Below, in pieces: positions 1-64,000 of a stretch of DNA of 64,000 nt. Under the pieces are notes generated by a model that worked only from the letters and a program-made list of their open reading frames with translations, was not told the origin of the DNA and searched no databases. This DNA is from Nitrospira sp. CR1.2 (GTDB lineage: Bacteria; Nitrospirota; Nitrospiria; Nitrospirales; Nitrospiraceae), in contig WIAG01000001.1 in the NCBI GenBank assembly GCA_014055495.1, forward strand, positions 1 through 64,000. Reading direction: 5' to 3'. The stretch's first letter is position 1. Each line of letters begins with the position of its first letter. The translations under genes were made by a program, and so were the position numbers.

Positions 1-1706
1 CTTCCCCTCATGGACGAAGCGGAGCGGGCGCAGGTGGTGGGGGCGTGGAACCAGACGGCGCGGGCCTATGCGCGGACGGCCGTGCCGGCGCAGATTGCTG
101 CGGAAGCGGCGCGGACGCCGGCGGCCATCGCCGTGCGGGCGGGCGCGACCACCGTGACCTATGCGGCGTTGCTCCGGCAGGCGTACCAACTCGCCCAGGC
201 CCTCCGCCGCCACGGGGTCGGGCCGGAACGGTTGGTCGCCGTCGCCCTGGACCGGTCGGTCGACCTCGTGGTCGCCCTGCTCGGGACCTGGTACGCGGGG
301 GCCGCCTTCGTGCCGCTCGATCCGTCGTATCCCGTCGACCGCCTCCGCTACATGCTCGACGACAGCCAGGCCGCGCTGCTCGTGACCGACCGCGCGCAGG
401 CCGCACGCTTGGCGCATCCCGGCCCGACCCTCTGCCTGGAGCAGGACCGGGCCCCCCTCGACGGGTATCCCCCGACCCCGCCGGCGGTCGCGACCGTCGA
501 GGCGCAGCTCGCCTACGTCCTCTACACCTCCGGCTCCACCGGGCAGCCGAAAGGCGCCGGCAACAGCCACGCGGGCCTGCGCAACCGGCTCCAGTGGATG
601 CAAGCGGCCTATGGGCTGACGGACACCGACCGGGTGCTGCAGAAGACCCCGATCAGCTTCGACGTCTCCGTCTGGGAATTCTTCTGGCCGCTGATGGTCG
701 GGGCCGAACTGGTCATGGCCGAGCCGGGGGCCCATAAAGACCCGGCCCGGCTGATCGAGCACATCACCCGTGCGGGCATTACCACCCTGCATTTTGTGCC
801 GCCCATGCTGCAGGCCTTCCTGGACCAACCCGGCGTCGAGCGCTGCCGGAGCCTCCGGCAGATCCTCTGCAGCGGCGAAGCCCTGCCGGCGACCCTCCCG
901 CCGCGCGTGCAGCAGCTCCTGCCGGGGGTGGCCCTGCACAACCTCTATGGCCCCACCGAAGCCGCCATCGACGTGACGGCCTGGACCTGTCCCACGCCCC
1001 CGGCGGCGACCGTCCCCCTCGGGCGGCCCATTGCCAACCTCCAGATCTACATCCTCGACCCGCAGGGCGAGCCGGTCCCGATCGGCGTGCCGGGCGAGTG
1101 CTACATCGGCGGGATCGGCGTGGGCCGGGGCTACCATCGGCGGCCGGACCTGACGGCCGCGCGCTTCGTACCGGATCCCTTCAGTGCGCAACCCGGACAG
1201 CGGCTCTATCGGACGGGCGATCTCGTGCGGTACCGGCCGGACGGGACCATCGAGTATCTGGGCCGGTTGGACCATCAAGTGAAGATCCGGGGCGTGCGGA
1301 TCGAGTTGGGCGAAGTCGAAGCGGCCGTGCGGCAGCAGCCGGGGGTGCGGGAGGCCGTGGTGCTGGCGCGGCGGGACGGCCCGGGCGGGGCACGGCTCGT
1401 GGGCTACGTCACGATGGACCCGGACCGCCCTATCGACCCGGCGGCGCTCAAGGCGGCGCTCGCCGAGCGGCTGCCGGAGTATCTGGTGCCGGCGGTGATC
1501 GTCCGGCTGGCGCAGCTGCCGCTGAGCCCGAACGGGAAGGTGGACCGCGGGGCCTTGCCCGCACCGGAAGTCGCGGCACCGCGCACGACGGCCTATGAGG
1601 CGCCGAAGACGCAGCCCGAACAGCAGTTGGCCGCCATCTGGGCCCAGGTGCTCGGCCTCGCCCAGGTCGGCCGCCACGACAACTTCTTCGAACTCGGCGG
1701 GGATTC
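1..1706 (+). repeat. Long direct repeat, copy 1 (Ser A domain and front half of PCP)
   Basis: This stretch matches 6522-8227 at a constant offset of 6521 with no indel. Translations in several frames on both strands are the same over the whole length, so identity is at or near 100% by eye. It ends inside the carrier-protein serine codon (tcg here, tcc in copy 2). The left end is not visible because it coincides with the window start. Confidence 0.95.
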
Positions 1707-1929
1707 GATCACGAGCTTGCAAGTCCTGGCCAAGGCCCATCGGGAAGGCCTCACGCTGACCCCGAAGCAGCTCTTCGAGCACCCGACCGTCGCGTCGGCG
1801 GCTGCGGTCGCGGTGACCGGGAGCGTTGACGCAAGCCCGCCGTCGGCAGACGATCCCGATCCGGGACGGGTCGTGGATGTGGAATTGAGCGACGAGGAGA
1901 TGGAGAACCTCTTGAAGGAGATTGGATAG
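1..1929 (+). CDS. NRPS, C-terminal fragment: serine A domain and PCP (5' end outside window)
   Basis: The frame is open from base 1 and reads LPL before the first Met at 10, so the true start lies upstream; the same residues follow a condensation domain in the next gene. An adenylation domain fills most of the fragment, with [11 protein letters not shown] (A3), YRTGDLVRY and [10 protein letters not shown] (A10). Aligned by eye to GrsA and EntF, the pocket code is DVWHLSLIDK, the classic serine code. A carrier domain follows with FFELGGDSI; the phosphopantetheine serine codon is 1705-1707. The protein ends in a short acidic tail ([13 protein letters not shown]) that may dock with the next synthetase, starting 2 nt after the stop. 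No E domain is present although the PCP has the GGDS form. Bases 1-1706 appear identical to 6522-8227. Confidence 0.95.
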
Positions 1930-1931
1930 GC

Positions 1932-4900
1932 ATGCAGGCGAACAGGACTGAGCAGCGGACGACCGAGCGCGCGGCCGGCGGCGCTCTCAAGAACATCGAG
2001 GCGGTGTATCCGCTCTCTCCCATGCAGGAGGGCATGCTGTTCCATACGCTGATGAATCCCGGCACCGGCATCTACCTGATGCAGAACCGCTACTACGTAG
2101 AAGGAGAGATGGATGCGGTGCTGTTTCGTCGAGCCTGGGAGCAGGTCATCGCGCGCCATTCTATCCTGCGCACCTCGTTCGTCTGGAAGAATCAGAAACG
2201 CCCCCTGCAGGCCGTTCACAAGGAGATCGAGGTCCCGCTCGATGTCATGGACTGGCGGGGGAAAGAGCGGGCGGCGCAGATCGCCGAGCTCGATGCGTTG
2301 TTGCAGCAGGAACTTGCCCAGGGGGTCGATTTTGCCAAGGCGCCGCTCATGCGTCTGCGGCTCATCCGTCTGACCGACCGCACCTATCAGTTCGTCCATA
2401 GCTTTCACCATATCCTGCTCGACGAATGGTGCATCTCTCCGTTGCTGATGGATTTCCTGGCTCATTACGAAGCCTGTGCCCAGGGTCTCGTGTGCCAAGC
2501 GGAGAAGCCTCGCTCCTATCGGGACTATATCGCCTGGCTGCAGAAGCAGGATCTGGACGCAGCGAATCGGTTTTGGCGCGAGTATCTGCAGGGATTTTCC
2601 ACGCCCACCCCGCTTGCTTATGACCGGCCCCCGGAGGGGTTGGCCGACCAAAACGATGACGCAGCGGATCATTGCGTCTACCTGAGCGCGGATCTCACGG
2701 CACGGCTCACGGCTCTGGCCCAACAACATCGCGTGACGGCGAACACCTTTGTGCAGGGAGCCTGGGCCCTGCTCCTCGCGCAGTACAGCGGCGAGAAGGA
2801 CGTGTTGTTCGGCGTGACGGTGGCGGGTCGACCGACCCAACTCGTCGGAGTCGAATCGGTGCTGGGCCTCTTCATCAATACGCTACCGTTGCGCGTGTCG
2901 GTGGCGCCGGATCGTCCGGTCATGGCCTGGTTGAAAGACCTGTTGGCGGAAAACGTCCGCCTTCGCGAGTATGAATATACCCCCCTCATTCACATTCAAC
3001 GCTCGAGCGAGATCCCGCGGGGAGAAGCCCTGTTTCACAGCCTGTTCGTCTTCGAAAATGCGCCCGTGGATCCGGCGCTCTGTGAGGGGCGGATCATGTT
3101 CCGAGCCGAGGAAGAGCAGTATCGCGTCCATACGAACTATCCCATGACCGTGATGGGTTGGCCGGGGAAAGAGTTGGGTCTCAAACTGTCCTATGGCCGC
3201 CGCCTCTTCGATTCGGAAACGGTCCTGCGGATGATCGGCCATTTACAAGGCCTGTTGGAAGCCCTCATCACGCGGCCGGATGTCCGCATCGGCGACCTGC
3301 CCATGCTGGATCGGGAAGAACGCACGCGGCTCCTGTCGTATGGAATCGGGGAGTCGGACAAGCCTCAGGACGATCGTAGCGTTGCCCTGCGATTCGAAGC
3401 GCAGGTGCGGCGATCCCCGCAGGCCATCGCGGTCCGCTGCGGCGATCAATCGTTGACCTATGACGTTTTGAACCGTCGGGCCAATCGTCTGGCCCATCGG
3501 CTGAGGGCGGAAGGAATCGGTCCGGATGCGGTCGTCGCGGTCCTGGATGAGCGCAGCCCAGACCTGCTGACGATGATCCTCGGTTGTTTCAAGGCCGGCG
3601 CTGCCTATCTTCCGCTCGACCCGCACCATCCGGTCGCCCGTGTCGCGCGGCTGCTGGAGCTGAGCCGCGTTCGCGTCGTCGTCGTCTCGCGGCGGCTGAG
3701 TGGCCATCTGGAGCAGGCTTTGTCGATGTTGCCTCAGGCGACACGTCCGCTTGTGGTAGTCCTGGACGATCTCTTGTCGCAGCAGGGGGAGGACCACGAT
3801 CGTCTCGTACCTTCGCGACAGGATCAGTTGGCCTATGTCATTTATACCTCCGGCTCGACGGGCATCCCGAAGGGAGCCATGGTCACGATGGGCGGCATGC
3901 TCAACAACATCGAGAGCAAGGTCAGGTCGTTAGCGATCGGACCCAAGGACGTCATCGCACAAACTGCCTCCCAATGTTTCGATATTTCGGTCTGGCAATT
4001 CCTGACCGCGCTGCTGTGTGGAGCCACCACCCATATCCTGTCCGATGAGCTGGTACGAGAGCCGTCGCGACTGCTCACACATCTGGACACATCCGGCATC
4101 ACCATCTACGAAGCGGTGCCTGCCGTGTTGCAGGCCCTCCTGGACGTGGGCGACTCTGAGGACGCGCCACCGGTCCTTGCTCCTCTGCGCTGGGTCTTAC
4201 CGACGGGCGAGGCGCTGCCGCCGGCCCTCTGTCGCCGCTGGTTTGAGCGCCACCCGAAGATCCCCCTCATGAACGCCTATGGACCGGCCGAATGTGCCGA
4301 CGACGTCGCCGTCCATCCCATCCTGGCGGCGCCGGCTGAAGATTCCGTCCGGGTTCCGATTGGGCGGCCGATTCAACGCCTGCGCCTCTACATCGTCAAC
4401 CGGTTGTATGAACCGGTGCCGGTCGGCGTCTCCGGCGAACTGTGGATCGGAGGAATCGGCGTCGGCCGCGGATACCTGGAAGATTGCGCCAGAACGGCAG
4501 AGGCGTTCGTGCCGGATCCGTTCCGAAATGAGCCCGGGGCACGGCTGTATCGCACCGGCGATCTGGCTCGTTACCGGCCGGACGGCACGATCGAATATGT
4601 GGGGCGTCTGGACCATCAGGTCAAGGTGCGGGGGTTCCGGATCGAACTCGGTGAGATCGAATCCTGCCTGACCGATCAGATCGAGGTCCGTGAAGCGGCG
4701 GTCATCGTCCGTGAAGATCGCCCCGGAGACCGGCGATTGGCGGCCTACGTCGTGCCGCAGGCCGGCCGATCGATCGATAGCGACAGGTTGCGGACCGCGC
4801 TTCAGGCACAACTCCCCGAGTACATGGTTCCCTCGATTGTGCTCACGCTGGACACCTTGCCGCGCACGCCGAACGGCAAGGTGGACCGGCGAGCCTTACC

Positions 4901-7900
4901 TGCTCCCGATCTGTCCGGTCTCGACGAAGCCACCTACGTCGCGCCGCGTACCGTCACGGAAGAGTTGCTCGCCGCTATCTGGGCGGACATTCTCGGTCTC
5001 GAACGGGTGGGGGTGCGGGACCAATTTTTCGAGCTGGGCGGACATTCCCTCCTAGCCACCCAGGTGGTCTCTCGCATCCGGAGTGCCTTTCACATCGAGC
5101 TTCCGTTACGCGCGGCCTTCGAATGCCCGACCGTTGCCGATTTGGCCCGGACCGTCGATCGGGTTCGTGCGGAAGGACAAGGCAGGCAGGTTCCTCCCTT
5201 GACGGCATCTCGCCGGGAGGGGCCGGCTCCCTTGTCTTTTGCACAGCAGCGACTCTGGTTCCTGTCGCAACTCGAACCGGAGAGCTGGCTCTACAACCTC
5301 TCCTTCGGGCTCCGGCTCCGTGGCCCGCTCGATGTGGATGCGTTGCGTGCGAGTTTCGAAGTCGTGGCGACGCAGCACGATCAACTGCGTACCTGGTTCC
5401 TTCGCGTCGAGGGTCGCCCGGTGCAAGTCAATCTGGATTCACCGGCCGTGCCGTTTGATCGGCAGGTTGCCGCTCCGGCACCAGGCTTGTCTTTAGAGCA
5501 ATACGTCGCAGAGCTGGCCGGTGAGGAGGCCCGAAGGCCGTTCGTTTTGGAAGGCGGCCTCCTGTGGCGCATCAAGCTGGTGCAATTACGCGACCAGGAT
5601 CATCTGTTGCTCGTCACCCTACATCATGCCATCGCAGATGGGTGGTCGTTGAATGTGTTGTTGGCGGACATGCTGGCGGCCTACGGCGCGTTGCGTGAGG
5701 GGCAGCCCGTGCCTCTGACCCCTCCGGCGGTGCGATACGCCGATTATGCACGGTGGCAGCGTGAGTGGCTGAAGGGTGACGTGCTTGAGCGTGAATTGGA
5801 CTATTGGAAGCAGACCCTTGCGGGAGCCTCTGCGATGATCGGCCTGCACGCCGACCATCCTCGTCCTACCGTCCAGACGTTCCGTGGCGCCCGCCGTAAT
5901 TTCACCGTTTCTCCGGATGTCGCCGCAGCCCTGCAGGGGCTGAGCCGGAGACAGGGCGTGACTCTGTTTATGACGCTGCTCGCGGCGTTTCAGGTGTTGT
6001 TGCATCGGTACAGTAGAGATAGGGACTTGTCGATCGGGACGCCGATCGCGAATCGTACGACCGTCGAGACGGAAGGAGTGATTGGCTTCTTCGTGAACAC
6101 CCTCGTACTGCGGACCGACGTGAGCGGTCATCCGCGTTTCGTCGATCTCCTTGAGCGCGTGAGGGAAACGGTGTTGGGCGCACAGAGTCATCAGGATGTG
6201 CCGTTCGAGCAAGTCGTCGATGCGCTTAAGCCGGATCGTGATCTGAGCCATGCTCCGCTCTTTCAAGTGATGTTCGCGCTGCAGACCCTTGGCCGGGACA
6301 TGGTAGAGATTCCGAACCTTACGGTCGAACCGGTGGAGGTCGATCCCGGCAGTGCGAAATTTGATCTGTCGTTGGAAATGACGTGGGCACCGGAGGGCCT
6401 GACCGGTTTCTTCGAATTCAATCTGGATCTGTTCGAACCGGCCACGATCGATCGCATGACTGGCCATTTCCTCACCCTGCTCGCAGGGATCGTGGCGGAG
6501 CCCCAACGGAAGCTCGCGGCGCTTCCCCTCATGGACGAAGCGGAGCGGGCGCAGGTGGTGGGGGCGTGGAACCAGACGGCGCGGGCCTATGCGCGGACGG
6601 CCGTGCCGGCGCAGATTGCTGCGGAAGCGGCGCGGACGCCGGCGGCCATCGCCGTGCGGGCGGGCGCGACCACCGTGACCTATGCGGCGTTGCTCCGGCA
6701 GGCGTACCAACTCGCCCAGGCCCTCCGCCGCCACGGGGTCGGGCCGGAACGGTTGGTCGCCGTCGCCCTGGACCGGTCGGTCGACCTCGTGGTCGCCCTG
6801 CTCGGGACCTGGTACGCGGGGGCCGCCTTCGTGCCGCTCGATCCGTCGTATCCCGTCGACCGCCTCCGCTACATGCTCGACGACAGCCAGGCCGCGCTGC
6901 TCGTGACCGACCGCGCGCAGGCCGCACGCTTGGCGCATCCCGGCCCGACCCTCTGCCTGGAGCAGGACCGGGCCCCCCTCGACGGGTATCCCCCGACCCC
7001 GCCGGCGGTCGCGACCGTCGAGGCGCAGCTCGCCTACGTCCTCTACACCTCCGGCTCCACCGGGCAGCCGAAAGGCGCCGGCAACAGCCACGCGGGCCTG
7101 CGCAACCGGCTCCAGTGGATGCAAGCGGCCTATGGGCTGACGGACACCGACCGGGTGCTGCAGAAGACCCCGATCAGCTTCGACGTCTCCGTCTGGGAAT
7201 TCTTCTGGCCGCTGATGGTCGGGGCCGAACTGGTCATGGCCGAGCCGGGGGCCCATAAAGACCCGGCCCGGCTGATCGAGCACATCACCCGTGCGGGCAT
7301 TACCACCCTGCATTTTGTGCCGCCCATGCTGCAGGCCTTCCTGGACCAACCCGGCGTCGAGCGCTGCCGGAGCCTCCGGCAGATCCTCTGCAGCGGCGAA
7401 GCCCTGCCGGCGACCCTCCCGCCGCGCGTGCAGCAGCTCCTGCCGGGGGTGGCCCTGCACAACCTCTATGGCCCCACCGAAGCCGCCATCGACGTGACGG
7501 CCTGGACCTGTCCCACGCCCCCGGCGGCGACCGTCCCCCTCGGGCGGCCCATTGCCAACCTCCAGATCTACATCCTCGACCCGCAGGGCGAGCCGGTCCC
7601 GATCGGCGTGCCGGGCGAGTGCTACATCGGCGGGATCGGCGTGGGCCGGGGCTACCATCGGCGGCCGGACCTGACGGCCGCGCGCTTCGTACCGGATCCC
7701 TTCAGTGCGCAACCCGGACAGCGGCTCTATCGGACGGGCGATCTCGTGCGGTACCGGCCGGACGGGACCATCGAGTATCTGGGCCGGTTGGACCATCAAG
7801 TGAAGATCCGGGGCGTGCGGATCGAGTTGGGCGAAGTCGAAGCGGCCGTGCGGCAGCAGCCGGGGGTGCGGGAGGCCGTGGTGCTGGCGCGGCGGGACGG

Positions 7901-9803
7901 CCCGGGCGGGGCACGGCTCGTGGGCTACGTCACGATGGACCCGGACCGCCCTATCGACCCGGCGGCGCTCAAGGCGGCGCTCGCCGAGCGGCTGCCGGAG
8001 TATCTGGTGCCGGCGGTGATCGTCCGGCTGGCGCAGCTGCCGCTGAGCCCGAACGGGAAGGTGGACCGCGGGGCCTTGCCCGCACCGGAAGTCGCGGCAC
8101 CGCGCACGACGGCCTATGAGGCGCCGAAGACGCAGCCCGAACAGCAGTTGGCCGCCATCTGGGCCCAGGTGCTCGGCCTCGCCCAGGTCGGCCGCCACGA
8201 CAACTTCTTCGAACTCGGCGGGGATTCCATTCTCGGGCTCCAGGTGATTGCCCAGGCCAAGGAAGTCGGCCTCTCCTTGACGCCTCGGCAGCTGTTTCAG
8301 CAACAAACGATCGAAGCGCTGGCGACGGTCGTGAATCGGGAGTCGGCCGCGGCGCCGACGATCCAGGCGGAGCAGGGATTCGTGTCGGGAACCCTGCCGA
8401 TGACGCCGGCTCAACAGTGGTGGTTCGAGCAGCGATTGTCCGAGCCCCATCATTGGAATCAATCGCTCATGCTGACGATCTCCGAATCGCCGGATCGGGC
8501 CAGGTTGGCGAGCGCGCTCGGCCTCCTGCTGGAACGACACGATGCGCTGCGTATGCGCCTCGATGTCTCGAACGGCCCGACGGCGCGGATCGAGGCCCTG
8601 GTCCCATCCGAAGAACTCCTGACGTGCGTCGACCTGCGCGAACTGTCGGAGGACGCCATCACCAACGTCATCGCCGGTGAGGCCGAACGGTGCCAGCAGA
8701 GCCTGCATCTGGAGCAGGGGCCGCTGTTTCGAGCGCTCCTGTTCGACCTCGGGCCGAGGCGGCCGAGCAGGCTCCTGTTGATCGCGCACCATCTCGTCGT
8801 CGACGGGGTGTCGTGGCGCATTCTCCTGGAGGATCTTGAGCGGGCCTATCTGGCCGGCGAGGAACAGCAGGCCGACTTTCCGCCCAAGACCACCTCGATC
8901 AAACAGTGGACCGAAGCGGCACAGACGCTGGCGAAGTCCGGGGCCCTGTCGAGCGCGGCGGCTTTCTGGAGCGCGCAGGACCAGCCCGGAGCTCTGTCGT
9001 TACCACTCGACGATCCGACGGGAGCACGAACCGAGGCTTCCGCGGAGACCTGTCACCTTTCGTTCAGCCGTGAGGAGACGGAGGCCCTGTTGCGGCAGGC
9101 GCCGGCCGCCTACAAGACCCAGGTAAACGATCTCCTGTTGGCGGCCTTGGTCCAGACGTTCCACCAGTGGACGGGTGAGGATCGTCTCCTGCTGGACCTC
9201 GAGGGCCATGGTCGCGAGTCGGTCGTTCCGGGCACCGATCTGTCGCGGACGGTCGGCTGGTTCACCAGCATGTTTCCACTTCTCTTACGACGTCCGGACG
9301 GCTCGACTGCCGACATCGTGAAGGGCATCAAGGAGCAACTGCGTGCCATCCCATCGGGCGGGGTCGGATACGGCCTCTTACGGTATCTCGCCCATACGCC
9401 GGAGAGCGAACGCCTCCGACATCAGACCGCCCCGCAGGTTTGCTTCAACTATCTGGGTCAACTCGACCGGGGCGGTCCCGAACAGACCCTGTTCGGATTG
9501 GCGTCGGAACCCACCGGGCGTGAGCACGGTGCGTCGAACAGGATGCGGTACGAACTCACCATCAACGCCGATGTCACGGACGGTCGCCTCACGGTGATGT
9601 GGAGCTACAGCGGTGCGCGGTTCAGGAGGGCGACAGTCGAGATGCTCGCGGCGTCATACCGTCGATGCCTCTGCGAATTGATCGCACATTGTTGCGCGGC
9701 GGACGCGGGCGGGTATACCCCGTCGGATTTTCCGGACGTACAGATCGATCAGGATGCCCTCGACAACATTCTAGAGACCATGGAACGGAGCCATGCGCGA
9801 TAA
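1932..9803 (+). CDS. NRPS, two modules: C-A(Dab-like)-PCP-C-A(Ser)-PCP-E
   Basis: This 2623-aa synthetase starts 2 nt after the previous stop. Domain order by approximate residue: C (20-450; [21 protein letters not shown]), A1 (480-985), PCP (Ser in GGHS near 1038), C (1100-1530; [19 protein letters not shown]), A2 (1530-2045), PCP (GGDS, Ser 2099) and an epimerization domain (2155-2600; [32 protein letters not shown]). The A1 code is DIWELTADDK, recalled as a 2,4-diaminobutyrate code from Pseudomonas peptides; the acidic pocket fits a basic side chain. A2 has the serine code DVWHLSLIDK, so the module should deliver D-Ser. The first C motif has DE in place of DG. A2 and the front of its PCP belong to the 1706-bp repeat and look more GC-rich in third positions than their flanks. 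Confidence 0.96.
6522..8227 (+). repeat. Long direct repeat, copy 2 (Ser A domain and front half of PCP)
   Basis: This is the second copy of bases 1-1706. It covers the C-A linker, the full adenylation domain and the carrier domain up to the second base of the phosphopantetheine serine codon (8226-8228). After that the sequences differ ([13 protein letters not shown] here, [13 protein letters not shown] in copy 1). The sharp right boundary fits recent gene conversion or intragenic duplication. Confidence 0.95.
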
Positions 9804-12800
9804 ACCACAGATCGAAGCCATGTACTATCTGTCCCCGCTGCAGCAGGGACTGCTGTTTCACTGTTTGGCCGATGCGTCGGCCGATCCGTACTTGTATCAG
9901 TATGCCTATCGCCTCTCCGGAGACTTGCGGCTCGACGCGTTCGAGCAGGCCTGGCAGTCGGCGGTGGAGCGCCATGCGGTGCTGCGTACCGCGTTCGTGT
10001 GGGAAGGCGTGGAGAAGCCGCTGCAGGTCGTCCGTCGGCAGGTGCGCCTCCCGATCGAGCGGCATGATTGGCGCGGGGTTCCGGAGGAAGAGCAACAAGC
10101 GCGGTTCGCCTCGCTGCTTCAACGCGATCGCGCCGCCGGTCTCGATTTGCTACGGCCCCCGCTCATGCGACTGCATGTGATCCGCAGGGGCGAGCGTGAC
10201 TGGATCTTGATCAACAGCCACCACCACCTCCTCCTGGATGGGTGGAGCATGGCGATCTTGCTGCGTGACGTCGTGCTGGCGTATGAAACTCTGGCGCAGC
10301 GAGAGCGTCCTCCGCTTCGAACGCCCCGGCCCTACCGCGACTACATTTCCTGGGTTCATCGCCAGGATCTGACGCAGGCCGAAACCTACTGGCGTGGCAT
10401 GTTGGCCGGATTCGATCGGCCCACGCCGATACCGATCGAGGCCCCGTCGCACGGGTCATCCCCTGAGTCCCTGCCGTTCGCGGAACAAAATCTCCGGTTC
10501 TCAACAGAGCAGACTGAGGCGCTGCAGGCCTTCGCCAAGCGGAGTAGGGTCACCGTCAATACGGTTCTGCAAGGAGCCTGGGCTCTCTTGCTGCATCGCT
10601 ACAGCGGCGCGCGAGACCTGTTGTTCGGGGCGACCGTGTCGGGACGCACGCCCGAACTGGCCGGCGTGGACGAAATGGTCGGACTCTTTATCAACAGTCT
10701 GCCGGTGCGTGTCGCGATTCGGCCGGACCAGAAGCTGGCGGATTGGTTGCGCAGCCTGCAGGATCAGAATGCCGCGTTGCGCCAGTATGAATGGACTCCG
10801 CTCAGTCACATCCAACGGTGGAGCGACGTTCCCAACGGGACGCCCCTGTTCGACAGCCTCATGGTCTTCGAAAGCTATCCCGAGCCTGAGGACGATGGGA
10901 TTCCGCCGTCGCTCGTCATCGCGCCGTTGGCGGCGCGATCGAGCGGTGGTTATACCCTGACGCAGGGACGGAACAATTATCCGATTTCGTTAATGGTGGA
11001 GCCGGGCCGTGAGTTGTGCCTGATTGTCTGTTATGCCCATCGACGCTTTGCGCATGCGGCGATCACACACATGCTGGGCCATCTGGAACGACTCTTGGTT
11101 GCGATGGTCGAGGCCCGAGATGCGTTACTCGGCAACATGGCCCTGACGACGGAAGGGGAGCAACGGCAGCTCGTGGAGTGGAATGAAATCCCCGAGTCTG
11201 GCCGTCTGGAGGAGGCTTGCATCCATGACCTGATTGCCGCTCAGGTGAAAGCGGTGCCTGAAACGGCGGCGGTCGTGACCAAGACCGAGCGGGTGACCTA
11301 TCGGGAATTCGACCGTCGGGCAACCAGGTTGGCGCGCTATCTCCTTGCGCAGGGTGTGAAGCAGGAAGAGCGGGTCTGTCTCTGCCTGGACCGGTCCTTG
11401 GATCTGGTCGTCGCCCTCCTCGCGGTGCTGAAAGCCGGCTGTGCCTATGTGCCGCTGGATCCGACTTATCCTCGCGAGCGGCTGACGACGATGGTCGCCG
11501 ACAGCCAGGCGCGCCTGATCATCACCCGAAGCGACCAGTCGATCGGCGTCGACGATGGCGCCGCACGTCTGATTCTATTGGACCTTCACGCGGAGGACAT
11601 CGCCGCATGCGGTGACGAGCCGCTTTCGGTGGGTGTCTTTCCGAGCAACCTCGCCTACGTGATCTATACCTCGGGTTCCACCGGAAGCCCCAAGGGCGTG
11701 GCGGTGGAACACCGGCAAGTCGCAGCATACGTACAGGCGATACTCGGACTCGCGCCTGTGGCCGCCGGGACCGGCATGGCCGCCGTCTCGACCGTGGCCG
11801 CCGACCTTGGCAACACGGCCCTCTTCGGCGCGCTCTGTTCCGGGCGCACGCTTCATCTGTTCCCGACGGAGGACGGTTTCGACCCGGACGCGATGGCCGC
11901 TGCCATGCATGAGCGCCAGGTCGAGGTCCTCAAAATCGTGCCGAGCCATCTGCGTGGACTTCTCCATGCGGCCCATCCCGAGCACGTGTTGCCCACCCGT
12001 TGCCTCATTCTTGGGGGCGAGGCGCTGCGCCGCGACCTCGTCCGCCAGGTCCGTCAATTGGCACCAGACTGCACCATCGTCAACCACTATGGTCCGACCG
12101 AAACGACGATCGGGGTATTGGCTCACGTGCTCGAGGACTCAGCCGACGACATCGAGCGGGATGTGCCGATCGGCCGTCCCTTCTCCTCCGTCCAGGCCCA
12201 TGTCCTCGACGGCGATGGGCAACTGGTCCCGGTCGGTGTGCCGGGGGAACTCTATATCGGCGGGCCGCAAGTCACGCGGGGGTATCTCAACCGACCGGAG
12301 GCGACGGCAGAGCGATTCATTCCTGATCCCTTCAGTGGTCGCGAGGGAGCCAGACTCTATCGAACGGGCGATCGCGCGAAACGGCAAGCCGACGGAACGG
12401 TGGAGTTTCTCGGGCGGGTGGACCATCAGGTGAAGATTCGCGGGTTCCGCATCGAGCTGGGCGACATCGAAACCCAACTGCGGCGGGAGGCCGATGTCTC
12501 CGATGCGGTCGCGATCCTGCGCGAACAAGCCGACGGCACCCAACAGCTCGTCGCCTATGTGACCGGTGCCTCGACACTGGATACGGCCGGTCTGCGAACC
12601 AGGCTCGCGCGGTGTCTTCCGGATTACATGGTGCCGCAGCACGTTGTGCGACTGGAGGCCTTTCCCTGGACCCCAAACGGCAAGCTCGACCGGGCAGCTC
12701 TGCCGGACCCTGGCCGGGAGGACTCACACGCCATGCCCGCCTACGTGGCGCCGCGCAATAGGACTGAGGAGATCCTGGCGGGAATCTGGCAAACCGTGTT

Positions 12801-15800
12801 GCAGGTTGACCGGGTCGGCGTGCATGACAATTTCTTCGCGTTGGGTGGCGACTCGATCCGCACGCTACAGGTCATTGCGCGCGCGAACCGTGAAGGGGTG
12901 AAACTCACGCCCAAGCAATTGTTCGAACATCAAACCGTGGCGGCGGCGGCAGCCGTGGCGCTGGTGAAACAGACGGCGCCGGCCGAAACCGATCGGACCC
13001 AGCCGGGACCCACCGGTTGGGCCCAGACGAGCGCAACCCCGGTGTCCACGGCGCCGGCCCTGCCGGTCTTCCCGCTGACGGGGTTGGCATCGGAGGCCTT
13101 GGCAGGACTGCGAGGGGATTGGGCGGAGATCGAAGATTGTTATCCCTTGTCGCCGATGCAGGAAGGGATGCTGTTTCACACGTTGTTGAATCCCGGGTCC
13201 GGCATCTATCTCATGCAACAGTGTTACGCCTGGGACGGGCGGTTGGATCGGGACGCCTTCGGACGAGCCTGGCAATGCGTCATCGATCGACATCCGATGC
13301 TCCGTACCTCCTTCATGTGGAAAGACCTACCGGCGCCATTGCAGCTGGTCCATCGGCTGGTCAAGGCCGAGGACGTGATTCAGGATTTGGATTGGTCGGA
13401 AATGGGCGACGACCAACAGCAAACCCGTATGCGGGAGATGCTGGAGGAGGAATTGCACGAGGGGCTGGATTTCGACCGGGCTCCGCTGATGCGCATCCGT
13501 CTCGTGCGGCGCGGACCTGATCGCTACGCCATCGTGCGGAGCTTTCACCATATCCTGACCGACGACTGGTGTTTCTCGTTGCTGATGATGGACTTCCTCA
13601 CCCACTACGATGCCTGCCTGCAGGGACGGGTGCCGGACCTGCCTAAGCCCGCCCCGTACCGGGACTACATCGCCTGGCTGCAACGGCAAGACCAGGATGC
13701 GGCGGAACGGTTCTGGGGGCAGGAGTTGACCGGCTTCACCACGCCGACCCCGCTGGGGATCGACCGGCTGGACCCGGAGAGTGCCACCACAGGGGCCGTC
13801 AGCGCCGTGTTCATGGAACTGTCGCCGTCCGTGTCGGAGCAGCTGCGGACCTTGGCTCAGCAGCATCATGTGACGCCGAACACCTTCCTGCAAGGAGCCT
13901 GGGCCATTCTCTTGTCGCGATATAGCGGAGAACGCGAGGTGTTGTTCGGTGTGACCGTCGCAGGACGACCGACCGACCTGCCGGGCGTCGAGGACATTGT
14001 GGGCCTCTTCATCAACACGCTGCCGTTGCGTCTGGCCATCTCGCCCGATCTCCCGGTGATGTCCTGGCTTCGGCACCTGCTGGCGGAAAACTACCGCATC
14101 AGGCAGTACGAATACGCGCCGCTGGTGCGCGTCCAACAGTGGAGCGAGGTGCCGTCGGGGCAAGCGCTGTTCCGCAGCCTGCTGGTCTTCGAGAACGCGC
14201 CCAAAGATGCGCGGCTCGGCGAAGAGCGTGAGGATCGCTCCCTCTCGTACGATCAGGACCGGGTGCATACGAACTATCCCATGACCGTCGTCGGATATCC
14301 CGGCGAGTCGATGGGCGTGCGCCTCTCGTACGACCGGCGCCTCTTCGAGCATGCCGATGTCGCGCGCATGCTCGACCATCTCAAGCGATTGCTCGAATCG
14401 ATGGCGGCGACCCCCGATGCGGCTATTTGTGACTTGCCGATGCTCGATGAGGAGGAGCGCCGACGCCTGCTCGTGGACTGGAACCGCTGCGATCGCGCTG
14501 AGTGGGTCTCAGGGGACTTTGCCGCGCTCTTCGAAGCGCAAGTCGAGCGAACACCGTCGGCCGTGGCAGTGCAGTTGGGTGACGAGCGCCTGACCTACGA
14601 GGAACTGAATCGCGCTGCCAACCGGATCGCCCACGGGCTGCGCAAACGGGGCGTGGGAGCGGACTCCATCGTCGCGCTCTTGGATGACCGCGGGCCGGCG
14701 TTGTTATCGATGATCGTGGGGGTGTTGAAGGCCGGTGGCGCCTATCTCCCGTTGGATCCCCATCACCCAGCCGAGCGGCTGGTCCAGGTCCTCTCCACCG
14801 CGCCTGTGAAGTCCCTGATCCCCGGGAGCCGCCATGCGGCCTTGGCTGTAATGGTCGCAACCATGGTGCCGGGGGGATCTACTCCGGACCTTGTGTTGAT
14901 GGAGGATGTCTCAGGAGAGGCGTTCGAAGACGGCAACCCTCCGCCGCTCCCGGCACAGCAGCGTCTGGCCTATGTCATGTTCACGTCCGGGTCGACCGGT
15001 ACTCCTAAGGGCGCGATGGTGGAAACTCGGGGCATGATGAACCACCTGACCAGCAAGATCCCGACGCTGGATCTCGGTCCCTCGGACGTGGTTGCGCAGA
15101 CTGCGTCGCAATGTTTCGATATTTCGGTGTGGCAGTTCCTGACTCCGCTCCTGTGCGGGGCTCGGGTGCAGATCGTTCCCGATGAGGTGGTCCGAGATCC
15201 GCAACGGCTATTGGCCGAGGTCTCGGCGTGCCGGGTCTCGGTGCTGGAGGTGGTCCCCTCGTTGTTGGCTGGACTCCTTGACGGGGTCCCGCCGGCGTTG
15301 CCGCACATGCGCTGGTTGCTGCCCACGGGAGAAGCCCTGTCGCCGGCCCTGTCCCGCCGGTGGTTTGCCCGCTATCCGACGATTCCGCTTCTCAACGCAT
15401 ACGGCCCCGCCGAATGTTCGGACGATGTGGCCCTGGCCTGTATCCGTGAAGCGCCCGCAGAACGCGAGACCAGCATGCCGATCGGCAGGCCGATCACGGG
15501 TGTACGGTTATATGTCGTGGATCGCCATACCGAGGTGATGCCGTCCGGGGTCGCCGGCGAACTCTGTGTCGGCGGTGTGGCCGTGGGCCGCGGGTATCTT
15601 GGTGATCCCGCAAGAACGGCCGAAGTGTTTGTGCCGGATCCATTTGGGTCCGAGCCGGGCAGCCGGCTCTACCGGACCGGTGATCTTGTGCGTTACCGGC
15701 CAGACGGGGTCTTGGAGTTTGTGGGGCGACGGGACCACCAAGTCAAAATCCGGGGATTCCGCATCGAGTTGGGCGAGATCGAGGCGCGGCTGGCCCAGCA

Positions 15801-18768
15801 TCCCGGAGTGGAGCACTGTGTGGTCGTGGTCGCCGATCTGCAACCGGGACACAAGCAGTTGGCGGCCTATGTGGCGACAACGGCCTCGTTGAGCGCCGAT
15901 CGGCTGCGGTCGTTTCTGCGCCGAACGCTGCCGGAGTATATGGTGCCGGCGACGTTTGTGTTGCTTCCGGCATTGCCGCTCACGCCGAACGGAAAAATCG
16001 ACCGCAAGGCGCTGCCCAAACCGGATGCCGACCGTGTGGCAGACGATTTCGAGCCGGCGGCTACACCCACGCAGGACCTTGTCGGGGGGATCTGGGCCGA
16101 GATTCTCGGTCTGGATCGCATCGGCAGGCGCGATCACTTTTTCGAACTGGGAGGCCATTCACTCCTGGCCACTCAAGTCATGTCCCGCGTGCGTACCACG
16201 TTCCAAATCGAACTGCCGTTACGGACATTATTCGACCATCCCACGGTAGAGGCTTTTGCCGCGGCCATCGATCAAGCGGTGACGCAAGGCGACGAGACGC
16301 ACGTGCCTCCGCTCTTGCCGATGCCGAAGACCGAGGCAATGCCGCTCTCCTTCGCGCAGCAGCGCCTCTGGTTCCTGGCGCAAATGGACCCGGACAGCGG
16401 GGCCTACAACTTGCCGTTCGCCCTGCGCCTGGGCGGCACCGTGAATCATCACCTGCTCGAGTGTAGTTTTCTCGCCCTGATTCGCCGGCATGAAACGTTG
16501 CGCACGACCTTTCCCGCAGTGGACGGAGAACCGCGGCAGGTGATCGTCGAGGCGGATCACTTCCCGATCCACATCGAGGACCTGGCAGCCTTGTCGGAGT
16601 CCGAGCGGACGGCGACCATCAGCCGGTATGTGGAATCAGAGGCGCATGAGCCGTTTCGCCTCGATCGAGACCTGCCGATCCGTGCGCTGCTCCTCCGGGT
16701 GGGCGACGACGCGCACATCCTGCTCGTCACGGTGCACCATATCGCGGCCGACGCCTGGTCGTTGGCGGTGGTGACTCATGACGTCGCGACCCTCTACAAC
16801 GGGCTGGCACAGGAGGCGGATGGCGAGCAGGTCCCGTCGAACGATCACTCGGGAGCGCTCCTGCCTCCGTTACCGATCCAGTACCGCGACTTTGCCCTGT
16901 GGCAACGGCAATGGCTCCAAGGTCCCGTGCTTGAACGGGAGATCAGGTACTGGAAGCAACGATTGGGGTCGGCGCCGCCTCAACTGACGCTTTCGACCGA
17001 TCACCCACGGCCTGATCGGCAAACGTATCGCGGCGGTCGAGTTGCGTTCCACGTACCGGGAGAGCTGCTCGAACCGCTACGACGAGTCAGTCGGCGGGAA
17101 GGCGTCACCTTGTTCATGACGCTGCTGGCCGCCTTCAACGTGCTGTTGTCTCAATTGGCCAAGCAGAGCGACATCCTGGTCGGCACCGATGTCGCCAATC
17201 GCAACCGTGCCGAGACCGAACCGCTCGTGGGGTTTTTCGTCAATCTCCTGCCCCTGCGCACCGATCTGAGCGGGAATCCCTCTTTTCTTCAGCTTTTGGG
17301 GCGGGTGCGCGAGACGGCCTTGGGCGCCTATGCGCATCAAGATGTGCCGTTCGAAAAGATCGTGGAGTCGCTCAAGTTGCAGCGGGATCTCGGAAGGAAT
17401 CCGCTGGTGCAGGTGTTGTTCGTACTTCAGAACGTGCCGCCTCCGTCCCTGCAGTTGTCCGGAGTGGATGTCGAGTCGCTGGAATTCGAACATGAGGTGT
17501 CGCGATTCGACGTGGGGTTGTTCATGGAAGAAACGGAGGATGGTTGCGCGGGTCTGTGGAAGTTCAGCCGCGACTTGTTCGAGCTCGAGACGATCGCCGG
17601 ATGGACGGATCGTCTTCTGGGATTGTTGCGGCAGATCGGACTCTCGCCCGAGCGGGGGATCGACACGCTGGGATGGGAGGATGAATGGACACAGGAGGCG
17701 CAGACCATGGATCAGCAGCAACGAACCGAGCAACGGCTTCAGCGATTCAAGGCGATCAAGCCGAAACCGATCGCCTTGGCCCAACGCATATTGGTGGCAG
17801 GTCGCCCGCTCCTGGAGGGCCATGCGATGCCCTGGATCTATACTCCGTCGGTGGAAGATGTCGATCTGGCGGGATGGGTCAGGGAACATCGCAGCGGATT
17901 GCAAGGTGAACTGCTGCAGTCCGGCGCACTATTGTTTCGCGGGTTCGCGCTCAAGACGGTGCAGGATTTTGAATCCGTCGCGCAAGCCTTCTGCCAGAGT
18001 CTTTTCGGCGAATATGGCGATCTTCCCCGGGAGAAGAGCGGCCGCCACGTCTATGGATCGACACCCTATCCGCCGGACAAGCCCATTCTCTTCCACAACG
18101 AGAGTTCCCACATGCATCGGTGGCCGCAGAAGCAGTTCTTCTTCTGTCTCCAGGCGGCGCAGGAGGGCGGTCAGACCCCGATCGTGGACGGCCGCCTGAT
18201 GCTCAAGGGGCTTCGAGCCGATCTGCGCCAGCGGCTGCGCGCCAAACAACTGATGTACGTCCGCAACTTCCTGCCCGGCGTGGATGTCAGCTGGCAGGAC
18301 TTCTTTCACACCACCGACAAAGCGGCGGTGGAAACCATCTGCGCCGCGAACGGCATGGTCTGGCAGTGGTTGGAGAAGGAGGGCTTGCGCACCAAGCAGA
18401 TCTGTCCCGCTATCATCGAGCATCCCGATACGGGCGAGGCGGTGTTCTTCAATCAAATCCAGCTGCATCACGTCTCCTGTTTGGAGCCGGCGGTGCGCGA
18501 GTCCCTCTTGTCGATGCTCGGTATCGATTCTCTGCCGCGAAACGTCTACTACGGTGACGGTTCAGCGATCGAAGACGAGGTGGTCGATGAGATCGGCGCC
18601 TTGTACGAGCGGACCGCGGTACGGTTTCCGTGGCAGGAGGGGGACCTCATCATGCTGGACAATATGCTCGTGGCGCATGCCCGAGATCCCTTCGTCGGAC
18701 CCAGGAAAATCGTGGTCGCCATGGGCGACATGATCGCTCAGTCCGCCGTTCACTCCATGACGTCGTAA
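9793..18768 (+). CDS. NRPS, C-A(Asp)-PCP-C-A(Dab-like)-PCP-C plus fused TauD/SyrP-type hydroxylase
   Basis: This 2991-aa protein overlaps the previous gene by 11 bp, suggesting coupled translation. Order by approximate residue: C (8-440; [10 protein letters not shown]), A1 (480-975), PCP (GGDS near 1020), C (1115-1540; [22 protein letters not shown]), A2 (1575-2075), PCP (GGHS near 2120), C (2180-2600; [19 protein letters not shown]), then an Fe(II)/2-oxoglutarate dioxygenase (2670-2985). The A1 code DLTKIGHIGK matches the Asp signature; A2 is DIWELTADDK (Dab-like). In the dioxygenase the likely iron ligands are H2768 and E2770 (HNE) and H2962 (LVAHARD), with R2971 for 2-oxoglutarate. HNE in place of HxD is the pattern known in SyrP-like aspartyl beta-hydroxylases. 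The hydroxylase sits after the C domain that feeds the Asp module of the next protein, its likely substrate; the Asp of A1 is an alternative. Confidence 0.95.
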
Positions 18769-18777
18769 GGGGGAGGC

Positions 18778-21700
18778 ATGCAACAGGAGATCGAGATTGA
18801 AGGATTACGACTCTCGCCGCAACAGAAACGGCTCTGGCTGTGGCAGCAGCAGGGACATCTCGTCCACGCAAGAGGCGTCGTCATGCTGGATGGCGCATTC
18901 GACGAGGAAGCAGTGTTGGTGGCCCTCCGCCGGGTGATCGCTCGCCACGACAGCCTGCGGATGACGTTTTACCGTCAGCCGGGCATGAAGGTGCCGTTTC
19001 AGGTCGTCCATGAGGCGGGGGGCCTGGACTGGCACGTGCTCGATCTCCGTCATCTCCCCCGGGATGGCGAGCGTGAAGAGGCTCTGGAGCTGGTTGCCCA
19101 ACGCAAGGACGCGCCCGATTGGGAACGAGGACCACTCGTGCGCGCCATCTTCTGTCGATGGACGGAGACTCATACGCGAATCCTCCTCGACGTACCGGGT
19201 CTCTGTGCCGATGCCAAGTCACTGTCGAACGTGGTCGCCGAACTGAGCCGTGCGTTGGACGGAGATCTCGGCGACGAGGGAGACGACCCGGTTCAATATG
19301 GACAGTTTTCCGAATGGCAGCATGAGCTGATCGAAGCGGAAGAGGCGGCCCAGGGACGAGCCTGGTGGTCCCGTTGCAACAGTGCCGGTCTGGACAGTCT
19401 GGTCTTGCCGTTTGAACGAGAACCTTCTCTCACTGGGTCCGATGCCGGGAGGCGTCCGATCCATCGCGCGCTCTCCGCGGCCGAGATCCGGCGGTTGCGG
19501 GACCGTGCCGCCGACGCACAGGTCTCTCTGCCTGTGCTGTTATATGGTTGTTGGTCGGCGCTGCTCTCTCGCATGACCGGGGCGCGCGAGTTGGCCTGCT
19601 GGTGGCGATCCGACGGCCGTCCGTATGAAGAATTGTCCGAGGGGATCGGACTATTCGAACGGTGGCTGCCGCTTCCCTTCCGGATAGAAGGCAATATGGC
19701 ACTTCGAGATCTGTTGTCGATGCTGTCCCGTCAACAGGCGCAAGCAGAAGACTGGCAACAATATTATGCCGGTCGGTCGGAAGACGAAGAACTGCAGGCG
19801 GTGAGGGATGCGATCGGCTTTGAGTATAGCCGTCGCCCCATGCCTCACCGGACGACAGCCGGTGTCATCGCGTTTGCGGAGGGTTCGTTGTGTGCCGAGC
19901 CCTTCAAATTGCGCTTGGCTTGTTTGGAAAATGCGACGGGCCTCACCATGAACTGGCACGTCGACCGGGAACGGATACCAAACGAGATGATGGAGACACT
20001 GGCGGATCGCTACGTCGAATTGCTCCGCGGCCTCCCGGAGCGGCTCGACATCACAATCGATGAGTTGGAGATCGTCGGGACAGGGGAACGGATCAGACTG
20101 ACGCGGGAACTCAACCGTACCGGTCACTCTTGCCAGTCCACCTCTTTGATGCACAGCCTGATCGAGGCCCAGGCGAAACAGCATTCCGGGCACACGGCCC
20201 TGGTTGCCGGCGGTCAGCGCCTGTCCTATGACGCGCTCAACCGCCAGGCCAACCGGATTGCGCAGGGACTCAAGCGCCGCGGCGTGACCATCGGGGACCG
20301 CGTCGGTCTCTGCATCGATCGTTCGGCGGACATGATCGTGGCGATGCTGGGCGTACTGAAAGCCGGTGCCGCCTACGTACCGATCGATCCGGCCCATGCC
20401 GCGGTGCGGCTGGCTCCGCAGATGGCCCAGAGTGGCGCGGCGATTCTCCTGACCCGATCGGCCACGGACCAACCGCTTCCTCGATTCGATGGTGTGATAC
20501 TGAATCTTCCCGAGGATGTGGCAAACGAACCAGACGACGATCTCGACCTGCTGTTCCCGCCGGACGAACTCGCGTACGTGATCTACACGTCAGGATCGAC
20601 CGGCCAGCCGAAAGGGGTTGCCGTCTCTCATCGTAGTCTTGCCAACTATACGTCCGCCATCACGAGACGATTGGGGCTGGCCGGCCGGTTGCAGTTTGCC
20701 ACCGTTTCCACGCTGAGCGCGGACCTGGGCCACACTGTCATCTTCCCCGCGCTCACCTCCGGCGGCTGCCTCCATGTGATCGACTATGAAACCGCAACTG
20801 ACGGACGGTCGTTCGCGTCGTATCTCGCCACACATCCCATCGATGTGTTGAAAATCGTGCCGTCCCATTTCAAGGCTCTGTTGGCGACCAGCGAAGGAGA
20901 GGTGGTCTGGCCGCGGGCCTATCTGATCTTCGGCGGAGAAACGCTGTCGTGGGAGTTGGCCGATCAGGTCCGGCGGCAGGCGAGTTGTGCGGTACTCAAC
21001 CACTACGGTCCGACGGAGACGACCGTCGGCGCTACCGTATCCCTCGTGACCGACGATCCCGCACCCCGCATGGCCCGCAGCGTGCCCATCGGGCGTCCGA
21101 TCGACAATTTGGAGAGCTACATTTTGGACGAGCTCCGGGAGCCGGTGCCAATCGGCGTGGCAGGCGAACTCTATCTGGGCGGTCAAGGCCTCGCGTGTGG
21201 CTATTGGAATCAACCGGACCGCACGGCTGAGCGATTTGTGCCGAATCCCCATGCGTCCGAGCCCGGCGCGCGCCTCTATCGGACGGGCGATCGTGCCAGG
21301 CGTCTCCCGGACGGATCGATCGAGTTTCTCGGTCGACTGGATCACCAGGTCAAGATTAGAGGGTTTCGGATCGAACTTGGAGAAATCGAAACCGTGTTGC
21401 GAGAACATCCTGCCGTGCAGGATGTCGTGGTCATGGTTCGGGAAGACAGCCAGGGCGAATCGTACCTCGCAGCCTATTATGTGGCACGAGGGGTGGAGCC
21501 GGATGGCCGGGCCATCCAGGACTTTCTCCGCTCCCGTTTGCCGGACTATATGGTGCCGACTGCTGTGATCGCGTTGTCGGCTCTCCCTCTATCGGCCAAC
21601 GGCAAGGTCGATCGTCGAGCGCTCCCTAAGCCGGAATGTGACGGACAAGACGTTCGGCGATACGTGGCCCCCGCTACGCCCACGGAAACCATTCTGGCGG

Positions 21701-24700
21701 GTCTCTGGACCGACGTGTTGAAGCGAGAGGGGGTCGGTGTGCAGGACAATTTTTTCGACCTGGGTGGACATTCGCTGCTCGCCACGCAAGTCATGTCTCG
21801 GTTACGAAACGCGTTTGGGGTGGAGTTGCCGTTGCGAACGCTCTTCGAATCCCCCACGATCGCGCAGCTGGCTTGGGTGGTCGAGACGGCGCGGGGCTTG
21901 GAGCGGGAAGAGCAGCCGCCACCGATAACCGCGATCGCGCGAACCGGACCTATCCCACTGTCGTTTGCACAACAACGGCTTTGGGTGCTCGCGCAGTTGG
22001 AACCGGACAGCACCGCGTACAACATTCCGATTGCCCTGCGCGTCAAGGGGGCGCTCGACGTCGCGGCCTTGGAATGCAGCTTCCACGAGGTTGTCGGTCG
22101 TCACGAAGCCTTGCGCACCAGGTTCCACAGTTTGAACGGGGTCCCGATGCAGGTGATCGGGCCGTCCCGGCCGTTCACGATTCCGCTCATCGATCTGCAA
22201 CATCTTCCGGAGGAGCGCCTCGAGCAGGCAGCCACACGCTTGGCGGCGGTGGAAGCCGAGCGTCCGTTCGATCTTCGGTACGGGCCGCTCTTCCGGGTCA
22301 GCCTGATTCGACTCCGTCCCCATGAGCACCTCCTGTTGCTGACGTTGCACCACATCGTCTCGGATGCCTGGTCCGCGCATGTGCTCGTCCAGGAGTTGAC
22401 CGCTCTCTATGCCGCTGCGGTCGAGCGGCGCCCGGCTTCATTGCCCGACTTGCCGTTGCAATACGCCGATGTCTCGCAATGGCAGCGAGCGTGGCTGAGC
22501 GGCCCGGTCCTCGAACGGGAATTAGGATTCTGGAAAACCATACTGGGCGGCGACTTGCCGGTCCTCACCCTCCCGACGGATCACCCCCGGCCCGCCGTTC
22601 AAACGTCACATGGCGCGATGGTCACCGCGACCATCCAGCCGGCTCTTGCCGGGGACCTCAGGGCAGTGAGCCGCCGCATGGGTGCGACTCTCTACATGAC
22701 GCTGCTGAGCGCATTTTTCATCCTGCTGGCTCGCATCGCCGACCAGTCGGACCTGATCGTCGGGACGCCCATCGCCAACCGGACCAGAAAGGAAACGGAG
22801 GGGCTCATTGGCTTCTTCGTCAACACGCTGGCGATTCGCACGCGGCTGTCGCAGGTCGCCACGATCGCCGACGTGATCGCGGCTGTGCGCGAAGCCTGCT
22901 TGGAGGCCTATGCGCATCAGGAAACCCCGTTCGAGAAAGTCGTGGACGCAGTGCAACCGTCGCGCGATGTGAGTCGTTCGCCGATCTTTCAAGTCATGTT
23001 CGATCTGCAGAACGCGCCCGTGGTCGACTTGCAGGTGAGTGGGCTGGAGTTTGAGGCCATCGAGATCGAGACGACGACCGCGAAGTTCGACCTCTCTATG
23101 ACGGTGCAGGAAGCGAACGACGGGTTGATTGTGGGGCTCGAGTACAACACCGATCTCTTCGAGGCCGCCACGGCGACCAGGCTGTTGCATCAGTATGAGC
23201 TGATTGTGGCCTCGTTGGTTCGAGACGTCCGCATGCCGGTCGGGTCGATCGCCTTCTTGACCTCCGGGGAACGGCAGGCCCTATTGTCGGTGAATCGGGC
23301 CGGCCTGTCGTTAGTGCCTGCGCTGCCGCTGGCGAGGCTCTTCGAGCAGCAGGTGGAGCGGACGCCGGAGGGGACTGCAGTGGGGCTGGAGGGCCATACC
23401 TTGTCGTACGCGGCGCTCAACGCGAAGGCCAATCGGCTGGCGCGCTGGTTGCGGAGTCGGGGCGTGGGGCCGGAAAGGCGAGTGGGCGTCCGGCTCGAGC
23501 GTTCCGTGGAGCTGGTCGTCGCGCTGTTGGCGATTCTGAAGTCCGGCGGGGTGTATGTCCCGATCGACCCGGCGTACCCGGCCGAGCGACAACGACAGAT
23601 GGCACTCGATGCAGCGCTGGACCTCTTGTTGATCAGCGGAGCCATGCTGCCGGGCGATCACGAGTTCTCCATGCCGGTCCAGGCTCTGGACGTGCTGGAT
23701 GGCGACCTGCAGGCCATGGATGACGACAATCTGTCTGGTTCGTATTCTCCGGAACAAGCCGCCTATGTGATTTACACGTCCGGCTCGACCGGCAGACCCA
23801 AGGGGGTCGTGGTCTCCCAGGGCGCATTGTCCCGGCACCTGCAAACCATCGCGCCTGCCTACCACCTCGGTCCGACCGATCGAGTGTTGCAGTTTGCCTC
23901 GATCGGCTTCGACGTGGCGGGCGAGGAACTGTGGTCCGCTCTCTTGGCCGGCGCGGCGGTGATGCTGCAACCCTGCCGCCTGTTCGATTCGCTTCCGGAG
24001 TTTTCCCGGTTTCTCGAAGAGCAACGCGTGACGGTCGCAGGGGTTCCCGCTTCGTATTGGCATGAATGGATCGGCGCCATCGAGAGGGGTGGGTGTGCCG
24101 CGCCACAGTCCTTGCGGCTGGTGATCGTGGGCAACGAGCCGGTCGTCTCCTCCGATCTGGGTCGATGGCGGCGGCTGGTGGGTCGGACGGTCCGGTGGCT
24201 CAACGCCTATGGTCCGACGGAAACCACGGTGACCGCCAGCCTGTACGAGCCGGCGCCCACAACGACGGGGAGCGAGTCCCGGACGGTCCCGATCGGGCGC
24301 CCCTTGGCGGGTCGTACGCTCTACGTACTGGACCGAGACCTCGAGCCGATGCCTTTTGGGTCGCCGGGAGAGCTGTACATCGGAGGCGAAAGTCTGGCCC
24401 GAGGGTATCTGGGGGATCCCACGCGCTCGGCTGGGGTGTTCGTGCCGGATCCGTTCAGCGAGAGGCCGGGAGCGCGCTTATATAAAACGGGAGACCGGGT
24501 TCTGGTTCGGCGCGATGGTACGATCGAGTTTCTCGGTCGAGTCGACGACCAGATCAAGTTGCGTGGATTTCGCATCGAACCGGGTGAGATCGAAGCGTGT
24601 TTGCGCAGACATGCCGATGTGCGGGCGGCCTTTGTGCGCCCACAAACGGACGCGGAAGGACGGACCAGACTCATCGCCTATGTGGCGCCCCGAGAGGCCG

Positions 24701-25950
24701 GGGCCTTGGAAGGCCAGATGCTCCGCCGTTGGCTCGGCACAACCCTTCCGGAATACATGGTGCCCTCTGTCATCGTATCGGTCACCGACCTGCCGAAGAC
24801 GCCAGGGGGGAAGGTCGATCTGAAGGCATTGCCCGAACCGGATTGGGTCGGTTCCGACCGGCAGCCATCCGCAATGCCGATCACGCCGCTCCAACGGCGG
24901 TTGGCGACGATGTGGAGCGAAGTCCTCGGTGTCGGCCGGATCGGGCTCCAAGACAACTTTTTCGATATGGGAGGCCATTCTCTTCTGGCCGTGCAGGTGA
25001 TCACACGGATTCAAACCGAGGTGGATCGTCCCCTGACATTGATGGACCTCTTTCGGTATCCGACGGTGGAGCAGCTGGCTCAACGGCTTGAAGGAGCGCA
25101 TAGCTCTGCAACCGAGCTCGTGTCTCTGCGCGATGGCCGCGACCGGCTCCCGCTGTTCTGCTTCGATCCCGATGGCACGCACGTGCAGGCCTATCGGCCC
25201 TTGGCACTGTCGCTGGAAGAGGGGCGTCCGGTGTATGGCTTGTCGCTGAGTCACCTCTTTGGGATGCGTTGGCAGGATGTGTCGATTCCCAAGCTGGCTG
25301 AGCGGCAAGCGGCAGTAATTCGCGAGCGACAGCCCCGTGGTCCTTATCATCTGGTGGGATGGTCGAACGGGGGTGTTCTGGCGTTGGCAGCAGCGCAGGT
25401 GCTGGAGCGAGACGGGGAGAAGGTCGCGTTCCTTGGGCTCTTGGATAGTCAGCCGGAGCACGCCTTGTACGAGACGCAGGGGCCCACGCCGGTGGACGAA
25501 CTCATGGCCTACATCCGGCGTGATCGACGAGACACGTTCAATGCGATTCCAGAATCCGAACGCGAGGCCTTGAGACAGAAGCTGGACCGGCTCGACGAGG
25601 AGCATCGCTTGGAGTCAGCCATTCAGTGGGCGCGCGAGCGGGAGTTCCTCTCTCCCGAGGAGGCGGAATCCTCGATCGGTTCGCTCAAACTGGGATACGC
25701 CTTGGCCAGAGAAGCCGCACGATTTGTGTCCAGGACCAGGAGCCACCCCATTCAGGCCCCGATTCATGTCTGGTGGACGAGTGCCACCCTCTCGCGCTGG
25801 GGAAAAGGTCCGGTCGAATGGTCGGAGCATACGACAGGAGCCGTCTCGGTGGAGACCGTGTCCGGAGACCATATGGACGCGGTCCATAGCATCCACGCCC
25901 ATCAGCACATCGGCGACGCACTCGCAGCCATCAAGCCGGCGAGAAGCTGA
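18778..25950 (+). CDS. NRPS, terminal: interface-like C domain-A(Asp)-PCP-C-A-PCP-thioesterase
   Basis: This 2390-aa synthetase starts 9 nt after the previous stop behind a GGGGGAGG ribosome site. Residues 10-430 have a condensation fold (LSPQQKRLWLWQQ), but the catalytic HHxxxDG region reads LLDVPGLCADAKS, with no His pair. That fits the non-condensing interface domains known beside siderophore Asp hydroxylases. A1 (455-965) has code DLTKIGHVGK (Asp); its PCP is GGHS near 995. C (1060-1490) carries HHIVSDAWS. A2 (1518-2030) reads DVEGIGAVTK with VTVAGVPASYWHE around position 278; this is nearest, from memory, to N-hydroxyornithine codes and is tentative. After a PCP near 2065, the thioesterase (2115-2390) has GWSNGG with Ser2196, probable Asp2223 and His2365. 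It should release, possibly cyclize, the finished peptide. A hairpin follows the stop. Confidence 0.95.
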   Translation: MQQEIEIEGLRLSPQQKRLWLWQQQGHLVHARGVVMLDGAFDEEAVLVALRRVIARHDSLRMTFYRQPGMKVPFQVVHEAGGLDWHVLDLRHLPRDGEREEALELVAQRKDAPDWERGPLVRAIFCRWTETHTRILLDVPGLCADAKSLSNVVAELSRALDGDLGDEGDDPVQYGQFSEWQHELIEAEEAAQGRAWWSRCNSAGLDSLVLPFEREPSLTGSDAGRRPIHRALSAAEIRRLRDRAADAQVSLPVLLYGCWSALLSRMTGARELACWWRSDGRPYEELSEGIGLFERWLPLPFRIEGNMALRDLLSMLSRQQAQAEDWQQYYAGRSEDEELQAVRDAIGFEYSRRPMPHRTTAGVIAFAEGSLCAEPFKLRLACLENATGLTMNWHVDRERIPNEMMETLADRYVELLRGLPERLDITIDELEIVGTGERIRLTRELNRTGHSCQSTSLMHSLIEAQAKQHSGHTALVAGGQRLSYDALNRQANRIAQGLKRRGVTIGDRVGLCIDRSADMIVAMLGVLKAGAAYVPIDPAHAAVRLAPQMAQSGAAILLTRSATDQPLPRFDGVILNLPEDVANEPDDDLDLLFPPDELAYVIYTSGSTGQPKGVAVSHRSLANYTSAITRRLGLAGRLQFATVSTLSADLGHTVIFPALTSGGCLHVIDYETATDGRSFASYLATHPIDVLKIVPSHFKALLATSEGEVVWPRAYLIFGGETLSWELADQVRRQASCAVLNHYGPTETTVGATVSLVTDDPAPRMARSVPIGRPIDNLESYILDELREPVPIGVAGELYLGGQGLACGYWNQPDRTAERFVPNPHASEPGARLYRTGDRARRLPDGSIEFLGRLDHQVKIRGFRIELGEIETVLREHPAVQDVVVMVREDSQGESYLAAYYVARGVEPDGRAIQDFLRSRLPDYMVPTAVIALSALPLSANGKVDRRALPKPECDGQDVRRYVAPATPTETILAGLWTDVLKREGVGVQDNFFDLGGHSLLATQVMSRLRNAFGVELPLRTLFESPTIAQLAWVVETARGLEREEQPPPITAIARTGPIPLSFAQQRLWVLAQLEPDSTAYNIPIALRVKGALDVAALECSFHEVVGRHEALRTRFHSLNGVPMQVIGPSRPFTIPLIDLQHLPEERLEQAATRLAAVEAERPFDLRYGPLFRVSLIRLRPHEHLLLLTLHHIVSDAWSAHVLVQELTALYAAAVERRPASLPDLPLQYADVSQWQRAWLSGPVLERELGFWKTILGGDLPVLTLPTDHPRPAVQTSHGAMVTATIQPALAGDLRAVSRRMGATLYMTLLSAFFILLARIADQSDLIVGTPIANRTRKETEGLIGFFVNTLAIRTRLSQVATIADVIAAVREACLEAYAHQETPFEKVVDAVQPSRDVSRSPIFQVMFDLQNAPVVDLQVSGLEFEAIEIETTTAKFDLSMTVQEANDGLIVGLEYNTDLFEAATATRLLHQYELIVASLVRDVRMPVGSIAFLTSGERQALLSVNRAGLSLVPALPLARLFEQQVERTPEGTAVGLEGHTLSYAALNAKANRLARWLRSRGVGPERRVGVRLERSVELVVALLAILKSGGVYVPIDPAYPAERQRQMALDAALDLLLISGAMLPGDHEFSMPVQALDVLDGDLQAMDDDNLSGSYSPEQAAYVIYTSGSTGRPKGVVVSQGALSRHLQTIAPAYHLGPTDRVLQFASIGFDVAGEELWSALLAGAAVMLQPCRLFDSLPEFSRFLEEQRVTVAGVPASYWHEWIGAIERGGCAAPQSLRLVIVGNEPVVSSDLGRWRRLVGRTVRWLNAYGPTETTVTASLYEPAPTTTGSESRTVPIGRPLAGRTLYVLDRDLEPMPFGSPGELYIGGESLARGYLGDPTRSAGVFVPDPFSERPGARLYKTGDRVLVRRDGTIEFLGRVDDQIKLRGFRIEPGEIEACLRRHADVRAAFVRPQTDAEGRTRLIAYVAPREAGALEGQMLRRWLGTTLPEYMVPSVIVSVTDLPKTPGGKVDLKALPEPDWVGSDRQPSAMPITPLQRRLATMWSEVLGVGRIGLQDNFFDMGGHSLLAVQVITRIQTEVDRPLTLMDLFRYPTVEQLAQRLEGAHSSATELVSLRDGRDRLPLFCFDPDGTHVQAYRPLALSLEEGRPVYGLSLSHLFGMRWQDVSIPKLAERQAAVIRERQPRGPYHLVGWSNGGVLALAAAQVLERDGEKVAFLGLLDSQPEHALYETQGPTPVDELMAYIRRDRRDTFNAIPESEREALRQKLDRLDEEHRLESAIQWAREREFLSPEEAESSIGSLKLGYALAREAARFVSRTRSHPIQAPIHVWWTSATLSRWGKGPVEWSEHTTGAVSVETVSGDHMDAVHSIHAHQHIGDALAAIKPARS

Positions 25951-25981
25951 GCGCAAGCGATCCTTCTTCAATAGTGAGTGC

Positions 25982-26008
25982 CTGCTCGGGTCAGAGAGGC
26001 CCGAGCAG
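25982..26008. terminator. Hairpin between convergent NRPS and RND operons
   Basis: Perfect 9-bp arms CTGCTCGGG and CCCGAGCAG enclose a 9-nt loop. It lies 32 nt after the NRPS stop and 69 nt beyond the end of the converging RND gene, where a shared terminator would be expected. No clear U-tract follows on either strand. Confidence 0.55.
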
Positions 26009-26076
26009 CCCGTCTTTGCCGCCATCCCGCACGATCTCTCCTCATGCGTTCGTATCCTGGAACAGGAGGTGTCGCT

Positions 26077-29000
26077 CTAGTCTCTGAAATGCGTGGGGCT
26101 CGGCAGGACTGTGCCCAGACCAGGACCGGTCGTCACGACATGTCGCGCCGCCCAGGTCTTAGCCAACATCGTATAGATCACTGGTACCAAAAACAGAGTG
26201 AGGAGTGTCGAGAGCACGAGACCGTTGATGACGACGAGGCCAATGTGCCACCGGCCTGCGGCGCCTGCGCCGGAGGCCAGGGCCAAGGGGAGGGCGGCCA
26301 GGATGGTCGACATTGTCGTCATGATGATAGGCCGGAGGCGCAAGGCTGCGGCGTCGATGATAGCCACCTGGGTCGAACGGCCGTCCTGACGCAGCTGATT
26401 GGCAAACTCCACGATCAGGATGGCGTTTTTCGTGACCAGCCCGATCAGAATCATCAAGCCGATTTCGCTGTAGATGTTCAACGTTCCCCGGAACAGCAAC
26501 AGGGCCAGCAAGGCGCCGGCCAGGGCCGGCGGCACCGACACGAGGACGGTGATCGGGTGGCGGAAGCTCTCGAACTGCGCCGCCAGGATGAGATAGACGA
26601 CCAGCAGGGCCAGCACAAAGGTGAAGTGGAGGTTGCCGGACGACTCCTTGAACTCTTTGGTTTCGCCTGCGTAACTGATGCTGGCACCGGGAGGGAGGTG
26701 TTTGCGGATGATCTGTTCCAACGACTCCACTGATCGGCTGAGGGTGGAGCCGGGACCGACCCCGGCGCTGATCGTGGCGGCGCGCAGTTTTTCATAGTGG
26801 TTGAGCTGTTTCGGGGCGACGGTCTCGCTCAACGAGACGAGGTTGCTGAGCGGGATCAAATCCCCCTGCGTCCCGCGGACGTGCAGGCGGTCGATGTCCG
26901 ATTTGGTGCCGCGATGCTGGGGCCGCATCTGGATGATGACGGGATATTCCTTCCCTTCGCGCATGAACATGGAGGCTTTCCGCCCACCGAGGAACACTTC
27001 CAATGTCCGGCCGATCGTCTCGACCGGAATGCCGAGGTCGGCCGCTTTGTCCCGGCTGATGTCGACTCGCAGCTCGGGCTTGTTGAGGTCGAGGTCGCTC
27101 TCGACGTTCACCAACGCCGGATAGTTCACCGTGTCACGGCGGACCTGCGTCATGATCTTGTCCAGCACGTCATAGGTCGGACCGCGTACCACCAGTTGCA
27201 CCGGCGTCTTGCTGTCTTCCTGATTGAACGGCGGCGGGTTGAGCGCGAAGACGCTGGCGCCGGGGATGGCCGACAGGGTCGGTTCCACTTCGTCGACGAT
27301 CTCTCGCTGCACCCGGTCGCGATCCGACCAGTCCTTCAACGTGACCCAGGTGACGGCGCGGGTCACCAGCGTCGGGCGCCAGCCCCGCGCGACGACGGTG
27401 TAGTAGGAATCCATCTCGGGAATGCGTTCAGCTGTCGTCTCGGTGTCCTTGGCATAACGGTCCGTGTAGTCGAGTGTGGACCCCTCCGGGGTGTTGACGT
27501 GGATGGCGAACCAGCCGGTGTCTTCCAGCGGCGCGAGTTCGCTCGGGAGGGCCCAGAGGAGCAGGCCGCTCACGGCCAAGGAGACAAGGGCTGCGACCAC
27601 CACCAGGGACGGCCGCCGGAGGGCCGTCTCCAGGGCGGCACGATAACGTCGGGTGAGCCATCGGAGCCAGGCGGCACTATCCAATGCCGACCCGGTTGCC
27701 GACGAGCCGGCGACGACGGTTCGACTCAACAGGCGGGCGCACATGGCCGGCGTGAGGGTGAGGGCGATGAAGCCCGACAGCAACACGGACCCTGCAACAG
27801 CGATTCCCAGCTCCGAGAACAATCGACCGACAATGCCGGGGAGAAAGATGATCGGAAAGAAGACTGCCGCGAGCGTCAACGTCGTCGAGATCACGGCGAA
27901 CCCGATCTCCCGGCTCCCTTCGAGGGCGGCCTCTCTGGGAGTGAACCCCTGCTCGATGCGCCGGTACACATTTTCGACCACGACGATCGCGTCGTCCACG
28001 ACGAGCCCGATAGCCAACACGAAGCCCAGCAACGTGATCGTGTTGATCGAGCTGCCGGTGGCTTGCATCAGGACGAAGGTGCCCAGGATGGAGCCGGGAA
28101 TGGCCACGGTGGGAATCAGCGTGGCCCGCGCGCTCCGCAGAAATAGAAACACAACCAGGACCACGAGGACTACGGATAGGGCGACGGCTTGGTAAACTTC
28201 GCGCAGGGATCGTTCGATGTAAATCGAGCTGTCGAACGCGGTGACAAGCTGCATGCCTTCCGGGAGCAAGGTTTCCAGCGAGGGCAGGGTGCGTTTGACG
28301 GCGCGAGCGGTCTCCAGCGTATTGGCCTTCGACTGTTTGATGATGCCCAGCCCGATGGCCGGCTTGCCGTTGACGCGCACCAGTTTTCGTTCGTCCTCGG
28401 CGGCGATCTCGGCGAGCCCCACATCCTGCAGGCGGACCGGGTAGCCGTCGCGATAGGCCAAAATCAACTGATTGAACTGCTCCGGGCGCTCCAACCCGCC
28501 GCCCATCCGCACGCTGAATTCCCGTTGGGTGCTTTCGATGCGGCCGGTCGGCATGTTGACATTTTGGGTACGCAGGGCGGTCTCGACGTCCTCCACCGTC
28601 AGGAGCCGGGAGGCGAGCCGATCCGGATCCAGCCAGATCCGCATCGCATAACGGCGTTCCCCGTCGAGGGCCACGCTGGAGACGCCCGGCAGCGGCGCGA
28701 GCCGGTCTTTCAGCTGGCGTTGGGCGAAGTCGGTGATGTCCAGTTCGCTGTGGCGGTCGCTGATCACCGCGAGCCACATGATGCCGTCCGCTTCGCTATC
28801 CTCCTTCATGACCAGCGGGGGTTCGATGCCCTGAGGCAAGAGGTATCGCACTCGGGCCACACGGTCGCGCACATCGTTGGCCGCGGCATCCAGGTTTCGC
28901 GTGAGGGCAAATTCGAGGCTGATGGTCGAGAGACCCTCTCGACTGGTCGAACGTAAGGTCCGCAGCCCCTCGACGCCGCTCAACGCATCCTCCAGCACCG

Positions 29001-29193
29001 ACGTGATGTCCGTTTCGACCAGTTGGGCGTCGGCGCTCTGATACACGGTGAGCACGGAGACCACGGGGAAGGTGATGTCGGGGTACTCGCGGATCGGCAG
29101 TCGTGAGTACGACAGCAGGCCGAAGAGCATCAGCAAGAGCGTCGCGACGGTGGCGAGGACCGGACGCTCGATGGAGAGGGCGGACAATTTCAT
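26077..29193 (-). CDS. RND (HAE1/AcrB-type) efflux pump inner-membrane subunit
   Basis: The 1038-aa product has the usual length and layout of an AcrB/MexB-type proton-driven transporter. The N-terminus (MKLSALSIERPVLATVATLL) is the first membrane helix; GLVVDDAIVVVENVYRRIE is the conserved helix-4 region with paired Asp residues for proton relay. Large periplasmic loops and a second helix set (LMILIGLVTKNAILIVEFAN) follow. It starts 19 nt after the adaptor gene and is the last gene of the exbB-exbD-tonB operon. Sitting tail-to-tail with the NRPS genes, it is a good candidate exporter of the peptide product, though substrate cannot be read from sequence. No outer-membrane channel gene is present, so it would need one from elsewhere. 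Confidence 0.93.
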   Translation of the reverse strand: MKLSALSIERPVLATVATLLLMLFGLLSYSRLPIREYPDITFPVVSVLTVYQSADAQLVETDITSVLEDALSGVEGLRTLRSTSREGLSTISLEFALTRNLDAAANDVRDRVARVRYLLPQGIEPPLVMKEDSEADGIMWLAVISDRHSELDITDFAQRQLKDRLAPLPGVSSVALDGERRYAMRIWLDPDRLASRLLTVEDVETALRTQNVNMPTGRIESTQREFSVRMGGGLERPEQFNQLILAYRDGYPVRLQDVGLAEIAAEDERKLVRVNGKPAIGLGIIKQSKANTLETARAVKRTLPSLETLLPEGMQLVTAFDSSIYIERSLREVYQAVALSVVLVVLVVFLFLRSARATLIPTVAIPGSILGTFVLMQATGSSINTITLLGFVLAIGLVVDDAIVVVENVYRRIEQGFTPREAALEGSREIGFAVISTTLTLAAVFFPIIFLPGIVGRLFSELGIAVAGSVLLSGFIALTLTPAMCARLLSRTVVAGSSATGSALDSAAWLRWLTRRYRAALETALRRPSLVVVAALVSLAVSGLLLWALPSELAPLEDTGWFAIHVNTPEGSTLDYTDRYAKDTETTAERIPEMDSYYTVVARGWRPTLVTRAVTWVTLKDWSDRDRVQREIVDEVEPTLSAIPGASVFALNPPPFNQEDSKTPVQLVVRGPTYDVLDKIMTQVRRDTVNYPALVNVESDLDLNKPELRVDISRDKAADLGIPVETIGRTLEVFLGGRKASMFMREGKEYPVIIQMRPQHRGTKSDIDRLHVRGTQGDLIPLSNLVSLSETVAPKQLNHYEKLRAATISAGVGPGSTLSRSVESLEQIIRKHLPPGASISYAGETKEFKESSGNLHFTFVLALLVVYLILAAQFESFRHPITVLVSVPPALAGALLALLLFRGTLNIYSEIGLMILIGLVTKNAILIVEFANQLRQDGRSTQVAIIDAAALRLRPIIMTTMSTILAALPLALASGAGAAGRWHIGLVVINGLVLSTLLTLFLVPVIYTMLAKTWAARHVVTTGPGLGTVLPSPTHFRD

Positions 29194-29212
29194 GCTGGTG
29201 TGGCCTGGGGCG

Positions 29213-30292
29213 TCAGCGGGCGGGCTCCGTCAAGGCGACGATGGGATCGCCCTCCTGCAGCTTGTGGTGTCCGACACGGATGACCGCATCCTGTTCCGTG
29301 AGTCCGGTGAGAACCTGAACGAAGCCTCTGGTGCGTGTGCCCAGTGTGATTTCCCGCTGCTGAGCGGCGCCCTCCTTCGCCAGATAGACGTAGGTCTTCT
29401 CCTGTTTCGGCATGACGGCCTCTTCCGGGATCAGCAAGGCACGTTCCTCCTGACCGTACGTGAGGAGGACTTGGGCAAACATGCCGGGCCGGAGACGTTG
29501 TTGCGGATTGGGGATGCGGGCGCGGACCTGTACGGAGCGGGTGGTCATCTCGACCTGGGGATCGATCACGTAGACGGCCCCGTGGAAGGTTTCGCCCGGG
29601 TAGGCGTCCGTCGTCAACTCGATGGGCTGGCCCGGGGCCAGATGGCGCAACAGGGTTTCCGGGACCTTGAAGTCGATCTTGAGTTGGGCAAGGTCTTCCA
29701 GGTTCACGATGTCGAGACCCGAGCCGACAAAGTCGCCGGGGGAGACCCGGCGGATTCCGGTGATACCAGAAAAGGGGGCGCGAATTTTCGTTTTGGCCAA
29801 CCGGGTGGCATAGAGGGCGTGGTTGGCTTGGGAGACTTGAAGCGCACCGGCTACTTCATCGAGTTGCTGTTTCGTAACGTATCGCTTGCCGTCCAAGTCG
29901 AGTTGTTTGAGCCGCTCATAGGTCAGGCGGCTGACTTTGAGTTGCGCCGCGGCTTGCGCGAGTTCCGCCTGGAGTTCCGAATCATCCAGATCGATCAGCA
30001 GCTGGTCTTTTTCCACGGACTGGCCTTCTTCGAACCAGACCTGGCGGATGCGTCCCGCGATCTCCGGGCGAATCAGGATACTTTCGTTGGCTCGTAAGGT
30101 CCCGACCGCTCTGATGGTGTGTCGAATGCGATCGATCGTGACCGGCGCCAACACGACGGCCGTGCCCGTGGTAGGAGTGCCGGAGACATCCGAGGCAGGG
30201 ACCGGCGTCAAGCCGGTCCATTTCACGGCATAGGTGACGGAGATCGCCGTCAATGCGAGGAGCAACAAGTAGGTGGTGCGACGAGGAGTCAT
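29213..30292 (-). CDS. RND periplasmic adaptor (membrane fusion protein)
   Basis: This 359-aa protein has an N-terminal membrane anchor (TTYLLLLALTAISVTYAV), a biotinyl-lipoyl-like half (ESILIRPEIAGRIRQVWFEE), a helical hairpin rich in Gln, Ala and Leu, the second lipoyl half (IRAPFSGITGIRRVSPGDFV) and beta-barrel segments (PGMFAQVLLTYGQ). That order is typical of the AcrA/MexA/HlyD adaptor family. It lies directly upstream of the RND pump on the same strand, so the two should form one exporter. The gap to the upstream secreted-protein gene is 72 nt. Confidence 0.93.
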   Translation of the reverse strand: MTPRRTTYLLLLALTAISVTYAVKWTGLTPVPASDVSGTPTTGTAVVLAPVTIDRIRHTIRAVGTLRANESILIRPEIAGRIRQVWFEEGQSVEKDQLLIDLDDSELQAELAQAAAQLKVSRLTYERLKQLDLDGKRYVTKQQLDEVAGALQVSQANHALYATRLAKTKIRAPFSGITGIRRVSPGDFVGSGLDIVNLEDLAQLKIDFKVPETLLRHLAPGQPIELTTDAYPGETFHGAVYVIDPQVEMTTRSVQVRARIPNPQQRLRPGMFAQVLLTYGQEERALLIPEEAVMPKQEKTYVYLAKEGAAQQREITLGTRTRGFVQVLTGLTEQDAVIRVGHHKLQEGDPIVALTEPAR

Positions 30293-30364
30293 GAGTGGTG
30301 CGACGGCGCTCCTGATCCTCCGGACCGGTGGCGACAGACGTGTGTCGGGCGTGACAGGACCCGC

Positions 30365-30817
30365 CTATTTGAATTCGAGCTTCTTCAAGCCCTGTACAGG
30401 GAGGTCGACTTGGCCGAAGTCCGAATCGCCCTTGAAGCTCCCGTCGATGGCCAGAGGAAAATCGCCCGTCTTGCCGCTGGTCAAGGTGATGTGCAGCGAC
30501 GGCGGTGCCTTGTCCGCCCCCGGCGTGACTTCGATGTGCTTGACCCCGTCGAACTTAATGTTCACCGTGGCGGTGCCGCGCTTCACCGGGAGATGTTTCA
30601 GTTCATGCGGAATGAACGAGGTTTCACTGACTTTTTCTTCCCAGTAGAACACCACGTTTTTCAGGTCGGTCTGCATATCCTTGGCGTCCGTGACGAGCGC
30701 ATGAAACGGTTTGTCGCCGTTCTGTGCAAAGGTGGGCGCGACTGCCCAGGAGCTCAGCGTGACGATCGAGGCGGCTGTGAGCAGGATCAGGGAACATACG
30801 GCATGACGTAACGACAT
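30365..30817 (-). CDS. Secreted/periplasmic protein of unknown function (150 aa)
   Basis: The family is not recognised. The N-terminus (MSLRHAVCSLILLTAASIV followed by PTFAQ) looks like a Sec signal peptide cleaved after an Ala-rich stretch. The mature part of about 120 residues alternates polar and hydrophobic residues in a beta-rich pattern, contains SFIPHELKHLPVKRG, and ends LPVQGLKKLEFK. It has no Cys after the signal and no further membrane segment. It lies between tonB and the adaptor on the same strand, so it is probably co-expressed with the energy and export genes. A role with the exporter or in periplasmic handling of the siderophore is only a guess from position. Confidence 0.75.
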   Translation of the reverse strand: MSLRHAVCSLILLTAASIVTLSSWAVAPTFAQNGDKPFHALVTDAKDMQTDLKNVVFYWEEKVSETSFIPHELKHLPVKRGTATVNIKFDGVKHIEVTPGADKAPPSLHITLTSGKTGDFPLAIDGSFKGDSDFGQVDLPVQGLKKLEFK

Positions 30818-30848
30818 AAGATTCTCCGTTACTGGGGCTAGAGGGTGA

Positions 30849-31889
30849 TTATTCCATATGATACGAGAAAGGTAAATCGAGTTGAAGCCTGGATTGCGCC
30901 AATTGATGCTTGACCTTCAGGGGGAAGGCGTTGCGAACCATATCGAGTGTATGGCGATCCAGCACCGTATGGCCGGAACTTTCTTCCAGAGACAAGTCCA
31001 AGAGATGGACAGCAGTGCCCTGCTGCTCGATCGTGAGGCGAAGGATGACTCGGCCCTCCCAATGGTTGCGCTTGGCTTCGGCGGGGTAACGCTTGCGTTG
31101 ATCGACCGAGGACCAGAGCGCCTGAGAGAGCCAGCCGTAATCGGGCCGTTCCCCCGGGCGCGTGTGAATCGCTCGATGCTTCACGACCCGCCGCTGCACG
31201 GTTTCGACCGGTCGTTGCACGATCTCCTGTTGGATTTGCGGCGGAGCCTCGACCGGAGCAGGGGCCGATTCCACCGCCGGCGCGTCGCTTACGACCGCTG
31301 CGACCTGCGTGGTGGCTTCGGCTTGTCTTGTCACCGGTTCGGATGAGGCCACCGCTTGAGGTGCTGAGTACTGCTGTACGGCGGGAGTCGCCTCCTCAAC
31401 GACTGCGGTGCTCTCCACGACCGTCTGCACCACTTCGGATGTAGGACTGACCGTTTCCTGGACTGTCTGCGTGACGGGTTCGACCTGTTGAGTCGTGACG
31501 TGTTGCACGGTCTGGGCGGTTTGCACCGGCACGCTTTCCTCAATGGGCTGGACCTGCTGAATCGGTTGCGGTTGTTGCACTTCCTGCACCTGGCGGACGA
31601 CGGGCTGGGCCTTGGCGACCGGAACCTGCTTGGGCTTGGGCGGCGTCACCGGCTGAGGAGTAGGCGGCGGTTGCGACTCGACCGGGGGCGGGGGCGCCGG
31701 TTCCGCTGCAGGCGGCGGCGTTCGCACGACGGCGACATCCCACTTGAAGACGGGTGGGGGCGGCGGCGGCATTTCCGTGAGCAGGAAGACCGCCGTGCCG
31801 ACGAACAGGCCGTGGATCGACATGGAGAAGGCCCAGCAGAGCGAGGCCCGCTGACGTTGTGAGGAGTCCATCGGCAGCGCCAGGCTCAT
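30849..31889 (-). CDS. tonB: TonB energy-transducing protein (with ExbB/ExbD)
   Basis: The 346-aa product has one N-terminal membrane helix (CWAFSMSIHGLFVGTAVFLL, containing the SxxxH of TonB), a long Pro/Gln/Val-rich linker (about 40-230) and a C-terminal TonB fold (DYGWLSQALWSSVDQRKRYPAEAKRNHWEG written in two halves: DYGWLSQALW and KRYPAEAKRNHWEGRVILRL). It passes proton-motive energy from ExbBD to outer-membrane receptors. Its start overlaps the exbD stop (ATGA), showing translational coupling. The linker is unusually rich in repeated VQ/QPV units and could span a wide periplasm. The window has five receptors for it to serve and a second tonB near 61 kb. Confidence 0.92.
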   Translation of the reverse strand: MSLALPMDSSQRQRASLCWAFSMSIHGLFVGTAVFLLTEMPPPPPPVFKWDVAVVRTPPPAAEPAPPPPVESQPPPTPQPVTPPKPKQVPVAKAQPVVRQVQEVQQPQPIQQVQPIEESVPVQTAQTVQHVTTQQVEPVTQTVQETVSPTSEVVQTVVESTAVVEEATPAVQQYSAPQAVASSEPVTRQAEATTQVAAVVSDAPAVESAPAPVEAPPQIQQEIVQRPVETVQRRVVKHRAIHTRPGERPDYGWLSQALWSSVDQRKRYPAEAKRNHWEGRVILRLTIEQQGTAVHLLDLSLEESSGHTVLDRHTLDMVRNAFPLKVKHQLAQSRLQLDLPFSYHME

Positions 31890-32260
31890 GAGCGAACCAC
31901 CTCGAGATTGACCTGTTGAAAGCCTAAGCTGCGGATCTCATCGACGACGGACACGAACCGGTCGAGGACGGTCACGCGATCGGCCCGCACCAGCACGGAC
32001 GATTCCCGCGACTGAGCATTGAGCACGATCCGCAGGCCGTCCGGCGGCACCGGCTGGTCGTTCATGAAGAGCGACCCCTCCGCCGTCAGGGTAATCACCA
32101 GCGGGACGTCTTTGCGGTCTCCGGATTCCTTGGCCTTCGCCAGTTGGACGGGCACCTGGCCGGTGGTGATGAACGTGGCCGTGGTCAGCACAATCACCAG
32201 CAACACCAGCATCACGTCGACCAGAGGAATCACGTTGATCTGGTCGATATCACGTCCCAT
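31886..32260 (-). CDS. exbD: ExbD-type proton channel subunit
   Basis: This 124-aa protein has a short N-terminus (MGRDIDQINVIPLVDVMLVLL), one membrane helix carrying the conserved Asp of PLVDVMLVLLVI, and a periplasmic domain typical of ExbD/TolR. Length is normal for the family. It overlaps the end of exbB by 11 bp and its own stop overlaps the tonB start, so the three are made together. With ExbB it forms the proton channel that powers TonB. Confidence 0.93.
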   Translation of the reverse strand: MGRDIDQINVIPLVDVMLVLLVIVLTTATFITTGQVPVQLAKAKESGDRKDVPLVITLTAEGSLFMNDQPVPPDGLRIVLNAQSRESSVLVRADRVTVLDRFVSVVDEIRSLGFQQVNLEVVRS

Positions 32261-32675
32261 GTTGAACCTTGAACTGGGTCAGTAACTCCGTGACCCGCCG
32301 CCGAAGCACGTTGTTGAGGACGACGCAGGGGATCGCCACCAACAAGCCGACCGCCGTGGCTTTGAGCGCAAGGCTCAGACCGACCATGATGGTCTGAACC
32401 GCCATGGTGCCGGACGACCCCATTGTGTGGAACGTCAACATGATGCCCAACACGGTTCCCAGGAGGCCGATATAGGGGGCGTTCGCCGCCACGGTACCGA
32501 TCACGACCAACCGTTTGGTGAGGGCTACTTCGAATTCTTGCTCCGATCGGTATCGCCGGGGGTCGATGCGGCGATAGAACACCCAGCGCTCCACGGCCAC
32601 GGCAATGGCCCAGACGCTGAGGGCTAAAAGCAGACCGATAATGCCGTAATCAACGAAGCCTTTAAGACTCTCCAC
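32250..32675 (-). CDS. exbB: ExbB-type proton channel subunit (short form)
   Basis: Three hydrophobic segments fit ExbB/MotA-type channels: YGIIGLLLALSVWAIAVAV, APYIGLLGTVLGIMLTF and ALKATAVGLLVAIPCVVL. The motif NAPYIGLLGTVLGIM is a family hallmark. A GTG start at 32675 (VESLKGF) behind AAAGGGA is preferred; the upstream ATG at 32711 gives an unlikely Cys-rich MCCCSG leader. The resulting 141 aa is short for ExbB and lacks a long cytoplasmic loop, as in other compact ExbB proteins. It is the first gene of a six-gene run reaching the RND pump. Confidence 0.88.
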   Translation of the reverse strand: MESLKGFVDYGIIGLLLALSVWAIAVAVERWVFYRRIDPRRYRSEQEFEVALTKRLVVIGTVAANAPYIGLLGTVLGIMLTFHTMGSSGTMAVQTIMVGLSLALKATAVGLLVAIPCVVLNNVLRRRVTELLTQFKVQHGT

Positions 32676-32880
32676 CGGACGATCCCTTTCTGTGCCGGAA
32701 CAACAACACAATCCTTATGCGTCGGAATACTCCGAGCAGACCCTATTATTAAGACGTATGAGGCGGAGGATTCCGCACCAGAAAAAAACAAAAAAGATTA
32801 AGTGATTGACAAAATACCGTTTCTGTCGATTTTCGTCCTCGCGCTGCCTATCGTCTTCCCCGATCTCAGGAGGGCCTCCC

Positions 32881-34984
32881 ATGCCGAGTTGTCCGTTTTC
32901 CGTAGTCGGCACCGATCGACACCACTGTCGGCCGTCGACCCTGGTCCGGTCATTCCGGCTCATGAGGGTCGTCGCGCTTTCGGCCATGGCGATCCTGACG
33001 GGCGCGCTCATCGGAGGCTGCCTGACGCCTGAGCGGCAGAGTTCAGAACCACTACCGGTAGACGTGCTGGAGGACATTCCCGGTCGTATCCCCCTGAAAG
33101 CCTTTGCCTCCCTCCCGCTGGTGCGCCGGATGACGCTGTCTCCGTCGGGGGAGCATATCGCCTCCATTCAAAATACTGCCGCGGGCAAGACCTATCTGGT
33201 GGTTACGACCTACGACGGCAAGGAGGCTCGAAGACTCTTGGAGAGCGACAACAAGCGGTACTCGATTCGCTGGTTTGACTGGGTCAATGACGAACGGCTG
33301 GTGGTAGGCGTGGGGGCAGACGATGGGTGGAGCAATCTCCGGTGGACGGAGACGCGCCTCTTTGCCATCGATCGCGATGGGTCGAACCTCAAGACGGATC
33401 TGATCGCTCCGAGTCGCGACCATAACTCGTTTGCCAGGGGATATCTCCCGCAGCTTCAGGATAGGGTCATCGGCCAGATTCCCGGGGACAACCGATCCGT
33501 CCTGATCGCACTCGATCTCGACCACCACACCTATCCCGATGTCTACAAATTGGATGTGTACACCGGCCGCTGGGAGTTAATCGAGAGGAGTACCTATGGG
33601 ATCCGGTATTGGATGGCGGACCGACAGGGGGTCGTGCGGTTGGGAACGGCTGTTGACGGAACCATCATCCACATCCTGGTTAAACCGGTGGGCCAGGATC
33701 GCTGGCAGACATTGCGGAAGTATGACGCACTAAGTGAACCGGATATCACGCCTCTGGGATTCGACGAGGATCCCAACATTCTGTTTGTGGCACAACGTCT
33801 CGATGGAAGAACCGCAGTCTACAGCATCGACATATCCGAACCGCATGTGCCGCCTACGCTCCGGGCATCCCATGCCAGGTACGACATCGAGGGCGGTCTC
33901 ATCTATTCGTCCTAGCTCAAACAAGTGGTCGGTATTCGCAGTCGCCTGGACGAATCTTCCAGCATGTACTGGAATCCTAAGGCGAAAGCACTGCAGACCA
34001 GGGTCGATCTGGCCCTCCCTGGACGAATCAACGACATCCAGGACAGCAGCCGGAATGGCCGCAGACATATCGTCGTTTCCAGCCATACGACCCAACCGCC
34101 TCAATGGTATCTGTACGACGAGGATCTCAACCGGCTCATTTTGATGGTGGATGCGTATCCGAAGCTCGTGCCGAATGAATTGGTCAAACCCATGCCGGTC
34201 ACTCTCACGGCCAGAGACGGCACGGTCTTGCATGGGTACGTGACTCGTCCGGCGCAGGCTCGGCAGCCTGGGCCGTTGATTGTGTTGCCTCACGGCGGGC
34301 CGGCCAGCAGAGATGTGCTGGACTTCGATTACTGGACCCAGTTTCTCGCCAGTCGTGGCTGGGCTGTGTTGAGAGTCAACTTCAGGGGGTCCAGCGGTTA
34401 CGGCTGGGAGTTTTTGCAGGCGGGATTCAAGCGCTGGGGACTCGAAATGCAAGACGATCTGACGGATGCCTCGCAATACGCGATCGAGCAGGGCATCGCG
34501 GACCCTGAACGCATCTGTATCGTGGGGGGGGAGCTATGGCGGGTATGCGGCATTGATGGGCATCGTCAAGACACCGGAGCTCTTTCGTTGCGCGGTGAGC
34601 TTTGCGGGAGTATCGGACCTCCGCGCGCTGCTGACGGACAGACGGCAGTTTCTGGGGTATGAGCTGGGGGCGGAGCGGCAGTTAGGCGCTTGGTGGTCCG
34701 ATCGCGATCGGCTGAAAGCCACGTCTCCGGTCAATCACGCCGACAAGATACGCACCCCGCTCTTGATCGTGCACGGAGCGGAAGATCGGACTGTGCCGGT
34801 CGAGCAATCCCGCGCCATGGTCGAGGCCTTGCGAGACGCAGGTTTCACCCGCTTGCGATATGTTGAACTGCCAGACGGCGATCATTCCCTCAGCCGCCAG
34901 GAGGACCGCCTCACGTTCTTTCGTGAGATGGAGCGGTTTCTGCAGACTCATCTGGAAGGGACTCGAGGGCTCGATAGACCTTGA
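32881..34984 (+). pseudogene. S9 (prolyl oligopeptidase/acylaminoacyl-peptidase) lipoprotein, broken by a stop and a frameshift
   Basis: Three pieces make one S9-family protein. Start 32881 follows AGGAGG; the N-terminus has a lipobox (LIGGC, Cys47) and then a beta-propeller-like region. An in-frame TAG at 33913-33915 interrupts it, and the same frame continues in homology (WYLYDEDLNRL, LPHGGPASRD, NFRGSSGYGWEF). At 34524-34531 a run of eight G shifts the frame by +1 exactly before the nucleophile motif GGSYGGY; the remainder, in another frame, has HGAEDRTVP and DGDHS for the rest of the catalytic triad. Seven G would restore the frame. Two lesions suggest a true pseudogene; slippage at the G-run or a sequencing error could explain one. 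Its neighbours suggest a former role in peptide processing. Confidence 0.82.
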
Positions 34985-35088
34985 TCCTGCATGATGACGG
35001 GGAGGCGTCCTCTTCCAGCCTCGTGTTGGAATCATGCCGTCGCACGCCCTTTCCCGCAACCGCCTTCGTTGGTCCCTGGTTCAGGCAT

Positions 35089-37647
35089 TCAATAGAACTC
35101 AAACTTGAGCGAGCCGATCACCGTCAGCGGCGCGCCGGGATAGAGGGACAATCCGGAAAACTGAGAGCCGATAAAATATCGCTGATCGAGTAGGTTGGTG
35201 AAATTAATCGCGGCCAGGAGGTTGGTCCTTTCGAAGATGTCCGGCTTTCGATAGTACAACGCGGCGTCCAACCGCACGAAACCTGCCATCTGAAAGAGCT
35301 CACCGCAATCGGCAGGGTTCCGGCAGGCGATGATTCCTTCTCGACGCCCCTGGGCATACAGGCCGACCCCTGCTCCAAATCCTTTGCCGGGTCCCTCCTG
35401 CAGAAAGTACGTCGTCCATAAGCTGCCCTGATGGCGCGGGACATTGGCGAGCCTGCTGCCGACGGCAAAGGTATTGTCCTCCGTGACCTGCGCGTCCGTA
35501 TAGGCGTAGGTCGCGATCACGTTCCACCCAGGCCAAATCTCGCCGTTCAGGTCGAATTCGAACCCCCGGCTGCGCTGCTCGCCGGCGGTGACCGAGAAGA
35601 CGGGGCCATTGACGGGATCGGTCGTCAAGACATTTTTCTTCGTGATGTTGAAGGCGGCGAGAGTTGAACGAAGCCGCCCATTCGCCGTCTGAAATTTTAG
35701 ACCGCCTTCGATGGCTTTTCCGCGCTCAGGTCGAAAAATGCTTCCGGTGAAGCTGCGCGCTCCCGCGAACTGAGGGGCGAAGGATTCCGTGTAATTGGCG
35801 AAGATCGAGACCCACGGCCAAGGCTGATAGGCGGCTCCGATCGAGGGACTGAAGGCGGTTTCCGTGGTATTCGTCCCTCGTGTGGTCGGATCGAAATCAT
35901 CCGGTCGACTCCTCTCTTTCTGCTCGATCACATCGTAACGTCCACCCAGATGTACGTGCAGGTTGGGTAGAAGATCGATCTGATCCCCGGCATAGCCGCC
36001 AAGAATACTGTTTGTGCTGAGAAAATTACCGGCCAAATCAAGCGGGCCATCGGCGAAGAGGCGCTGCGCAGGATTGAATATATTGATAGAACTTCCCAGC
36101 GCTCCAAAATCTCCTCGGAATTGCTGTGACTGCACCTCTCGTCCAAGCTCGATGCCAAGGATTGTCTTGTGTTTGATCGACCAGGTCGTGAATGTTCCTA
36201 ACAGTTCATTTTGCCAGTAGTGGCTCTGGTTGATCGAGGGCAATTCGTTGCGCTCCAATGCAAGAATGCCTGTCGTCTCATCAAGGCTCGAGGCTTCGAG
36301 GCTTGAGTACCGTTCTTGAGTCACTGCAGTACGAAAGGCACTGCGCAACCGCAACTGAGCATTCAAATCATGCAGCAGGATCAGCGTGGCCTTGCCCGCA
36401 TTGGTTTCCCGTCGTCTGGTCGGATCGCCGAGAAATCGTCCGATGGGAATAGACGCCGGGGCATTCCCGAGCGTAACGATCCCTCGATCGATCGGCGACT
36501 TGTCATAGACGTATTCGCCTTCGAATCGAAATGTGGTCCGCGGCCCGATCTCCCAGCCGATGGTCGGCGCGAGAAAGACACGATCGGTCTTTACCCCCTC
36601 TCGGAAGCTCTCCGACGATTCGTACAAGCCATTGAACCGATAGGTCAACGTTTTGCTTTCGTTCAGCGGCCCGCCGACATCGATCGTGGGGCGGTACAGA
36701 TTGTAGTTACCCACGATCAACTCCGTGGCGGCGTATCGATGTTTCAGCGGGGCCTTCGTGACCTGATTGATAATGCCTCCCGGATCCGATCGCCCATACA
36801 AGTAGGACGGTGGCCCCTTCACAACCTCAATACTCTCGAGATTGATGACGTCGTAGGGGACCTTGGTGCCGAATGTGCCATCATCGCGAAAGCCGTTCTT
36901 GAACACGTTTAAGTTGGTCGCAAACCCTCGAATCGTAAATTCGCCGCCTCGCCCGCCTGCCGACTGCGACTGATACACGCCGCTCACATTCCGCAACGCG
37001 TCATTCATGCGAATCACTTTCTGATCTTCCATGACCTGGCGAGTCACCACGCCGATCGAGCGCGGAATGTCTTCGATCGGCACAGCGATTCTTGTAGCGC
37101 TGGAGGACTCATCGGCGGCATAATTGTGCTCATCCCGCTCCTTGATGTCCTTCACCACAATTTCCGGCACTTTGACCGGCTTCTTGCGTGTCCGATCCCT
37201 GGAATCCTGCGCCTTCTCGGGTACCGCCTCGGGAGGAAGGGGTGCAACGGTCGGAGGTGGCGCCATTGGGGAGGCGGTGGGTTGGAGGGTCACGGTCGTC
37301 TCATTGACAAATCGATGATTGAGAGGCGTTCCGATCAGCAACTGCCGGATCGCCGCGTCCACGGTATAGTCACCCGACACACCGCCGGTGCGATGAGATT
37401 CGGCCAATTGGGTGTCGTACACCAACTGTAACCCGGTCTCATCGGCCAGCCGATTGAGCGCTGCCGCCAGCCCGCCGGCCGGAATCTCGAAATGCCGGGC
37501 CCGCGGCTCCTGAGCGCGCGCCCAGTCCTTTCCCGACCATGCCTCTCCGAACATCAGCAACAATGCCAGGCAGCAGAGACCCATTCGCGCGTATTTCGAT
37601 CGTGGTGCTTGTTTAGTTGGACGAGTTTCGAGCGGAACATCGGTCAT
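35089..37647 (-). CDS. TonB-dependent siderophore receptor with N-terminal signalling domain (unit 1)
   Basis: The start at 37647 (MTDVPLETRP) follows AAGGAGT and gives 852 aa; the longer frame upstream has no such support. After a signal segment (MGLCCLALLLMFGEAWS), residues about 55-120 form an STN signalling domain (FEIPAGGLAAALNRLADETG). A TonB-box-like stretch VKVPEIVVKD, a plug (IPRSIGVVTRQ, GRSDPGGIINQVTKAP) and a beta-barrel ending in the aromatic SLKFEFY follow. An STN domain means the receptor signals to an anti-sigma factor, and fecR lies just upstream. It imports a ferric siderophore; which one is unknown. It is closely similar to the receptor at 56402-58978. Confidence 0.94.
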   Translation of the reverse strand: MTDVPLETRPTKQAPRSKYARMGLCCLALLLMFGEAWSGKDWARAQEPRARHFEIPAGGLAAALNRLADETGLQLVYDTQLAESHRTGGVSGDYTVDAAIRQLLIGTPLNHRFVNETTVTLQPTASPMAPPPTVAPLPPEAVPEKAQDSRDRTRKKPVKVPEIVVKDIKERDEHNYAADESSSATRIAVPIEDIPRSIGVVTRQVMEDQKVIRMNDALRNVSGVYQSQSAGGRGGEFTIRGFATNLNVFKNGFRDDGTFGTKVPYDVINLESIEVVKGPPSYLYGRSDPGGIINQVTKAPLKHRYAATELIVGNYNLYRPTIDVGGPLNESKTLTYRFNGLYESSESFREGVKTDRVFLAPTIGWEIGPRTTFRFEGEYVYDKSPIDRGIVTLGNAPASIPIGRFLGDPTRRRETNAGKATLILLHDLNAQLRLRSAFRTAVTQERYSSLEASSLDETTGILALERNELPSINQSHYWQNELLGTFTTWSIKHKTILGIELGREVQSQQFRGDFGALGSSINIFNPAQRLFADGPLDLAGNFLSTNSILGGYAGDQIDLLPNLHVHLGGRYDVIEQKERSRPDDFDPTTRGTNTTETAFSPSIGAAYQPWPWVSIFANYTESFAPQFAGARSFTGSIFRPERGKAIEGGLKFQTANGRLRSTLAAFNITKKNVLTTDPVNGPVFSVTAGEQRSRGFEFDLNGEIWPGWNVIATYAYTDAQVTEDNTFAVGSRLANVPRHQGSLWTTYFLQEGPGKGFGAGVGLYAQGRREGIIACRNPADCGELFQMAGFVRLDAALYYRKPDIFERTNLLAAINFTNLLDQRYFIGSQFSGLSLYPGAPLTVIGSLKFEFY

Positions 37648-37720
37648 AACGACTCCTTCACGTTGTCTCACGGCTCTGTTCTCCACTAACCATGACGCCG
37701 AGAGCAGAACGAAAAGGATG

Positions 37721-37739
37721 TCGCGCGCGCGATTTTTTT
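37721..37739 (+). other. CG palindrome followed by seven T in the fecR-receptor gap
   Basis: TCGCGCGCGCGA is followed by TTTTTTT on the + strand, in the 119-nt gap between fecR (ends 37767) and the receptor (starts 37647). It resembles a + strand terminator stem, but no + strand gene ends here. It may instead be part of the promoter region of the receptor gene. Confidence 0.35.
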
Positions 37740-37766
37740 CGACAACAATGAGCCGGAAGGCCGGCG

Positions 37767-38735
37767 CTACCGATGCAGTAAGATCAGATACCGGGAGAAG
37801 CGGGTGGAACGGATGTGCAGAGACTGTTCTAAGGCGTCGACCACTTGAACAGGATTGTCTATCTGGAACACGCCGTTGACTCGCAGGGCGCGAAGGTGGG
37901 AATCCACGAGAAAGATCTGGCCGCGGTGGTATCGATTCAACTCGTCGATCACCTCCCCGAGCGGTTGCCCTTCGAAGATGATCTTGCCGCGTTGCCAAGC
38001 GGCGGCTGCGCGTAGATCGGCGTGGCGCACGGCGCTCATTCCTTGACGGGGGGCATACGCCACTTGTTGACCCGGCTCTAGCAGCAGGTCGCGTTGCGTC
38101 GTCGTCACCCTGACGCGGTGGTCCAGCACCGTGACGGTGACCTGGTCTTCCCGGCGCCGCACGATAAACTCCGTTCCAAGTGCTGTGCTGACAAGGTCGC
38201 CGGCCACGACGTGGAACGGTCTGGCCGAATCCGGTGACACGGCAAACATCGCTTCCCCTTTCAGAAGTCGTACTTCGCGGCGGGCCGGGGTCATCGCTAC
38301 GGCGATCGCGCTATTCGTGTTCAGATGAACGAACGAACCGTCGGACAAGGTGACCCGTCGCTGTTCGGCTGTCGGCGTGCTGTAGTCTGCGTCCAGGAGA
38401 GGGAGCCCGCCGGTCATCCAAAGCACACTGCAGGCGCAGAGCGCCGCGGCCACGCCGACAGCCCACCTTGTGGGAACGTAGGTAGTGGCCTGGCGAGTCC
38501 AGCGACCCGGTGCCGGCACGGTCTGTGGCCCGGAATGTTCAGGGAGGCGGTCGCACGTGCTCCACAAGGCGGCGACTTCTTGAAACACCCGCTCATGTGA
38601 CGGGCTGGATGCTTTCCAGGACTCGAATTCACGCTGTTCCTCGGCGGGCAGCGGGCCTGCGTCCATTCGTACGACCCAGCGGGCCGCTTCGTCGGCGGAC
38701 GCCGTCTGTTCCTCAAGCTCGTTCGCCATTGTCAT
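37767..38735 (-). CDS. fecR: FecR-type anti-sigma factor (unit 1)
   Basis: The ATG at 38735 overlaps the sigma-factor stop as ATGA, giving 322 aa. An N-terminal cytoplasmic domain (ADEAARWVVRMDAGPLP, then a conserved Trp-rich helix), one membrane helix (WAVGVAAALCACSVLWM), a FecR domain (VTLSDGSFVHLNTNSAI, TALGTEFIVRR) and an STN-like C-terminus (VNGVFQIDNPVQVVDALEQ) are all present. It holds or activates the ECF sigma factor when the receptor signals. It is co-transcribed with the sigma gene before it and followed by the receptor. Confidence 0.93.
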   Translation of the reverse strand: MTMANELEEQTASADEAARWVVRMDAGPLPAEEQREFESWKASSPSHERVFQEVAALWSTCDRLPEHSGPQTVPAPGRWTRQATTYVPTRWAVGVAAALCACSVLWMTGGLPLLDADYSTPTAEQRRVTLSDGSFVHLNTNSAIAVAMTPARREVRLLKGEAMFAVSPDSARPFHVVAGDLVSTALGTEFIVRRREDQVTVTVLDHRVRVTTTQRDLLLEPGQQVAYAPRQGMSAVRHADLRAAAAWQRGKIIFEGQPLGEVIDELNRYHRGQIFLVDSHLRALRVNGVFQIDNPVQVVDALEQSLHIRSTRFSRYLILLHR

Positions 38736-39253
38736 GATCCGCCGAGCTCTTTCACCCGTTGACGGCAATAGACCAAGCCCTTGCGGAGATGTTTCTCCAC
38801 CATACTTCGTGAGATGCCCAGCCGCTCGGCGATCAGCGCCTGCTCCAGCGCATGGTACTTTCTCAACACGAAGACCTCCCTGCAGCGCGGCGGTAGTTCG
38901 TCGACCGCTTGTTGCAGCAATCGCAACTCTCGATGTCCGTCGATCTCCGATTCGATACTGGGTCGTGCATCCGGCAGGTCCTCCATATTGGAGTCCTGGT
39001 TCAGATGCTGCGCGCGGCGCCCGGCCTGTCGCCGCTCGTCACGGGCCAAGTTGATCACGATTCGATACAAATAGGCGAGCGGATTTTCAAGGGATGGATG
39101 CTGTTTCAGGCTCCGCACTCGAATGTAGGTGTCGTGGATGAGCTCCCGGGCGAGGGTCGGACAGCCGAGCCGTTGAGTCAGGAACTTGGTCAACTCGCTG
39201 TAATGTTGTTCGAGGACGGCCGGGAGGGGAACTGAATCGTTGCGCTCATCCAT
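38732..39253 (-). CDS. FecI-type ECF RNA polymerase sigma factor (unit 1)
   Basis: The 173-aa protein has sigma region 2 (ELIHDTYIRV, YLYRIVINLARDERR) and region 4 (LPPRCREVFVLRKYHALEQ, ERLGISRSMVEKHLRKGL), with the helix-turn-helix near the C-terminus. Region 3 is absent, as in all ECF sigma factors. It directs transcription of the neighbouring receptor gene when released by FecR. The gene is first of the sigma-fecR-receptor unit; about 280 nt of non-coding sequence separates it from the next unit, and no Fur-like repeat was seen there. Confidence 0.93.
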   Translation of the reverse strand: MDERNDSVPLPAVLEQHYSELTKFLTQRLGCPTLARELIHDTYIRVRSLKQHPSLENPLAYLYRIVINLARDERRQAGRRAQHLNQDSNMEDLPDARPSIESEIDGHRELRLLQQAVDELPPRCREVFVLRKYHALEQALIAERLGISRSMVEKHLRKGLVYCRQRVKELGGS

Positions 39254-39536
39254 ACTCGCCGGGAACCCCCTGGTGTGAGAAACGGGGGGAGTCTATACGC
39301 GGGGAGGGGCTGGCGGCCATGTTCGGATTCCTGAAGCATGGATTGCACGCTACCCTGTTCGGCACAGCAGAGCAACGGTGTGAGGAGCGAACATGCCATG
39401 TCGACGGCCGGCAGGTGCACATGTAGGGCGCGCACAAGGATTGGCCCGCATGAGTCCCGACGAGCCGCCGGGAATCATACGGGCTTGGAGATCGTTGGGG
39501 AGTCTTCCCGTACTCGTCACGTCCGATGGAAGTGTC

Positions 39537-42005
39537 TCACCATCGATAGGTGACGCTGCCCACCATGGTGCGCCGCTCGCCGAAGCTGCAAAAGAAGGTG
39601 GCGCCCCGGTCGAAACAGCCGAACTGATCCTGGTTGAGAATGTTGTTGACGTTCAGCGCGAACCGATAGTGCTTCCAGGTGTAGTCGATCACGGCATCCC
39701 CGACGACATAACTGGGGACGCGGAAGGTGTTGGCTTCGTCGCCGTAGGTATACCCGGTATACCGCGCTCCGCCGCCGATCCCCAAGCCCTTCAAGTTCCC
39801 GTCCGGTAGCGTATATTTGACCCATAACGATCCGAACTGCCCCGGTGTCTGCGGCAGCCGTTTACCCTTTTCGAGCGGGTTGGCGGTCTCCCTGACTTCG
39901 TTGTCCAAGATGGTAAATGAGGCGATCACGTCCACCCCGGAGTCGAAACTCGCCACACCTTCCAACTCCAGACCGCGGGAACGCGCTTTTCCCCGCTGTA
40001 CCTGCAGAAAGGTGCTTGGATCGGTCTGGAGGAAGTTTTCGCGCGTCAAGTCGAACAGGGCGGCGGTCAAGAAGGTGCGTGTCCTGGGAATTTGATACTT
40101 GATACCCAGTTCGTACTGGCGGCCCGTTTCCGGCGTGAAGGCCTGTCCATTCGAGTTCACGCCGATCGCCGGAAGAAAAAAGGTCGAATAGCTGATGTAG
40201 GGAGCCAGGCCGTTGTCGAACAGATAGGTCAGAGCGGCGCGGCCGGTCGCTTTGCGGTCCGCCTGACTTCTGCCCGGCGCGCCCGTTGTCCGGTCCTGTG
40301 TTTCGTCGCTTGCCCAATCGTGCCGGCCGCCGAGCGTCAACAGCCAATGGTCATAGAGCTTGACCTGATCTTGCAAATAGACGCCGGTCTGAAGTTGAGT
40401 GACTCGCTGATTCAGAAATACGGGAGGCAACGAGAAAGGGGTGCCATAGTCGAATCGATTGAAAATATCGATGTCGGAGGCTGCCCCGAAGGTTTGCCGC
40501 AAGTCCACCGTGATCCGCTGAAAGTCCAGTCCACCCAGCACTTGATGCTGAAACGGACCGGTGGAGAACTTTCCATGCACCTGATTGTCGATGGTCAACG
40601 CATTCAGTTTGCCCAGCGAGCCGAACGCGCCTCTGCCGACGGTGCGCCTGTCCAGTCCGAAGCTGCTGCTGAATGTGTTCATGAGATCGAGTTCCGTCAT
40701 GCTGTAGCGGAGTTTGTGCACCACTTTCCAGTCCGGAGACAACCGGTGCAGGAGTTCGTAACCGACGGACGATTCGGTCCGGTTTTCCTTGTCGATATCG
40801 GGGTTGCCGGTAAACCGGGACACCGGAATTCTGCCGTTCGGATTGAAGCGCAGTGAGCCTTCGGCCGGCAAGGCCTGAGACGATTTGAGTTCATCTTTCT
40901 GGAAGTGCGCAAAGAAAGTGACTTGGGTATGCGTCGCCGCCTGCCAGGTCACGGAGGGCGCGATGAAGATGCGATCGTTCGGCACCTGATCGAGCTGCGT
41001 GCCGCTTTCGCGGAACAGCCCGGTCAACCGGAAGGACAACACGTCGCTGTCGTTCAGCTTCCCGCCGAAATCGAACCGGCCTTCGTACCGGCCGAAGTTC
41101 CCGGTCAGGAATTGCACTTCGCGCAACGATTCCCGGGTCGGTCGCTTGGTGATGTAGTTCAACAATCCGCCGGGGCTGCCCTGCCCATAGAGAAATGAGG
41201 CCGGGCCGCGCAGCACGTCGATCTCTTCCGCGCCGTAGGGCTCAAGATTGTAACTGACCGCGAAGCCGGGGTTGCGTAGCTGCAGCCCGTCCCGGAATAG
41301 TCCGTTCTGCGTGGCGTCGAATCCGCGAAATCTCAGGAAGGTAAAGCGGGGCTCGAAGCCGAACGGTTCGGCTTGTACGCCGGGTGTGTAGCGCAGCGCC
41401 TCCGCGACCGAGTTGACTTCTTGCGCCTGCATGCGGGCGCGAGTGATCACGCTGATGGACTGCGGCGTTTCGATCAACGGGATATCGCTCTTGGTGGAGG
41501 TGCTCGTCGCTTCGGCGACGTAAGACGCCTCGCCTTCGCGTCCCTGCACATCCTTCACCAGGATCTCGGGCACCTTGACCGGTTTCTCCGTGCGAGGACG
41601 ATCAAGTGCCTGCGGCGCGGTGTCGTCGTTCGGGGCCGCCGTCGTGGGCGCGACGGTGATGGTGTTCGGGCCGCCCGACTGAAACGACAGTCCCGTGCCT
41701 TGCAGCAGTTGGTGGAGCGCCTGTTCGGGCGACAATTGCCCCGAGACCGGCGCGGACTGCAGATCCCGCACGCTGTCGGCCTTATACAACATCTGCACAT
41801 GCGCCTGTTCCGCAAAGGCATCCAACGCTGCGGGTAACGACTGCGCGGGAATATCGAACGGCCACACCGTATCTTGAGCGGCGCCCTGGGCAGCGGCCAG
41901 GCCCGTGATCGCCAGAACGGCCGGCAAGATGCGAACGAGTGTGCGAAGCCACCGGCTTACCGTGGCTCGCGTGTCTGATACGGCATCGCATGTTCTCGCG
42001 ATCAT
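39537..42005 (-). CDS. TonB-dependent siderophore receptor with N-terminal signalling domain (unit 2)
   Basis: This 822-aa receptor has a long signal peptide (LVRILPAVLAITGLAAAQG), an STN domain (FDIPAQSLPAALDAFAEQA), the motif VKVPEILVKDV, a plug (TPQSISVITRARMQ, YGQGSPGGLLNYITKRP) and a barrel ending in an aromatic residue (VGSVTYRW). The plug and barrel resemble FhuA/FoxA-type ferric-hydroxamate and lipopeptide siderophore receptors. GGGAG upstream (GGGAGC before ACGACG) provides a weak ribosome site. It belongs with fecR at 42114-43136 and the sigma factor at 43171-43755, all on the - strand. Confidence 0.93.
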   Translation of the reverse strand: MIARTCDAVSDTRATVSRWLRTLVRILPAVLAITGLAAAQGAAQDTVWPFDIPAQSLPAALDAFAEQAHVQMLYKADSVRDLQSAPVSGQLSPEQALHQLLQGTGLSFQSGGPNTITVAPTTAAPNDDTAPQALDRPRTEKPVKVPEILVKDVQGREGEASYVAEATSTSTKSDIPLIETPQSISVITRARMQAQEVNSVAEALRYTPGVQAEPFGFEPRFTFLRFRGFDATQNGLFRDGLQLRNPGFAVSYNLEPYGAEEIDVLRGPASFLYGQGSPGGLLNYITKRPTRESLREVQFLTGNFGRYEGRFDFGGKLNDSDVLSFRLTGLFRESGTQLDQVPNDRIFIAPSVTWQAATHTQVTFFAHFQKDELKSSQALPAEGSLRFNPNGRIPVSRFTGNPDIDKENRTESSVGYELLHRLSPDWKVVHKLRYSMTELDLMNTFSSSFGLDRRTVGRGAFGSLGKLNALTIDNQVHGKFSTGPFQHQVLGGLDFQRITVDLRQTFGAASDIDIFNRFDYGTPFSLPPVFLNQRVTQLQTGVYLQDQVKLYDHWLLTLGGRHDWASDETQDRTTGAPGRSQADRKATGRAALTYLFDNGLAPYISYSTFFLPAIGVNSNGQAFTPETGRQYELGIKYQIPRTRTFLTAALFDLTRENFLQTDPSTFLQVQRGKARSRGLELEGVASFDSGVDVIASFTILDNEVRETANPLEKGKRLPQTPGQFGSLWVKYTLPDGNLKGLGIGGGARYTGYTYGDEANTFRVPSYVVGDAVIDYTWKHYRFALNVNNILNQDQFGCFDRGATFFCSFGERRTMVGSVTYRW

Positions 42006-42113
42006 CGTCGTGCTCCCTCGCGTAGTGCTGTGGTGGTGAACGTGTCGTTGGATCTGTACAGAAGACGAGCGAAGGAGCGGTACCCCAACCTCTGCACAGG
42101 AAAATTCTGAGGG

Positions 42114-43136
42114 TTACTGTGGACGCACGGACGATCTCGAGGCGCTGAGGACAATGTCCCCGTCACGATGGGTCACGTGAACCGGGATGATGGTCGGCAG
42201 CGCCGTGAAAAACTCGTCGAGCTTCCGGTGGTTGAACACCCCGCTAACGGAGATGGCTCCCAGGGCGGGATCGGCCAGGAGAATCCGTCCGCTCCAGTAG
42301 CGCTCGACTTCCCGGATGGCGTCGCTCAATGGGATCCGGTCGAACCGGAGGGTACCCTGCCGCCAGGCGGCGACGCGTCGCGGGTCGACCCGATCGAGCC
42401 GTGTCCACTCGCCGGAGGTGGTGTAGGTGGCGCGTTCTCCGGGGTTCAGCACATGAGGTTGTGAAGATTCGTTGCCGATGGGGGGAAGGGATACGTCGAC
42501 GGCTCCGCTCTCGACGGCTACCAGCACGCGCTCGGCCTGCCGGTAGACCGAAAACTGCGTGCCGATGTCGCGGATGTGCCCATCGAGTGCGACGACTTCG
42601 AACGGCCGGGCCGGATCGTTCGCGACCGTGAAATAGGCCTCGCCCCTGTGAAGAATCACCTGACGATCGTTTCCCGACATGCGTACCGTGACGCGGCTCT
42701 CGGTGTTCAGATCCAGAATCGTGCCATCGGAGAGGGTGACGGTTTGTTGCCCGCCCTTTGCGGTCTGATAGGTGTTCTCTGTGACTGCGAGGGAGGACCA
42801 CCACCAAGCCGTACCGCTCACCAATAGGATCGTGGCCGCCACCGCCATGACCAGTCTGAGGACTTCCCGGCGACGTGTGGCCTGTGGAGTTGCCTGGATA
42901 TTCAGCGCGTGGCGAAGGCAGTGCTGCAATGTCCGACTCGGTTGCGCCGCGACGGCATCCAACTGCTCCCACGTCGCCTGGACGGCGAGAAACTCGGTTT
43001 GGTGGGCAGGGTCGGCGGCGAGCCATCGTTCGAAGGCCCGTCCGTCTTCGCCGGACGCGCCCGGTTCGCGCAAGCGGAGAAACCAACGAAGCGCAGCGTC
43101 TGCGGCAGTCTCGAATCGGTTTACGGACTCGCTCAT
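42114..43136 (-). CDS. fecR: FecR-type anti-sigma factor (unit 2)
   Basis: The 340-aa product has the N-terminal sigma-binding domain (AADAALRWFLRLREPGASG, RWLAADPAHQTEFL), a membrane helix (VLRLVMAVAATILLVSGTA), the FecR domain (VTLSDGTILDLNTESRV, DIGTQFSVYRQ) and a C-terminal STN-like part (ISVSGVFNHRKLDEFFTAL). It starts 34 nt after the sigma-factor stop and ends 108 nt before the receptor start. It would transmit the receptor signal across the inner membrane. Confidence 0.92.
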   Translation of the reverse strand: MSESVNRFETAADAALRWFLRLREPGASGEDGRAFERWLAADPAHQTEFLAVQATWEQLDAVAAQPSRTLQHCLRHALNIQATPQATRRREVLRLVMAVAATILLVSGTAWWWSSLAVTENTYQTAKGGQQTVTLSDGTILDLNTESRVTVRMSGNDRQVILHRGEAYFTVANDPARPFEVVALDGHIRDIGTQFSVYRQAERVLVAVESGAVDVSLPPIGNESSQPHVLNPGERATYTTSGEWTRLDRVDPRRVAAWRQGTLRFDRIPLSDAIREVERYWSGRILLADPALGAISVSGVFNHRKLDEFFTALPTIIPVHVTHRDGDIVLSASRSSVRPQ

Positions 43137-43170
43137 GGCTGTTCGGTGCCTCGGTTCGCTACGAGGGCGG

Positions 43171-43755
43171 TCATCGGTGCGAGTGTAATCGTTGTTTGCA
43201 TTGCGCCATCGCCTTCATGAGATGCCGTTCCACCATCGTGGTGGAAATTCCCAGCTTTTCGGCAATCTCCGCCTGCTTCATGCCGGCGAAGCGGTAGAGC
43301 ATAAATACGTCGCGCCGGCGGGCAGGCATGTCCGCGATGGTCTGATCCAGTGCGCGCCTGAGCTGACTTCCTTCGAGCAGGTGGTCCGGAGGCGGCGCGG
43401 CGGAGGGCGCGTCCTCCAGTTCGCCGAGATCGATGAGGTAGCGATTGCGCACTGACGATTTGCGATTCGCGTCGAGCGCAAGGTTGCGGGCGATGCGATA
43501 GAGAAACGCACGCGGGTGGCGAATCACGTCCGGGTTCTCGAGGGCGAAGAGTCGCGCGAAGACTTCCTGAACCACATCCGCCGCCTCGTGCGGACAACGG
43601 AGCTTGGCCGTCAGGAAGCTCAACAGTTCACGATAATATCCGGTGCACTCGCCGAGCGTGCGCTGGCTCGGAGGGGATTCCATGGTTGAGGTAGGTCCTT
43701 GCTCGGTGGGCTGAGCCTTGAGCGGATGATAATCGGCCTGGGCCGCAAGGGCCAT
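43171..43755 (-). CDS. FecI-type ECF RNA polymerase sigma factor (unit 2)
   Basis: Region 2 (AADVVQEVFARLF, AFLYRIARNLALDANRK) and region 4 (MPARRRDVFMLYRFAGMKQ, EKLGISTTMVERHLMKAM) are clear. The start at 43755 (MALAAQADY) is chosen because GGAGAG lies 5 nt upstream; the open frame runs further to 43932 but those residues lack sigma homology. This gives 194 aa. The gene is divergent from the AbrB/Doc pair, sharing a promoter region of about 230 nt. It should activate the downstream receptor gene after release by its FecR. Confidence 0.9.
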   Translation of the reverse strand: MALAAQADYHPLKAQPTEQGPTSTMESPPSQRTLGECTGYYRELLSFLTAKLRCPHEAADVVQEVFARLFALENPDVIRHPRAFLYRIARNLALDANRKSSVRNRYLIDLGELEDAPSAAPPPDHLLEGSQLRRALDQTIADMPARRRDVFMLYRFAGMKQAEIAEKLGISTTMVERHLMKAMAQCKQRLHSHR

Positions 43756-43984
43756 GTCTACTCTCCAGAAAAGTATGCGTCTTTCCTGAACAGGGATGAC
43801 GGACGAGAGATGAAAACCCCAACCCGGGAAGACGGGACCCGGTTGTGGAGAGGTGGGGAAATCGCCCTCCCGTGCAACCCAGGAGAGGGAGCAGATGTCT
43901 CGACAGGAGGGAGCGACTATACTTGCAGACACTCCTGGACATCGAGACGGTCATGTTCTAACAGTGTGCAAACGGAGGTGCGCG

Positions 43985-44212
43985 ATGATCAAAACGCTTC
44001 AGAAGCACGGGAACAGCATGGCGCTGGTCATCGAAAAGCCGATGATGGAAGCGCTCGGCATCACAGCGGAGACCCCGCTTCAACTCACGCTCAGCGGCAA
44101 TGCGCTCGTCATCACGCCGGCCAACGTTGGAATAGGTCGAGAGCAGGTTGAAGAGTCGCTGAAGAAGATGCGTCGCCGGTACGGGCCGATGCTCAAACGG
44201 TTGGCGGACTGA
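43985..44212 (+). CDS. AbrB/MazE-like antitoxin
   Basis: This 75-aa protein starts at the ATG after GGAGGTGCGCG. The first 50 residues (LQKHGNSMALVIEKPMMEALG, VIT near 43) form a swapped-hairpin SpoVT/AbrB DNA-binding fold, as in MazE-like antitoxins. The basic tail (SLKKMRRRYGPMLKRLAD) probably wraps the toxin. The toxin gene begins 4 nt later. The pair should be autoregulated by binding its own promoter. It is the only + strand operon between sigma units 2 and 3. Confidence 0.88.
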   Translation: MIKTLQKHGNSMALVIEKPMMEALGITAETPLQLTLSGNALVITPANVGIGREQVEESLKKMRRRYGPMLKRLAD

Positions 44213-44216
44213 TCCG

Positions 44217-44615
44217 GTGAAAGAGATGGTCTTTCTCAGCGTGGCAGACGTGGTGATCATACACGCCGGCGCTATTGACCACGAGGGCGGCATGGAAGGC
44301 ATAAGAGATCACGGCCTTCTCGATGCACCCGTCGCCATGCCTCGCCAACAATTCGGTGGAGCCTATTTGCACGAGGATTCAGCCGCCATGGCCGCGGCCT
44401 ATCTGTTCCACACCGCTCAAAACCATCCATTTATCGATGGGAATACACGGGCGGCCGTAATGGCGGTGTTTGTCTTTCTCGATCACAACGGCGTCGAGCT
44501 GACGGTCTCTCCCAAAGACCTCGAAACCGTGACGCGACGGGTCGCGGCAGGGAACATGGCAAAGGTGGACCTGGTCCGTTGGATGCGAAAGCAGATCGGT
44601 GTCCGTAGCGGATAG
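44217..44615 (+). CDS. doc: Doc-type (death-on-curing, Fic fold) toxin
   Basis: The 132-aa protein has the Fic/Doc core HPFIDGNTR at residues 70-78, the phosphate-transferring motif; in Doc proteins this region phosphorylates translation factor EF-Tu. Other family marks are VIIHAGAIDHEGG near the start and the C-terminal helices. A GTG start at 44217 is 4 nt after the antitoxin stop; an ATG at 44226 is the alternative. Length matches Doc rather than the longer Fic AMP-transferases. The gene ends a bicistronic toxin-antitoxin operon. Confidence 0.9.
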   Translation: MKEMVFLSVADVVIIHAGAIDHEGGMEGIRDHGLLDAPVAMPRQQFGGAYLHEDSAAMAAAYLFHTAQNHPFIDGNTRAAVMAVFVFLDHNGVELTVSPKDLETVTRRVAAGNMAKVDLVRWMRKQIGVRSG

Positions 44616-44850
44616 TTTCTTTCGGCAAATGACCATCACCCGTTAGGGCAGAAAGCAGCCCGAACGCAGTGATCACGCTCGCCAGGAATTCCCCGGTTCT
44701 GGCCGACGGGAAGGGCGCAACTCATCGGATCAGCTGCCTACCTCCGATATCATCACGAGTGTGTCCTTGGGCTCCTCCTCGGCCAAGAACTGCTCCTCCG
44801 ATAGCGACCGCTTTTTCCACCAAAGATAGAGTTTGATCAGCTGGACAGCA
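44616..44850. other. Intergenic region between doc and the small lipoprotein
   Basis: The 235 nt hold no complete gene. GATCAGCTG occurs twice (near 44728 and 44836). On the - strand a coding-like frame ends at TGA 44730-44732 but has no standard start after the lipoprotein stop. No clear terminator hairpin was seen. Confidence 0.4.
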
Positions 44851-45114
44851 CTACTCCGGAGACGGCCGAGAGGTCGGCGGGCCGGCCGGCTCTTCGACAT
44901 AGCGATACCCTTTCACCTGCATGCATCCGCTCAGGTTGATGCCTCCTGCCATGGTGTCTTTCTGATGTTCCTGCCCTGAAAGCACCTCCGCCTTGCATTC
45001 CTCCCAATCTCCCTGCGTATGCGCCTCGGTCTTACCCGCCTGCACCCACCGGCCTTCGGCGCAGCCGGCCAGGAGCGCCAGCAGCAGTCCCAGCCCCATC
45101 CAGATCGGCGACAT
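44851..45114 (-). CDS. Small lipoprotein of unknown function
   Basis: This 87-aa protein has a clear lipoprotein signal (LLLALLAGC, lipidated Cys18) and a short mature part with three more Cys residues, GDWEECKAEVL and NLSGCMQVKGYRYVE. The family is not recognised, although small Cys-containing lipoproteins that end MxxKGY are common. It starts 3 nt after the receptor stop, so it is the fourth gene of unit 3 (sigma-fecR-receptor-lipoprotein) and may be co-expressed under iron signalling. No function can be assigned. Confidence 0.8.
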   Translation of the reverse strand: MSPIWMGLGLLLALLAGCAEGRWVQAGKTEAHTQGDWEECKAEVLSGQEHQKDTMAGGINLSGCMQVKGYRYVEEPAGPPTSRPSPE

Positions 45115-45117
45115 GGC

Positions 45118-47616
45118 TTAGAACCTCAATCCAACGGTGGCCAACACGGTTCGCGGCTCGCCGTAGAAAAATGTGCTCGAACCATTGTAGGAGGTGGCGA
45201 CGTACCGCTGATCCAGGAGGTTTCTCAGATTGAGGGAAAGATGCGCGCTCTTTGCCCCCACCCAGTTGCCCTTCTGCAGGTCATGATTGTAGTAGAGGGC
45301 CGCATCGGCGCGGATGTAGCCAGGCATCTCGGTTTGGTCGCCGAAGATCGAGGCATTGCGGCTCGTGTAGGCGAAGAGCCCTCCACCGACGCCGAAACCT
45401 TTTAGCGGTCCATCCTGGACGTGGTAGGTCGACCACAGGGTGAACTTGTTATAGGGCACGTTGGCCAGCCGTTTGGCCACCAGCGTGGTATCGTTATCTT
45501 TGGTGACCTCGGCGTCGGTGTAGGCATACCCGGTGATGACGTTCCAGCCGGGCATCAGCTGCGCGGTGATATCTAATTCGATGCCTTGGCTGCGTTGCTC
45601 TCCCGTCTGGACCGAGAAGCCCTGCAGCGCGAGGGCCGGGTCGGGATTGGGCGTCACGAGGTTTTCACGGGTCAGGTGAAACCAGGCCAAGGTGGCCGAC
45701 ACGCGGTTGTCGAGCAAGAAGGTCTTCACGCCGACTTCGTACTGCGTCGATCGTTCCGGCTTGAACAGCTCGCCGTTCGGGTTGAAGGACGCGGCGGAAC
45801 TGGGCTGGAAGCCTTTGGTCCAGGATGTATAAAGGGAGACCGGTTCGATCGGTTGGTAGACGAGCCCGAGTCTCGGGCTGACTGCGTGATTGTCCGAGGT
45901 CTGCTGCGGCTCACCCACGGATTGTTGAAATTGGTGCACATAATCGACGCGCAGACCGCCCATAAATTTCAGGTTCGGGAGAATCGTCACCTGATCCTGC
46001 ACGTACATGGCGGCGGTCTTGTTGTCCGCCCGGAAGCTCACGCGATCTCCCGTGAAGGGGAGCGGAGGCAGCGAGTAGTCGGGAGCGAAGAGATCCAAGG
46101 GAGGAGCGTCGGCCACGGTGTAGATCGACTGGTCGGTTTTCTCCTGGCGCAACTCCACACCGGTCAAGAGCGTGTGCTCCATGTCGAACAATCGGACATG
46201 CCCGACCAGGTTCGTGATCATCGAATTGGCATGCCGCCTGGCGACTCCTGGCTGCAGAACCTGAAAGCGCTGGATGGTCCGGAAATCCGGTTCGAGGACA
46301 CCGCCGAATCCAGCGTAGAGATTATTTCGGTCGTCTTCCGCGATCGTATGCCGAAACGCGTTACGCAGAGACCACTTGTCGTTGAACTGATGCGTCAGGT
46401 CGTAACCGAAGCGATAGGAGGTGCGGTTGAACGTGCTGAAGTCGCCCAGGGTGGTCGCGCGATTGCGCGGGATCGTGCCGTTGGGATTCGGCAGGAACGT
46501 GCCCTGTGCCGGGAGGCCGTACGGGTCGTTGCTCCAGCGCCGCAGGTAATCGGCTTCTACGGTCAGCGTGGTCCGCGAACTCATGAGCCACGTGATGCTC
46601 GGCGCAATGGCCGCCATATCGCGATTGGCGTAGTCCATAAAACTGCCGGCCTTCTGCCCTGCCACGTTCAACCGATAGAGGACTGTCCGGCCGGCGTTGA
46701 GCGGGCCGGTGGCGTCAAGTTCCGAGCGGTAGAAGTGGAAATTACCCAATGTCACATTGGCCGAATAAGCTGCGTTCGGAAACGGCTTGTTGGTCACGAT
46801 GTTGATCACGCCGCCTGGATCTCCCTGTCCGTACAGGACGGCGGCCGGCCCCTTCAGCACTTCCAGCCGGCGAACATTGTAGGTGTCTGAGGCCGTAAAT
46901 TGGGCGAATGGATCGAGTAGGCCGTTGCGGAAGTAACTGCGCGAGGTGGCGTCGAATCCGCGAATGATCAATGAATCGTAGAGCGAGGCGGCAGACTCCG
47001 TCGCATTGATGCCCGACACGTTTTGCAACGAGTCTTGCAGCCGGAACGTGCGTTGTTCTTCGATCACCTTGCGCGTGATCACCTGAATGGATTGCGGCAC
47101 GTCGCGAATCGGCGTGTCGGTCCTGGTGGCCGTTGTGGATTCCTCGGCGACATAGGTCTGGGCATCGTCGGCTCGCTCATGGATGTCCTTCACGACGATT
47201 TCGGGAACTTTCACCGATTGCTGTGCGGCCGGTCGAGGGGAGGGCTCAGGTGCCGCCGCGAGGCTCGGCGAACCGCTTGAAGACAGGGAGTGGGGGGCGG
47301 ACATCCGTTCGAGCGTGATGCTGCCCGATGTCGTGGTGCGCGGGGACAGCCCCGTATCCCGGAGGAGAATCCGGAGGGCCTCTTCAGGCGCGTAGTCGCC
47401 CGAGACACCCTGCGTCGCGATCTCGCGCGTCATGGCCGCATCGTAGAGCAACTCGATCTGCGTCATGCTGGAAAACTGCAGCAAGGCGGAGGAGAGCGGC
47501 TGCGGCGTGATGGCGAACGTCCTTGAGGATGAGGCAGGCGCGGGGTTGTCCTGCGCCCAGAGGTTCGGCGCTGCGGAGATCATCAGCAAGCCCCAGAAGC
47601 ACAATGTGACGAACAT
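45118..47616 (-). CDS. TonB-dependent siderophore receptor with N-terminal signalling domain (unit 3)
   Basis: The start at 47616 (MFVTLCFWGLLMISAAPN) follows AAAGGACC and yields 832 aa; 18 extra upstream codons are not supported. Signal peptide, STN domain (FAITPQPLSSALLQFSSMT), the motif VKVPEIVVKDI, a plug (VPQSIQVITRKVIEEQ, YGQGDPGGVINIVTNKP) and a barrel ending ATVGLRF follow in order. It would import a ferric siderophore and signal through the FecR at 47720-48721. A small lipoprotein gene follows after 3 nt. Confidence 0.93.
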   Translation of the reverse strand: MFVTLCFWGLLMISAAPNLWAQDNPAPASSSRTFAITPQPLSSALLQFSSMTQIELLYDAAMTREIATQGVSGDYAPEEALRILLRDTGLSPRTTTSGSITLERMSAPHSLSSSGSPSLAAAPEPSPRPAAQQSVKVPEIVVKDIHERADDAQTYVAEESTTATRTDTPIRDVPQSIQVITRKVIEEQRTFRLQDSLQNVSGINATESAASLYDSLIIRGFDATSRSYFRNGLLDPFAQFTASDTYNVRRLEVLKGPAAVLYGQGDPGGVINIVTNKPFPNAAYSANVTLGNFHFYRSELDATGPLNAGRTVLYRLNVAGQKAGSFMDYANRDMAAIAPSITWLMSSRTTLTVEADYLRRWSNDPYGLPAQGTFLPNPNGTIPRNRATTLGDFSTFNRTSYRFGYDLTHQFNDKWSLRNAFRHTIAEDDRNNLYAGFGGVLEPDFRTIQRFQVLQPGVARRHANSMITNLVGHVRLFDMEHTLLTGVELRQEKTDQSIYTVADAPPLDLFAPDYSLPPLPFTGDRVSFRADNKTAAMYVQDQVTILPNLKFMGGLRVDYVHQFQQSVGEPQQTSDNHAVSPRLGLVYQPIEPVSLYTSWTKGFQPSSAASFNPNGELFKPERSTQYEVGVKTFLLDNRVSATLAWFHLTRENLVTPNPDPALALQGFSVQTGEQRSQGIELDITAQLMPGWNVITGYAYTDAEVTKDNDTTLVAKRLANVPYNKFTLWSTYHVQDGPLKGFGVGGGLFAYTSRNASIFGDQTEMPGYIRADAALYYNHDLQKGNWVGAKSAHLSLNLRNLLDQRYVATSYNGSSTFFYGEPRTVLATVGLRF

Positions 47617-47719
47617 ATCGGGTCCTTTCCGTCGTGATGCTAGAGATGAGTGAGTCGACGCGCGGCTCACTCACTACGACGGACGGACGAAGAACAAGGT
47701 CTAGTGTGGACGGAAAAAT

Positions 47720-48721
47720 TTACGATTGTGTGATGCGGCTGCGGTAGAGCAGGATGACGCGGTCGGCGAAGGTCACGATACGGATCGGGAGGCTTTCTTC
47801 GAGGGCGGGGAGGAAGCGGTCCAGTCGCTCGGTATCGAAGGACCCGGTGACCAACAGTTTGTTGAGTGACTGATCGCGCAGAAAGACAAACCGACCTGAA
47901 CGATACCGGGCGACTTCCTCCAGCACTTCCGGCAACGGCCGGTTCTCGAACATGAGGCGATGTTGCTGCCATGCCAGGGTGCGGGTGAGGTCGGTTCGTT
48001 CCACCGATCCAAGCCATCCGCTCGGTTGGTAACGAAGCTGTTCGCCGGCCTCGACGTCGATGGACGGTTCGTGCGCCAGACGAACGCGTACGCTGTGCTC
48101 GGACACCGCGACCGTTGTGCGGTCACCGTCCGTTCTGACGTTGAACGCTGTGCCCAAGGCGCGGATGGTGCCCTCGCCGGCCGTTACCTCGAAAGGGCGG
48201 GCCCGATCCGGGGCGACGGTGAAGAAGGCTTCCCCGCGATGGAGGGTGAGGCGGCGTGTGTCATCGGTCATGGAGACCGACAGCGCCGTGTCGGTATTGA
48301 GTTGCACCGTCGAGCCGTCGGCGAGCGCAACGGTGCGCTGCTCTCCCACTGCGGTGCGATAGTCACCGCGCGGCCAGTCGACGAGCGCGAACCAGAGTCC
48401 GGCACCCGCGAACAGCAGAACGCAGGCGGCCATGGCCGTGAATCGCTGCCAGGAATGCGTCGGCCTGGCCCTCCCGGAGTTCGACGCGTGAGGCAGGTAT
48501 CGATCCAGTTTGCGGATATCCTCCTGGCTCAGGCCATCCAAGGAGCGCCAGAAGTCTTCCGCTTCACGATAGGCGGCGCGATGAGCCGGGTCTACCGCCA
48601 GCCATTCGGCAAAACGCCGACGCTCGTCGGCCGTGACGGTGCCGGTTTCAATCCGGACCAGCCACGCAGATGCGGTTGACGCGACGCGGTTGGGTTCTGG
48701 TGTGCCCATCGGGTGGGTCAT
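47720..48721 (-). CDS. fecR: FecR-type anti-sigma factor (unit 3)
   Basis: The 333-aa product has the N-terminal domain (SAWLVRIETGTVTADERRRF, EWLAVDPAHRAAYREAEDFW), a membrane helix (AMAACVLLFAGAGLWFAL), the FecR domain (VALADGSTVQLNTDTALSV, ALGTAFNVRTD) and a C-terminal STN-like segment (LLVTGSFDTERLDRFLPALE). The ATG at 48721 has no strong ribosome site; 48709 is an alternative. The gap to the sigma gene is about 106 nt, and to the receptor start about 103 nt. Confidence 0.92.
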   Translation of the reverse strand: MTHPMGTPEPNRVASTASAWLVRIETGTVTADERRRFAEWLAVDPAHRAAYREAEDFWRSLDGLSQEDIRKLDRYLPHASNSGRARPTHSWQRFTAMAACVLLFAGAGLWFALVDWPRGDYRTAVGEQRTVALADGSTVQLNTDTALSVSMTDDTRRLTLHRGEAFFTVAPDRARPFEVTAGEGTIRALGTAFNVRTDGDRTTVAVSEHSVRVRLAHEPSIDVEAGEQLRYQPSGWLGSVERTDLTRTLAWQQHRLMFENRPLPEVLEEVARYRSGRFVFLRDQSLNKLLVTGSFDTERLDRFLPALEESLPIRIVTFADRVILLYRSRITQS

Positions 48722-48827
48722 GGTAGCGCCACGGCTGCGGCCTTGTCACGTTGGCGTCTCAACCGGATCCCCATACAGTAAAGACGCCTCACGGTGGCTG
48801 AACATCCATGCGGACATGAGATCTGCC

Positions 48828-49340
48828 TTACGGCCTGTCGACCCTGGTGCGGCAAAAGTCGACCGCCTTGATCATGTGCTTGACGACCGTACTCTGGGAG
48901 ATGCCGAGTGTGGCCGCCACCTCCGCATGGGTGTGGTGGTGAAATGTGATAAGGAGGAACACCTGGCGACACTTCGGGGGAAGCTCCTCAATGGCCTGTT
49001 GGAGGCGTGCTACCTGCTGCTTCGACCATACGACTCGTTCAATGGAAGGACGGTGGTCCGCCTGGTCGATCGGTCGCTCAGGGTCATCGAGTGTCAGGGT
49101 GTCCCGATGTTGCTGACGGCGGTGGTGATCGATAAGCAAATTCGTCGCCACCCGGAACAGGAATGCGCGCGGGTTACCAAGGACTTCGCTGGGCCGGTTC
49201 TGCAGCACCCGTACAAACGTGTCCTGCACGAGATCCTTGGCCGTGTCGACGCAACCCAAGCGCCGGGCGAGGAACTGCTGCAGATCCGGCCCGTGATCGC
49301 GGACCAACGCCGACAGGTCGTGCTGTGTCAATTCCGACAT
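48828..49340 (-). CDS. FecI-type ECF RNA polymerase sigma factor (unit 3)
   Basis: Region 2 (AKDLVQDTFVRVLQ, AFLFRVATNLLIDHHRR) and region 4 (LPPKCRQVFLLITFHHHTH, ATLGISQSTVVKHMIKA) identify an ECF sigma factor. MSELTQHDL at 49340 gives 170 aa and a normal N-terminus; an upstream ATG at 49397 would add a His/Ser-rich leader running through an inverted repeat, so it seems less likely, though neither start has a strong ribosome site. It is divergent from the fur-like gene. Confidence 0.88.
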   Translation of the reverse strand: MSELTQHDLSALVRDHGPDLQQFLARRLGCVDTAKDLVQDTFVRVLQNRPSEVLGNPRAFLFRVATNLLIDHHRRQQHRDTLTLDDPERPIDQADHRPSIERVVWSKQQVARLQQAIEELPPKCRQVFLLITFHHHTHAEVAATLGISQSTVVKHMIKAVDFCRTRVDRP

Positions 49341-49366
49341 GCGGTGGATAGTAGGGGCCTCGGAGT

Positions 49367-49401
49367 CCGAATGGGAATGCTCATTTTCCCGACCCATTCG
49401 G
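49367..49401. promoter_or_regulatory. Inverted repeat between sigma factor 3 and fur-like gene
   Basis: CCGAATGGG (49367-49375) and CCCATTCGG (49393-49401) are perfect 9-bp arms around a 17-nt spacer. Nested inside is GGGAA-N8-TTCCC with an ATGAGCATT core that loosely resembles a Fur box. It sits upstream of both divergent genes and could be an operator. If the longer sigma start (49397) is used, it would lie in coding sequence. Confidence 0.5.
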
Positions 49402-49509
49402 CCCTAGCCATTTGTCTGGGTATGGAGATGGTCGGCTCGTGCGTCTTATCAACAGGAGGCGATGCGGGCAGGCTGTCTGCCGACCTCGACAACCCAGGAG
49501 AAGCGCCGA

Positions 49510-50004
49510 ATGAAAGTCGTGACCAGGTTGTCTCGAAGCAACCGGCAGGAGCGGCGGTTAGACGAGGGGATTCAGCGCATTCGGACCAGTTTCGGCCGGA
49601 CGCGGCTGAATTGGAGCCTGCAACGTGAACGCATCGTCCAGGCCTTTCTGCAGGAGGAGCACATCACGATCCGTGAGTTGTATCGCCGGCTCAATCGGCA
49701 GGGCCATCGTGCCCCGTTGAATACGATCTATCGGACGATGCGAGTGTTGTGCGACAAAGGCTTTGCGCAGGCTCGACGTTTCGGCGAAGAAACCCAGTAC
49801 GATAATCTGTTCGCCAAAGGGGCGCACGATCATCTCATCTGCACGGGATGCGGGCACATCGTCGAATTCGAGGATCCGACCATCGAACAGCTCCGGCAGC
49901 AGATCGCCATCGCGAATGGATTTCACCTGACCGCGCAGAAGCTGGAGCTCTACGGGTTGTGTGCCGACTGCCGCTCAACCGGGGCGAAAGCCTTGGTCCG
50001 TTAA
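49510..50004 (+). CDS. Fur-family metal-responsive regulator
   Basis: The start at 49510 follows AGGAG by 8 nt, giving 164 aa. A winged-helix DNA-binding domain (QAFLQEEHITIRELYRRLNR, PLNTIYRTMRVLCDKGFA) is followed by the dimer domain with AHDHLICTGCGHIVEF. Two Cys pairs, C111/C114 and C151/C154, form the structural zinc site; H106 and H108 belong to the usual metal site. An N-terminal extension of some 30 basic residues is longer than in classical Fur. Placed among siderophore receptors, it most likely senses iron, but Zur or PerR cannot be excluded. Its stop overlaps the stop of the PepSY gene (TTAA). Confidence 0.9.
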   Translation: MKVVTRLSRSNRQERRLDEGIQRIRTSFGRTRLNWSLQRERIVQAFLQEEHITIRELYRRLNRQGHRAPLNTIYRTMRVLCDKGFAQARRFGEETQYDNLFAKGAHDHLICTGCGHIVEFEDPTIEQLRQQIAIANGFHLTAQKLELYGLCADCRSTGAKALVR

Positions 50005-51227
50005 CCTTCCCGGCGACGCCGATGGGCGTCTCGTTTCAACCACCACATCCGCAACGCCGTTGCGTACAGCAATAGCGGCATGAGCCCGGCGGCGAGGATG
50101 AGCCAGCGGCCGATCAATCCCAACGCTTCGCCGTTATGCAGCGGGAACAGCCAGGCGAGAAACGTTTCCCCGCCGGTGAACTCCCGCCAGTCCTGCGCCC
50201 GCAGCACCGCGCCGCTGTATTGATCGATCCAGACTTCGGTTTGCCCACCTGCCTCACGGACCTCTTCCGGTTGTCTGAGCCCGACGGAATAACTGTCCCG
50301 CTCATGCTGCGGCAGGCCCATCCACATCGGACGAGCATCGGGGAAGGCGGCGTGGGCGATCGCGACGGCCTGTTCCGGTAGAATTTTCGACACCCCAGCG
50401 GTGAACTCGGACCGCGGTTGATTCTCTGGTCCGGTCTCTCGAACAGGCGAGAACCATTGCACGACCGTGGTGACGGCGTCGGGAAACTCCAAATAGAATC
50501 CCGTCAGGGCCAACAGCGCGAGGAGCGTCGCTCCGACCAGGCCGGTGAGCTTATGCAGGTCATAGTGTTTCCGGATGAGGCTCCCGTCGGCCTGAAACGT
50601 CAAGGCACGACGGAGCTTTCCCGGACTCGGCCACCAGAGATAAAGGCCGCTTCCGATCGAGAGGAGAAGCAAGAGGGCCAGGATGCCGACGAAGACCTCG
50701 CCCGGTTTTCCCAGGAGCAGTTCTTGATGTAGTTCGTAGATGAACGAGACGAAGAAGTTGCCCCATTGCCGGTCGCTGAGGGGGCGGGCAGTCGAAGGAT
50801 CGACGGCGACGACATGCCAGCGCTCTTCGGGAGCGGCGGCAGCAGGATCCTTGAACCAGGCATGGAACGTATCCCGTTCGTGGAGCGGAAAGATCAGGGT
50901 ATCTGGAGGAGACCAATCCGGATGTGCCGTCCTGGCCCCCGCGACGATGTCGCTCAGCGGTTGATCGGTTCCGACCGTTCGGATCACCTGCTCCGGATTC
51001 AGCCATTCATCGAGGGTCTTGTAGAACACCAGCAGGCTGCCGGTCAGGCTGGTCAGGACGAACAGCGCCCCTCCAAACAAACCCACGTACAAGTGGAGGC
51101 GGAGCCAGAGTTTTTTCCATGCACGGCGGGACGAGGAAGGCGCGTCGGCGACAGGGGCCGGATGCCCAGCGGTCGGCCGTTGCGCCCCCGAACGAGGCCG
51201 GACCGGTTTGAGTTCTTGTACGATCAT
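50001..51227 (-). CDS. PepSY-domain transmembrane protein (iron-regulated, PiuB-like)
   Basis: The 408-aa protein has four to five membrane helices: KLWLRLHLYVGLFGGALFVL, a pair around VFVGILALLLLLSIGSGLY, LTGLVGATLLALLALTGFY and LIGRWLILAAGLMPLLLYA. Conserved His residues (LRLHLYVG, YELHQELLL, HYDLHKLTG) could bind haem, as proposed for this family. Such proteins are often co-regulated with siderophore receptors and may reduce ferric siderophores at the inner membrane. It lies just upstream of receptor 4 on the same strand but its gene runs toward fur, tail to tail. That function is inferred from the family. Confidence 0.85.
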   Translation of the reverse strand: MIVQELKPVRPRSGAQRPTAGHPAPVADAPSSSRRAWKKLWLRLHLYVGLFGGALFVLTSLTGSLLVFYKTLDEWLNPEQVIRTVGTDQPLSDIVAGARTAHPDWSPPDTLIFPLHERDTFHAWFKDPAAAAPEERWHVVAVDPSTARPLSDRQWGNFFVSFIYELHQELLLGKPGEVFVGILALLLLLSIGSGLYLWWPSPGKLRRALTFQADGSLIRKHYDLHKLTGLVGATLLALLALTGFYLEFPDAVTTVVQWFSPVRETGPENQPRSEFTAGVSKILPEQAVAIAHAAFPDARPMWMGLPQHERDSYSVGLRQPEEVREAGGQTEVWIDQYSGAVLRAQDWREFTGGETFLAWLFPLHNGEALGLIGRWLILAAGLMPLLLYATALRMWWLKRDAHRRRREG

Positions 51228-51398
51228 ATCGTCCCTTCGTCGCGGTGTTTGTGCTCATTGATGCCGGAGCGGCACACGAAGCCGGAGCACCTGCGTCGGT
51301 CCTACTATATGAGACGTACGACGGGCCGGAAACCACACCTGACCGAATGGATGCGACCTCGTCGGTTCACGCGGTCGTGGTGATTGGGTAAGAGGGGA

Positions 51399-51433
51399 GA
51401 CCCCCCGTCCGACCAAGCGGCGGACGAGGGGTC
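51399..51433 (-). terminator. Hairpin after receptor 4
   Basis: GACCCCCCGTCCG (51399-51411) pairs with CGGACGAGGGGTC (51421-51433) at 12 of 13 positions around a 9-nt loop. It begins 14 nt after the receptor stop at 51447. No long U-tract follows on the - strand, so termination may be incomplete or Rho-assisted. Confidence 0.65.
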
Positions 51434-51446
51434 ACGTGGGGGGAGT

Positions 51447-54035
51447 CTAGAACGTCCACTTGGCGCCGGCTTGCCAGAGCGCCGGGAGGCCGGGGTAGAT
51501 GCCGCGGGTCCGATCCATGATGGTGGCTTGATCCAGCATGTTCTTGGCGACGAAGAAGAAGGTCGTGTTGATCTTCTTCACATACTGGTTGACCGAGGCG
51601 TTCATCATGCACCATCCCCGGACCATACCCCGTTGTCCGTTTGCCGTCGGGGCGACGAGGTTCCGGTCATCCCCGAATTGATCGCTGATGCACTGCGCTT
51701 CCAACCTGGCATTGAACGTGCCGAGGCCGAATGCCCGGTTGGTATACCCGATTCCCGCCGTCAGCAGATGTTTGGGCGAGTAGGGGAGCCGGTTGCCGCT
51801 CACGCTCACGACCGCCGCCTCCGTGGGGAGGAGCGCCGCACCGGTGATCGAGCTGTTGCGCGTACCGATGAACTCGGCCTGTGCCACCCAGGTGTAGTTC
51901 AGATCGAGGGTCACATCCTGCTCCTTGTCTCGCCCCTTGAATGCATCCCATAGGTCCAAGCTGCTGGCGAACTCGATGCCCCGATGCCTGGTTTCCCCCG
52001 CGCTGGTCAGGGTGGCGCCGGTGCCGCCTGCTGCCGACTGCGAGATGATCTGGTTGTCGAAGTCCATCTGGAAAAGGGTGAATTCATACCCGGCCCAGTG
52101 CGCCAGGTTGCCTCTGGTCCCCAATTCGTAGGTCCAGCTCAATTCCGGTCCCAGGTCGACGACGGCTCCGGTGCCGGTGATGGCATCGGAAATCTGCGGC
52201 GGCGACATGCCGCGATGTGCGCCGAAGAAGAACGTGTGGTTTTTGAACGGTGCGTAGGTGACGCCGACTCCCGGCAGGACTTCGGTAAAATTCGCCTTCC
52301 CGAAGGACCCGTTGCCGTTGTTCGAGAGCCGATTGTATTGGTCGTAATTGATGTGCTCGACGCGCACGCCGGGCGTGATCGTGAATTTGCCGAAAATCAG
52401 ACGTTCCTGGAAGAACAGCGCATAGGCGTTGGTCGTCCGCAGGTTGTTTTCGTTCAAACAGGTGGAGCCGGCTACGGCCAGAAAACAGCTTGAGGTGACG
52501 CCGATACCGGATCCCGTATTGCGGAGTTGCTTCCGATCCGATTCCTCAAACATGTAGCGCGCGCCGAAATCGGCCGTTGCATTGACTCCGAGAATCGAGT
52601 GATCGTACTTGAAACGCGATTCGACCCCGTAGACCCAGTATTCCCGTTCATTGGTGAACCGCGCATCACCGGGGACAGCACCGAAGGCGGTGGCGGGAAT
52701 GGCGTTCCCGAACTGCAAGGCGCCGTTGAGGCTCCCGTCGGCGTTGACTCCTTGCGTCGTCTGTCTCGTCCAGTCGCGGGACATGTAATGACCGAAGAAG
52801 TTGGTGGTCGACGTCAAGTTGGCGGTGAACATGTGGTTGACCGCCACGTGCGCGCCCATGCGACGGAAATCGAAGTGATCGTTCTTGAAGAGGGTCTGCC
52901 TATCCTGGCCCCGTGGCGAGCCCCATTCGGATTCGGTCAGCCCCTGGTAGCCGATGCCGGAATCCTCGCGGTAGTAATTGAACTTCGCCATGATCTGAGT
53001 CCGGTCGCTCAGCTCCTGGACGGTTTTGAAGGTGATGTCGTCCACTTTGGCCCGGACATTGGTGAACCGCGGGGTGTCGCTCTGATAGTGGGTATAGTCC
53101 ACCATGTAGCCGCTTTTGCCCCAGGTGCCTCCATAGTCGAAGTGGGTGTTGAAGTAGTTGTTGTTGCCGCCCCAAAATTGAAAATTGCCTTCCGGCTTGG
53201 CGGACGGCATACGGGTGATGAAGTTCATGACGCCGCCGATGGTTTGCGGCCCGTAGAGCAACTGCCCGCTTCCCTTTAAGACCTCGATCCGATCGAAACG
53301 AAAGATCGGGGGAAAGTAATACGACGAGGGATCGGCGTAGGGCATCATCATGATCGGCACGCCGTCTTCCATGATGTGCACTTTGCGGCTCCTGGTGGGG
53401 TCCAACCCTCGGATACCGATGTTGGGACGGATGCCCAATCCGTCTTCATCCCGGACATGCACGCCCGGCACTTCGCGCAGGGCTTCATTGATGGTCAGAC
53501 GATGGTTTTGTTCGATAGTCTCCTTGGTAATCACACGACCCGAGCCGGGAATGTAATCGAGGGCGTTCTCGGACGTGCCGATGATTTCGACCAGCGGCAC
53601 CTTGACCGCTTCTTCCGCGCCTGAGGCCGCCGCCGGTTCCTCGGGGCCGAGGGTGCCCGCGGCGACCGCCGGTGCCGCCGCGGCAGACGAGGCGCCGGAA
53701 GTCGCAGCCCGCTCCAACACGACCGTTCCGTCGTCGGCTGTGTAGTAGGCCAGTCCGGTTCCCTTGAGCATGAGCGACAGGGCGTCCCTGGATGCGTATC
53801 GGCCTATGACACCCTCTGATTGCTCGGACTGGATCAATTCCGCCCGGTGAATGAATCGAATCCCGCTCTGATCACGAAAAACACGCAACGCCTGGCTGAG
53901 CGGTTGCGGGGGGATGTTGAATTCAACCGGCTCTTCCCGCAAGGCGGGCTCCTCGGCGGCAACCGTGCCGTAAAAGCCGGCACCGACACCCAGCGCGCAC
54001 AGGAGGACCAGGATCATCCTCGGTATGACGTACAT
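51447..54035 (-). CDS. TonB-dependent receptor, FecA-like, with signalling domain (unit 4)
   Basis: This 862-aa receptor starts after AAAGGAGAGGTT. Signal peptide (MILVLLCALGVGAGFYG), STN domain (FNIPPQPLSQALRVFRDQS), then VKVPLVEIIGTSENAL, and a plug whose wording matches the ferric-dicitrate receptor FecA (IRPNIGIRGLDPTRSRKVHI, MEDGVPIMM, LYGPQTIGGVMNFITR). The barrel ends in GAKWTF. Unlike the other four receptors it lacks the VKVPEIVVKD form and is more distant. Ferric citrate or a related carboxylate complex is a reasonable substrate guess. A perfect inverted repeat lies 83-111 nt upstream of the start. Confidence 0.92.
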   Translation of the reverse strand: MYVIPRMILVLLCALGVGAGFYGTVAAEEPALREEPVEFNIPPQPLSQALRVFRDQSGIRFIHRAELIQSEQSEGVIGRYASRDALSLMLKGTGLAYYTADDGTVVLERAATSGASSAAAAPAVAAGTLGPEEPAAASGAEEAVKVPLVEIIGTSENALDYIPGSGRVITKETIEQNHRLTINEALREVPGVHVRDEDGLGIRPNIGIRGLDPTRSRKVHIMEDGVPIMMMPYADPSSYYFPPIFRFDRIEVLKGSGQLLYGPQTIGGVMNFITRMPSAKPEGNFQFWGGNNNYFNTHFDYGGTWGKSGYMVDYTHYQSDTPRFTNVRAKVDDITFKTVQELSDRTQIMAKFNYYREDSGIGYQGLTESEWGSPRGQDRQTLFKNDHFDFRRMGAHVAVNHMFTANLTSTTNFFGHYMSRDWTRQTTQGVNADGSLNGALQFGNAIPATAFGAVPGDARFTNEREYWVYGVESRFKYDHSILGVNATADFGARYMFEESDRKQLRNTGSGIGVTSSCFLAVAGSTCLNENNLRTTNAYALFFQERLIFGKFTITPGVRVEHINYDQYNRLSNNGNGSFGKANFTEVLPGVGVTYAPFKNHTFFFGAHRGMSPPQISDAITGTGAVVDLGPELSWTYELGTRGNLAHWAGYEFTLFQMDFDNQIISQSAAGGTGATLTSAGETRHRGIEFASSLDLWDAFKGRDKEQDVTLDLNYTWVAQAEFIGTRNSSITGAALLPTEAAVVSVSGNRLPYSPKHLLTAGIGYTNRAFGLGTFNARLEAQCISDQFGDDRNLVAPTANGQRGMVRGWCMMNASVNQYVKKINTTFFFVAKNMLDQATIMDRTRGIYPGLPALWQAGAKWTF

Positions 54036-54117
54036 AACCTCTCCTTTCTACGAATACAGCATGCGAGTGAATCACGACACACAAAGGACGATCCGAAAGG
54101 GTCCGATTCCCTACTGC

Positions 54118-54146
54118 TTGAGAATATTTTGTGCGATCATTCTCAA
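54118..54146. promoter_or_regulatory. Fur-box-like inverted repeat upstream of receptor 4
   Basis: TTGAGAAT (54118-54125) and ATTCTCAA (54139-54146) form perfect 8-bp arms with a 13-nt spacer. The half-sites equal the TGAGAAT/ATTCTCA elements of Fur boxes, and the spacing fits a 6-6-1-6-6 hexamer layout. It lies between the fecR stop and the receptor start, so the receptor may have its own iron-repressed promoter. Confidence 0.65.
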
Positions 54147-54204
54147 AACGGTTGAGGAGCGGGTGGAGCGGAGCGTCGCAGATGGCTCGTTGCGGAAACA
54201 GGGG

Positions 54205-55215
54205 TCAGCGCGTAAGGATCGTGAGGTAGGGCATCAACTGGATCGTGCGAAACGGGGCGGCTCGTTGCAGCAGGGCGAGGGATTGGACGGGATCGTCCAA
54301 GGAAACGCTCCCCGACAACTGCTGGGCACGAAGGCGAGCGTCGACAATGAACAGGGTATCGCCGCGATACCGGTTCAATTCCGTGACGATTTCTTGGAGC
54401 GGCATCTGGTCGAAGACCAGCTCATGCCGGCGCCAGGCGGTGACGCCGGGGAGGCTGACGGGTTCGGGGTGCGTGACCCGTCCTCCGTCCTCGATGATGA
54501 TGCGGGAGCCGGCGTGCACGTCGACCGAGTGATCGCGGCGTAGGACGCGGACCGTGCCATCCAAGACGCTGATGACGGTGTCACGCCCATGGCGGTCGAT
54601 ATTAAATACCGTGCCGATCGCTCGAACCACGCCGCTGCCGACGGCCACTTCGAAGGGGCGGACGGGGTCATGTGCGACCTCGAACAGAGCTTCCCCTTGC
54701 TTCAGCGACAGGCTGCGACGGTCGGGTGTGAGCGACACGGACAACGCCGATTGTGTGTTGAGGTGCACGACGGAGCCATCGGCTAGCGACAGCGATGTCT
54801 GTTCTCCCGGACGGGTATGGTAATCGGCCAGCCAGTAGTCGACGCTGGGCCACAGGCTGAATCCGAGGGTCGCTAGGAGCAGGCTGGCGGCAACGGCCAT
54901 TCCCCACCCGCGCCACCGAGAGGGGAGCGGTGGTGAACTCGGTACCGAGAGAGATTCATTGGGGGAGCGATGCGCTGTGACGGGCGAATCGCGCTGGACC
55001 TGGCCGGCCAGGCGATTCAGTGTCTGCCAGAAGTGTTCGGCCTGTCTGAACTGCGCCTCATGCGCAGGGTCACTGGTTCGCCAGGCGGAAAACTCCCGTC
55101 GCTCCTCTTCCGTCATCATTCCGGAATGAATGCGGAGCAGCCATGCATTCGCGTCCTCCCAAGCACGCTCTGCCGTGAGACGTTGGGATGACTCGATGTC
55201 GTCAGGGTGGGGCAT
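54205..55215 (-). CDS. fecR: FecR-type anti-sigma factor (unit 4)
   Basis: This 336-aa protein has the N-terminal domain (EDANAWLLRIHSGMMTEEE, SAWRTSDPAHEAQFRQAEHFW), a membrane helix (GMAVAASLLLATLGFSLW), the FecR domain (LSLADGSVVHLNTQSALSV, AIGTVFNIDRHGRD) and a C-terminal part (LSGSVSLDDPVQSLALLQ). It follows its sigma gene by 79 nt. The receptor start is 169 nt downstream, with the Fur-like repeat in between. Confidence 0.92.
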   Translation of the reverse strand: MPHPDDIESSQRLTAERAWEDANAWLLRIHSGMMTEEERREFSAWRTSDPAHEAQFRQAEHFWQTLNRLAGQVQRDSPVTAHRSPNESLSVPSSPPLPSRWRGWGMAVAASLLLATLGFSLWPSVDYWLADYHTRPGEQTSLSLADGSVVHLNTQSALSVSLTPDRRSLSLKQGEALFEVAHDPVRPFEVAVGSGVVRAIGTVFNIDRHGRDTVISVLDGTVRVLRRDHSVDVHAGSRIIIEDGGRVTHPEPVSLPGVTAWRRHELVFDQMPLQEIVTELNRYRGDTLFIVDARLRAQQLSGSVSLDDPVQSLALLQRAAPFRTIQLMPYLTILTR

Positions 55216-55294
55216 GATCCGTCCGGCTGTCCTGTCACGCGGCGGCGGTCTCTGAGAATAGTCCGATTACGAGGACGACTCAAGGGCGGTTCAT

Positions 55295-55897
55295 TCACTG
55301 GTGGTGGATTAGGTGCAGCGCCTCAAACCGGGCCCGGCAGTACCTCATAGCTTTTGTGAGGTGGTGCTCGACGGTTTTGACGGAAATGTTGAGCTCTCGG
55401 GCAATGTCCAGATAGCTCTTCTGCTCGAATTTGAACATGATAAATACGGCCCTCCGTTTGGGCGGCATGCTGTCGATGGCGTGAAGTAGCGAAGCCAATC
55501 GGTGTTTGGCATCAACGGTCGTCTCAGCATCCGGTGCATCCGTCGGGAGGGTCACGGCCTGGTCCAGCGGAGTGGACCGCAAGGTGGCGCGTTCCTGTCC
55601 TCGCAAATAATCGATGGCCAGGTGTTTGGCGGTGGTGTAGAGAAAGCTGCGCGGGTTTCTCACGCTCTCGGGGTTCGTCAGGGTGACGATACGCAGATAG
55701 AGTTCCTGCACCAAATCCGCTGCTGCCGACGGACACCTGACCTTCCAGGTAAAAAAGCGCAACAACTCATTCTGCTCGATTCGAACAAAATCGATCAACG
55801 TGTCAAGCGAGACGGTCGACGTCTGAGCCTTCTCGTCCACGGTTGGGCAGGCCAGGCTGAGGGGGCCAAGGTCTGGACGTTCCGACCAGTCAGACAT
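55295..55897 (-). CDS. FecI-type ECF RNA polymerase sigma factor (unit 4)
   Basis: The start at 55897 (MSDWSERPDLG) is preferred because TAAGGA lies 7 nt upstream; the open frame extends to 55945. This gives 200 aa with an N-terminal extension of about 40 residues before region 2 (AADLVQELYLRIVTL, SFLYTTAKHLAIDYLR). Region 4 (MPPKRRAVFIMFKFEQKSY, RELNISVKTVEHHLTKAM) carries the helix-turn-helix. It heads the sigma-fecR-receptor unit 4. Confidence 0.9.
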   Translation of the reverse strand: MSDWSERPDLGPLSLACPTVDEKAQTSTVSLDTLIDFVRIEQNELLRFFTWKVRCPSAAADLVQELYLRIVTLTNPESVRNPRSFLYTTAKHLAIDYLRGQERATLRSTPLDQAVTLPTDAPDAETTVDAKHRLASLLHAIDSMPPKRRAVFIMFKFEQKSYLDIARELNISVKTVEHHLTKAMRYCRARFEALHLIHHQ

Positions 55898-56108
55898 GTG
55901 AATCCTTACGACGCATGTAGGTTCGCTCAGAATATGTGTCGCCAAATATCCGAATCACAGCCGGCTGACCCTACCAGACGCAGAGAGACAGGGTGAATGT
56001 TCGAATTCCGGAAATGCTGCCGGTCTGCCCTATGAAGGTATGGTTCCGGCGATCTCATACGTCGTACTTGTAGGAGATGATTGCCCTGCGCCGTTGGACC
56101 ATCACGTT

Positions 56109-56282
56109 ATGAACCCTACCTCACGAGTCCCATCTTCCGGTCAGGACGTACGGTGCGTCTGCGGCCGACTCACGGCTCGCCTCGAAAAACGGGGTCTGGT
56201 CGTGAAGTGTCACCGTTGCGGGGAATTGGTGGTGATTTCCCACGCCGATCTCAAGGCTCAACTTAAGCAAGCGGCCCGGTAG
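56109..56282 (+). CDS. Small Com-like zinc-ribbon protein
   Basis: Starting at the ATG at 56109, 57 residues carry CVCG and, 14 residues on, CHRCGELV, a CxC/CxxC zinc ribbon like that of the Com translational activator of phage Mu-type mom genes. Longer starts to 56040 exist but add unrelated residues and lack a good ribosome site. It stands alone on the + strand, divergent from sigma factor 4 and convergent with receptor 5. It may be a phage relic or a small nucleic-acid-binding regulator; nothing else phage-like is present. Confidence 0.65.
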   Translation: MNPTSRVPSSGQDVRCVCGRLTARLEKRGLVVKCHRCGELVVISHADLKAQLKQAAR

Positions 56283-56341
56283 CCCATTCAACAGAAAGAT
56301 TCCGGCGTGTGTAAGGCGTTCCCTGTCTCCGCGTACATATG

Positions 56342-56374
56342 CGAGGCGCGCACCCTTTTCAGGCGCGCGCCTCG
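56342..56374. terminator. Bidirectional hairpin between Com-like gene and receptor 5
   Basis: CGAGGCGCGC (56342-56351) and GCGCGCCTCG (56365-56374) are perfect 10-bp arms around a 13-nt loop. It lies between two converging genes (stops at 56282 and 56402). No U-tract is adjacent, but strength and position fit a shared terminator. Confidence 0.65.
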
Positions 56375-56401
56375 AGGAGAAGGCCCACGGTATTGTCCCG
56401 A

Positions 56402-58978
56402 TCAGTGAAACTCGAATTTGAGTGATCCGATGGCCGTAAAGGGCGCGCCGGTGTAGACAATTTCCCGGAAGTTCTGCGCACCGCTGAAATAACGGTGGTC
56501 GAGTACGTTGGTAAAGTTGATGGCCGCGAGCAGGTTGGTCTTGTTGAAGAACTCCTGCTTGCGATAGTAGAGCGCGGCGTCCATCCGGACATACCCGGCC
56601 ATCTCGAATGGTGCCTGGCAATTGGCGGGGTCCTGACATTGGAAAATCCCGTTCCGTTTGCCTTGCGCGTACATCCCAATACCGGCGCCGAATCCCTGCG
56701 CGATGCCTTCCTGGAAGAAGTAGGTGGTCCACAAGCTTCCCTGATGCAGGGCGCTGTTCGGCGCGCGGCTGCCTTCGGCGAAGAGCAGATCCTTCGTCAC
56801 ACGCGTGTCGATGTAGGCATAGTTCGCGATGATGTCCCACCCGGGCAGGATCTGTCCCGCGATGTCGAACTCCACACCCTTGCTGCGTTGTTCTCCTGTC
56901 GCAACGGAGAAGAAAAAGCCGTTGAGCGGATCGGCCGTCAGCACGTTCCTTTTCTTGATGTCGAACAGGGCGACCGTGGACCGTAACTTTCCTCCGAAGG
57001 CTTGGTACTTGATTCCGCCTTCATAGGATTTGCCGCGTTCCGGATTGAAGAGGGTACCGTTGATGCTTCGCGATCCGGCGCTCTGCGGAGCGAACGATTC
57101 CGTGTAGTTGGCAAACAACGTGATGGGCTTCACCGGTTGATAGGCAATGCCGACCGACGGGCTGAACGCCGTATCGGTTTGGCTGTTCTGGCTTCTGGTG
57201 GCGGTGAAATCGTCCGGATGATTGGTGATGGTTTGATCGAAGAGGTCGAACCGGCCGCCGAAGTGCACGTGCAGGTTCTCCAGCACATCGACTTGGTCGC
57301 CGAAGTACGCGCCGAGGATGTTGTTTTGCGTGCTGGCATCGCTGAATTTCGTCAGGGCCGGATTCAGAAACAGCCGATCGTTTGTATTGAAGATGTTGAT
57401 ATAGCTGAAGGCTCCGGGCGTGCTCGTGTCGCCGCCGAAATCTCCCGAGGCCGTGGCGGCTGAGTTTTCCCGGCCGAGTTCGATACCGATAATCGTCTTA
57501 TGTTTGATCGAGCCAGTGGTGAAATTGCCGTGGAGTTCGTTCTGCAAGTAGTGACTCTGGACCGTCGTCGGAATCTCATACCTGGCCAGATTCAAGATGC
57601 CGTCGCCTTCGGCTCCGACCAGGAAGTTGGATTCCAGGCTTGAGTAGCGGCCGCTGGTGACGGCGGTTCGGAAGGCGGTTCGCCACCGGAACAGGCTGCT
57701 GATGTCGTGCCAGAGGGTGATCGTTGCCTTCCCGTGATGGGTTTCCAGTTTGCGGGATGGATCGCCCAGGAAGCTGGAGACGGGAATCGGGGCGACTCCG
57801 TTGCCGAAGGCGACGAGGCCTCGATCGATCGGGGCCCTGTCGTACATATATTCGGCCTCGAAACGGAGGTTCGTGCGTGCACTCATCTCCCACCCGAAGG
57901 TCGGCGCGAGGAAAATACGTTCGGTGTTGACGCCGTCCCGGTAACTCCCCGCCGACTCGTACATGCCGTTGAAACGATAGGTGAGCGTCTTGCTCTCGTT
58001 CAGCGCTCCGCCCATATCGACCTGCGGGCGATAGAGACCGTAACTTCCGATGATCATCTCCGCTGAATAATAGGCATTCTTTAGCGGCGCTTTGGTGACT
58101 TGGTTGATGACACCGCCTGGATCCGAACGGCCATAGAGGTACGACGGCGGACCTTTGACGACCTCGACGCTCTCGATGTTGATGATGTCGCGTTGCGCAC
58201 GGGAGCTGAATGTACTGTCGTCGCGGAACCCGTTTTTGAACACGTTGAGTTCCGAGGCGAACCCGCGAATCATGAAGGTGCCGCCTTGACCGCCCTGTGT
58301 GCTGGACTGTGAGACGCCGCTGACGTTCCGGAGGGCTTCGCTGAAACGGATCACTTTCTGATCGTCCAGGGCTTGCCGGGTGACCACTTCGACCGAGCGC
58401 GGTGTGTCGTGGATCGGCGCCGGAATACGTGTGGCCGTCGAGGACTCGTCCACCGCGTACCCACGATCTTCGACTTCCTTCACCACGATTTCCGGCACTT
58501 TCACGGGCTTCGACGCAGGCTGAACCTGGGTGTTGGGATTGGCGGGCTCGGGTGATGCCGCTTGGGCCACGGGTGACGGAGGGAGCGGCGTCACAGCGAC
58601 CGGTTCCAAGGTCATGGTGCGGGAGTCGGTCGATCGATGGCTGAGACCGGTTCCTGCCAAGAGGATCGTCAAGGCTTCCTCGGGTGTGTGGCGACCGGAG
58701 ACTCCATTGGTCGTCTTGCCTTCCGCGATCTCCGAAGGAACCAACAGACGATAGTTTGCCTGATCGGCGAACGAGGTGATGGCGGAACCCAGCGGCTGTG
58801 GCGGGATGTTGAATTCCGTCGCTTCCGTGGGCTCGCCGCTCGGCGATGCTTGTGCGAGCAGAAAGACCCGTGGTTCGTAGGCGGTCAGCCGTTCGTTGCC
58901 GGCCTCAGCCAGGTGGGCGGCCGACTGAAGCAGGACGGCCGACACCGCTGCGATGATGATGTGCCATGAAAGCTGCAT
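56402..58978 (-). CDS. TonB-dependent siderophore receptor with N-terminal signalling domain (unit 5)
   Basis: The ATG at 58978 (MQLSWHIIIAAVSAVLLQ) after AAGGGGGGAATC gives 858 aa; 49 upstream codons are unsupported. STN domain (FNIPPQPLGSAITSFADQA), VKVPEIVVKEV, plug (TPRSVEVVTRQALDDQ, YGRSDPGGVINQVTKAP) and a barrel ending SLKFEFH follow. It matches receptor 1 (35089-37647) closely throughout, including KTLTYRFNGMYES, the PIDRG turn and the ending, so the two arose by duplication. Its substrate is probably a related ferric siderophore. Confidence 0.94.
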   Translation of the reverse strand: MQLSWHIIIAAVSAVLLQSAAHLAEAGNERLTAYEPRVFLLAQASPSGEPTEATEFNIPPQPLGSAITSFADQANYRLLVPSEIAEGKTTNGVSGRHTPEEALTILLAGTGLSHRSTDSRTMTLEPVAVTPLPPSPVAQAASPEPANPNTQVQPASKPVKVPEIVVKEVEDRGYAVDESSTATRIPAPIHDTPRSVEVVTRQALDDQKVIRFSEALRNVSGVSQSSTQGGQGGTFMIRGFASELNVFKNGFRDDSTFSSRAQRDIINIESVEVVKGPPSYLYGRSDPGGVINQVTKAPLKNAYYSAEMIIGSYGLYRPQVDMGGALNESKTLTYRFNGMYESAGSYRDGVNTERIFLAPTFGWEMSARTNLRFEAEYMYDRAPIDRGLVAFGNGVAPIPVSSFLGDPSRKLETHHGKATITLWHDISSLFRWRTAFRTAVTSGRYSSLESNFLVGAEGDGILNLARYEIPTTVQSHYLQNELHGNFTTGSIKHKTIIGIELGRENSAATASGDFGGDTSTPGAFSYINIFNTNDRLFLNPALTKFSDASTQNNILGAYFGDQVDVLENLHVHFGGRFDLFDQTITNHPDDFTATRSQNSQTDTAFSPSVGIAYQPVKPITLFANYTESFAPQSAGSRSINGTLFNPERGKSYEGGIKYQAFGGKLRSTVALFDIKKRNVLTADPLNGFFFSVATGEQRSKGVEFDIAGQILPGWDIIANYAYIDTRVTKDLLFAEGSRAPNSALHQGSLWTTYFFQEGIAQGFGAGIGMYAQGKRNGIFQCQDPANCQAPFEMAGYVRMDAALYYRKQEFFNKTNLLAAINFTNVLDHRYFSGAQNFREIVYTGAPFTAIGSLKFEFH

Positions 58979-59162
58979 GATTCCCCCCTTCCTGTCTCCA
59001 TGAAGCCGAAAGATATAGAAGAAGATCCGTCGATCGCGGACCGGCGCTCCATAGGGAAAGACGGACAGGGCCGAAAACCTTGCAGTGAAAAAATGCGGTC
59101 CGCGCGAAAAAATCCTACGGGACAATGCAGCGAAGGGGCGCAGAGTGTCGGGAGCGGCTGAG

Positions 59163-60149
59163 CTAGTGGAGGATAACCAGATAGTGACTGAGGCTGGTCT
59201 CGTGAATGCGTAGTGTGTGTTGGATCATCCGTAGCGCCCCATCGGGATCGGTGAGATCAAACACTCCGGTGACGTTCAGTGTGCGCAGGGCCGGATTCAG
59301 AATCAGGATTCGGCCGGGACGGTATCGATTGAGTTCCTCGATCACGCGTCCAAGTGACTCGTCTTCGACGATCAGCTTGCCTCGTTGCCAAGCCGAGAGC
59401 TGGTTCGCATCGACCGCATACGGCGGACTCCACCCATGTTCTTCGGAGTACGACGCTTGCTGCCCCTCGTTCAGGACCAGCGGCCTTCGATGGCCGCTGG
59501 GCGACGTGGAGACTTGGACGGCGTGTTCCGAGACGGTCACGGTGACGGAATCAGGATGCCGGCGGACCACAAACTGGGTGCCCAAGGCTCGCGTGGTGAC
59601 GTCGCCGCTGTGAACGATGAAGGGGCGTTCCCTGTCGGCTGTTACGGTAAAGGCCGCTTCTCCTGCGAGGAGGCGAATCTCCCGCCGTTCAGGGGAGTAG
59701 ACCACGTTGAGTGCGGTGTCGGTATTCAATATGGCGCGGGTGCCGTCTTGAAGTACGATCTGTTCTTGCTGTCCGATCCCCGTTCGGTAATGGGCGGTCT
59801 GGAGGCGGTATTGATCGAGCAGGGGGGCCCAGAGGAACCATCCTGCCGTGAGAAGGAAGCAGGCGACAAGGCTCCATTGTCGGAGTCGCGGCCACCATCG
59901 ATGATGGTGACGGCGGGCAGGCCGGGTGGCGTGGGTCGGTGCACACTGTCCCGCGCCTACATGACCGATCTCTTTCCATAAGGCCTCGGCCTTGTGGAAC
60001 GCGAGTCGATGAGCAGGGCTCAGGCATTGCCAGGCCTCACAGGCCCGGCGATCGCGCTCGGACGGAGGGCCGGTGTGAAGGCGGACGACCCATTCCAGGG
60101 CCTCGTCTTCAAGCGATGAAGCGGATTGTGGGGAACTCGCGTCGGACAT
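59163..60149 (-). CDS. fecR: FecR-type anti-sigma factor (unit 5)
   Basis: The 328-aa product has the N-terminal domain (EALEWVVRLHTGPPSERDRR, SPAHRLAFHKAEALWKE), a membrane helix (WSLVACFLLTAGWFLWA), the FecR domain (IVLQDGTRAILNTDTALNV, ALGTQFVVRRHPDSV) and a C-terminal STN-like part (LNVTGVFDLTDPDGALRMI). It resembles FecR 1 most, in keeping with receptors 1 and 5 being paralogues. It begins 94 nt after the sigma stop. Confidence 0.92.
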   Translation of the reverse strand: MSDASSPQSASSLEDEALEWVVRLHTGPPSERDRRACEAWQCLSPAHRLAFHKAEALWKEIGHVGAGQCAPTHATRPARRHHHRWWPRLRQWSLVACFLLTAGWFLWAPLLDQYRLQTAHYRTGIGQQEQIVLQDGTRAILNTDTALNVVYSPERREIRLLAGEAAFTVTADRERPFIVHSGDVTTRALGTQFVVRRHPDSVTVTVSEHAVQVSTSPSGHRRPLVLNEGQQASYSEEHGWSPPYAVDANQLSAWQRGKLIVEDESLGRVIEELNRYRPGRILILNPALRTLNVTGVFDLTDPDGALRMIQHTLRIHETSLSHYLVILH

Positions 60150-60243
60150 CTATCCATCCGTCGCGCGCTTGCCGGGCCGCTGTGTACCCACGATGGGGGC
60201 GCGCGTCTACTGTATAAGACGGATGGTCGCGAGCTTTCAACAG

Positions 60244-60771
60244 TCACGGACGCGTGTACACCTCGTCCGCATCCAGACGCGAGCGACAATGCTTCAGCGC
60301 CTGGATGACATATTTCGCAACCATACTTTCCGATACCCCCAGTTCCTCCGCGATCTCCCGGTGGGTTTTTCCATCCAAACGATTCATCAACAGGGCACTC
60401 CGGCACTTTGGAGGAAGCTCTCCGATGGCGCTTTCCAATCGAACGAGTCGCTGTTTGGCGTCCAAGGCATCCTCTGCCGAAGGCGCAAGGCTGGCGGTAT
60501 TTTCGGGCGGCGGATCGGCGCTGAGCGCTTCCCGGCGAATACGGATTTTGCGGAGATTGTCGACGGCGAGATTCGCGGCTACTCGGAAGAGGAAGGCCCG
60601 CGGGTTCTGCACGTCGATGGTCGGGCGCATGCGGACGAGATGCATATAGGTTTCTTGCGTGCAATCGGCGGCCAGTTCCCGACATCCGAGCTTGTGAGTA
60701 AAGAACCTCAGCAAGTCATGATGGTGCTGTTCGAAGGCCGACAGGCACGGGATGGTCTGTTCGTGGTGCAT
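60244..60771 (-). CDS. FecI-type ECF RNA polymerase sigma factor (unit 5)
   Basis: Start 60771 (MHHEQTIPCLSAFEQH) gives 175 aa and avoids overlapping the tonB stop 11 nt upstream; AGGA is some 11 nt before it. Region 2 (AADCTQETYMHLVRM, AFLFRVAANLAVDNLR) and region 4 (LPPKCRSALLMNRLDGKTH, EELGVSESMVAKYVIQAL) are clear. Lying close behind tonB and araC on the same strand, it could be transcribed from the Fur-like promoter upstream of araC. Confidence 0.91.
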   Translation of the reverse strand: MHHEQTIPCLSAFEQHHHDLLRFFTHKLGCRELAADCTQETYMHLVRMRPTIDVQNPRAFLFRVAANLAVDNLRKIRIRREALSADPPPENTASLAPSAEDALDAKQRLVRLESAIGELPPKCRSALLMNRLDGKTHREIAEELGVSESMVAKYVIQALKHCRSRLDADEVYTRP

Positions 60772-60781
60772 GGGTAATATC

Positions 60782-61702
60782 CTATTCCAGGCGATAGCCG
60801 ATGGGGATGTGGACGACGACATACGGTTGACCGAGCGGATATTTCAACGAGACCGGAGAGGTGCGTTCCAACAGGGCGATGGCATCGAGATCCAAAATCT
60901 CGTGGCCGGACGGTTCGACGACGGCAATGTCGCTCAGTCGGCCGTCGTCATGCACCCGCGCCTGCAACAGCACGCTGCCTTGCCAGTGCTGCCGTTTGGC
61001 AAGCGCCGGATAGCGTTTGGCCTGCTCGACTTCTGCAAATAACATCTGGGCCAGCCATCCGTAATCAGGCAGGAAGGCGCGCGACACGATGGCCGCGCGG
61101 GCCTGGGGCGCAGGGCGATTGACCAGGCGCAGGGTTTCGGGTACGGCGGGTTCCATCGCCAGGTTCGAGGGTACGGCGGCTTCGATGGGGGGAGGCGGCA
61201 GGTCGGCGATCGCTGCCGTTGGGACCGGCCAATCCGAAGGCAAGGAATTCGCCAGCATCTCAGTGCCTGGGTTCGGCACGGGCTGTTCGTGGTTTGTAGG
61301 GATCGTGTCGGGCGTGGCCGCGTGGATCGGAGTCGGTTGTGAGGCGGGTGGTTCGTCGAGACGGCTTGCAATCGTGCCTTGGTCGGAGGTGACGGCCTTC
61401 CTTGCGATGGGGGCCACCACCGTGCGTGCGCGCTGTGTGGCGGCCATGACGGGTTGAGCAGATGTGTCAGGGGGCGCGGAGGCGGAAGGCGTCGCAGAGG
61501 CCGTCGACTGACTGGGGACGTCGGAGGTGAGAGGTTGGTCTGCCGGTGCGCTGACGAGCGAGACCTCCCATCGAAACGGGTGTTCCCGTGGGATGACGGA
61601 AAACTCCGCAGCGAGCACCAGTGCGGCGCCGAGGCTGATCCCGTGCAGCGCCAGGGAAAAGGTCCAGGCACCCGCCGATGCGAGGGGACTAGGACTCCTC
61701 AT
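60782..61702 (-). CDS. Second TonB-family protein
   Basis: This 306-aa protein has an N-terminal membrane helix (WTFSLALHGISLGAALVLAA with the SxxxH of TonB), a Pro/Ala/Ser/Thr-rich linker and a C-terminal TonB domain (DYGWLAQMLFAEVEQAKRYP, KRQHWQGSVLLQARV, DLDAIALLERTSP). It is similar in layout to the first TonB but has no exbB/exbD beside it, so it probably shares the first pair. The start overlaps the araC stop (ATGA), and the sigma gene follows after about 10 nt, tying it to signalling unit 5. Confidence 0.9.
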   Translation of the reverse strand: MRSPSPLASAGAWTFSLALHGISLGAALVLAAEFSVIPREHPFRWEVSLVSAPADQPLTSDVPSQSTASATPSASAPPDTSAQPVMAATQRARTVVAPIARKAVTSDQGTIASRLDEPPASQPTPIHAATPDTIPTNHEQPVPNPGTEMLANSLPSDWPVPTAAIADLPPPPIEAAVPSNLAMEPAVPETLRLVNRPAPQARAAIVSRAFLPDYGWLAQMLFAEVEQAKRYPALAKRQHWQGSVLLQARVHDDGRLSDIAVVEPSGHEILDLDAIALLERTSPVSLKYPLGQPYVVVHIPIGYRLE

Positions 61703-62073
61703 GCGGCATCCGCCTGGCGCAGGTGCTGCCTGCGAAACTCAGTCGGCGAACAGCCGATCGCGCGTTTGAAAAAATGGCTGAACGCGAAGGCATCGCTGAA
61801 GCCGACGGATTCGGCAATGCCGGCAATCGTATGGCCGTCCTCCAGAAGCATGGAGGTCGCCTTGTCCAGTCGTAGTTGTTTGAGGTGATGTGAAAACGGG
61901 CGACCCATATAGCGCTGGAACACGTCCGACGCATACTTTTCAGAATACCCCAAGAAGCGAGAGAGCTCCTTCAGGGTGATACGTTCGCGGAGACGACCGG
62001 AAAGAAAGGTATGGAGCCGATCCGCCACGGTCAGGGTATCGTCAACGAGTCGTGTCTGCGATTGCTGAAACAT
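61699..62073 (-). CDS. AraC/XylS-family transcriptional regulator (HTH domain only)
   Basis: The 124-aa protein consists almost wholly of the AraC double helix-turn-helix: ITLKELSRFLGYSEKYASDV, FQRYMGRPFSHHLKQLRLDK, and IAGIAESVGFSDAFAFSHFF followed by KRAIGCSPTEFRRQH. No ligand-binding domain is present, so it is short like MarA/SoxS types. AGGGAG lies 4 nt before the ATG. AraC regulators of siderophore genes (PchR, AlcR, YbtA) are known, but those carry a sensor domain. It probably activates tonB and unit 5. A terminator sits in its leader. Confidence 0.9.
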   Translation of the reverse strand: MFQQSQTRLVDDTLTVADRLHTFLSGRLRERITLKELSRFLGYSEKYASDVFQRYMGRPFSHHLKQLRLDKATSMLLEDGHTIAGIAESVGFSDAFAFSHFFKRAIGCSPTEFRRQHLRQADAA

Positions 62074-62084
62074 ATGGTTCTCCC

Positions 62085-62123
62085 TAAAAAATAAAAAAGC
62101 CCGCGATCGGATGACCGTGGGCT
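62085..62123 (-). terminator. Intrinsic terminator in the araC leader
   Basis: On the - strand AGCCCACG pairs with CGCGGGCT (7 of 8) around a 10-nt loop at 62098-62123, followed by TTTTTTATTTTTT (from 62098 down to 62085). Stem plus U-tract are typical of Rho-independent termination. It stands only 12 nt from the araC start codon, where a plain terminator would block the gene. Confidence 0.75.
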
Positions 62124-62184
62124 CTGGGAATCGAATTCCTCGGGCCTCTGCTGATATGGTGCAGAGACGTCTTAATTGAGTATG
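62086..62184 (-). ncRNA. Candidate iron-regulated small RNA or attenuator leader of araC
   Basis: On the - strand, a promoter with a Fur-box-like repeat would start a transcript near 62184. About 100 nt later it meets an intrinsic terminator, still short of the araC start codon at 62073. Within it are three stem-loops: CTCTGC/GCAGAG (62146-62166), GGAAT/ATTCC (62127-62139) and the terminator stem (62098-62123). The layout (Fur site, about 100 nt, Rho-independent terminator) matches RyhB/PrrF-type iron small RNAs. Leader attenuation of araC is the other reading. No known family sequence is recognised. Confidence 0.5.
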
Positions 62185-62193
62185 GTTCTCAAT
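62175..62193. promoter_or_regulatory. Fur-box-like 19-bp inverted repeat
   Basis: ATTGAGTATGGTTCTCAAT has perfect 6-bp arms (ATTGAG/CTCAAT) around 7 nt and the 19-bp length of a Fur box. Each half keeps the TGAG/CTCA core of TGAGAATNATTCTCA. It overlaps the end of the -10 element of the araC promoter and the predicted start point, the expected place for a repressor. Confidence 0.65.
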
Positions 62194-62218
62194 ATCACCA
62201 TTGTGTGCGCGTTGTCAA
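62191..62218 (-). promoter_or_regulatory. Sigma-70-type promoter for the araC leader/small RNA
   Basis: On the - strand a perfect -35 TTGACA (62218-62213) is followed after 16 nt by GATATT (62196-62191), which matches 4 of 6 of the -10 consensus. The Fur-like repeat overlaps its downstream edge. Confidence 0.6.
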
Positions 62219-62245
62219 GGGCCCCTGCCCGAGGATCTCTTTATT

Positions 62246-62263
62246 CTCAGAAATAATTCTGAG
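62246..62263. promoter_or_regulatory. 18-bp palindrome upstream of the araC promoter
   Basis: CTCAGAA and TTCTGAG are perfect 7-bp arms around ATAA. It lies about 28 nt upstream of the -35 element of the araC leader promoter, a usual activator position, and shares the GAGAAT/ATTCTC flavour of the other iron-type sites. It could be an AraC-type or second Fur-type site. Confidence 0.5.
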
Positions 62264-62499
62264 TCATGGGTTGGTGCTTGCGGTGAGCGGGCAGGGTCGG
62301 GAAACAGTTTTTGGTGCGCCGTCGTCCGCGCGGCGTGTCACCTGTCGACAGGTATCAACACAACCTGCCGGATGCGCAACAGGTCGTCCTGCAAGGTCGC
62401 AAGGAGGCCCGGGGCGAGAAGAAGGCAGTGTCTTGCGAGAACGCCCTCGGCGGACCTCTTCTGCACCTGATGAGGAAGCGCGGAAGGACGTGACAGGAG
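62264..62499. other. Non-coding stretch between ZIP gene and araC control region
   Basis: Together with the araC leader this makes 426 nt without a gene. Apart from a short CTGTCGACAGG palindrome (about 62343-62353) nothing distinct was seen. The overlapping short open frames on both strands lack ribosome sites and known motifs. Confidence 0.4.
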
Positions 62500-63249
62500 T
62501 CAGGAGCGATGACCGGTGACAAGCGTCAGCAACATGGCTGTGGTGAACATCAGCATGATGCCGACCCAAGCGCCCCAGGCGAGAGGAACCTTGCGAGAGC
62601 CACTGCCGGCCAGCGCCACGAGGGTGAAGACCACGTAGAGCAGTGAGCCCGCGGCTAAGGCGTACCATACGAGGGAAAAAGAGGGGGAGAGGGTGAGGCT
62701 GCTGAGCAGGGTCCCAAGACAGGTCGGTACGCCACCGACCACTCCAAGCAGGAGTGCATCCCGAAAGGAGAGGGTGGCCTTACCGGCGGCCCCGATGATG
62801 CCGAACCCCTCAGTGCCGTTATGGAGCGCAAAGCCGATGATGAGCAACCAGCTGAGTACCCAGGCTCCGCTGGAATAACTTGCACCAATGGCCAGGCCCT
62901 CCCCGAGATTGTGCAGTCCCATGCCGGCGGCGACGACATACGGAAGCGCGGTGGCGCGGTCGCCACGCCCATGTTTCAGTTGCTGTTCCTCCAGCAAGGC
63001 CAAACCAACAAAGCTCAGAAGCAGGCTGCCTAGGAACAACACCCATGACCAGGGATCCCGGGCACCGGTTAATTCGATCGATTCGTGCATCAGGTCGAAA
63101 AATAAATAGACGAGGACTCCGGTGGCCAAACCGATGAGCCTCGTTTCCCAGGCGCGCGGCAATGACCGTCGAAGCCACATGGCGACCCCGATGCCGAGAT
63201 AGACGGGGACCACACCCGCGAGAATGCCTAGACCGATGAGTTCCAGCAT
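62500..63249 (-). CDS. ZIP-family divalent metal transporter
   Basis: The 249-aa protein has about eight membrane helices and the two ZIP metal-site motifs: HNLGEG (residues 113-118, helix 4) and HNGTEG (143-148, helix 5). These His and Glu residues bind the metal in transport. A short His-containing loop (QQLKHGRGDR) separates helices 3 and 4. ZIP proteins such as ZupT carry zinc and also iron or manganese inward; the substrate is not fixed here. It is on the same strand as the araC operon but separated by a control region, so it is probably a separate transcript. Confidence 0.9.
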   Translation of the reverse strand: MLELIGLGILAGVVPVYLGIGVAMWLRRSLPRAWETRLIGLATGVLVYLFFDLMHESIELTGARDPWSWVLFLGSLLLSFVGLALLEEQQLKHGRGDRATALPYVVAAGMGLHNLGEGLAIGASYSSGAWVLSWLLIIGFALHNGTEGFGIIGAAGKATLSFRDALLLGVVGGVPTCLGTLLSSLTLSPSFSLVWYALAAGSLLYVVFTLVALAGSGSRKVPLAWGAWVGIMLMFTTAMLLTLVTGHRS

Positions 63250-63420
63250 GGGCGCATTCTACACTCCCTGTTCGAAGCAGTGGAATGCTCAATGTCCGGA
63301 ACATCGTTCAAAAAACGGCTGGTTGCCGGGCCCTGAAGTTTCAGGTTCGAGCCGTGACGAACATCCGATCGAGCGTTCCTTATAATGGTGCGCAGCACCA
63401 GAGCGCTCCTCTTGCACGCT
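63250..63420. other. Spacer between ZIP gene and proA promoter
   Basis: This part of the 310-nt gap between two divergent genes shows no gene or strong hairpin. It should hold the - strand promoter of the ZIP gene, which was not located with confidence. Confidence 0.4.
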
Positions 63421-63450
63421 TTGACTCGAAAAAAAATCGCATGGTATAGT
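63421..63450 (+). promoter_or_regulatory. Sigma-70 promoter of the proA-like gene
   Basis: TTGACT (63421-63426) and TATAGT (63445-63450) are separated by 18 nt, each one mismatch from consensus. The start point would give an untranslated leader of about 100 nt before the ATG at 63560. Confidence 0.75.
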
Positions 63451-63559
63451 CCGTCGCGAAACACAACGTGTTGCCGTGATGCCGGTGCTGTGCCGATGTC
63501 TCTACTCGATGGTGACACACCGGATTGCCACTTAACTGTCTCACCACCCTGGGGTCACA

Positions 63560-64000
63560 ATGGTTGAAGTTCCAGTTAAACTTTACCTTGATAAAGTATT
63601 AAAGACGGCGCGCGAGGCCGTCCGTCCGACGTCGTTGTTGACAGGGCCGGTCCGGGAGAAAGCCTTGCGTGCCATGGCGGCGGCGATTGCGGAGAAGGAA
63701 GAAGCGATCCTTGCCGCGAACGAGACGGATGTGGACGCCGTGGGTAAGTCCATGACGGGATACGAGAACCGTGAACGGGTGCGGGACGCCGTGGCGAGAA
63801 TTCGCATGACGGCAGACGACGTGAAGGCGTTGGTGGATCGATTGCATCGCATCGCCGACTTGCCGGACCCGCTCGGCGAGGTCTTGGGGCGCCACGACGA
63901 ACCGAATGGATTGCAGGTCGGTCGGGTGCGCGTGCCGATCGGGCTCATCGGCATCGTTTCCGAATTGTCACCGTTGGAAACCATCGAGGCAGTGGCACTC
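63560..64000 (+). CDS. proA: Glutamate-5-semialdehyde dehydrogenase (ProA-like), N-terminal part
   Basis: The frame starts at ATG 63560 and runs off the window after 147 codons. ProA makes glutamate semialdehyde for proline synthesis. Homology is clear: ALRAMAAAIAEKEEAILAAN, TDVDA, DLPDPLGEVLGRHDEPNGLQ and VRVPIGLIGIV. The next segment is odd: where ProA normally has YEARPNVTVDAAAL, this protein reads SELSPLETIEAVAL, so the highly conserved RPN is missing. It may be a divergent ProA or a paralogue with a changed role; the catalytic Cys lies beyond the window. No strong ribosome site precedes it. Confidence 0.85.
   Translation, partial: MVEVPVKLYLDKVLKTAREAVRPTSLLTGPVREKALRAMAAAIAEKEEAILAANETDVDAVGKSMTGYENRERVRDAVARIRMTADDVKALVDRLHRIADLPDPLGEVLGRHDEPNGLQVGRVRVPIGLIGIVSELSPLETIEAVAL

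Follow-up and report, generated by a model that had tools for sequence, protein, structure and literature searches.

A beta-hydroxyaspartate-type module divided over two synthetase proteins in Nitrospira, with a fused hydroxylase and a putative interface domain

Described systems with a hydroxylase at a protein joint

Some hydroxylases are fused at the C-terminus of a non-ribosomal peptide synthetase (NRPS) and accompanied by an interface domain, as reportedly set out in the abstract of the work by Reitz in 2019 that gave such domains their name. The cyanochelin B synthetase of Leptolyngbya sp. NIES-3755 (AP017310.1) has the same joint as the 64-kb stretch of Nitrospira DNA analysed here (the window): a fused beta-hydroxylase ends BAU16013, a condensation-like (C-like) domain of the interface clade followed by an adenylation (A) domain opens BAU16012, and the end of the fused gene and the start of the next lie within 17 bases. 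The cyanochelin B TauD domain is 55.4% identical to that of the window over 97%. The structure of cyanochelin B is published, the domain order is in print, and L-threo hydroxy-Asp is assigned to the module after the fused hydroxylase (PMC12628792); the mapping of CcsFGH and CcsI to BAU16013 and BAU16012, respectively, was made here. Cyanochelin B differs in being the product of a PKS/NRPS hybrid with other modules, and its stand-alone hydroxylase is followed by an interface-clade domain, whereas the domain next to the Nitrospira stand-alone TauD is an ordinary condensation (C) domain with the HHxxxDG motif.

The potashchelin synthetase of Halomonas sp. MG34 has the order FAAL-ACP-C-TauD-C-A(Asp)-PCP, in which TauD closes PtcB, and one fused and one stand-alone hydroxylase are present, as in the window's genome (PMC7100376). 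The likeness to the window, in that C-TauD ends PtcB and C-A(Asp)-PCP comes next, is drawn from this published order; potashchelin differs in being a known product, a nonapeptide with a fatty acid, and in that the second domain is labelled simply C. A Variovorax locus (L013, VarG TauD type), which we infer from genus and domain order to be a variochelin-type cluster, also has a fused TauD with the C-like domain in a new protein, and both domains fall in the window's clades, although its interface motif is SVNPLAADRES. The published stereochemistry for the fused type conflicts: threo is given in PMC12628792 and in the abstract and results of PMC7100376, the introduction of which reverses the assignment, as against erythro for the VarG TauD (PMC10999976).

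Organization of the Nitrospira assembly line

The end of an NRPS assembly line occupies the first 26 kb of the window on the + strand (the window opens contig C150 of a 4.06-Mb genome), and the protein order is A-T (truncated at the 5' end), C-A-T-C-A-T-E, C-A-T-C-A-T-C-TauD, and C-like-A-T-C-A-T-TE. The features of the last two proteins are as follows.

9793..18768, + strand: NRPS protein C-A-T-C-A-T-C-TauD, 2991 aa
11275..12474, + strand: second Asp-type A domain, in the upstream protein, code DLTKIGHIG
12826..12858, + strand: GGDSI carrier motif of the second Asp module, followed by a C domain, with no E domain
16333..17673, + strand: C domain of the split Asp module; retains the active-site motif HHIAADA and groups with LCL-type domains (genome-wide search, motif, tree)
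17740..18744 (search match 17851-18720), + strand: TauD-family Fe(II)/2-oxoglutarate Asp beta-hydroxylase domain, fused type
18766..18777, + strand: stop TAA and 9-base spacer with GGGGGAGG directly before the next ATG
18778..25950, + strand: NRPS protein interface domain-A(Asp)-T-C-A-T-TE, 2390 aa (Pfam: Condensation, AMP-binding and PP-binding at the start)
18799..20100 (search match 18808-20094), + strand: interface-type domain, condensation fold without the HHxxxDG histidines (motif, tree, model)
19195..19212, + strand: PGLCAD in place of HHxxxD; relatives mostly have LPALCAD
20203..21393, + strand: A domain of the split module, nine-residue code DLTKIGHVG (Asp), read by landmarks
21745..21777, + strand: carrier (T) motif DNFFDLGGHSL of the split Asp module
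21946..24597, + strand: C and A domains of the last module, code DVEGIGAVT
25150..25887, + strand: thioesterase domain, end of the assembly line (Pfam)

The sequence-only reading had proposed an Asp module shared between a C-TauD protein end and a His-less C-like protein start, with the Asp A domain next, and the Pfam order, the motif columns and the code DLTKIGHVG bear this out. We read the joint as lying within a siderophore-synthetase module for beta-hydroxyaspartate that two polypeptides share, with an interface domain and a fused hydroxylase, and give this reading a probability of about 0.88.

In a complete relative (L122/L123) the whole order is a stand-alone TauD, C-A-T-C-A-T, C-A-T-C-A-T-E, C-A-T-C-A-T-C-TauD, and interface-A-T-C-A. 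At the truncated end of the Nitrospira line, window 1-1706 is 100% identical to 6522-8227 (1706 bases, comprising a Ser-type A domain and the carrier start). The last bases of contig C124 are the first 127 bases of C150, so that C124 and C150 are probably adjacent in the genome; the 1706-base repeat is the likely place where the assembly broke, and it may also have collapsed there. The C domains at window 2001-3335 and 13135-14472 group in the post-E (DCL-type) clade, and the modules preceding them have GGDSI carriers and no E domain, likewise in relatives. The code DIWELTADD is common to three modules (window 3435-4664, window 14572-15786, and L120 6794-8005).

The joint between the two proteins

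When named genomes were scanned with a TauD alignment, 414 relatives emerged, and the best 80, mostly from Cyanobacteria and Nitrospira, were taken as a sample that is biased towards close relatives of the window's hydroxylase. Among these best 80 of 414, a C domain is fused ahead of TauD in 78 loci and a C-like domain comes next in 77, in all of which a stop separates C-TauD from the C-like domain (77/77; single chain 0/77); in 75 of the 77 the chain continues from the C-like domain into an A domain. In a wider count all 86 of 86 pairs are split. Kept in the counts are L113 and L115, stand-alone TauDs of the fused kind (in L115 an interface domain still follows and the contig begins just upstream); L018, in which no C domain is attached to TauD and the one far downstream is an ordinary C domain; and the loci without a downstream C-like domain, L046 (where the contig ends), L089 and L113. 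L014, which is below the TauD score limit, is absent from both the 86-pair and the 80-locus counts, and L133r is absent from the latter.

The domain order had been thought unusual. A search for the same order shows the split to be the rule among relatives (77/80 loci, best 80 of 414), and the order is published for potashchelin and cyanochelin B; the idea of a rare arrangement is rejected, while the rest of that interpretation (a split Asp module, a fused TauD and a domain of interface type) stands. The domain order is ordinary for this family, and the member from the Nitrospira lineage is new.

The genes 9793-18768 and 18778-25950 are in one frame, and between them there are one TAA and GGGGGAGGC ahead of the ATG. 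A shared frame with a single stop is what would be left if an uninterrupted gene had been wrongly sequenced or assembled, but the spacer carries a ribosome-site-like GGGGGAGG that precedes the ATG of 18778-25950, the split recurs in 77/77 loci with a downstream C-like domain (best 80 of 414 relatives), and the two genes share a frame in only 21 of the 86 pairs of the wider count. An artefactual stop is vanishingly improbable, and we reject it because relatives carry the same split.

Little protein lies on either side of the stop. No more than 22 residues extend beyond the TauD match among the 86 C-TauD/C-like pairs (four values are slightly negative, the match passing the stop), and the C-like match is preceded by at most 20 possible residues in 78 of 85 in the wider pair count. 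With so short a TauD tail and C-like leader there is therefore little room for a usual docking domain. It is conceivable, if doubtful, that the hydroxylase-interface pair is itself the docking joint between synthetase proteins, and that the stop is kept by selection since TauD must swing between carrier and interface untied to the downstream protein, without an ordinary docking domain. For the engineering of Asp modules, so regular a split, flanked by hardly any tail or leader, points to a natural place to cut.

An interface-type domain in place of an active condensation domain

The domain that opens the downstream protein is a strong family match in the genome-wide search (E = 1.2e-39), like TauD well outside what chance would give, and matches PF00668 by Pfam. 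Both histidines are absent, because its HHxxxDG columns read DVPGLCADAKS; the histidines are retained in the window's seven further condensation-family domains. By sequence, 18799-20100 is thus predicted not to be an active condensation domain. A structure model (44 aligned sequences, mean pLDDT 89.7) has a complete condensation fold, and comparison with solved C domains gives Z up to 37.9 and an rmsd of 3.1 Å over 425 residues. PDB entry 4tx3 is among the fold matches.

In a tree of 118 condensation-family domains, made by a quick search without bootstraps and with compositional outliers among the interface rows, all 27 rows given the interface label from their position, including that of the window, form with three others one clade of 30 rows with 99% SH-aLRT. 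The clade includes the cyanochelin B and Variovorax rows, on which, together with context, the interface label is based, and also an L129 row tagged 'aftStand' that follows a TauD remnant. Outside it are the rows of E domains, the post-E/DCL group, and the LCL-type group to which the C domains preceding TauD belong. The suggestion that the N-terminal domain is of interface type thus came through the phylogeny check, and the motif alignment and tree give no active LCL or DCL identity for 18799-20100, which lacks HHxxxDG and falls in neither clade.

A condensation fold without its catalytic histidines could also be an LCL or DCL condensation domain that decayed recently after module shuffling and has no role in hydroxylation. 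However, the domain is kept beside the same hydroxylase type in 77/80 loci, with HHxxxD in 0/77 of the downstream C-like domains (best 80 of 414 for both), and has its own conserved motif and a clade separate from LCL, DCL and E rows. Recent decay is therefore very improbable, and it is rejected on the separate clade and the conserved motif. The assignment of 18799-20100 as an interface domain is well supported, given these features and its position between the Asp beta-hydroxylase and the Asp A domain. By analogy only, the domain is comparable to the X domain of teicoplanin synthetase (PDB 4tx3), in which a condensation fold without activity delivers the P450 OxyB to a substrate held on the carrier; the oxygenase there is of another family. 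Profiles for siderophore beta-hydroxylases and for interface domains are already part of antiSMASH 8, and the IBH_Asp, CyanoBH_Asp and SBH_Asp profiles are described in PMC12971057.

The fused hydroxylase and the two Asp modules

Pfam places a Condensation domain and then TauD at the C-terminal end of 9793-18768, the latter (PF02668) at residues 2687-2976 of 2991 with E = 1.7e-46. An NCBIfam search gave no model above cut-off, and PDB sequence searches returned only condensation-family domains and generic TauD-like proteins. Four TauD residues are invariant in 8/8 aligned relatives (H at 18094-18096, E at 18100-18102, H at 18676-18678 and R at 18703-18705) and are presumably the iron and 2-oxoglutarate ligands of a 2-His-1-carboxylate site. 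In the TauD tree the window enzyme lies inside the fused (IbetaHAsp) clade, which also contains the fused enzyme of cyanochelin B, and apart from the stand-alone TbetaHAsp enzymes, with a split of 100/100; one row, L134r, is labelled fused by a frame rule and is annotated as a separate gene in its record. A fused TauD hydroxylase, as first proposed, agrees with both the PF02668 match and this placement.

Codes of the DLTK type are taken here to specify Asp, and that of L018 to specify Ser. Of the 79 A domains after the next C-type domain downstream of TauD (window, plasmid and genome loci together), 78 have codes beginning DLTK. The pattern DLTK[IVL]GH[VI]G fits 77 of them and, apart from a gap, also L086; the remaining A domain, in L018, is Ser-like and preceded by an ordinary C domain.

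The window's genome has a second TauD, a stand-alone enzyme at C124:34367-35296, and the Nitrospira stand-alone TauDs group in the tree with MobD of tistrellabactin. MobD is named TbetaHAsp, and stand-alone TbetaHAsp enzymes are linked with a GGDSI carrier (PMC10391617). The second Asp module of the window has such a carrier and the split module has GGHSL, so each Asp module likely has its own hydroxylase. The carrier rule is not absolute, since the 84 interface-module carriers comprise 72 with GGHSL, six with GGDSI, and six in which the motif was not found.

The second Asp-type A domain is on the same protein as the fused TauD, as it would be if the hydroxylase acted on that Asp (11275-12858) or on a free amino acid, leaving the split module to deliver plain Asp. 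The second module, however, has no interface domain and has the GGDSI carrier tied to stand-alone TbetaHAsp (PMC10391617), and in relatives the domain after TauD leads into an A domain of Asp type; we consider this alternative improbable and prefer hydroxylation in the split module.

In the preferred reading, the A domain at 20203-21393 would load Asp onto the carrier at about 21745, and the TauD domain with which the upstream protein ends would hydroxylate the beta carbon of the Asp on that carrier. No peptide bond would be formed by the His-less interface domain, which may keep the hydroxylase and the loaded carrier together, and the C domain before TauD would then link the upstream peptide to hydroxy-Asp. 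The second Asp module (11275-12858) is probably the target of the stand-alone hydroxylase on C124, and the two hydroxy-Asp residues would bind iron.

Distribution and neighbouring genes

The same split is found at the proteobacterial plasmid loci L013, L016, L017 and L135, and the complete chromosome of Ca. Nitrospira defluvii carries the same module (L105). A siderophore-type hydroxylase, fused or stand-alone, is present in 22 of 295 sampled genomes of the phylum, and 16 NRP-metallophore regions are reported in Nitrospirota (PMC12971057). Among the titles and abstract openings listed for papers on a Nitrospira siderophore, none describes a structure or cluster. The siderophore logic of two hydroxylases and an interface domain, known from Proteobacteria and Cyanobacteria, is thus also present in the nitrite-oxidising Nitrospira lineage.

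Genes for iron uptake lie near the assembly line. There are three TonB-dependent receptors with STN domains at window 35089-47670 (- strand), among which FecR-like genes are paired with ECF-sigma-like ones at least twice (one pair found by search, one by eye), and TonB (30849-31889) and an RND efflux pair (26077-30292) adjoin the receptor region. TonB, the three receptors, FecR and the ECF sigma factor within the window are counted in favour of the siderophore-synthetase reading. An Rfam search of the window gave no match. Other NRPS condensation domains of the same genome lie outside the cluster (G000:C112:17615-22204 and G000:C124:18803-20143) and possibly belong to a second product.

Departures from the compact joint are seen in some relatives. 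Remnants of a TauD 3' end lie between an intact C-TauD and the interface protein or contig end at L129 11811-12053 (G189), L045 3678-3980 and L046 7203-7346. At the cyanobacterial loci L014, L057, L084, L085, L091, L103, L110 and L111 C-TauD and the interface protein are separated by a complete additional gene; by eye these genes are methyltransferase-like, cupin dioxygenase-like, a second TauD, or HD-like.
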